Source: a virus
Virus record (IMG/VR): IMGVR_UViG_3300030044_000177
Coordinates: 1-28,135 of that record
Direction: 5' to 3' (one strand)
Length of the DNA: 28,135 nucleotides
Shown here: positions 1-28,135 of the stretch, piece after piece
Layout of the letters: each line of letters starts with the position of its first letter
How positions within the stretch are numbered: position 1 is the first letter of the stretch
Made by a program: the position numbers and the translations under genes
Notes under the pieces: generated by a model
Told to the model about the DNA's origin: nothing
The model's input: the letters and a program-made list of their open reading frames with translations, nothing else
Databases searched by the model: none

Positions 1-265
1 GTGTGATGACACCAATCGCGGACGGGTTGAAATCCGAGTCTACGTCAATCGTCGCGTCGCCAATATCGCCCACAAGACACTCATCTTGCGGAACGTTGAT
101 TTGGTTCGCGACGTGACAGCGACCGATCAGCGTCACGGACGTTGATGCGAGCGCGGCATTGATCTCCGCGCTGTTGTCTCCGGCGACGCAAGTGTAGACT
201 GTCGAGGCGCGTGACTGACCGCACAAGAGAACGGCCAAGAATGCGAGATATGAGATGCCGCGCAT
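1..265 (-). CDS. Exported beta-helix (pectate-lyase-like) protein, N-terminal part only
   Basis: This reading frame is open from an ATG at 265 to the left window edge, giving 88 codons with no stop, so the gene is cut by the edge. The ATG overlaps the TGA of the FAD oxidoreductase gene by one base (TGATG), which fixes the start. The product begins MRGISYLAFLAVLLCGQSRA, a clear Sec-type signal peptide with a hydrophobic core and a likely cleavage site near residue 20. The mature part contains NSAEINAALASTSVTLIGR followed by an NVPQDECLVGD stretch. That spacing resembles the opening of pectate-lyase-superfamily right-handed beta-helix proteins such as phage tailspikes. I infer a secreted or virion-surface beta-helix protein. 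The fold call rests on about 60 residues and is moderate; the signal peptide is clear. Confidence 0.6.
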   Translation of the reverse strand, partial: MRGISYLAFLAVLLCGQSRASTVYTCVAGDNSAEINAALASTSVTLIGRCHVANQINVPQDECLVGDIGDATIDVDSDFNPSAIGVIT

Positions 266-1953
266 CAGAATATCGCTCCCAAAGTCGTCAGTTTCGGCGA
301 CACATCGGACGCATAGACAAGCGATTGAACCGACTTCGCGCCCGTCACAGCCGACGCGGCCATGACGCCCGCCGCGTCGCCCATGATTGCGAACTGCGCC
401 TCGTAGCGCATTGCCTGCCACGCGACATGCGAAACCGAGGCGCAGACCGGAACGAGCAAGTTCGTGCATTGCCCCGCCTGCGGGATCAGGATTTCCATAG
501 GAAGCTTGAAGTTCGTTCGTGTCGCGTCACCTGTGATCGAGTCAACGATGCCTTGGTTTTGCGCGTAGGCGTAATAGGCAGATGGATGGTTGTCTAAAGC
601 GTAGGTCGCGTAGCCAATTGAGTGTGCCTGCGAAGTTCCGCCAACAGTATCCGCTTGCACCATCACGTATTCGCCGACCATGCGTCGGCCTTCGCGAACA
701 TAAAGTTGGTATGGGAAATTCCCATTATCCACAAACTCTGTTCCAGCGTAGCCAAATAGCGAGGCATTAGTGTTTAGCCCTGCAGGGGCGTTTGGCGAAT
801 TTGCGACGTAGTAGAAAAACCCCTGCGTCCACGCCTTATGGCCCGCGACAATCGCAGCGCGCTGTGCCGGTGTTCCATCCGCGTAGCCATTGTCTTGATT
901 GAAATAGTCGAGCAGTAAATTATTGGCGCAATACTTGTTCGACCCCATCAGCGTAAGACTACACGCTTGCGCAAGTGTCGTGTAGCTCGCTGCATTGCAG
1001 ACCGCGCCAAGCCATGCGTATGCGCTGTCCTGATACCCAGCAGGAGCCGTAAACGCGACGCCACCATTTGCTATCGGCTGGATCGTTGGGCGAAACCCGG
1101 CGAACTGAATTAACGCATCTGCGCTTCCATTCGCCGCGCCGGTATTTGCAATGAAAGGGAAAACCGGCAACCCGCCAGACAGGTAGTTGACTGTCCCGCC
1201 ATACCCGCTCGGCGACGCCTTCGCCACGCCCGCGAGGCTTTCGCCGTATTGCGCCGAACTTTCGCGCCCGAAAGTGTACGACGCTTTGCTCTGCGCCGCC
1301 GCGCCCGCGAGAACATCACCCTCGTAACTTGCATCTATAAACACGGAGCCGGTGACGATCCCGAGTTGCGTCAATAGGCCGGTGATTGCTAGTCCCGACA
1401 TAATGACGGCGGGATAAACCGACCCACCTGTCGTCACCAATGCCGCATTAATATAAACGTCCACGTTGTAGAGATTGAAACAAAAATTATCTATTGCCTG
1501 CTTGCAATAGATTGGCTGCATGTTGAGCATGCTGGGCGGGAAATAACCCGCATCGGTCGAGGTCGCCGAAGGCGGCGCAGTCGTCGGCCAGTTTGGTTGC
1601 CCTGCCGTGCCGTTCAAGATTGCTATACGTTGGAGCACTTGCCAGAAGGTGCCTCCAATGTTTGTTCTAGACGCCGCCGCAATATCGAATTCCCCCAGTC
1701 CGCCTGCGCCAGTTATGCCGCCGAGATATGCAGTCGGCTCAAGCAACGCTACGCGCATCCCGTTCTGAGCCGCCGCGTTCGCCGCCGCGATCCCTGCGAC
1801 CGTCGCGCCGTAGACTACCACGTCATAAGTGCGCGGACGGATCGTTTGGCCTCTCGCACGCGAGTTTGCCATCACGAGCGCGGTCTGCGCGTGGAGCCGT
1901 TCCGCAAATGCCGACGCGCCCAATCCGGCGATGAGCCCGCGCCGCGTCAGCAT
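265..1953 (-). CDS. FAD-dependent oxidoreductase with Tat signal peptide
   Basis: A 562-aa product from the ATG at 1953, which overlaps the upstream TGA by one base (TGATG). In-frame TTG and GTG codons lie just upstream, but the overlap favours the ATG. The N-terminus has a twin-arginine motif (TRRGLIAG) ahead of a hydrophobic stretch and an AQ-type cleavage site near residue 23. A Rossmann dinucleotide site follows at about residues 43-78 (DVVVYGATVAGIAAA, then LLEPTAYLGG). Later family-like blocks are VFIDASYEGDVLA with FGRESSAQYGESLAG, and near the C-terminus LLVPVCASVSHVAW with IMGDAAGVMAA, where the second FAD contact normally lies. These match the FAD_oxidored (PF12831-type) family over its full length, so the enzyme looks intact. 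Its substrate cannot be read from sequence. An exported flavoenzyme after phage tail genes is unusual. Possible roles are host-envelope modification or virion-associated oxidation; both are inference. Confidence 0.85.
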   Translation of the reverse strand: MLTRRGLIAGLGASAFAERLHAQTALVMANSRARGQTIRPRTYDVVVYGATVAGIAAANAAAQNGMRVALLEPTAYLGGITGAGGLGEFDIAAASRTNIGGTFWQVLQRIAILNGTAGQPNWPTTAPPSATSTDAGYFPPSMLNMQPIYCKQAIDNFCFNLYNVDVYINAALVTTGGSVYPAVIMSGLAITGLLTQLGIVTGSVFIDASYEGDVLAGAAAQSKASYTFGRESSAQYGESLAGVAKASPSGYGGTVNYLSGGLPVFPFIANTGAANGSADALIQFAGFRPTIQPIANGGVAFTAPAGYQDSAYAWLGAVCNAASYTTLAQACSLTLMGSNKYCANNLLLDYFNQDNGYADGTPAQRAAIVAGHKAWTQGFFYYVANSPNAPAGLNTNASLFGYAGTEFVDNGNFPYQLYVREGRRMVGEYVMVQADTVGGTSQAHSIGYATYALDNHPSAYYAYAQNQGIVDSITGDATRTNFKLPMEILIPQAGQCTNLLVPVCASVSHVAWQAMRYEAQFAIMGDAAGVMAASAVTGAKSVQSLVYASDVSPKLTTLGAIF

Positions 1954-2882
1954 CACCAAACACCATAAATGCGGATGAATCCGTTTGCGCCTGGGCCGCC
2001 CGCCGCGTTAGTTCCGCCTCCGCATCCGCCGCCGCCGTAGCCGTAGAACGTCGGAGACGCAGAGCAGGCCACGCCCCCGGCTGCTCCGCTTACGCCAGCG
2101 CCGAACTCTGATGCCGCACCGCCCGCGCCGGCCCCGCCGCCTGACCCACCACTAGCGCCTCCGGAGACAACGTTCGCCACGCCGAAACCTGACGTGTTGC
2201 CGAGGAACGCGCCACCATTTCCAGCCGTACCAGCCGTGCTTGACCCGCCGCCGCCGCTGCTGCCAGGGGAAAAGGGGTAATAAACGTTAGCCGATGTCCC
2301 CGAAGTGTTAGCCGCCCCGCCCGCGACAAGACCCTGCCCGCGTGATGCACCGCCGACACCACCGACGCCAGCCGCGCCTGCCAAGCCCCCGTTGCTGCCA
2401 AGCGTCTGCAAACCCAAACCAGTGGAGCCTGTAAGGGTCGTAGTGCCGCCCTGGCCTCCGTTCGATCCTGCTGCCCCGAGCACCCCTCCCGCGCCAACGG
2501 TATTCGTAAGCGTAGCCCCAGGAGTGACCAATAACGGATAGGCCATCACGCAGCCCGCCGATGCCCCACCGCCGCCGCCTGCTGTGCTAGGGGTTGCTTG
2601 TCCCCCGCCGCCTCCACCACCGCCCCCGCACTGATCGACGTAAACGATGCCCTGGCTTGTGGCCGGGACCGTACAAACAGAGTTGTTGCCGCTTGGCACG
2701 CACGTAAATGCGCCTGATCCCGTGCATGTCGTCGCCGTGCCGTTCGTGGTGCAGAGAAAGGATTGGAAAGAGCCAACGCTCCCGCCGGGGCCGATCTGCG
2801 CCTCGCCAAGCGATAACCACAGCATCATCGCCGCCAGCAATACGCCACCGAGCGCGAGCGCCTTGAACAAGTTCCGTTTCAT
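1953..2882 (-). CDS. Glycine-rich adhesin/tail-tip-like protein with N-terminal signal or anchor
   Basis: A 309-aa product. The ATG at 2882 follows the upstream TGA after one base, with an AAAAGG-type SD in the preceding gene; an in-frame TTG at 2903 is less likely. Residues 1-28 (MKRNLFKALALGGVLLAAMM and onward) form a signal peptide or membrane anchor ending in GEAQ. After a short Cys-containing region (two close Cys pairs), most of the protein is Gly runs with Ala/Ser/Thr, including a run of nine Gly after DQC. It ends in NGFIRIYGVW, a beta-strand ending typical of phage glycine-rich tail proteins (Gly_rich_2-like). Polyglycine-II packing is known in T-even-like phage S16 gp38 adhesins, so a receptor-contact role is plausible. 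The position after the internal virion proteins fits a host-recognition gene. Exact function is not provable from composition. Confidence 0.65.
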   Translation of the reverse strand: MKRNLFKALALGGVLLAAMMLWLSLGEAQIGPGGSVGSFQSFLCTTNGTATTCTGSGAFTCVPSGNNSVCTVPATSQGIVYVDQCGGGGGGGGGQATPSTAGGGGGASAGCVMAYPLLVTPGATLTNTVGAGGVLGAAGSNGGQGGTTTLTGSTGLGLQTLGSNGGLAGAAGVGGVGGASRGQGLVAGGAANTSGTSANVYYPFSPGSSGGGGSSTAGTAGNGGAFLGNTSGFGVANVVSGGASGGSGGGAGAGGAASEFGAGVSGAAGGVACSASPTFYGYGGGGCGGGTNAAGGPGANGFIRIYGVW

Positions 2883-2883
2883 G

Positions 2884-5268
2884 TCATATTGCCTTTTGCG
2901 CAACTTCTAGGGCTTTTGCGACGGTATTGTCAGGCACGCCGAGTATAGCCTTAGTTTCGCGCTTTGTCGCGGCTTTTGCCTTTTCCGAGGCGGACATTAG
3001 GCGAGAAACTAGTTCTTCATGTGTTTTTTTGCGCTTGACGGAGCCGCCGCGAGCATATGCAGGCTGCAATTGGCCTTGTGGTTGCGGGTTGTTGTTTGGC
3101 GATGATGTCGCGGCAATGGCGGCACGGGGGACAAAGCCACGTAGCGCGCTCATCAAAGATGGTTTTGCTGCGATTGCGGCGGTAGTGTTGGCAATCTTTG
3201 CGGGATTTCCCTCCATGAGCATGTTTGCTATGGCCTCGTTTATGGCCTGCCGATGATTAGTCCCATGCTGTGCGGCGAACCCATACGCGCCGCCCGCAAC
3301 CGCGCCTTTCCACATATCCTGGCCTGCTTCATGCGCTCCCGCCGCGCCAACTAACGCGCCTCCCGCCGTTGGTCCGAGGGATTGAGCTACAGACCCGATA
3401 AATCCATGTCCAAACGGCTGAGGACCATGTCCTTGGTCCGTCAATCGCTGACCCGTCAGAGAATTGCCTAGCGATTGGCGCAATTGATCCATGCGGTCTT
3501 CGACGCGAAGAAAGCTTTCAACTTTATCGGCATAAGGACCAAGTGCGTTTCTGAGTTTTCCTGCCGTTGCAGGATCATTGAATTGTCTGAGAGCATTCGT
3601 CCGCGCGTTAGCGTTCGTCACCTTCTGCGCCATATCCGCCGCGACGCCTTGGCTGAATAACGCCTTTTGCGTAGAGTTCAGGCTGTTAAGCGCTGCATCG
3701 GATTGCGAAGATTGCAAGGCGTTTTTCTTGCCAAGATATTTTAGACCCGCTGTGAAGGCGTCATTTTCTCCGAAGAAACCCGCCGCTCCCGCGCGAGCCT
3801 GTGCATATTCAGGAACGGCATTGTCCAAGTGGTTAACCAATGCTGTGCGCAACGATCCAATCAACCTTGAGTCATTGGTCGGTTTTCCCAACCCCGTTAA
3901 AGATGAATCATATTGACTGTCCAAATTTCGTTTAACTATATCCCAGAATTGCAGATTTGGCGTAGTGCCGGGCGGAAGCGTAAGATTGCCGTTTGCATCC
4001 GTAACAAATGGATTTTTGACTATCGGGCCAGAAGCTCCTGTTTGCGCTCTTTGTAGTACGGCTTCCTCTTGGCTTACGCGATTTGCGTCTCCTATCGCCT
4101 TTTTGACGGACGGAGATTGAATTAGGTTTTCTAGATCGGGCGTCCAAACCGATTGCGCGTTAGGAGAACTAAAAGCCGTTTTGTAATTTGCAGCATTGGC
4201 GACCTTCGCTTTTGAGGACAGGTCATCCATTATTTCAGTTGGATTTAGATTGCTACCAAAGAGATTTTGCAGGAAAGCTTGAGACCTATCCCCTTGTTCG
4301 TTGAACCGAGATTCAACAACATTTCGTATTGTTTGCTGCGCCTCCGGTGACCCTACGGCGGCCTTGTCAGCCAATCGGCGAAGTTGTCCGCCGCCCAATG
4401 CGTCGGCAACGGTGACAGGCTGATTTGCGTCAATAGCGTTAGAAATATCGTTAGGAGACAATGCCGCGCTCGGATCGCGCGCGCTCTGAATGGCTTTTGC
4501 TGCCTCAGATTTTGGGCTAGTCAATCCAAGCTTGGAAAGCGCGGTTCCCGCCGCCTCGCTTACCGCTGGCGCGACCGCACCTAACCCCGCGCCCCACATC
4601 GCCCCGGATTTCGCGTTCTTTAGTCTATCGTCAAGTGTATCGCCGTTGCCGGCTCCATAGGCTGCGCCAAGCCCGGCCCCGACGACGCCCGAACCCAATG
4701 TAGCGGCCCCAAGACTGCCCAAACGAGGAGCCACGACACGAGCAGCGTTACCAACAGCTGCAACAGGTCCGTCAATAGGTAACGCCAATCCGCCCGCGAC
4801 GACTGGCGCGACCATGCTAGTAATAGGAAACGCGCTGCTAATTCTTGCATTATCAGCCTCAATGCGCTGTTTTTGTTGGCTAAAACGATCAGAAAAACTT
4901 GTGTTCGGATTTGTCTCCCCGATGTTATCAACAGCGGCCCATTTCGGCAAATATGTTTCGCCCGCCTGAATAGCCGCGCCTATGTCATGGGCGAAGGGAA
5001 CTGAATTAGCCACTCCATAAGTCAGCGCGTCGCCCCATCCGGGTGTTTTTGGCGTAGGCCCGGCAGTCGCGCTCTTGTCTCCCGTAACAGGAGGCTTTGG
5101 CCCCGGCGAAGGTGCATTGAACGCCTTGTTAAGTTCGTCAAAATCGCTTTCGTCGTCTTGTTTGGGCGCGGCGTCGCTTTGTGGCGCAGTCTTGCCTTGC
5201 GCCGGCTTGGCGGCGGGAGCGGCCTGAAAGGCGGCGTTGAGTTCGTCGAAATCTTCGCTATCCGCCAT
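2884..5268 (-). CDS. Large internal virion / DNA-ejection-type protein
   Basis: A 794-aa product. I place the start at ATG 5268 because GAGG lies five bases upstream. It overlaps the end of the 1373-aa gene by 11 nt. A TTG at 5283 would add five residues. The N-terminus has two copies of an acidic motif, DFDELNAAF and DFDELNKAF, about 35 residues apart. Next comes a hydrophobic Gly/Ala-rich region (about residues 140-250; VGAGLGAAYGAG, MWGAGLGAVAP), then a long helical Gln/Asn-rich body, a second Gly/Ala patch (ALVGAAGAHEAG) and a basic tail with YARGGSVKRKKTHEEL. Glycine-rich amphipathic stretches in a long helical virion protein are typical of podovirus ejection proteins that form a channel through the envelope. 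No enzymatic motif is seen. Family membership is inferred from architecture and position. Confidence 0.6.
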   Translation of the reverse strand: MADSEDFDELNAAFQAAPAAKPAQGKTAPQSDAAPKQDDESDFDELNKAFNAPSPGPKPPVTGDKSATAGPTPKTPGWGDALTYGVANSVPFAHDIGAAIQAGETYLPKWAAVDNIGETNPNTSFSDRFSQQKQRIEADNARISSAFPITSMVAPVVAGGLALPIDGPVAAVGNAARVVAPRLGSLGAATLGSGVVGAGLGAAYGAGNGDTLDDRLKNAKSGAMWGAGLGAVAPAVSEAAGTALSKLGLTSPKSEAAKAIQSARDPSAALSPNDISNAIDANQPVTVADALGGGQLRRLADKAAVGSPEAQQTIRNVVESRFNEQGDRSQAFLQNLFGSNLNPTEIMDDLSSKAKVANAANYKTAFSSPNAQSVWTPDLENLIQSPSVKKAIGDANRVSQEEAVLQRAQTGASGPIVKNPFVTDANGNLTLPPGTTPNLQFWDIVKRNLDSQYDSSLTGLGKPTNDSRLIGSLRTALVNHLDNAVPEYAQARAGAAGFFGENDAFTAGLKYLGKKNALQSSQSDAALNSLNSTQKALFSQGVAADMAQKVTNANARTNALRQFNDPATAGKLRNALGPYADKVESFLRVEDRMDQLRQSLGNSLTGQRLTDQGHGPQPFGHGFIGSVAQSLGPTAGGALVGAAGAHEAGQDMWKGAVAGGAYGFAAQHGTNHRQAINEAIANMLMEGNPAKIANTTAAIAAKPSLMSALRGFVPRAAIAATSSPNNNPQPQGQLQPAYARGGSVKRKKTHEELVSRLMSASEKAKAATKRETKAILGVPDNTVAKALEVAQKAI

Positions 5269-8200
5269 TGCCGCCTCGGACAAAATAACGCGCTAGATTA
5301 GGATCAACATTATTGGCTCTCAAAACTTTATCTATAACTTGCGGTGAATATTTACCCGATGTAAGTTTGCTAAAGGCCTGTCCTTTATTCAACATAAGAT
5401 CTTGCAGTTCTTTTGTTTCTAAATCGTATTTCTGGGGACCATTCTTATCTGAAAAATCATCCGCCGCTCCATACGATGTTCCCATTGGGCTGTCGGATTT
5501 CCATTGCAGGGCATGCTTGTATCGATCTTGAGCCCGCATTTGATCCGTCATCAGGCGAGCGGATATCTCCGATGACGCCTCTGGCGGTTGATCCAAACTC
5601 GCGTTAGCGCCCTTGAAGACGTTCAGCGCGCCAAGAGTGTGTTCGTCGGCTCCTTGCGCCCTAGCCGCTCCTTGCAAAGCGTTAATCTTGGCCTCAAGAG
5701 CCGCGCCCTTGTCGCCTTCGCCGAAATAGCCGTTACCCATCCCAAATTGGGAGGCGAGTTCATTAGCGTATTTGGTAAATCCGGCGCGCATTGAGAACGT
5801 CGGACCAGCGGCGTTCATGCCGGTTTGCTGATAAGCGTCCGCAAGCGTTGCCGCCATCGTTCGCGTGTAACCAGAGGTTTCCTGAGCTGCTTGGGAGGCT
5901 TTCTGAGAACTGTCTAAATAAGCGGCGGATTGAGCAATATCATGCGGAGCCTGGGGTCCAGACAAAACCTCGTTCTTAGCTCGATTGGCGCTGTCACTAT
6001 TGTAACCTACGCCTCTTAGGTCTATCCCACTTGCAGAAATAGGCGGCGTCACAGACGGGTTGACTGTAGTTGAATCCCCTTGTTTGTTCGCCGCATTAGG
6101 AACGCCGCCCATGAGCGGGACGCCTGTTGTCGCAATCCTCTTGTCAACAACCCCTAGATTGCCCTTCGGGTTCAGGATCATGCCATTATCGAGAACGCTT
6201 TCGCGAGCCGCCGCGACGCCTGTCCGTTGCGTCTCGGCCTGTTCGCGAGCGATATCCGCCTGCGTCTTGCCTGCATCCATATAGCCCTTCGCTCCAGCGC
6301 CAAGCCCCTGTAGAGCCGCGCCGAGAACGGACTGCCCGCGATAGCTTCCGACCGCGCCAAGGCCGCTCAGCACGCCCATTAGAGCGCGCTCACCCATGCC
6401 GCCGTTCGTGGCGGATTGACCGTCAGGCTGACCGTGGAAGAATTTGCCGAGACTGTCGAAAAGGCCGGGCTGTTGCGCGGGAGTAGCTTGCGGTTGACCG
6501 CCGCCACCCCCCATATTCGAGACCGGCGCGGGGTTTATCCCTTGCTGATATGCTTTTACCACAGCGTCGCCGCGCCACGGCTTGAGGCCGCCCGTCGCCA
6601 TTTGGTCGATAGCGAATTGATTTGCCAAATTCGCATGAGCCGGGTTTGTCGGATCAATGCCTTTCGCCATCGCCTCGTTACCGAGACCGTTACGCACATT
6701 GAGTTGAAACGCGCCGAACGAAAACGGCTTTCCGGTCTGCGGATCAATATCGACCGAACTTGCCCCATTGGGGTTTTTCGGCGAAATGGCGCGAAGTCCT
6801 TCTGTGTTGGCGACGCCAAGCGCAAATTCAGGTTTCACACCGCGATAGATTGAATAATCACGAATGAACGCGGCCTGCCCTGCCTGATCGGTTCCATAGG
6901 CTGATGGCTCGGGAGCCGTAGACGGGCGCGCGCCATCGTAGGTAGGAGCGGCCCATGCGCCCAATCCAGCTTGCGCAGCCGATGGCGCAACATTCGCCGT
7001 TGCCGCAGCGGGAGGAGCAAGTCCAGCCGCTGAAGACGCGGGACGCTTGAACGCATCGGGCGGAACGGGAATATCTTTCGGCCCCGGCGCTATCTTGTCC
7101 GGGTCAGGCGTTGGTTGTGCGTTTACATCATCGGGAGAAATCATCGGCGACAGGGGAGAAAAGCCAGCGTTAGCGCCCGAAATCCCGTCCGAAGTTTTGG
7201 GCGCCGCTTCCGAATGAGCCGAAGGAGGAGCAAGGCCACCCACTCGCTGACGCGCGATCATAGCCTCCGGGCTAAGCGCGTCATCAACGGGAGCGTCGCC
7301 GTGCGGATTGATATTGTCATCCCCAACACTATCGCCGTCCGCGTGATGCTCGCGAGGGACAAGGCCACCACTCTTGAGCGCGACCATCGCCAACGCGTCG
7401 CCGATAGAGCTTGCTGCATCCGCCGCATACGGAGCCGCATCGCTACCTAATTTCGCCAATGTCCCTATCGTTTGCAGATTGCTGTTGGCGGAATTGTTGC
7501 TATTCGCCCCGGCAGGCTGAGCGGGGTTAAGCGTGTATTTCGGTTGACCCGCCTGCGACGCCAGCGCGCTTGAAACAGGTCCATTCGCTGAGCTATTCGG
7601 CGCTTGCTCCATAACCTTTTCGCCGGCGGCTAGACCCTTCTCACGCTGCTGCAACGCAGCATCGCTCTGATAAGGATCATCGATATAACCACCGTCATCA
7701 CGCTTAAGCGCCAGTCCGCCATGAGAGTAAGTCGGAGCCATCGCCGCCCCAAGACCGGAAACGACGCTCTTGCCCGCATCATAAATTTGCGTGCCATCGT
7801 TATACAGCCCCTTCATCTGCTGATATTGATTGGCAAGTTGCCCAAGGCCCTGCATTTGCGGAGGCGTAGGCGAGTGCTGGAACGCAATACGGCGAGCCGC
7901 CGATTGCTGCGGAGCCGGAACGTAGGTTCCGCTACCAGGAGTTCCGTTTGACCCTAGACCATATTCGCCAGAGTTCGGATCAAACACCAGTCCGCCGCCG
8001 CCAGATTTCGAGGCGCGGTCATAATCAACCGTCTTCAATCCGCCGGCCAATCCGACCGCCTCGGGATGCTTTTTCTCGACCTCATCGGCCATAAATCCGA
8101 TATGCGTGACTTTTTCAGGATCGCCCTTGTATTTGAACGAGTAGATTTTCAGGCCGTTCTTGGCGCGGCCCATTTCGCGGATATCCGTCTTTGCGCGACG

Positions 8201-9379
8201 ATCCGAAAGCAGATTTCCAAACAAGCCGGTAGGCTGCGTGGTCGAAGTCGTCGAACCGGAAAGCGATCCCGTCCCTTCCGCGACATTTGCCGCAAACTGC
8301 GCCGTCTGGAAAGGATACGCCTGCTGTTGCAGAAATTGATTGTAAAGCGCAGTCTGGCCGGCCTGTTGCGTTGCCTGTTCCTGTTGACCGGCAGTCAACT
8401 GAGCTGTAGCGCCCTGCAATGCGGCAGATTGTGCGCCCGCGCCCAAACCCGCAAGAGAATTAGATGTTTCCGAACCGATATTGTACTCACCTTGGCTTAT
8501 ATTACCCAATCCGGACGCGGCTTGATAATCGGCGTTTCCAACACCCGCCGCATTCGTCGCGTATTGGGCAGCAGTCCCCGCATTTTCGTTAAATGCCTGT
8601 TGGCTTAGTCCAGCTTCCTGAGTCGCCCCGGTCTGTATCGCAGCGCGATTGGCTTGCGCCGCGCCGAGGTTAACACCCTGCTGTTGCTGCGCCGCTCCTA
8701 GAGCGGTATTGTATCCCGTGTTAAGCAACCCGGAATAGATGTTTGCATTTGCCAAGTTTTGCTGTTGCGAAAGATTAGCCGCCGCTATACCGGCCCGATC
8801 CCCGCCGAATGCGCCAGACGTAATCGCGTTGCCCAATTGACCAGCCATAGCTTGCTGATTGTTCTGATTTAGCAAAGCGGATTCCGACCCTACAACGTCG
8901 GACAGATACGGACTCATAAATTGATTGATTTGATCCGCCCCGATTTGCTGGGCATTGACCGCTTGAGTTCCTGAATTTATAAGACCTTCGGCCTGCAAAT
9001 TGCCAGAATACGCCTGCTGAGCGCCTTGCTCTAGATAATCGTTAGATTGACCAAGAAAGTTGTTAGAATAATTCTGACCTTGTGTGATATCTGATGCAGC
9101 CGTTGAATAATTTGGCAGAGACATCCCTTCTGACGCAAGCAAATTTCCGGTAGCACTTGAATAATATGGCTGGGCTTGGTTCGCCGCAGTGTTCGTATTT
9201 TGGATGCCCGCTTGCTGCGTGCCCGTCAGTGGCGCGACGAACGCATTAGGGTCCGTGCTGTATTGCTGAAACGGCGTGTTAGCTGCGGCCTGAGCTTGCG
9301 TGTTGACGGCATTGTAACGCGCGAGCACGTCCTGGGGAACTTGTACGGTGGAAGTCGAGGTCGAGGTTTTCCCGCCCAA
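5258..9379 (-). CDS. 1373-aa virion protein with internal S74-like region and lysozyme-like domain
   Basis: The gene starts at a TTG (9379) directly after the TAA of the acetyltransferase gene, with GGGGAGG upstream at good spacing; no ATG is near. The N-terminus (GGKTSTSTSTVQVPQDVLA) and a Gln/Asn/Ala-rich helical region to about residue 385 match a recurrent podovirus virion family. Residues about 389-455 (LLSDRRAKTDI, FKYKG, HIGFMADEVEKKHPEAV) resemble the Peptidase_S74 intramolecular chaperone of tail fibres; the conserved Ser is S392. After a Pro/Ala-rich linker, residues about 825-950 look like a lysozyme or lytic transglycosylase domain: ALGVANTEG with candidate catalytic E860, then FGAFQLNVRNGLG. 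The remainder is helical with a Gly/Ala patch. The likely role is a peptidoglycan-degrading, T7 gp16-like internal protein needed during DNA entry. An internal S74 region is unusual. Confidence 0.7.
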   Translation of the reverse strand: MGGKTSTSTSTVQVPQDVLARYNAVNTQAQAAANTPFQQYSTDPNAFVAPLTGTQQAGIQNTNTAANQAQPYYSSATGNLLASEGMSLPNYSTAASDITQGQNYSNNFLGQSNDYLEQGAQQAYSGNLQAEGLINSGTQAVNAQQIGADQINQFMSPYLSDVVGSESALLNQNNQQAMAGQLGNAITSGAFGGDRAGIAAANLSQQQNLANANIYSGLLNTGYNTALGAAQQQQGVNLGAAQANRAAIQTGATQEAGLSQQAFNENAGTAAQYATNAAGVGNADYQAASGLGNISQGEYNIGSETSNSLAGLGAGAQSAALQGATAQLTAGQQEQATQQAGQTALYNQFLQQQAYPFQTAQFAANVAEGTGSLSGSTTSTTQPTGLFGNLLSDRRAKTDIREMGRAKNGLKIYSFKYKGDPEKVTHIGFMADEVEKKHPEAVGLAGGLKTVDYDRASKSGGGGLVFDPNSGEYGLGSNGTPGSGTYVPAPQQSAARRIAFQHSPTPPQMQGLGQLANQYQQMKGLYNDGTQIYDAGKSVVSGLGAAMAPTYSHGGLALKRDDGGYIDDPYQSDAALQQREKGLAAGEKVMEQAPNSSANGPVSSALASQAGQPKYTLNPAQPAGANSNNSANSNLQTIGTLAKLGSDAAPYAADAASSIGDALAMVALKSGGLVPREHHADGDSVGDDNINPHGDAPVDDALSPEAMIARQRVGGLAPPSAHSEAAPKTSDGISGANAGFSPLSPMISPDDVNAQPTPDPDKIAPGPKDIPVPPDAFKRPASSAAGLAPPAAATANVAPSAAQAGLGAWAAPTYDGARPSTAPEPSAYGTDQAGQAAFIRDYSIYRGVKPEFALGVANTEGLRAISPKNPNGASSVDIDPQTGKPFSFGAFQLNVRNGLGNEAMAKGIDPTNPAHANLANQFAIDQMATGGLKPWRGDAVVKAYQQGINPAPVSNMGGGGGQPQATPAQQPGLFDSLGKFFHGQPDGQSATNGGMGERALMGVLSGLGAVGSYRGQSVLGAALQGLGAGAKGYMDAGKTQADIAREQAETQRTGVAAARESVLDNGMILNPKGNLGVVDKRIATTGVPLMGGVPNAANKQGDSTTVNPSVTPPISASGIDLRGVGYNSDSANRAKNEVLSGPQAPHDIAQSAAYLDSSQKASQAAQETSGYTRTMAATLADAYQQTGMNAAGPTFSMRAGFTKYANELASQFGMGNGYFGEGDKGAALEAKINALQGAARAQGADEHTLGALNVFKGANASLDQPPEASSEISARLMTDQMRAQDRYKHALQWKSDSPMGTSYGAADDFSDKNGPQKYDLETKELQDLMLNKGQAFSKLTSGKYSPQVIDKVLRANNVDPNLARYFVRGGNGG

Positions 9380-9871
9380 TTAAACCTCCCCTTCTTTCCA
9401 ACTACCAGTCTTGCCGCCAACGATCCAATAATGACCAGACGCAGGACCGAAAGAGCGTTCGTACAAACGCCGCTTGGCCTCAGTTCTTTGATTGCTCAAT
9501 ATTCCAATCACAAGAGGCACGCTCAACCTTTCCGCAGCGCTCTTTGCAAACTCGCAAAGCCTTGCCGCACGCCCTCCCTTGGCTTGGCGAAAATCAGGCG
9601 CAACAAAAATAGCCCTTTCGACCAAGGATAGATCATCCGTGTACCATAGGCTTTCGACCCTCAAAAGTATAGCCGCCTCAAGCGGTTTACCCTGTTCGCC
9701 GATTATGCCGACGATACCGTGATGAAAATTTAGAGACGACCAAATCTCGGAAAGCAGTTTTTCCGGGTTTGGTCGAGAAAGCCCATTTTCCTCGCATGCC
9801 GCCAAAGATAAATCCATCATTGGGATTACGTCCTCTGGCGTTCCGGTTCGGACTGTGATTTCGTTTTCCAT
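9380..9871 (-). CDS. GNAT-family N-acetyltransferase
   Basis: A 163-aa product from an ATG at 9871 that overlaps the previous TAA by one base (TAATG). It opens with ITVRTGTPEDVIPMMDL, the usual first strand and helix of GNAT enzymes. A central FVAPDFRQAKGGRAARLCEF stretch resembles motif A, where the acetyl-CoA pyrophosphate loop (R/Q-x-x-G-x-G/A) lies. The C-terminal LYERSFGPASGHYWIVGG resembles the terminal GNAT strands. The length is normal for a single GNAT domain. The acceptor is unknown; phage GNAT proteins may modify virion or host proteins. The gene lies between a small virion protein and the 1373-aa internal protein, so it is co-expressed with late genes. Confidence in the fold is good; the substrate is open. 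Confidence 0.75.
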   Translation of the reverse strand: MENEITVRTGTPEDVIPMMDLSLAACEENGLSRPNPEKLLSEIWSSLNFHHGIVGIIGEQGKPLEAAILLRVESLWYTDDLSLVERAIFVAPDFRQAKGGRAARLCEFAKSAAERLSVPLVIGILSNQRTEAKRRLYERSFGPASGHYWIVGGKTGSWKEGEV

Positions 9872-10371
9872 TAGTCCTTCTTAGGCCCAGGCAGACCTTT
9901 AAGCGTCTTGATCGTATTGGCGCGGTATTGGTTTACGAAACCATCTAAAGCTTTGTGTCCCGCATCCATGTCGCCATCGCCAGCCGTCATAACCTGATCG
10001 GGCGAAAGTACATATTCACCGCCGGCCAAGACGCAGGGGACTGGCGCGCCGACATTGCTCATTGACCCGCCGTCCGCTTTCGTCGGTAGCTCACTTCCAT
10101 AAGGACCGCTCCCGCCCGCGTAGGGGATATGCCCATGCCCGCCGTAGGGCAGGCCACCGAACATGCGCTTGACGTGCTCGAACCCCGCCGCCGTGTTGCC
10201 CTCGCCCATTGCGGAGACGATATCGGCTGGCAGGACATAGGCCCCGCTCGGAACGTGAACCGGCAGATGATCCGTTCGCCCAGACACGCGCGAGTGGATC
10301 GGCCCGACGTGCAACTTGATTGCGCCACCTTCCGCGCGGGCGATGCGGAGGGCGTGTTCAGCGGCGATCAC
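9871..10371 (-). CDS. Conserved phage virion-module protein of unknown function
   Basis: A 166-aa product starting at a GTG (10371) that overlaps the previous TGA in a GTGA arrangement. I recognise the general type from phage late modules but know no defined function. Two related motifs are visible: SGAYVLPADIVSAMGEGNT near residue 45 and GGEYVLSPDQVMTAGDGDM near residue 120. Both follow the pattern G-x-YVL-x-(A/P)D-x-V and may be an internal duplication. The middle is Gly/His/Tyr-rich (YGGHGHIPYAGGSGPYG), and a KADGGSM motif resembles short motifs in other proteins of this window. There is no signal peptide or membrane segment. Position between the nozzle-like genes and the internal protein suggests a tail or internal virion component, by inference only. 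Confidence 0.55.
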   Translation of the reverse strand: MIAAEHALRIARAEGGAIKLHVGPIHSRVSGRTDHLPVHVPSGAYVLPADIVSAMGEGNTAAGFEHVKRMFGGLPYGGHGHIPYAGGSGPYGSELPTKADGGSMSNVGAPVPCVLAGGEYVLSPDQVMTAGDGDMDAGHKALDGFVNQYRANTIKTLKGLPGPKKD

Positions 10372-10709
10372 GAATACCCCACCGTCAACGTCTGCCCCGA
10401 TCCAGGCGCGACCACTATACCGTATTGCGTCGGAATATTCACGACATATACCCCCGCCGTCGTAGGCGTGACATAGATTTGGTTTGTTGTCGCGCTTGCT
10501 GACGTGGCGTCGTAGATAGCCCCCGCAGCCCCGCCTACAATCACGCTAACCGTGCAAACGCGCCCCGCCGACGCTTTCACGACCGTGGCCGCCGTCATGC
10601 CGGCGACATTCGCCGTCCCTTGCACACTCAGATAAGTCTGCGCAGCTCCGTTGATCGCCTTGACGATATTTTGTGCGGCAGTGAGAATATCGGAAAGAGA
10701 AGCCGCCAT
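10368..10709 (-). CDS. Small beta-rich phage structural protein
   Basis: A 113-aa product. I choose the ATG at 10709, which overlaps the preceding TGA by one base (TGATG); in-frame upstream starts would only extend into the previous gene. The N-terminus (MAASLSDILTAAQNIVKAI) is a short helix. The rest alternates beta-strands with Gly/Thr turns, including GRVCTVSVIVGGAAGAIYDA and a final VAPGSGQTLTVGYS. This helix-plus-beta-sandwich layout resembles a common small phage family found near nozzle genes, possibly a decoration or fibre-attachment protein. No catalytic motif is visible. The fold is inferred from pattern; the function is unknown. Confidence 0.55.
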   Translation of the reverse strand: MAASLSDILTAAQNIVKAINGAAQTYLSVQGTANVAGMTAATVVKASAGRVCTVSVIVGGAAGAIYDATSASATTNQIYVTPTTAGVYVVNIPTQYGIVVAPGSGQTLTVGYS

Positions 10710-13522
10710 CAGAATTTCCCGTCTGCGCATACTCTGTATCTCAGCGCCCCCATGCGCCACCACGTCCCTGCATCACTCGACGAAACCGTAATCGAAATCA
10801 GTCTCGCCCTAATGCGAGGACTAAACCAAGTTGAGGCTTGCGTAACCGTAAACGGCCCGTAAGTCGTCGGTGTCTGCCCAGGGTAATCGCACGCATTGAA
10901 CGTAATGCTAATCGAGGCCAATTGAGATTGACTGTAATAGCCCCATTTGAAATCTGGCCATACTTGATCCAAGAAAGCCTTTTGATCACCTTCTGCGATG
11001 GCAAAATATCCCGTCGTAAAGCTCGACACCATCGCAGCGCCGTCCGCGTCTGGCGATATTTCGTGCTGATATATATATTGGTTGGCCGGATCGTAACCAA
11101 TCGGAGGGCCGAGAACGCTATTGTCGATCCACGCGGTTCGCCCTAGCGTGCCGAACTCCCATGCGTTAAGTACCGTGTTGACCCGGATATATGCCGCGTT
11201 CTCTCCATTTCCGCCAATTACAGGGTAGTACCATGTCACTTCATTGAATAGAGAGTTAGGCGCGCATGTGATTTTCGACAGGTTCGCGAGGTCAAGATTT
11301 TGAAACACCACGTCCCATATCGGGCAGAGAAGCGGCGTCACGCCATCGCCGCTCAACGTGAAGAATTGGCTTCGCCCCATCCAGTAAACGATACCGCCTA
11401 GAATGCCCATAGCCCGACGTGCGATTAGACCGCATCCCTGGCCTAGTTGGTTGAACGAATAGACGTATGGAGTTCCAATGTACTGCATTGACCATAGGCC
11501 AATGTCCGTCCAAAGCAACCCTTGCTGTTGAGCTTGAATGGCCCCGATGATCGCCGATCCCGTCGATAACCGATACGATCCTGCTTGATTGGTAGTCTGG
11601 GCAACCCAAACATTGTAGTTAGATACGTCGCACCAGCGGATCAAGAGCGGATCAATTATCCCGGAAAACGTCGTCCCCCATGCGATAACCTGTCTTTGAG
11701 GCATAGCTACGAAAAAACCCGTAGATAATATTGGGCAATTTGTAATTGGCGCTATTTGCATCGCACTCGATATTGGGTCCCAAGCATATATTGGACCATA
11801 GTTAACATTGGTTCCAGACACACTAGTAGGTGCATAGCCCAGCGGGCATGCTAGCAGTACTTCTCCCCAATTGTCTAGCACCCAATTTGTTGCATTTATA
11901 TTCGAGCTTACCGCGCCTTGGTTTACGTACCCAGATGAAACAACATTTTGTGCCGAATAAACAAATGTTGCATTACCTCCGACAAAGGATACAGAACCTC
12001 CACTAACCCAAGATAATGCACTGCCAGAAAGCGCATAACTTATGGTTGTCGTTGTCGCTGAGGATACAACAAAACTTCCGTTCCACGATGTCGGGTAAAC
12101 CCCGTTCACCGTTATAAATGAGCCAACATATGGAACAACTTCTATTTCAATGGAACCGCCAGAACCCCATGACAAGGCGCTTCCAGATAATGCATATGTT
12201 ACGCTTCCAGATGTTGTTGAAATAACAGTGTACGTTCCGTTCCACGTAGCCGGAGAAACTATTCCTGAGACAGTTATTGTAGCTCCCGCTCCATACGTAA
12301 AATTTATGTCCGATGGAACAAGTAAGGTAACGGCGCTAGTTGTTGAACTTCCCCCCGAAACCGGCACGCTAGGCCGGCTTAGAGACAATCCAATATTCAA
12401 TGTAACAACGCTAGTTGTTGACGATCCGCCGATTATAATATTTGAGCCACCATGCGCAGTAAAAATATTTGGACTTCCTGATGTACCAAAAACATATTCA
12501 GTATTTATATAGAATGACCAGTAATTAGGTACTTGCGTAACAATATAATTTCCATATACCGAATTTCCTCCAACAGATACTTCATTTGGAATTGAAAAAG
12601 TATCACCAACATTGTATCCATGATCAGCTAATATAACCATTACTATAACAGAATTGTCAATAGGAACAAATACGGGAGTCAATCCACTATTAGAAAGACT
12701 ACCTCCGCTAACATACGCTCCAGGCGTCGATTGATATGCGTTTATTATTACAGATGTAACTGTGCATGATTGAACGATACCGCACCCATTCCATCCAACC
12801 GGATTTATGCCCGTATAAGAAACTCCCTCTCCTACCAAAAATGGCGGAGATGTTTGCAACGCAAATGTAAAAGTAATTGATGCTAAATTACCACTTACAG
12901 AAGACGATCCGCCAGTTATAGCTAAAGGTGACGTTAATGTTGTATATTTTGGATAAATTATATTATCCAACTTGTCTAAAGCATAGATATATATATCAAA
13001 TGCGGTAATAGAATATATATTATATAAACCAAAAATTACTAATCCGCCGACACTTACGGGAGTGCTAACATATATCTGCGTAACTCCAGCTGGAGGAGAT
13101 GTAGAGTTGTTTTTTATAATTATAAATCCTGACGGATCAGCGACGAAGTTTACCCGCGTATAGCCAGATGAGACTTTAGGTGTGATATCATAAATATTAT
13201 TTGCATTAGTAGATGCGGTAGTTATCCCAGAGCCATTGGTAAGACAGGTTATCGCGACTAACGACGTTGATTGCGTATTCGATGTCCCGTAGGCAATCCA
13301 TTTGTTTGCGTTAGTGTCTTCCCAACCCCAAATCGCGCGGACAACCGAAGTAATCTGCGTCGCGTAGAACTTCGCCCAACCTCCGAGTTTTTCGACTAGG
13401 GTAAGCCCCTGCGGATCGGGTTTGAGCCGCACAAGCTGCGTCTGAGAAATCCCAGCAGAATTCAGGGCATTTGTCTCGTTGACTACGACTCCCCCGGTGA
13501 TTTTCAGCGCGTTATGAGGCAT
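10709..13522 (-). CDS. Tail nozzle / DNA-stabilisation-like protein with inserted beta modules
   Basis: A 937-aa product from ATG 13522, three bases after the adaptor stop. The N-terminal 100 residues (LVEKLGGWAKFYATQ, VVRAIWGWED) and the C-terminal about 350 residues (WGTTFSGIIDPLLIRWCDVS; IRARLISITVSSSDAGTWWR, ending LRYRVCADGKF) look like the beta-propeller-type proteins that close the podovirus tail (P22 gp10 or T7 gp12-like). The middle, about residues 110-560, is different. It is Ser/Thr/Gly/Val-rich, made of repeated beta modules, and more AT-rich in DNA than its neighbours. Two copies of a WNG-(T/S)-(Y/F) ... YALSGSALSW-x-SGGS unit are nearly identical. A DHGYNVGDTFSIP segment belongs to a module common in phage nozzle proteins. 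I infer a nozzle protein whose surface loop carries inserted Ig-like repeats. Confidence 0.65.
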   Translation of the reverse strand: MPHNALKITGGVVVNETNALNSAGISQTQLVRLKPDPQGLTLVEKLGGWAKFYATQITSVVRAIWGWEDTNANKWIAYGTSNTQSTSLVAITCLTNGSGITTASTNANNIYDITPKVSSGYTRVNFVADPSGFIIIKNNSTSPPAGVTQIYVSTPVSVGGLVIFGLYNIYSITAFDIYIYALDKLDNIIYPKYTTLTSPLAITGGSSSVSGNLASITFTFALQTSPPFLVGEGVSYTGINPVGWNGCGIVQSCTVTSVIINAYQSTPGAYVSGGSLSNSGLTPVFVPIDNSVIVMVILADHGYNVGDTFSIPNEVSVGGNSVYGNYIVTQVPNYWSFYINTEYVFGTSGSPNIFTAHGGSNIIIGGSSTTSVVTLNIGLSLSRPSVPVSGGSSTTSAVTLLVPSDINFTYGAGATITVSGIVSPATWNGTYTVISTTSGSVTYALSGSALSWGSGGSIEIEVVPYVGSFITVNGVYPTSWNGSFVVSSATTTTISYALSGSALSWVSGGSVSFVGGNATFVYSAQNVVSSGYVNQGAVSSNINATNWVLDNWGEVLLACPLGYAPTSVSGTNVNYGPIYAWDPISSAMQIAPITNCPILSTGFFVAMPQRQVIAWGTTFSGIIDPLLIRWCDVSNYNVWVAQTTNQAGSYRLSTGSAIIGAIQAQQQGLLWTDIGLWSMQYIGTPYVYSFNQLGQGCGLIARRAMGILGGIVYWMGRSQFFTLSGDGVTPLLCPIWDVVFQNLDLANLSKITCAPNSLFNEVTWYYPVIGGNGENAAYIRVNTVLNAWEFGTLGRTAWIDNSVLGPPIGYDPANQYIYQHEISPDADGAAMVSSFTTGYFAIAEGDQKAFLDQVWPDFKWGYYSQSQLASISITFNACDYPGQTPTTYGPFTVTQASTWFSPRIRARLISITVSSSDAGTWWRMGALRYRVCADGKF
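11995..12254 (-). repeat. Two near-identical beta-module repeats within the nozzle-like gene
   Basis: Two copies, at about 12153-12254 and 11995-12092, encode WNG-(T/S)-(Y/F)-x-V ... YALSGSALSW-x-SGGS. The YALSGSALSW block is identical in both, pointing to a recent duplication. Each unit resembles a short Ig-like beta module. Confidence 0.75.
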
Positions 13523-13525
13523 GAG

Positions 13526-14296
13526 TTATCTACTCGGCGTCGCTACGGGCGATTGCGATTGCGACGACCAAGCCGCATCGCGGAATTTCTTTCTATTCTC
13601 AAGCTCCTTTGCGCTAGCCAAAAGCGTTTGATACTGAGTTTCGTACGATCCCGGCATTTCTGGATCATTAGAAGTAGGTAAAAAGTTTCTTTGAAATTGC
13701 GCAATATAGACCATACTAGCATTAATCAACAAATCAGGGTAATTTGTTGATATATACGTCGTTCCGGCCCCATTTGTGCCAGCGGTCGCATAAAGGGATT
13801 GCAAGTTTTGCGTACCCGTAATCGTCAAGGCATAGTTCTGGTCAGGGTAAGGACCAAAAAGCAGGTTTGCCGATGTATTACCACCAGTTGCCTGATCACC
13901 ACCATATACCGCGAGCCATAAAGGAGGACCAGTATAGGAACTGTCGTTATAAGTGTTCTGAATTATCTCTTTTGACGTAGGTAACAACGGCACATTTGAA
14001 GTTCCGCTCGTATAAGAAACCGTTTGTATCGTCTGTAGATCATTAACAGAAACCGCAAGCGTATTCGTTCCTGCCGTAAGATTATAAGTCATGTTGACAA
14101 CGACAGAATTTAACAAATCTAAATCACGCTGAATACGCAACTCGGCATAATTCAGCATAGACGGAATCATGGCCTGCGCAGCCGTGTCAACGGGCGTCAC
14201 CACGCCTCCGACCGTCGAATAGTTTAGAACTGCCATCGTGCATATTTGCGTGACGTACATATTATACGTCAGAGCATTTGTGTTAGGATTTGTCAT
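13526..14296 (-). CDS. Head-tail adaptor (SU10-like phage adaptor) protein
   Basis: A 256-aa product. The ATG at 14296 overlaps the TGA of the beta-helix gene in an ATGA arrangement, which sets the start; earlier in-frame codons lie inside that gene. The N-terminus (MTNPNTNALTYNMYVTQICT) and later blocks such as LNYAELRIQRDLDLL, GPPLWLAVYGGD and NYPDLLINASMVYIAQF follow the recurring pattern of phage adaptor proteins that sit below the portal in short-tailed phages. The C-terminus (SYETQYQTLLASAKELENRK) is helical and charged, also typical. It lies directly before the nozzle-like gene, the expected neighbour. No signal peptide or enzymatic motif is present. Recognition is from family recall. 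Confidence 0.65.
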   Translation of the reverse strand: MTNPNTNALTYNMYVTQICTMAVLNYSTVGGVVTPVDTAAQAMIPSMLNYAELRIQRDLDLLNSVVVNMTYNLTAGTNTLAVSVNDLQTIQTVSYTSGTSNVPLLPTSKEIIQNTYNDSSYTGPPLWLAVYGGDQATGGNTSANLLFGPYPDQNYALTITGTQNLQSLYATAGTNGAGTTYISTNYPDLLINASMVYIAQFQRNFLPTSNDPEMPGSYETQYQTLLASAKELENRKKFRDAAWSSQSQSPVATPSR

Positions 14297-16272
14297 AGCC
14301 CAAACCACTTGACGGTCGGCGCGACGGTATAGCTCGGCGTCCATGTCTGCCCTGGGCCAACCGTCAAGCAACCGATCGTCAAACCCGTTGTGGTTCCACC
14401 AACTGCAAGCGCCGAAACCGCGCCGCCGGTGATGCAGATGCTAACAGGAAACGGGTAGGTGTTCGTCTGCGCAACCGTCGTCGCGGGGATCGACGGCGCT
14501 CCGCTCAGATACCCCGTAGGGTTGAACCCTGGAATGTACTCAAAAGCCTGCTGCGCAGACGTCGTGTAGTTGACGATACCCGTTCCGCCTGCGGTCAGCG
14601 AGCCGCCGGTGAAAGCGACGCCAACACCCGCAGCGGAGCTATCAATCGCGTAAGCGCCCGATCCGGGGATGATGACGTTCCCCGTACCGTAGATGAGCGT
14701 CGCCCCGCTGGAAATCGTGATCCCGCTGAAAGTCGCCCCGACGTTCTCGACGTGGTTGTTGCTTATATCCCAGTCAACGGGTCCGCCTGTCACTCCACTG
14801 AGGAAGTTCGCAAGATAAATCCCGTCCTTCGTCGAGCCGACGACGGTGTTGTGGTTGAGCGCAATGCGCGACTGCGCGTATCCCGCGGTGTTAGTGTAGA
14901 TACCCCAACCCGTTGGGGTCATGACATGGTTCCCGTTGACCTGCTCGTCGCGAAGTTGCCCGAGCAGCGCGATGCCGTTCTCTACGCTGCTATAGGACCA
15001 ATTTTCGTTGATCTGATCGCCGAAGGCCAAGCCACAAGTCGCGGACGGCGCGGAATAGGCCCCGGCAATGATGAAATCGTTCCCGTAAGCCCGATTGTTG
15101 TAGAGTTTGAACCCGGAATGACACGGGTCGAGATCGAACCCATCCCAGAGCCTCGGGTAAGTAATCGTGATCGCGACCGGCGACCCCGCCGACCCAACCG
15201 TCTGTGAGTTGTTGACGGTGTAGGTTCCAACGCCGCCGGTCCCGGTGCCGACCGAGGTCAGGTTCGTTGACCCCGCGACGCCGGCCCCCGTCACGACGTC
15301 CTGAGTTATCGGCGATATCCCGACCGCGACCTGTCCCGATGTGACAGACAGGATTGTTAGCGTGGTCCCGCTGATGTATCCCTGGCCTACAAATGGCACG
15401 ATCTTTGAACACGCCCGCGCAACGTTGTTGTGCCAATTCCCGTCCTGCGCGAACTGCCCCGGCGTGCCGAAGGAGTAGTAACAGTTTGTAAAAACATCAT
15501 GGACGTAATTCGCATCAATGTCTGTGTTTATACCTGCGTCTTCGATCCCGTTGTCAGAAGTAGCTATGACTTCGTTGTACTTCGCTTCCGCGAACTGGAC
15601 GCCCGCGTTAATCAGGATGCCATCGCTGCGCCGGGTAAATGGCGCGAGCGCCCCGCCGTTCACCAAACAATGATAAATACCGGCGTGGTTTCCGTTGAGC
15701 GTGACGACTGGAGTTCCATTGATCGACGGCGCAACAAACCCGGATGCGCTGTCGCCGTCGCATTCGATCCTCACGTCTGCCGGAACCGATACGAAGGCCG
15801 TGTAGTTTAACCCTGCCGGAATATGCAGCGTCCCGCCGGCCGTACCAAGCGCAGCCATGATTGCAGTGAATTGCGTTGTCGAGGCAGAACCCGTTGGCGC
15901 GCCCCAAATGTTAGGCGTCGCCGAGAATTTACTAAAGTCCGCGACATAGCATCCTGCTACAGATTGGATTTGCGCGCCGTTATCAGCATTGGCGCACGTT
16001 CCGCCGACTGTAAGGTTATACCACGCAGTCCCGCCGTCGCCTGAGGTCGCGTAGTTGTCACGAATGATCGCCGGGTACAACGTCGTGTTTGTGATTGCCT
16101 GGACTGCGGGTGTATTTACGAAATGCGGAGTAGCGCCATTAGACACCGCCGTTCCGGCAGGCAATGTAGCCGTCCCTGTAACCGTAAGATTGTTGAACGT
16201 CGGAGACGGATAAGTTTGCGCCATAGCCGACGATGCGAGCAAAGAAGCGGCAAAAACCGTCAGCTTACGCAA
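14293..16272 (-). CDS. Exported right-handed beta-helix (tailspike-like) protein
   Basis: I set the start at TTG 16272 (659 aa). GGAGG lies six bases upstream, and the resulting N-terminus MRKLTVFAASLLASSAMAQ is a clean Sec signal peptide with cleavage after AMA. A TTG at 16293 would add seven residues without a comparable SD. After TYPSPTFNNLTVTGTATLP, common in phage surface proteins, comes a beta-helix region from about residue 130: FTAIMAALGTAGGTLHIPAG, then repeated short strands (GILINAG, NGIEDAG, GIYTNTAG, ISNNHVENV) typical of pectate-lyase-like folds. A Gly/Thr-rich module (GTGTGGVGTYTV) sits inside near residues 295-375. No catalytic residues were assigned. Likely a polysaccharide-binding or -cleaving protein. 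Its place between two connector genes is odd, as is a signal peptide on a presumed virion protein. Confidence 0.7.
   Translation of the reverse strand: MRKLTVFAASLLASSAMAQTYPSPTFNNLTVTGTATLPAGTAVSNGATPHFVNTPAVQAITNTTLYPAIIRDNYATSGDGGTAWYNLTVGGTCANADNGAQIQSVAGCYVADFSKFSATPNIWGAPTGSASTTQFTAIMAALGTAGGTLHIPAGLNYTAFVSVPADVRIECDGDSASGFVAPSINGTPVVTLNGNHAGIYHCLVNGGALAPFTRRSDGILINAGVQFAEAKYNEVIATSDNGIEDAGINTDIDANYVHDVFTNCYYSFGTPGQFAQDGNWHNNVARACSKIVPFVGQGYISGTTLTILSVTSGQVAVGISPITQDVVTGAGVAGSTNLTSVGTGTGGVGTYTVNNSQTVGSAGSPVAITITYPRLWDGFDLDPCHSGFKLYNNRAYGNDFIIAGAYSAPSATCGLAFGDQINENWSYSSVENGIALLGQLRDEQVNGNHVMTPTGWGIYTNTAGYAQSRIALNHNTVVGSTKDGIYLANFLSGVTGGPVDWDISNNHVENVGATFSGITISSGATLIYGTGNVIIPGSGAYAIDSSAAGVGVAFTGGSLTAGGTGIVNYTTSAQQAFEYIPGFNPTGYLSGAPSIPATTVAQTNTYPFPVSICITGGAVSALAVGGTTTGLTIGCLTVGPGQTWTPSYTVAPTVKWFGL
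15155..15385 (-). other. Gly/Thr beta module (copy in beta-helix protein)
   Basis: This segment encodes ISGTTLTILSVTSGQVAVG through GTGTGGVGTYTVNNSQTV and a final short strand. It shares layout and key residues with the modules at 18105-18328 and 19505-19762 and interrupts the beta-helix strands. Read as an inserted surface domain, by inference. Confidence 0.6.
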
Positions 16273-16889
16273 AAGATACCTCCATTGATCCAAAGCCTAT
16301 TCGGGTAAAGCGGCATCGAGGCCGGTACAACCGTTGTGTATGATCCTCCCGGCGTCACAGAGACAACCCCGCCGTCACTCCAATAGGTTCCAGAAGTGAG
16401 CGGGACGGTCGTCGGCAATGGATATCGACCGCCCGCCGTTACGCACAGAACCCCGGCAACGCCGTTCGCAGAATATGGATTAGCCGTATCGACCCAATAC
16501 AGACCACCGCCAGCAGGAGGCGTCCTAGGTAGGTTTGGAAGCGCGCCAATGCTGCTAAGCTGGCAAAGGAACAAAAGCTCGTTTGGATAGCCTGTTGGCG
16601 AATAGGTTACGCCTTGAGGCCCTTCATCGGCGACATAGAACTCCGGCCTTGGATTGATAATAGGTAGCGGATCGGCAGGAATAAAAATAGATCGGGCTTG
16701 CTCTTGCGGAGTATCGTAACACCGATCACAAACTAGAATGCGGAGATTTTGCAGCTTCGTACCATTCCAGTCGTACTGATACTTTAGATCGACGTGGTTA
16801 TAACGAAATCCGCAACGGTCGCAAATAGCATGCGCTTCCGGCGAGCGAGCATTTGTTCTAGCTCTGCCGGCGCGACTGGCGTAAGCCAT
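16260..16889 (-). CDS. Zinc-ribbon phage protein with Trp/Gly repeats
   Basis: A 209-aa product whose ATG directly follows the TAA of the adaptor gene. The N-terminal third contains two CxxC pairs, C23/C26 (CDRCGF) and C54/C57 (CDRCYD), spaced like a zinc ribbon. PQEQARSIFIPADPLPIINP follows, a stretch I recall from phage connector-region proteins. The C-terminal part has three related short repeats: LYWVDT ... GVLCVTAGG, TYWSDGGVVSVTPGG and RLWINGGIFCVS. Each is a Trp followed by Gly-Gly and hydrophobic strands, suggesting a small repeat fold. The gene lies between a gp4-like adaptor and the beta-helix gene, so a connector or tail accessory role is likely. Zinc binding and function are inferred. 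Confidence 0.6.
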   Translation of the reverse strand: MAYASRAGRARTNARSPEAHAICDRCGFRYNHVDLKYQYDWNGTKLQNLRILVCDRCYDTPQEQARSIFIPADPLPIINPRPEFYVADEGPQGVTYSPTGYPNELLFLCQLSSIGALPNLPRTPPAGGGLYWVDTANPYSANGVAGVLCVTAGGRYPLPTTVPLTSGTYWSDGGVVSVTPGGSYTTVVPASMPLYPNRLWINGGIFCVS

Positions 16890-17579
16890 TTACCTATAGT
16901 ACCCCGATAGTTGAGGAGAAACATAAAAATCACTATTTTCCGTGTTCGTCAATGCCGCCGCCGTCCAAGCCGCCGTAGCCGCCGCCGAAAGTCCCATTGC
17001 GCGCTCTGGAGCCCAGCTAATCGCAAGCTCAGCCGCCAGACCCTTAGCAAAAGCATTTAACCAAAGATAAGGAATGTCCGCCACCTGACCATTTGTGAAC
17101 GCCGCATCCTGAATTTGCAACACGGCATAATAAGTGAACGAAACCTCGTTACCGTCAGGAACGGGATAAAAGTTGATAGTCGGCGTCAACGTGCGATTGT
17201 GCCAATAAACCGTTGGCGGCGCTTGCTGCGTCGGATTTGGATAGCTAACATATTCCGTCCGAGAGACAGGGAAAAGATAGCGGTTCGTGTTCGCCGCGCC
17301 GCCAGGGACGGTCATGTAGAGATCGAGGATTTCAACCAAGTTCGGACTGACCGAATATGTTGCGGTTCCCTGAACGAAATTGACTGTAGTTGGCGCGACC
17401 TTCCAGAGATTGACGCCTTTATTCGCCCAATCCCCTAAGACAAAGTTAGCCGCCATTCTGGCGCTTTCCATATGCTCTTGCAACAACGCCGTAGGGCGAA
17501 TGCCGCACATATGGAAAGCTTGGATGGTAAGTTGAGCAATCGACGGATTGAACGAGTAAGTCCCGCTCGACGACGCCAT
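16890..17579 (-). CDS. Head-completion / gp4-like head-tail adaptor
   Basis: A 229-aa product with its ATG at 17579 overlapping the previous TAA (TAATG). The opening GTYSFNPSIAQLTIQAFHMC then GIRPTALLQEHMESAR, the central NKGVNLWKV and VQGTATYSV, and the SRTEYVSYPNPTQQAPPTVYW block are highly characteristic of P22 gp4-like adaptor proteins in short-tailed phages. These form a ring under the portal and seal the DNA-filled head. INFYPVPDG, DIPYLWLNAFAKGLAAELAI and the Ala-rich helix near the C-terminus also fit. The length is normal. It lies after the head-protein genes, as expected for a connector. No anomalies are visible. This is among the more secure structural assignments here. Confidence 0.75.
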   Translation of the reverse strand: MASSSGTYSFNPSIAQLTIQAFHMCGIRPTALLQEHMESARMAANFVLGDWANKGVNLWKVAPTTVNFVQGTATYSVSPNLVEILDLYMTVPGGAANTNRYLFPVSRTEYVSYPNPTQQAPPTVYWHNRTLTPTINFYPVPDGNEVSFTYYAVLQIQDAAFTNGQVADIPYLWLNAFAKGLAAELAISWAPERAMGLSAAATAAWTAAALTNTENSDFYVSPQLSGYYR

Positions 17580-18442
17580 TAGACGGGAGCCACGCCAGAT
17601 TGCATGATGTTCGCTCGAACAGACCCGGTTCCGCTATTGAGCAAAATTCTCCCATATCGAGGAGGAGGATTGCCCGCTATGGTCTGCGTAGTCGTCGCGC
17701 CGACAACGTTGGTTGAAACGCCCGTGCTATCCCACACGAAAGAAGCCCGGCTTACAAGGTACTCTATGTCATCCCCGCTTGTCTGATAAGTGTAGTTGAC
17801 GGTCCCGACCGCGACAAACTGAGCCGTAACGCCTGCCAGCGCCCATTCGTCGAACCTGATCCAAGGCGAACCCGCAACCGAAGTCGTGCCAACCGTAATC
17901 GTCGAAGCCGTCGCCGCAGACGCGACAATGGAATAGACAACCAAATAATCCAAAACAGAAGATGCGGTAGCCCCGCTCGCTCCCGTCACAACTTCCGAAA
18001 TAGGCGCGTTAGCCCAATCCAAGCCGGTAATCGTGAACGTAATTCCGCTATCGTTTCCGTTCGACGCAATCCCAATGCGCCTGGCCGTATCGAGCGTGAC
18101 GACGGTGTTACCGTAGATCGTGGTCGATGATACCGTTTGAGACGCACTAACGGTATAAGTCCCGGCTTGGTTCGTCGTGGTGGAAAGCAGGCCCGTAACC
18201 TGGGTATTTGCCGAAACACCAAGGCCGTTGAGCAGAAACCCGCGATTGAGATACCCAGAGGTCACAGCCGAAATCGTCAGCACATTGCCCGAGCCAATCG
18301 AGCCTGTCCCGACAAACGTGCTGGACGCCAACGTGCCATTAAGCGCGACCGTACCGCCGCCCGTAGGGATCGTCTGAGACGTGGCGATATTGTTCGCGGA
18401 GGCCGCAACAAGCGGCCCCACGGTCACGACAACAGGGCGCAT
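17579..18442 (-). CDS. Head/decoration-type structural protein with inserted beta module
   Basis: A 287-aa product from ATG 18442, with AAGGA six bases upstream. The start ([20 protein letters not shown]) and the segment [20 protein letters not shown] through [14 protein letters not shown] match a family of small beta-rich phage head or tail proteins. The end, [15 protein letters not shown], is also typical. Between TVALNGTLA and [10 protein letters not shown], about 75 extra residues form a Gly/Thr/Ser module ([16 protein letters not shown] ... [19 protein letters not shown]). As I recall the family, these two flanks are normally close together, so the module looks inserted. No catalytic residues or signal peptide are seen. 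The exact virion location is unknown. Confidence 0.6.
18105..18328 (-). other. Gly/Thr beta module (copy in head protein)
   Basis: This segment encodes [19 protein letters not shown] ... [12 protein letters not shown] ... [19 protein letters not shown]. It lies between two family-conserved strands of the 287-aa protein and closely parallels the module at 15155-15385. Confidence 0.6.
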
Positions 18443-18451
18443 TGGCTGTCC

Positions 18452-18871
18452 TTACTCGTCGTAGCCCTTGGTTTCGCGCTCGGTAGACCGTCCCTTGGGA
18501 TTGGTCCCCTTCAAAGCCGAGGTGAACGGACTGGCCTCGCATCCGCCACCAGACGCGCGACGCTTGCGGCCGGCGTGATGATGAGCTTCCATGCCCTCCA
18601 TGCCGACTTCCTTGTGAGCCTTGCCGCCATGAGCGCGTTTGATCCGTCCGCCCTTCTTGGCTTTCATTTCTTCGGCTTCCTTGCCGACGTTGTTCGGTGC
18701 GGACATATCCTTCGGATCGTCCTTCAAATCCTTCTCGGCGTCGTCATCGCCGCTATCGGCGGATTCCGCGCCCTTGCCTTTGTCATGCTGTTCGTGAGCC
18801 GCCTTGCCGCCGCTCGCACGATGCTTGCGGATATGCGCCTCAATCTTGGCCTTGGTGCAAGCTTCAACCAT
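18452..18871 (-). CDS. Basic, RASGG-motif virion-module protein
   Basis: A 139-aa product with a strong SD (GGAGG in TAAGGAGG) before the ATG at 18871. It is rich in Lys, Glu, Asp, His and Gly and probably mostly disordered. Repeated motifs stand out: HRASGGKAAH, KRAHGGKAHK and AHHHAGRKRRASGGG. The last matches AHHHAGRKSRGTGG in the 304-aa protein at 25663-26577, so the two share sequence ancestry at least locally. An acidic central stretch (DSGDDDAEKDLKDDPKD) alternates with basic ends. There is no known catalytic motif. Position among head genes suggests a minor virion or internal head protein that may contact DNA through its basic ends; that is inference. Confidence 0.55.
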   Translation of the reverse strand: MVEACTKAKIEAHIRKHRASGGKAAHEQHDKGKGAESADSGDDDAEKDLKDDPKDMSAPNNVGKEAEEMKAKKGGRIKRAHGGKAHKEVGMEGMEAHHHAGRKRRASGGGCEASPFTSALKGTNPKGRSTERETKGYDE

Positions 18872-18884
18872 GTGTCTGCCCTCC

Positions 18885-20153
18885 TTACAGGGTAGCGTAC
18901 TGAGGCTGGCCGAACAGGCCTACGCCAAGAGTTCCGACGCCCATTGCGGCGGGGTTAGGTGACTGCGTAACAATCAATCGCAGCGTGCCATTGGAGGCCG
19001 TTTGCAGCGCATAAGTCCCACGCACATCGCCCGTCGAAGCCGTTGGCGTGGTCGTGACCGCAGCCGTATATCCGGTCGAAGACGCAATGCCTGCGGAGTT
19101 GAAATACAAGCTCACGTCCCATTCCGTCCCGACAACAGGCGTAAAGTTGTCAGACCGTATTGGAAATCCGACGATATCCTGCGTTCCAACCGAATAAGAG
19201 CCGGTTCCGTCCGTTTTGCTCGGCGTCACGCTCTGGATATACTTCCAAGCCTTGACGCCGTTCGTTGTCGTCGCCGACGTGCCGGAAGTCGTGATCGTTT
19301 CCGTCATCGACGTTCCATACACATCAGCCCCGACAACCGTAAAGACGTTGCCCGCCACCTGAGACGTGGTGGACGTGATCGAAATAGCCCGCGAACACAT
19401 GGCCTCGGGAAGCCAAAGCATGACAGTCCCAGCAGACCCATAGGGGAGAGCGTTCAGCGTTCCCCTCGCGAGCAGACCCGTACCCGGCGCGACGCCAAGA
19501 ATACCTGTGAAGATGCCTGTAACCGTGTCGCTCGTTGCCGTCGCGGTCGCATTGGCGCTCAGGAAATAGGTTCCGATGCCGCCATTGCCCGTGCCGTAGC
19601 CGACGATATAAGCGCCAGTCGGGATATTCGCCGCCGTCGTGCTATCGGTCAAGACCATGCCTATAGCCAAACGATTATAGCAAGCGCCGCCACCCGCCGC
19701 GACCGCCGTAACGGTCATGACATTCGATCCGCTCGTCAGGTTCGCCGTTACCGACGCAACAAGAGGATCAATGCACAAAGCGTTCGTCAGCGAGGACGTA
19801 GTAAGGCCGCCGAATAGCGTGCCATTGACGCCGACCGCAAGACCCGAGACGGTCGTAGAGGCCAGCATCATCGCAGTTCCCGCCGTGACGTTCGCCGCAG
19901 CCGCAATGATCGTGTTCGATTTCGTCATCGGAATGACGTTCATCGTGTTGATCTTGGTTGTTCCCAACCAACCCAACGTCGGAGCGCCAAAGTTCTGGCC
20001 CGGATCGTAGGTGTACGCCGGCCTAGGATCAAGGATATGGTAGCCGCCATACGAAAGCGATGGTCCAAGCTCGGGGTTGTAGTCAGGGACATATCCGAAG
20101 TTCGGAACTTGCCCATAAGCTACGACAGGCCCTTGAAACGCGCTGATGCTCAT
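18885..20153 (-). CDS. Capsid decoration/structural protein with inserted Gly/Thr module
   Basis: A 422-aa product whose ATG at 20153 directly follows the TAA of the nuclease gene. The N-terminus (MSISAFQGPVVAYGQ; NPELGPSLSYGG; ILDPRPAYTYDPGQNFG; GWLGTTKI) matches a conserved phage head-protein family near major capsid genes. The rest is beta-rich with many Ser/Thr/Gly residues. Around residues 130-215 is a module with LTSGSNVMTVTAVAAGGG and GYGTGNGGIGTYFLSANATA, similar to modules in two other proteins here. A later part, VVGADVYGTSMTETITTSG and QDIVGFPIRSDNF, looks like a standard beta-sandwich. No signal peptide or enzyme motif is seen. Role as a minor capsid or decoration protein is inferred from family and location. 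Confidence 0.6.
   Translation of the reverse strand: MSISAFQGPVVAYGQVPNFGYVPDYNPELGPSLSYGGYHILDPRPAYTYDPGQNFGAPTLGWLGTTKINTMNVIPMTKSNTIIAAAANVTAGTAMMLASTTVSGLAVGVNGTLFGGLTTSSLTNALCIDPLVASVTANLTSGSNVMTVTAVAAGGGACYNRLAIGMVLTDSTTAANIPTGAYIVGYGTGNGGIGTYFLSANATATATSDTVTGIFTGILGVAPGTGLLARGTLNALPYGSAGTVMLWLPEAMCSRAISITSTTSQVAGNVFTVVGADVYGTSMTETITTSGTSATTTNGVKAWKYIQSVTPSKTDGTGSYSVGTQDIVGFPIRSDNFTPVVGTEWDVSLYFNSAGIASSTGYTAAVTTTPTASTGDVRGTYALQTASNGTLRLIVTQSPNPAAMGVGTLGVGLFGQPQYATL
19505..19762 (-). other. Gly/Thr beta module (copy in decoration protein)
   Basis: This segment encodes LTSGSNVMTVTAVAAGGG ... RLAIGMVLTDS ... GYGTGNGGIGTYFLSANATA. It matches the other two copies in order of elements but has diverged more and carries two extra Cys-containing turns. 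Confidence 0.5.
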
Positions 20154-20837
20154 TTAGGCGGCCCCTTCAATCGGTATGACATTAGAAGCATCCTTGTGTT
20201 TGTCGAGGTAATCGGCTGCGGCGCGAAGGAGCGCGGGATCGTCGTTAAATGACCCAAGGCCGACGTTGCATTTGTGGCAAAGCAGACCACGAACTTTCCC
20301 GGTCGCGTGGTCGTGGTCAACGTGAAGGGCGACGGCGGAACCATCAACCTTGTGTCTGCGGCTTTCTTCTTTGCCGCAAACCTTACAAACTCTACCTTGA
20401 GAGACAAGCATTTGCTCATGCTCGCCAAGCGTCATTCCGTAAACGTTTTTCAGCGAATACGCCCGGCCATCCTCGGATGACCGCGTAGAATGCTTTTTTC
20501 CTTCAAGACGGACAGACTTAAACTCGCCTTCCTTCAGGTTTTTAATCTTGATATCCAACGTATCGCCGTTCTCGAATAGAACCCTAGTCTTAGGCCATTC
20601 TCCGTGCACCAGAAGCCAAGCTATGCGCGCCGCCGGGATCGGTACACCATGCAACCAAACCCAACGATAAAACGTATGTTGACCGCGACCGTCTGTAGCT
20701 TTTCGGACAGTCGTAGCATCCGACCCAACCTTACCGCGTTGCCCCGAACGTTCTCGGCGAAGCATGACGCCGGTTTCAGGATCATACGAAATGTACTGCG
20801 CAACTTCCTCTCTGGTCAGGTTTACAGACTTCGTCAT
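20154..20837 (-). CDS. Endonuclease VII-type nuclease with degenerate HNH-like N-terminal domain
   Basis: A 227-aa product from ATG 20837, with AAGG just upstream. In-frame GTG/ATG codons at 20903-20898 would place the start within the promoter-like region, so I prefer 20837. Residues about 15-105 resemble the HNH_3/homing-endonuclease layout (YDPETGVMLRRE ... RIAWLLVHGEWP ... ENGDTLDIKIKNL), but the usual His residues are absent (AAR and VLFENGD instead of AHR and DHINGD). Residues 150-212 are a clear endonuclease VII domain: C151/C154, HVDHDHATG (H172-H177), C187/C190 and GLGSFNDDPALL. Endonuclease VII of T4 resolves branched DNA, but standalone relatives often act as mobile or homing nucleases. 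The gene interrupts the capsid cluster and has its own promoter-like signals, suggesting a recent intruder. DNA target unknown. Confidence 0.85.
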   Translation of the reverse strand: MTKSVNLTREEVAQYISYDPETGVMLRRERSGQRGKVGSDATTVRKATDGRGQHTFYRWVWLHGVPIPAARIAWLLVHGEWPKTRVLFENGDTLDIKIKNLKEGEFKSVRLEGKKHSTRSSEDGRAYSLKNVYGMTLGEHEQMLVSQGRVCKVCGKEESRRHKVDGSAVALHVDHDHATGKVRGLLCHKCNVGLGSFNDDPALLRAAADYLDKHKDASNVIPIEGAA

Positions 20838-20843
20838 AGCGCC

Positions 20844-20864
20844 TTCTCTCTCTTCCAGAGAGAA
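20844..20864 (-). promoter_or_regulatory. RBS-overlapping hairpin in the nuclease leader
   Basis: On the minus strand TTCTCTCT and AGAGAGAA form a perfect 8-bp stem with a GGAAG loop, ending seven bases before the ATG at 20837. The last stem bases overlap the AAGG Shine-Dalgarno (20845-20842). The structure is seen directly. A role in limiting ribosome access, as with RBS-sequestering hairpins of T4 homing endonucleases, is inference. Confidence 0.55.
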
Positions 20865-20867
20865 CGC

Positions 20868-20896
20868 ACAATAAACGGAGTTGTCGGTTTCGTCAA
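20868..20896 (-). promoter_or_regulatory. Candidate sigma70-type promoter for the nuclease gene
   Basis: Minus-strand TTGACG (20896-20891) and TATTGT (20873-20868) are separated by exactly 17 bases. They lie in the 87-nt gap between the capsid gene and the nuclease start. The -35 matches consensus at five of six positions and the -10 at four of six. A transcript would start near 20861 and carry the hairpin. The alternative is a chance match. Confidence 0.5.
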
Positions 20897-20924
20897 GCAT
20901 CACGCAAGACCTGACAAAGAAAAA

Positions 20925-21839
20925 TTAAGAGGTAGGAAAACTGCCAAACAGGCTTCGCCAATTATAATAGCCGAAGCTATATCTCTCGTATGCTTTCACC
21001 AAAAGATTATCGGTGACGAAGTCTACCTGCATATCCGTCTCGAACTTGACGCGCTCCATGTAGGCGAGGCCGTCGATGTTTGTGAGGACGAACCATGCGT
21101 AGGATGACGTGAGGAAGTCCATGACCATGTAGCCTTCGGGGAGGCCGCCTGCGGTCGTATGGATGGCGTTCGCGTCGTGGTCGGCGGTGCCGGGGCGCAG
21201 TTCCGTCTTGGTCAGTCGGATGGCGACGGGTTCGAGTTGCGGCGGGACGATCAGCTTGCGACCGCGCGCGAAGACTTTGAGGCCGGCCTGGTCTCGGAAG
21301 TTGACGCGGACGGCGACCATTGCGTTGAGCATGGTTGCTTCGTTGAGGTCCGCCTGCGTCGAGAACGTGTTCGCGAGAGAACCGTAGTCGGACGGATGAG
21401 CCGTGGAGCAGAGCGCGACGCCATCGCCGCCGACCTGGGTATTATAGGTCTGCGCCGTGTTGAAGGTGTTTGCGGCGTAAATTTCCTTCGTCTGCTGGAA
21501 GCTTTCGATAAGCCCTAGATTGGAAGGATGAAACTGCGTTTTGTAAACGTTGTCGTCGATGGCCTTGCGCGTGATTGCATAGCCAAGGCCGATCTCGACG
21601 TGCTCTTGGTTGTAGATGTAACGTTCGCCAGCGCCGTTATCGAAGGCGGTTTGGCCGCCTTCGGTTTTGAGCTGGGCAAGGCCGAGGAATCGCATTTCAG
21701 CCGTTCGCTCGAACGCGAGCTTGCTATCGTGCTTCGCGTAAACCTTGTCGTACTGAGACGGGATCATCTCGTACTTTCCTTCGACGCCCCTCAGACCGGG
21801 GAGAAGAAGGTCTTTGATTGAACTGAGGTTAACAGCCAT
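20925..21839 (-). CDS. Major capsid protein (HK97-fold, Mu gpT-like)
   Basis: A 304-aa product from ATG 21839, 16 nt after the previous stop, with an AAGG-type SD and a GGGAG further upstream. It carries hallmarks of the Mu gpT-like or related HK97-fold capsid family: an N-terminal helix region (LSSIKDLLLPGLRGVEG), IPSQYDKVY, then HVEIGLGYAITRKAIDDNVY (about residues 80-99), and LCSTAHPSDYGSLAN. Next come an ARGRKLIVPPQLEPVA strand and the C-terminal VMDFLTSSYAWFVLTNIDG block. The length is normal for an unprocessed capsid subunit. A scaffold gene and a GroES-like gene lie upstream in the same operon, supporting the call. The protein would form the icosahedral head shell. No truncation or frameshift is seen. 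Confidence 0.85.
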   Translation of the reverse strand: MAVNLSSIKDLLLPGLRGVEGKYEMIPSQYDKVYAKHDSKLAFERTAEMRFLGLAQLKTEGGQTAFDNGAGERYIYNQEHVEIGLGYAITRKAIDDNVYKTQFHPSNLGLIESFQQTKEIYAANTFNTAQTYNTQVGGDGVALCSTAHPSDYGSLANTFSTQADLNEATMLNAMVAVRVNFRDQAGLKVFARGRKLIVPPQLEPVAIRLTKTELRPGTADHDANAIHTTAGGLPEGYMVMDFLTSSYAWFVLTNIDGLAYMERVKFETDMQVDFVTDNLLVKAYERYSFGYYNWRSLFGSFPTS

Positions 21840-21855
21840 CTGCCTTACTCCCTAG

Positions 21856-22812
21856 TTAGATGCCGGCGAAGGAACGGGGAAGGGCGTTGTTAAAGCCCAC
21901 GATGATGCGGTTGTAAGCCGTCGTCGAATCATTGCCGTTGATTGACGCTAGAGGACTGGTTGCCCCTGGAACGTAGTTTTTCAAGGCGATGATGCGGAAC
22001 GGTAGGAACGCATTTCCCGCAGGACCGACGCCAGAGTTTCCGATCAGGGAATACTGGTCAGCCAGGAATGTTGAGAGGCCGTTGGCCGTGTTGCCGTTCG
22101 TCGTCGTGACGCCCGACTGATTGTAGTGGAAGCCGATGTTCTGCCCGACGTTCGATAGGCCGAAGGCCGTAGCCGTCGTGTTGCTGTTTCCGGTCATAAC
22201 CTCGAACTGCGCGTTCGGATCGGTGATGACATAAGCCGTCACGTCGCCGTTGGCGTCAGAGCCGGGCCAGTAGTTGCGGAAGGACGTATATTTGTTCGCC
22301 GTCGAGAGGTATTTGCAGCCGACGAAGATACCCGTGATCGGGGTAATGATCGTAACCGTACCGGACGCGGACGAAGTTCCGTTGATCGTCGCGGCGGCGT
22401 TGGCGCAAACCGCAGTCGTGGAGGACGACGACGTGACGGTATATGTGCCGTTGAGGTTGCCAGAGGTCATGGTCGAACCCGTGATAATCAGGGTTGAACC
22501 AACCGGGGGAGCCCAAGTCGTCGGAACCACGCCGCCCGTCGCCGTGGTCGCCGTGTAGGTGACGGTCAGAGCGCCCGTGGTGGCGTTCGTGGTGATCGCC
22601 GTGGCGGCAACCGTCAGCGTGACGGGACCGTACCCCTGGACGAGATAGCCGGTTCCGAGGCCGGTAGCGCCAACCGCCTGAGTGACGGGATCGCCGAAAA
22701 AGATGGGCTGGGTATTGCCGCTCGCGATAGCAAGCTGGGTCTGTTCGTAGGACGGCGTAGTGCCGGTCCCCTGGTACTGCCAAAATCCAGTCGGCGCAAA
22801 CGTGTTCGCCAT
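21856..22812 (-). CDS. Capsid-associated/decoration protein with inserted module
   Basis: A 318-aa product from ATG 22812, with GGGAG seven bases upstream. The N-terminus (MANTFAPTGFWQYQG; IASGNTQPIFFGDPV; GTGYLVQGYG) and the segment ITGIFVGCKYLS followed by YWPGSDANGDVTAYVITDPN belong to a phage family that sits just before the major capsid gene and probably decorates the head. Between these halves, about 100 residues of Thr/Ser/Gly-rich sequence (ALTVTYTATT, LIITGSTMTSGNLNGTYTV, TSSASGTVTIITP) form an extra beta module. A similar NGTYTV motif occurs in the nozzle-like protein. The remainder (QYSLIGNSGVG, GNAFLPFRIIALKNYVPG) is family-like. The decoration function is inferred; the module insertion rests on family recall. 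Confidence 0.65.
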   Translation of the reverse strand: MANTFAPTGFWQYQGTGTTPSYEQTQLAIASGNTQPIFFGDPVTQAVGATGLGTGYLVQGYGPVTLTVAATAITTNATTGALTVTYTATTATGGVVPTTWAPPVGSTLIITGSTMTSGNLNGTYTVTSSSSTTAVCANAAATINGTSSASGTVTIITPITGIFVGCKYLSTANKYTSFRNYWPGSDANGDVTAYVITDPNAQFEVMTGNSNTTATAFGLSNVGQNIGFHYNQSGVTTTNGNTANGLSTFLADQYSLIGNSGVGPAGNAFLPFRIIALKNYVPGATSPLASINGNDSTTAYNRIIVGFNNALPRSFAGI

Positions 22813-22966
22813 GACGGAACTCCCTGTGAGGGAGGCTCATCATCGCGCGCCGGGCCGACTAGAACCGTGGGAAGGTTTGAAGCCGCCACCGGGGAGGCTT
22901 TAACGTGCGTTAGACGCAAAATTAGGTAGTTACGCGGTTACACTGTTTTCTGAGGGTTGTCAAACG
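22813..22966 (-). promoter_or_regulatory. Largest intergenic gap, with candidate late promoter
   Basis: This 154-nt gap before the decoration and major capsid genes is the longest non-coding stretch in the window. Minus-strand TTGACA, a perfect -35, is at 22963-22958. The best -10 candidates, TAACCG after 17 bases or TGTAAC after 15, are weak. Downstream are a short hairpin (TGCGT/ACGCA, loop CTA) and an imperfect one (AAGCC/GGCTT ends) near 22880-22900 with no strong T-run. I read the gap as a likely start point for strong capsid transcription. No open reading frame worth calling is seen. Confidence 0.45.
22820..22834 (-). promoter_or_regulatory. Hairpin covering the RBS of the decoration gene
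   Basis: On the minus strand CTCCCT and AGGGAG form a 6-bp stem with a CAC loop. The GGGAG Shine-Dalgarno for the ATG at 22812 lies in the 3' arm. This could tune translation of a highly expressed head gene. A chance hairpin cannot be excluded. Confidence 0.4.
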
Positions 22967-23479
22967 CTAGTCCGGCACCTTCATCGCGAGCGAGAAATCG
23001 CTCTTGATCTTCGCCATCGGCGTTCCCTTGTTGTGGCCCTCAAAAGCCCCAACGGGAGCGCCCTCAAGCTGTTCTTTCTTGGATCGCATCTGCGTCCGAG
23101 CCGCCTGCAAATCCTGCTTTTTGGCGAAATCGGTAACTTCCGCAGGACGCTCCATAAGCTGCAGGCCCTTACGGACGATGTTTTTGTCCGTCGAGCCAAC
23201 AGGCATCATTTCGGGATGACGCGAAGTCGGCACCGGATCCCAACCAAAGCGCGAAAGCTCAATCTGGCGAGCCGCGTTCGTCATACCCATGACGGTTAGC
23301 TCTTTCCATTCGTAGGACCATCCGTCAGGCACGATGGATTGATCGAAGTCGAAATCGCCGGCCTGTTCTCCGAAGTTTCCGACGTGTTCTAGGATTTGCC
23401 GCGTTCGTTCTGCCGCGTCTCGGCGGGGATCGGTTGATCGCATGTCGGGGCGCTGAGCGGGTTTGACTTTCTCGTCCAT
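22967..23479 (-). CDS. Conserved phage late-module protein of unknown function
   Basis: A 170-aa product. I place the start at ATG 23479, two bases after the previous TGA, because GGAGGGG precedes it at good spacing; longer in-frame options lie inside the upstream gene. The sequence (KVKPAQRPDMRSTDPRRDAA ... DGWSYEWKELTVMG ... GWDPVPTSRHPEMMPVG ... IVRKGLQLMERPAEVTDFAK) belongs to a widespread phage family near capsid genes for which I know no defined function. It is charged and mostly helical, with Arg-rich N- and Lys-rich C-terminal parts. There is no signal peptide, membrane segment or enzyme motif. Position before the capsid cluster suggests an assembly role, which is inference. Confidence 0.6.
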   Translation of the reverse strand: MDEKVKPAQRPDMRSTDPRRDAAERTRQILEHVGNFGEQAGDFDFDQSIVPDGWSYEWKELTVMGMTNAARQIELSRFGWDPVPTSRHPEMMPVGSTDKNIVRKGLQLMERPAEVTDFAKKQDLQAARTQMRSKKEQLEGAPVGAFEGHNKGTPMAKIKSDFSLAMKVPD

Positions 23480-23481
23480 AA

Positions 23482-23733
23482 TCAACCCCTCCAAGTAACG
23501 GCTTTGACAGCCCACATTTGCGCAGTCTGAGCTTCGGTGATGGCGATTGAGCAAAGACGCACCATTTCGGGATTGTCTCCCCGCTTGATGTAACCTTTGC
23601 GGAAATCGTCCATGTGGTCGATTATGTCGGCATAGAGGCGCTTGAGTTTGTCAACATCGCCATTGCTCGACGGATTGAAACTTAGACCAACGGCGCGCTC
23701 GCCGTAGGTTTGCGGTCTATCTACGCCTTCCAT
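23482..23733 (-). CDS. Acb2/Tad1-hairpin-like small protein (candidate cyclic-nucleotide sponge)
   Basis: An 83-aa product with ATG 23733 overlapping the previous TAA (TAATG). The core is RAVGLSFNPSSNGDVDKLK, then a helix (LYADIIDHMDDFRK), then RLCSIAITEAQTAQMWAVKA and VTWRG. The FNPS-x(4)-V-x-x-(I/L)-K start, a helical hairpin, and a closing E-x(3)-A-x-MWAVKA helix match my recall of small phage proteins in the Acb2/Tad1 hairpin family (PF24729-type). Acb2 proteins form small oligomers that bind cyclic di- and trinucleotides and block CBASS defence. If correct, this protein soaks up host immune signals. I made this call from motifs alone, without a profile search. The alternative is an unrelated small helical phage protein. 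Confidence 0.55.
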   Translation of the reverse strand: MEGVDRPQTYGERAVGLSFNPSSNGDVDKLKRLYADIIDHMDDFRKGYIKRGDNPEMVRLCSIAITEAQTAQMWAVKAVTWRG

Positions 23734-23951
23734 TATTTTGCCTCATCAAAGTTGAAATCCAGCCAAATGTTTTTGGCTTTCATAATGACCCACGCCTCTT
23801 GAGCAACGGTAGGATGTGTCTGCGTTTCTGCGTATGTATCCAAATACAATCGCACAAACTCCCTAAGAGCGTCCGACGCTGCATTAGGATTTATTTTCCA
23901 ACCTGCTTTTATCATCGCGTTTTCAGCCAACTCGCCGTAATCGGTTTCCAT
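23733..23951 (-). CDS. Small helical phage protein, unknown function
   Basis: A 72-aa product. ATG 23951 overlaps the scaffold TGA by one base (TGATG) and is preferred over the TTG at 23954. The sequence (GELAENAMIKAGWKINPNA; LREFVRLYLDTYAETQTH; VAQEAWVIMKAKNIWLDF) is mostly helical and acidic, with no motif I recognise. It is translationally coupled to both neighbours, between the scaffold and the Acb2-like gene. Tight coupling to an anti-defence candidate is suggestive but not evidence of function. Confidence 0.5.
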   Translation of the reverse strand: METDYGELAENAMIKAGWKINPNAASDALREFVRLYLDTYAETQTHPTVAQEAWVIMKAKNIWLDFNFDEAK

Positions 23952-24796
23952 CAATTATACCTCGTATCCTTGGAAATCTTCTGCTTCTGTTCGTAGTATT
24001 CTTGATCCGTCATCTTATTAAGCCGGGCCATCTCGCGCTCATCGGCAGTCAACCGAATAACTCGCGGACTTGACCCATTCGACGACGGCGATGATCGGCT
24101 TACCGGAGCCGCAGCCGGCGAAGATCTCCTCGAAACAGCTTTTGCCGCCAGTTCCGTGCCGTCTTCGTTATCTTCAGCCTGTTCGACCTTGCCGTAGCCT
24201 AGTCTGCGCTCCACCGCCTTGAAATAATCCTCGGATTCTGCCGTCAATCCGTCGTCAAGCGCGTCCTCGTGCGCGCGAATCATCTTTCGAAACATTTTTG
24301 GATCGGTTGCACACTCAGGATGCGCCCGAACCCATGCAGCGGATCGCGGTTGAAGCCTCGCGCACAAGTCTTCGACCGGATCAATGGCGGGAGGCGGGGT
24401 TTTTGGCCGTTCGGCCATTGCCTGTTTGCCGTTTTCAAGCTGCAAAAGCTTGGCGGCGTTCGTAGACATTTCCAACTGAATGTCTGCGGCCTTGTTATAG
24501 TCTCCCGCCGCCATTGCGGCGGCGTAAGCCGACTTCAATTGCAGAGAATTGCCCTTGACCGTCTCGATAGCGTTCGTGACGAGTTGCAAATTCGTATCGG
24601 CGACTTCGTTTTTGGCGGTATGAGCCTGTGCGGCGGCCTCGCGAGCCGTTCTTTCGGCTGTTGCGCGAGCTACCTTCTCCGCTTCAAGCTGCTTTTTGAG
24701 TTCGTCGATACCTTCTTCGGTCGATACCGCGCGTTTGGGCGCTTCTTCGACGATGATTTCAGGCTCTTTTGCGTCAACTTCTTTGATTTCGGCCAT
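23951..24796 (-). CDS. Capsid scaffolding protein
   Basis: A 281-aa product from ATG 24796 (MAEIKEVDAKEPE). A GTG at 24808 overlapping the previous TGA would add four residues and is also possible. Residues about 30-75 form a strong coiled coil (ELKKQLEAEKVARATAERTA). A helical middle follows (AAAMAAGDYNKAADIQLEMS), then RSAAWVRAHPECATDPKMF, a Ser/Pro-rich linker, and a basic C-terminus (VIRLTADEREMARLNKMTD). This acidic-helical body with a small basic C-terminal segment is the usual scaffold layout, in which the C-terminus binds the capsid protein. It lies upstream of the major capsid gene in the same operon. No protease motif is seen, so head maturation must use another protein. Confidence 0.65.
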   Translation of the reverse strand: MAEIKEVDAKEPEIIVEEAPKRAVSTEEGIDELKKQLEAEKVARATAERTAREAAAQAHTAKNEVADTNLQLVTNAIETVKGNSLQLKSAYAAAMAAGDYNKAADIQLEMSTNAAKLLQLENGKQAMAERPKTPPPAIDPVEDLCARLQPRSAAWVRAHPECATDPKMFRKMIRAHEDALDDGLTAESEDYFKAVERRLGYGKVEQAEDNEDGTELAAKAVSRRSSPAAAPVSRSSPSSNGSSPRVIRLTADEREMARLNKMTDQEYYEQKQKISKDTRYN

Positions 24797-24804
24797 GATC
24801 TTGC

Positions 24805-25209
24805 TCACCAAACCATATCGGGATGCTGAATGCGAGCGCGAACAACGGTATCATCAAGCAATCGGCACAAAACCTTGTTAACCGACAAACTCCAACCGTC
24901 AGAAGCGCGATAAACTACCCAATCGCCGAGATTAAACTTGATCCCCTTGAACCAAACGCCACTTGCGTCGTGAAATGCGCTTTCGCCCATTTTGACGATG
25001 ACGCCGACTTTCGACTGGAAGCGATCTTCTTCCAAGTGCTGATCTGGCAGGAAAATCCCGCCTGTGGTTTTCTTAGGACCGTTTGCGCCGCGCTGATAGA
25101 CGGCGACGAGAATTTGATTGTTGAAAATGTCAACATCGTCCAAATTGCCGAGAGATTTGATAAGCGCCTCTCTTGGATCGATTTCATGCTGCATAACCAT
25201 CGCGGGCAT
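24805..25209 (-). CDS. GroES-like (Cpn10) phage co-chaperonin
   Basis: A 134-aa product from ATG 25209, with GAGAGG seven bases upstream. Residues about 27-120 show the Cpn10 pattern: VDIFNNQILVAVYQRG, the lid/mobile-loop-like TTGGIFLPDQ (48-57), SKVGVIVKMGESAF, KFNLGDWVVYRASDGWS and a closing strand with VLCRLLDDTVV. It resembles a phage family recognised as GroES-like. T4 gp31 and RB49 CocO are known phage co-chaperonins that fold the capsid protein with host GroEL. The gene sits just upstream of scaffold and capsid genes, which suits that role. The C-terminal extension (RARIQHPDMVW) is longer than in GroES. The fold call is moderately strong; interaction with GroEL is inferred. Confidence 0.65.
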   Translation of the reverse strand: MPAMVMQHEIDPREALIKSLGNLDDVDIFNNQILVAVYQRGANGPKKTTGGIFLPDQHLEEDRFQSKVGVIVKMGESAFHDASGVWFKGIKFNLGDWVVYRASDGWSLSVNKVLCRLLDDTVVRARIQHPDMVW

Positions 25210-25220
25210 AATCTAGCCTC

Positions 25221-25424
25221 TCAGTTTTCGTTAACCTTCTTCACAGCATCGTCGCAAAGCTCAAGCGCAAGCCTAAGCCCTTCAATCTTCCCAACCAAAA
25301 AACTGTAAGTTGAATGATCGGGAACAGCCCCGCGATTAGCGAGGGCGCTTTTCAAGTCATCAATGCTTTGCTCAATCATTGATGCGTGTTCTTTGATGAC
25401 GGCGGCGGAATAGGATAGGGACAT
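25221..25424 (-). CDS. Small helical phage protein, unknown function
   Basis: A 67-aa product starting at ATG 25424, where TAATG couples it to the previous gene; an ATG at 25436 would add four residues. The sequence is two or three helices (IKEHASMIEQSIDDLKSALA; YSFLVGKIEGLRLALELCDD) with a single short loop. No domain is recognised. It lies 11 nt before the GroES-like gene. Confidence 0.5.
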   Translation of the reverse strand: MSLSYSAAVIKEHASMIEQSIDDLKSALANRGAVPDHSTYSFLVGKIEGLRLALELCDDAVKKVNEN

Positions 25425-25660
25425 TAGTTGCGACATCCTATCGATGATCTTTTAGACGCCAATTTCAAGCTGGTCGGTCCCTTTGGGCCAAATTCCCGCC
25501 GCGTTCCACGCGAACCTTCGCGCAGATAACTTTCGAAAAACACAGCTAAACACCATAAATCACTAGAAGCGTTTTCGTGATTTACAGCCCCAGATTTGAA
25601 GGCTTCGGCAGCCAATGAAAGTGCATCTTTCCTGACCTGATAATCTCCATCGCGCTTCAT
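25424..25660 (-). CDS. Small phage protein, unknown function
   Basis: A 78-aa product from ATG 25660, two bases after the previous stop. The N-terminal half is helical and acidic-basic mixed (RKDALSLAAEAFKSGAV; DLWCLAVFFESYLREG). The C-terminal half is basic and probably flexible (RGTRREFGPKGPTSLKLASK). No known motif is seen. It is part of the same tightly packed operon. Confidence 0.45.
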   Translation of the reverse strand: MKRDGDYQVRKDALSLAAEAFKSGAVNHENASSDLWCLAVFFESYLREGSRGTRREFGPKGPTSLKLASKRSSIGCRN

Positions 25661-25662
25661 GG

Positions 25663-26577
25663 TTACCGCCCCGCTCCCGGAGGCATTTGCGGCGGCATAG
25701 GAGGAGGCCCGCCAGCGCCCGCAGGACCGCCGCCCATGCCGGGAGGTTGCATAGCGCCCATAGCGCCCGGCGGGATAGGAGGACGGCCCGGAGGCGGCAT
25801 GGGCGGGCCCATTGGCGGACCCATAGGCGGCTTGTCCTCTTTCGGTCCGCCGATAATGATATTGATGTTCGTCTTGCCCTTGCCGGCACGCCCTCCTTCC
25901 GCGCGAGCTTTGCGATCCTGTTCGTCGATACGATATTCCGCTTTCGATTCGCCGTTATGTCGCTGAGCCTTGCCGCCATCGGCGCGAGCTTTGCGATCCG
26001 ATGGTGGCAAGGATTCGCTAGGCGTTTGTTCTGGTCTAGGGCTAATCTGCCATAATTTATTTCTGTCGCCCTCTCTCATCGCGAAACGATGAGCCTCTTC
26101 ATATGAAGGGAAGCTCCGAGTAGTATCCCCTGGTCGCGTAGCGTGGAAATTGGCCGCCCCGCCATCCGCGCGCGCCTTTCGGTCGCCAGTGATGCGAACT
26201 CCCGTAACCTCATTGGCGATACCTCCCTTCTTCAACCCGCCAGCCCCGGCCATCAAGCCCGCGTGCGTAGGCTGGAACCCCGATCCATACAGTCCGCCAG
26301 TCGGGACATTCGGAGCAAGCTGTTGCGCCGCCGTAGGTCCGCCCGTGCCGCGAGACTTCCGCCCCGCATGATGATGCGCCTTGTGGCCTTCGACCTTTCC
26401 GCCCTTGGCGAACGCGCGAGGCTTAGGCTGGCATGGCCCGGTTTTTTCCTCCGTATGAAGTTCGCCAGGAACCTCATAACCGGAGGCGTCAACCTTGCCG
26501 CCTTTGGTTGAGTTGAGGACGTGTTCGACGCGCTCTTTGCGATGCGAACTGTTGTACTTATCGGCGTGTTCAGACAT
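25663..26577 (-). CDS. RADGG-repeat, Pro/Gly-rich virion-module protein
   Basis: A 304-aa product whose ATG lies five bases after the Tad2-like gene's stop. The first two thirds carry repeated basic motifs: STKGGKVDASG, FAKGGKVEGH, AHHHAGRKSRGTGG, and three copies of DRKARADGG or DRKARAEGG spaced about 40-90 residues apart. A KTNINIIIGG strand follows, then a C-terminal region of Met/Gly/Pro repeats (GPPMGPPMPPPGRPPIPPG). The C-terminal layout is common in proteobacterial phage late genes, but the function is unknown. The protein is probably mostly disordered apart from the short beta segment. It shares the AHHHAGRK motif with the 139-aa protein downstream. A minor head or assembly protein is likely by position. 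No catalytic motif is visible. Confidence 0.55.
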   Translation of the reverse strand: MSEHADKYNSSHRKERVEHVLNSTKGGKVDASGYEVPGELHTEEKTGPCQPKPRAFAKGGKVEGHKAHHHAGRKSRGTGGPTAAQQLAPNVPTGGLYGSGFQPTHAGLMAGAGGLKKGGIANEVTGVRITGDRKARADGGAANFHATRPGDTTRSFPSYEEAHRFAMREGDRNKLWQISPRPEQTPSESLPPSDRKARADGGKAQRHNGESKAEYRIDEQDRKARAEGGRAGKGKTNINIIIGGPKEDKPPMGPPMGPPMPPPGRPPIPPGAMGAMQPPGMGGGPAGAGGPPPMPPQMPPGAGR

Positions 26578-26582
26578 GGCTT

Positions 26583-26852
26583 TTATCCCTTAGAAACAGA
26601 ACCCCAATCGTCCGACAACACGTCGGTTTGAGACGCCAGCCACGGGACGAACTTTTTGTCAGCCGTGTACATAATGATAAATGGCAAAGTGCTTTCTGGA
26701 ACAATCGCCGCAACATTATGGTCTGCCGACCATCCGGCGCGGACATAAGCTAGCCACATTTCCTTTCCGTTCCAACCAGAACGGGAAACCCGTTCGCCGC
26801 GCTTTAAAGCGGCAAGCGCCCATCCAAAATCTTGCGTATCTCCGTTGTGCAT
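26583..26852 (-). CDS. tad2: Tad2-like (DUF2829) anti-Thoeris protein
   Basis: An 89-aa product, the normal length for this family, from ATG 26852, two bases after the upstream TAG. The N-terminal DFGWALAALKRGERVSRSGW and NGKEMWLAYV, then LPFIIMYTADKKFVPWLASQ with TDVLSDDW at the C-terminus, match the DUF2829/Tad2 family almost end to end. Tad2 is a small phage protein that binds the signal molecule gcADPR made by Thoeris TIR proteins and so blocks this bacterial defence; some members also bind cyclic dinucleotides. No residue of the visible core motifs appears lost. It lies between two RADGG-type virion-module genes rather than in an early gene set. Family recognition is strong; its ligand here is inferred. 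Confidence 0.85.
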   Translation of the reverse strand: MHNGDTQDFGWALAALKRGERVSRSGWNGKEMWLAYVRAGWSADHNVAAIVPESTLPFIIMYTADKKFVPWLASQTDVLSDDWGSVSKG

Positions 26853-26854
26853 GG

Positions 26855-28135
26855 CTAAGCCGCTTTCTTTCGTTTGAGAACCTGACGCGCTAATCTCACG
26901 GCGTTTTCAACATCGCCGCCATCCGCTTTATGACGACGCGAAACCTTCATCTCGGCATGAAGAAAGCCGCCTCGCTCCCACCCGCCGCCGTCGCCACCCG
27001 AACTGCCCGACGATCCACCGTCGCCGCCTGTAGACCCACTATCGCCGCCGCTATCCCCGCCGCTGTCACCGCCAGCCGCCGCAGTCCCGCCTTCTCCCGC
27101 ACCGGACGCAGCGCCACTAGAACCTCCGTCTCCCGCACCAGATGCTGCGCCACCGCCATCGCCCGCGCTTGCCGAACCCGCCCCCGTTGCGCCATCGCCG
27201 CCATTCGATCCGTCTCCCGCCGCCGCGCCGGTTGCTCCGCTTTCGCCGTCCGATGCCGCCGCAACGCCAGGACTTACACCAGTATCGCCAGCGCTAGCGC
27301 CAGCAACGCCGTCCGATGTTGTAGCCGCCGCATCGGAACCCGCCGTTGTACCGACCGCATTACCAACGCCTACGCCCTCGTCTCCAGACGTTGCCGCGTC
27401 CGAGCCAATGCCATTAACGCCAAGGCCGGGAGACGTAACGCCGTTGTCGGCGTTCGCTGTAACGCCCATATTCGCTACCGCAGCATCCATAGCTTGCGAT
27501 TGAGCCATAGCTTGAGCAAGTGCGGCTGATAGTGATGGAGCAAGCATTCCAGTCGTGACGTGGCCAGCAGCGCCCGTATCTGAACCTATGCCGCCTTGAC
27601 CGTCAGCAGCAACGCCGGGAGCGGCGGGAGCCGCAGGCGCGGCAGGCGCGGCAGGCGCGGCAGGCGCGGCGGGAGCCGCAGGAACGCCTACAGGGCCGAG
27701 CGGACTTTCCGTTACCGAAGGCGTAGGAGCCAATGAAACTGTCGGAGCGGTAATACTCGATGCATCCGCCGTCGCCATTGCCTGATCGTTGGAATATGTC
27801 GGGTCTTGATTTGTAAGTTTACCCGTAGGAGGTGACACGGTAGGAGCCGTCGCGTTCGGATTGGAAAGCGCATTCATATGCGCCGCAGCCGTAGCCGCAT
27901 CAGCCGCAGCCGCAGCATCGGTATAATGCGAAGTAGGAGAAGCCGCATTTGCTCCTGTTATTCCATCAGTCGTTGTCGCCGGAACGCCCGTAACGCTTCC
28001 CGATACAACGCCGGGAGGCGCAACGCTGGTAGTAGGCGCGGTATCCGCAGGCGCAGGACTTGATGGAGCGGTGTTCGCCGTTACAGAGGAAGCGGGAGCG
28101 GCGGGAGAGGAAGTCGCAGGCGCAGATGGCGCGGT
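26855..28135 (-). CDS. Ala/Gly/Pro-rich repetitive protein, 5' part cut off
   Basis: The frame is open from its TAG stop at 26855 to the right edge, so the true start lies outside; an internal ATG at 27877 is not needed as a start. The visible 426 residues are low complexity. An Ala/Thr/Pro/Ser-rich part is followed by an AAPAAPAAP tract and then long GDSGG, GDGGS and GAGDGG repeats. The C-terminal 35 residues differ: SRRHKADGGDVENAVRLARQ then VLKRKK, a basic helix with the KADGG motif shared by other genes here. It may be a disordered linker or fibre-like virion protein, with the C-terminus acting as the specific part. The portal is often encoded near here, but no portal motif is seen. Confidence 0.6.
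   Translation of the reverse strand, partial: TAPSAPATSSPAAPASSVTANTAPSSPAPADTAPTTSVAPPGVVSGSVTGVPATTTDGITGANAASPTSHYTDAAAAADAATAAAHMNALSNPNATAPTVSPPTGKLTNQDPTYSNDQAMATADASSITAPTVSLAPTPSVTESPLGPVGVPAAPAAPAAPAAPAAPAAPAAPGVAADGQGGIGSDTGAAGHVTTGMLAPSLSAALAQAMAQSQAMDAAVANMGVTANADNGVTSPGLGVNGIGSDAATSGDEGVGVGNAVGTTAGSDAAATTSDGVAGASAGDTGVSPGVAAASDGESGATGAAAGDGSNGGDGATGAGSASAGDGGGAASGAGDGGSSGAASGAGEGGTAAAGGDSGGDSGGDSGSTGGDGGSSGSSGGDGGGWERGGFLHAEMKVSRRHKADGGDVENAVRLARQVLKRKKAA
27609..27690 (-). repeat. 9-bp tandem repeat encoding Ala-Ala-Pro
   Basis: Plus-strand units of GCAGGCGCG recur at period nine, perfect for about four copies (27633-27670) and imperfect on both sides. On the coding strand they give consecutive Ala-Ala-Pro triplets. 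Such a tract can change length by slippage without a frameshift, since nine is a multiple of three. Confidence 0.8.

Follow-up and report, generated by a model that had tools for sequence, protein, structure and literature searches.

The left end of this virus record raises the question of why a phage late operon would carry a predicted FAD oxidoreductase with a twin-arginine signal, and where such an enzyme would act. We analysed all 28,135 bases of the record (hereafter the window), which comes from an incomplete virus contig, and the features on which the argument rests are collected in Table 1.

Table 1 Features of the window discussed in the text
Feature	Position	Strand	Basis or remark
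FAD_oxidored (PF12831) protein, stand-alone	265..1953	minus	562 aa, Pfam match
Tat-type signal peptide MLTRRGLIAGLGASAFAERLHA, predicted cleavage before Q23	1888..1953	minus	sequence, rule-based scan, start fixed by TGATG
Dinucleotide-binding segment YDVVVYGATVAGIAAANAAAQNGMRVALLEP, residues 43-73	1735..1827	minus	Pfam and conserved columns
Family block IDASYEGD, residues 206-213	1315..1338	minus	conserved columns
C-terminal FAD-family block, residues 484-545	319..504	minus	conserved columns
Glycine-rich protein, Sec-type signal (MKRNLFKALALGGVLLAAMMLWLSLGEA-Q), 8 Cys	1953..2882	minus	directly downstream of 2884-5283
Start of next gene, Sec-type signal MRGISYLAFLAVLLCGQSRA-S, Cys-rich	2..265	minus	cut by contig end
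Fibre/beta-helix-like protein, Sec-type signal then AQTYPSPTFNNLTV	14293..16293	minus	phrog_21413, tail-fibre phrog_38233, shared N-terminus
Conserved virion-type protein (phrog_5880), upstream edge of cassette	2884..5283	minus	tail fibres come next in relatives

The FAD_oxidored gene and its N-terminus

The minus strand carries an uninterrupted, complete reading frame from an ATG at 1953 to a stop at 265-267, while the plus strand over the same interval is interrupted by stops. PF12831 matches residues 44-547 (model positions 1-409 of 416, E 4.6e-64, 217.7 bits), exceeding the curated cut-off of 27 bits across the whole domain, and this full-length match rules out a chance reading frame or a wrong strand. 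The complete FAD oxidoreductase claimed in the earlier note, which gave no strand, is thus confirmed and placed on the minus strand, and the three family blocks listed there are likewise present: the nucleotide-binding block DVVVYGATVAGIAAA at residues 44-58, FIDASYEGD at residues 205-213, and a C-terminal block reading LLVP...SHVAW...MRYEAQ...MGDAAGVMAA. Cellular relatives share 92 columns at a conservation of at least 85%, and the window protein keeps 72 of these, including the dinucleotide glycines, D207, Y210, E211, D213, G229-R230-E231, Y418, R420, E421, R423, R424, D454, H456, and N498. With these binding-site residues retained, the protein probably binds FAD. Matches to solved structures were partial, falling on the dinucleotide fold of flavoproteins (e.g., 2i0z), and none of them spanned the whole domain.

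The N-terminus, MLTRRGLIAGLGASAFAERLHAQ, combines a twin arginine, a weak h-region that is short and uncharged, ER before the c-region, and LHA-Q as a cleavage site of the AxA type; these sequence features of a Tat substrate lie at the true start of the protein. We judged export signals by a simple sequence rule against a background of 1074 distinct ORFs from viral loci, in which Sec-like N-termini occur 40 times (~4%), many of them in what look by sequence like lysis or membrane proteins, and Tat-like ones 4 times (~0.4%). Four window genes pass the rule: three consecutive ones, encoding the FAD, glycine-rich, and truncated left-end proteins, and 14293-16293. The twin-arginine signal noticed earlier is therefore upheld, and MLTRRGLIAGLGASAFAERLHA-Q can credibly be read as a Tat signal through which the FAD protein would be exported. 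The Tat pathway passes folded proteins, and FAD insertion takes place in the cytoplasm; the enzyme would accordingly cross the membrane already folded. Because none of the other viral PF12831 proteins that were read carries a clear Tat signal, export and fibre attachment are partly competing readings.

A variable slot in the late operon

The FAD gene lies downstream of the capsid, stabilisation, and internal-virion genes. The ATG of the glycine-rich gene stands one base after the stop of 2884-5283 (TGACATG, spacing +1), the FAD ATG overlaps the glycine-rich stop as TGATG (-1), and a second TGATG (-1) joins the FAD stop to the start codon of the gene after it. The late-operon location proposed for the gene is borne out by this arrangement, which also fixes the FAD N-terminus and disfavours an assembly break. 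Because the record is incomplete and the gene lies close to its left end, the cassette is only partly seen. The truncated gene beyond it has no Pfam match and looks beta-helix-like by eye only. Cysteine is absent from both large virion-type genes upstream (2884-5283 and 5258-9379), and the cysteine content of the glycine-rich and truncated proteins is as would be expected of proteins located outside the cytoplasm.

In the capsid protein, the virus shares 83.5% identity with MW202675.1 and about 39% with Roseobacter and Pelagibacter phages, and contigs with 100% identity carry the same virus 26.6 kb past the right end of the window, where an SU10-type portal is found. Four relatives were compared at this position, MW202675 and three MCP-related contigs (G004, G011, and G018). 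In each, a tail-fibre gene without a signal peptide follows the homologous virion protein, and in MW202675 a Ycf48-like protein comes next after the tail fibre. Between 2884-5283 and its counterpart in the relatives, homology is weak and seen in the C-terminal part (E 1e-6 to 6e-4), but the gene order is identical, and the slot occupied by the FAD gene is accordingly a tail-fibre slot of variable content. PF12831 itself is absent from all 30 MCP-related contigs and from all 8 records found by the fibre motif described below, an absence that is only suggestive because many of these contigs are fragments. Judged by gene order, what is conserved is the slot, not the FAD gene. The earlier note had taken absence from close relatives, with no conserved position, as counting against its proposal; the gene is indeed missing from them, whereas its position is the tail-fibre site, at which PF12831 recurs in unrelated phages.

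The earlier note did not remark on the export signals of the neighbours. In the protein of 14293-16293, the signal is followed by a post-cleavage motif, Q-[TS]-YPSP-x-F, that is common to fibre-like genes of three unrelated phages (L182, L183, and L187), in which these genes stand at the tail-fibre site after the tail genes of another phage type, and whose signals differ in sequence but are still signals. Proteins with Sec-type signals in or near the tail-fibre site of these phages lie in L182 (7720-10323), L183 (7800-8669 and 8721-10739), and L187 (2-934 and 4314-5111). Among GenBank phages, the glycine-rich protein, the 14293-16293 protein, and the N-terminus joining a signal peptide to YPSP were all without a match.

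Several other genes of the window, all on the minus strand, deserve mention. phrog_21413 matches a module common to the virion-type proteins 14293-16293 and 17579-18442, and a similar stretch seems, by eye, to be present in 18885-20153. Directly after the capsid gene, 20154-20903 encodes a Recombination endonuclease VII / HNH_3 protein, possibly a homing endonuclease. A GroES-like co-chaperonin gene (24805-25209; PF00166, phrog_3188) lies among the head genes, and the late operon also contains an 89-aa Tad2-like protein (26583-26852; PF11195, Thoeris anti-defence 2-like).

PF12831 in other phages and in bacteria

Besides the window, 22 viral records carry PF12831, a count that leaves out two. 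MT836609.1 (L006), filed in GenBank as a phage, was rejected because its genes look by eye like a Bacteroides polysaccharide locus, and L203 was dropped because its gene looks cellular and stands at the edge of the record. By blastp, the domain lies C-terminal to seven mutually unrelated N-terminal segments, several of which can be recognised as tail-fibre domains: one of roughly 300 aa is common to ten records, and the others occur in L011, L198, L202, L206, L207, and L209/L210. The segment of L011 matches tail-fibre PHROGs, and L202 directly follows a homologue of the central tail fibre J. Such fusion to fibre or other N-terminal segments, which the earlier note did not cover, explains why most phage relatives lack an export signal. 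Three records (L008-L010) have short N-termini without signals, L008 with a C-terminal Golvesin_C domain, and one protein (L213) is stand-alone and signal-less, encoded between tail-fibre and endolysin-like genes at the tail-fibre site of a baseplate-J-type phage. The window protein is likewise fused neither to a fibre nor to any other phage N-terminal domain. In five records (L003, L004, L013, L015, and L016), another residue takes the place of the final glycine in the dinucleotide motif, which the window protein keeps, and FAD binding by those five is doubtful. The recurrence of same-family enzymes fused to fibres in several unrelated phages hints at a use of redox chemistry by phages at the surface of bacteria. 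In another baseplate-type phage (L007), whose PF12831 gene has an ambiguous start, an acyltransferase-like protein, so judged by eye, is encoded near the FAD gene (6117-7229, minus).

We read 80 loci of cellular relatives, judging signals by eye. Most of these proteins begin with a Sec or lipoprotein signal, and a few are Tat-like (e.g., L029 and L076). Among 67 genes flanking them are 9 SusD, 4 rhamnosidase (alpha-rhamnosidase), 3 GH2, 2 GH28, 2 sulfatase, and 1 RGL11, all gene types known from polysaccharide degradation, and this neighbourhood suggests a glycan-related role for PF12831. Together with the fibre-fused relatives, it fits the idea, raised earlier, of action on a polymer during attachment; nothing in the analysis points to the oxygen-stress use proposed alongside it. 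A strong match was found in only 4 of 385 genomes drawn from the class of L060 (Sphingomonas). The window protein stands on a long branch, its closest cellular relative being 37% identical at best. FastTree joined it with all phage rows and one bacterial row, a clade on which we do not rely, as it involves long branches and is lost in the mixture-model tree, where the window protein and L011 take long, unsurely placed branches and the other phage rows form two clades. The disagreement between the trees and the split phage clades make several captures of PF12831 by phages likely.

Proposed role and known systems

We give a probability of about one half to the reading that the protein is a Tat-exported flavoenzyme of a variable host-surface (tail-fibre/receptor) cassette in a freshwater SU10-portal-type phage. 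The protein would be made late in infection, receive its FAD in the cytoplasm, and cross folded via the Tat pathway of the host, Sec being the route for the adjoining glycine-rich and fibre-like proteins. Beyond the inner membrane, it would oxidise or bind a glycan belonging to the host's envelope or capsule, either as a soluble enzyme in the dying cell or attached to virions after lysis. The sequence data show the family, the operon, the signals as sequence, the slot, and the fusions in other phages, and from these FAD binding, Tat export, the glycan substrate, and virion attachment are inferred. Extended to other phages, and quite tentatively, some would place glycan-acting flavin oxidoreductases at the tail-fibre site, and some would export parts of the cassette via Sec or Tat, to fold outside with disulfides or to cross folded with FAD, joining or assisting virions only after lysis.

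It is possible, at somewhat longer odds, that the enzyme is instead carried on the particle as a tail-fibre protein like its fused relatives, the Tat-like leader being a leftover or an attachment segment. The fibre-type N-termini of the phage relatives agree with this, as do the missing signals of the short-N-terminus proteins and of the stand-alone L213, which lies in a tail module. The signal of the window protein, however, retains all Tat features, and the adjoining genes have export signals too, so that a leftover would need to be shared.

A recent capture of a secreted bacterial gene without a tail role, altering the surface of the infected cell, for instance, or excluding other phages, appears unlikely. 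The gene is absent from close relatives, and the cellular relatives are secreted, a few with Tat-like signals, but the long branch without a close cellular relative, the 1-base overlaps with both neighbours, the GC content of 0.58, like that of the capsid gene, and the recurrence of PF12831 in phage tail loci all count against this reading. We regard an assembly chimera, with bacterial sequence joined to that of the phage near the end of the contig, as highly improbable: the FAD gene does fall within 2 kb of the start of an incomplete record, and the contigs found for the same virus stop short of it, yet overlaps and one-base spacing run unbroken from a phage virion gene through the glycine-rich and FAD genes to the next.

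Searches of open-access papers turned up neither an account of PF12831 in the tail fibres of phages nor one of a tail-locus protein with a Tat signal, in keeping with the earlier note, which knew of no established phage role for the family. Hydrolases, lyases, and esterases are the known enzyme types of phage tails; a flavin redox enzyme joined to seven unrelated N-terminal segments would bring new chemistry to host recognition, and export signals on proteins of the tail-fibre locus would raise the testable question of the place and time at which some parts of the virion are produced.

Among known systems, the secreted cellular PF12831 members of Bacteroidota, Planctomycetota, Verrucomicrobiota, and Acidobacteriota resemble the window protein in the full-length domain, the conserved blocks, and the export signal, at about 31-37% identity; they often lie in polysaccharide-degradation loci, whereas the window protein has a long branch in the trees and is encoded in a phage operon. 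The Rhizobium phages RHph_Y55, RHph_I72, and RHph_N3_19 (QIG68875, QIG76482, and QIG73101) also carry PF12831 in a structural operon, with 28-29% identity to the window protein over the aligned region. Unlike it, their proteins have the roughly 300-aa N-terminal domain, no signal, and adjoining portal/head genes, and in RHph_Y55 and RHph_I72 the last dinucleotide glycine is lost. Tail-spike and tail-fibre depolymerases (lyases, hydrolases, and deacetylases) are variable enzymes of the tail-fibre locus with a putative glycan target; the window protein shares such a locus and putative target with them but differs in its predicted flavin redox chemistry and its export signal.

Follow-up and report, generated by a model that had tools for sequence, protein, structure and literature searches.

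Why should two genes for candidate sponges of immune nucleotide signals lie among the head-assembly genes of a phage? The question arises from a 28,135-nucleotide stretch of an IMG/VR virus record (IMGVR_UViG_3300030044_000177), hereafter the window, in which a sequence-only reading had noted a Tad2/DUF2829 match and an Acb2/Tad1-hairpin-like protein. It took such genes to be usually early and offered protection in the late phases, read-through from an early promoter or carriage in the virion as reasons for their place. We conclude, with a probability of about 0.8 for the explanation as a whole, that the phage holds two accessory anti-defence genes inside its head operon, one for a Tad2-type and one for an Acb2-type sponge, and that they were acquired separately. 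Both proteins are new members of already known families, and their location is recurrent.

Both ORFs are present on the minus strand, as are the large ORFs of the window (Table 1). The genes follow in the order tad2, p304, p78, p71, GroES-like, scaffold, p73, acb2, p170, p318 and major capsid protein (MCP), and the neighbouring contig L006 supplies the upstream TerL (phrog_38), portal (phrog_1216) and a 601-aa Ala/Gly-rich protein. Thus the two genes share one strand of a TerL-portal-GroES-scaffold-MCP operon and are separated by 2,849 bp (2.85 kb), in keeping with the spacing of about 3 kb amid head-assembly genes that had been noted.

Table 1. Head-operon features of the window, in their order along the minus strand
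Feature	Position	Strand	Evidence
Tad2-type sponge, 89 aa	26583..26852	-	PF11195 9e-24; PDB sequence matches; AF2 fold
p304, low-complexity, directly downstream of tad2	25663..26577	-	partly conserved in the group
GroES-like co-chaperonin	24805..25209	-	PF00166 4.7e-5; phrog_3188 1.7e-8
Probable scaffold protein, kept across the phage group	23951..24796	-	role inferred; GroES/MCP-flanked position in relatives
p73, orphan small protein inserted along with acb2	23733..23951	-	no relatives outside the window's lineage
Acb2-type sponge, 83 aa	23482..23733	-	PF24729 6.3e-9; hhalign; AF2 model
p170, conserved, downstream of acb2	22967..23479	-	conservation in relatives
Major capsid protein	20925..21839	-	phrog_371 (major head protein) 1.1e-10; annotated capsid protein in relatives

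At scaffold/p73 (TGATG) and at p73/acb2 (TAATG) the stop codon of one gene overlaps the start codon of the next, and the ribosome-binding site of p170 (GGAGGGG) sits within the 3′ end of acb2, so translation is probably coupled. Promoter- or terminator-like sites between the operon genes did not exceed the shuffled expectation on that strand, although the phages may use other promoter types. The suggested read-through from an early promoter finds no support here. The p73 protein was considered as a partner and set aside, its relatives being confined to the same lineage.

The Tad2 assignment is borne out by a PF11195 score of 84.2 bits against a cut-off of 25. In PDB sequence searches the protein matches ModTad2 (9eib, 3.5e-13) and SPO1 Tad2 (8sme, 9.9e-13), and the best 24 Foldseek matches of its AF2 model (pLDDT 80) are all of the Tad2 family with E of 3e-8 to 2e-6. 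The core motifs RSGWNGKxMW and PWLASQTDVLSDDW are present, their columns being invariant among the aligned relatives. With SPO1 Tad2 and the Myroides prophage ModTad2 (both PF11195), the protein has in common its size, fold and motifs of the GWNGK and PW..SQTDVL..DW types, whereas it is about 40% identical to them and set in a head operon. As judged from the family, its expected ligands are the TIR-made ADP-ribose signals (gcADPR or His-ADPR) and its expected target is Thoeris.

The 83-aa protein likewise gave a significant profile match, scoring 36.3 bits with the PF24729 model (cut-off 27), by which T4 Acb2 scores 70 and PaMx41 Acb2 59. Its family profile, built from an alignment of 24 diverse sequences, aligns by hhalign with a profile of the T4, PaMx41 and FCV-1 (a Flavobacterium phage relative) Acb2 proteins at P 97.3 and E 1.8e-11. 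Among PDB chains the family profile ranks T4 Vs.4 and PaP2 Acb2 best, yet with E of 0.6–1.2, and the PDB sequence search with the single protein returned nothing relevant.

The AF2 model (pLDDT 92.5) has one short and two long helices (H10-15, H25-51 and H55-80), and this predicted fold appears to agree with the published description of Acb2 (PMC10419184). Foldseek comparison of the model with the solved Acb2 8h2x was not significant (E 3.1, TM 0.30). With its 83 aa, all helical and free of strands in the model, the protein is Acb2-like and not Tad1. Membership of Tad1 was rejected, as the model has no beta domain N-terminal to the hairpin.

The window protein and the PF24729 proteins PaMx41 and PaP2 Acb2 and T4 Vs.4 have in common an aromatic and a lysine aligned before the hairpin and a T-x-x-x-x-x-M motif in the second helix, and the predicted short helix and two long helices appear to be shared as well. 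The lysine, K31, aligns with T4 K23, itself aligned to PaMx41 K26, a residue that contacts the ligand. The aromatic, F19, aligns with T4 Y8, and Y8A in T4 Acb2 disrupts the binding of cyclic dinucleotides (PMC12657218). Both F19 and K31 are invariant across the 24 diverse members.

Against these likenesses, the window protein is only about 20% identical to the known ones, has an FNP loop and bears Thr80 at the position of T4 F82, with an aromatic one residue further. The Phe is also missing at the equivalent place in PaP2 Acb2. Cyclic di- and trinucleotides are the ligands, and CBASS the target, to be expected of such a protein. For both proteins, belonging to these families makes sponge function a well-founded inference.

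The backbone of portal, p304, p71, GroES, scaffold, p170, p318 and MCP recurs in numerous IMG/VR contigs whose MCPs are 84–87% identical, and is partly kept in the more distant Pelagibacter phage HTVC023P, Roseobacter phage CRP-901 and Alcaligenes phage QDWS535 with MCPs 38–39% identical. In profile searches across this capsid group, 46 records in all, PF11195 and above-cut-off PF24729 occur in the window's own lineage only, neither exceeding the cut-off in the 45 other records. Closely related to the window's phage, G077 (the contig of L143) has a sub-threshold PF24729 match at 17195-17314 (16.9 bits, E 1.6e-4).

In 64 relatives, scaffold and p170 lie an estimated −12 to 156 nt apart, against about 450–470 nt in the window. 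The extra sequence is p73 plus acb2, a two-gene insertion missing from those 64. On the best reading, the conserved operon gained the two sponges separately, each at a point of its own. The finding adds an uncultivated phage lineage with both an Acb2-type and a Tad2-type gene.

Acb2-type proteins 81–96% identical to that of the window occur in phages whose remaining genes mostly do not match it, and the nucleotide similarity to those phages is restricted to the acb2-type gene. Versus the sampled relatives for which dS was estimable, dS is about 1.5 or more and dN/dS 0.03–0.08, so the exchange with them was not recent and the selection is strongly purifying. A well-conserved Acb2 subfamily thus travels among unrelated phages, as well as between the early and the late module. 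More distant relatives are found on genome contigs labelled Bacteroidota, Pseudomonadota and Saccharibacteria. Avibacterium paragallinarum NCTC11296 has five acb2-type copies (L213-L217) in one genome, possibly in several related prophages.

In 42 of 74 contigs the acb2-type gene belongs to a replication operon, with a Sak4-like gene and a DNA polymerase nearby. In two such replication-operon lineages (L034 and L041/L043) it is less than 1 kb from a Tad2 gene. This pairing is uncommon, with 3 of the 81 other Acb2-bearing records searched, in two lineages, and many of the records are fragments. Early or replication placements of the sponge families are seen also in T4, EcP1, PaMx41, RcXuper and ct76p945, and the T4 and PaMx41 acb2 copies are away from head genes, unlike that of the window.

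Late placements are also repeated. The closest Acb2-type relative by identity, on a 4.5 kb fragment (L016), has the gene between TerL and portal; elsewhere it comes close after TerL (L065), after a head-tail adaptor (L045) or next to GroES or scaffold (L057, L068 and L078), and between TerL and GroES/portal in phage DSL-LC05. In Pmp11 and Aaphi23 it has the lysis genes on one side and terminase on the other. A tad2-type gene directly follows the MCP in Klebsiella phage NKA196, stands between a head morphogenesis gene and the MCP in Pseudomonas phage phiAH14a, and follows the Q antiterminator with the lysis genes in Pm86 and Kapi1. On another phage contig with an Acb2-type gene (L067), a GroEL-like chaperonin is encoded about 0.8 kb downstream, at 4038-5627.

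Hence the premise that such genes are usually early holds for T4, PaMx41 and EcP1, as it does for the largest clade among the close Acb2 relatives, but fails as a general rule for either family. NKA196 and phiAH14a for Tad2, and DSL-LC05 and L016 for the Acb2 type, all have a small sponge-family gene amid portal, capsid or terminase genes as the window does, but a second sponge of the other family was not found in those records. These contexts were not randomly sampled, so we note the recurrence and claim no enrichment. We found no paper stating the late-operon pattern; the sponge literature was only partly covered, so the pattern may be already reported.

What the position means is a separate matter. 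At about even odds, both proteins are functional sponges and their position is meaningless, an ordinary mosaic insertion wherever the operon tolerates small cargo genes. It fits this that the acb2-type gene takes three distinct positions around GroES and the scaffold gene in related backbones (L057/L068, L078 and the window), that the gene is elsewhere in replication operons and that Tad2 genes occur in early or replication modules too. Against it, within the non-random sample, stands the recurrence of late-module placement, seen for both families in several unrelated phages.

A simpler candidate reason than those first listed, and absent from that list, is that capsid and prohead proteins are themselves the triggers. 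The major capsid protein enters a complex with Thoeris sensors (PMC12578639), and a prohead protease interacts with a CBASS sensor (PMC12409349, citing Richmond-Buccola 2024). Capsid mutations aid the CBASS escape of a phage without acb2 (PMC10419184). Sponges act by amount and not by turnover (PMC12043709).

The tad2 and acb2 genes are probably transcribed together with the scaffold and capsid genes, and both sponges probably coexpressed with the capsid proteins. They would then accumulate as capsid and prohead proteins, the published triggers of these two defences, arise in the cell, the Tad2-type sponge being expected to block Thoeris and the Acb2-type CBASS. We tentatively propose, while holding it rather doubtful, that phages repeatedly put sponges in head operons because of these triggers, here for two defences at once. 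If so, the sponge level would rise in step with the trigger. If the capsid-side placement is selected, small late-operon genes would be worth searching for anti-defence proteins, and how sponge and trigger are timed relative to each other would be open to direct testing.

The Tad2-type protein might instead act mainly against another target, such as that of the anti-CRISPR AcrIIA7 or cyclic dinucleotides. AcrIIA7-named proteins are among its PDB matches, and some Tad2 proteins bind cyclic dinucleotides via an insertion between strands (PMC12043709). By E-value, however, ModTad2 and SPO1 Tad2 are the nearest solved relatives, and the variable loop is shorter than that of SPO1 Tad2; we regard this as unlikely.

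Even less probable is that the 83-aa protein acts in head assembly, as a factor based on a helical hairpin. Scaffold and capsid genes flank it and its sequence conservation is very strong, but it is missing from close relatives that keep the same head operon intact and present, at 81–96% identity, in the replication operons of unrelated phages. A structural role is set aside on both these grounds, and an Acb2-type sponge remains our reading. Carriage of both proteins in the virion for action at entry is scarcely credible, as its one hint is the head-gene neighbourhood, neither a fusion to a virion protein nor any other packaging feature was seen, and relatives from replication operons have the same architecture.

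Three further features were noted on the minus strand of the window. Directly downstream of the capsid gene, a single ORF at 20154-20903 fuses HNH_3 and endonuclease VII domains. A weak GNAT acetyltransferase match (phrog_1249, E 1.1e-3) lies at 9380-9871 inside the virion-gene region. Downstream in the same strand run of virion genes, 265-1959 encodes a 564-aa FAD-dependent oxidoreductase (PF12831, E 4.7e-64), an unusual phage cargo.
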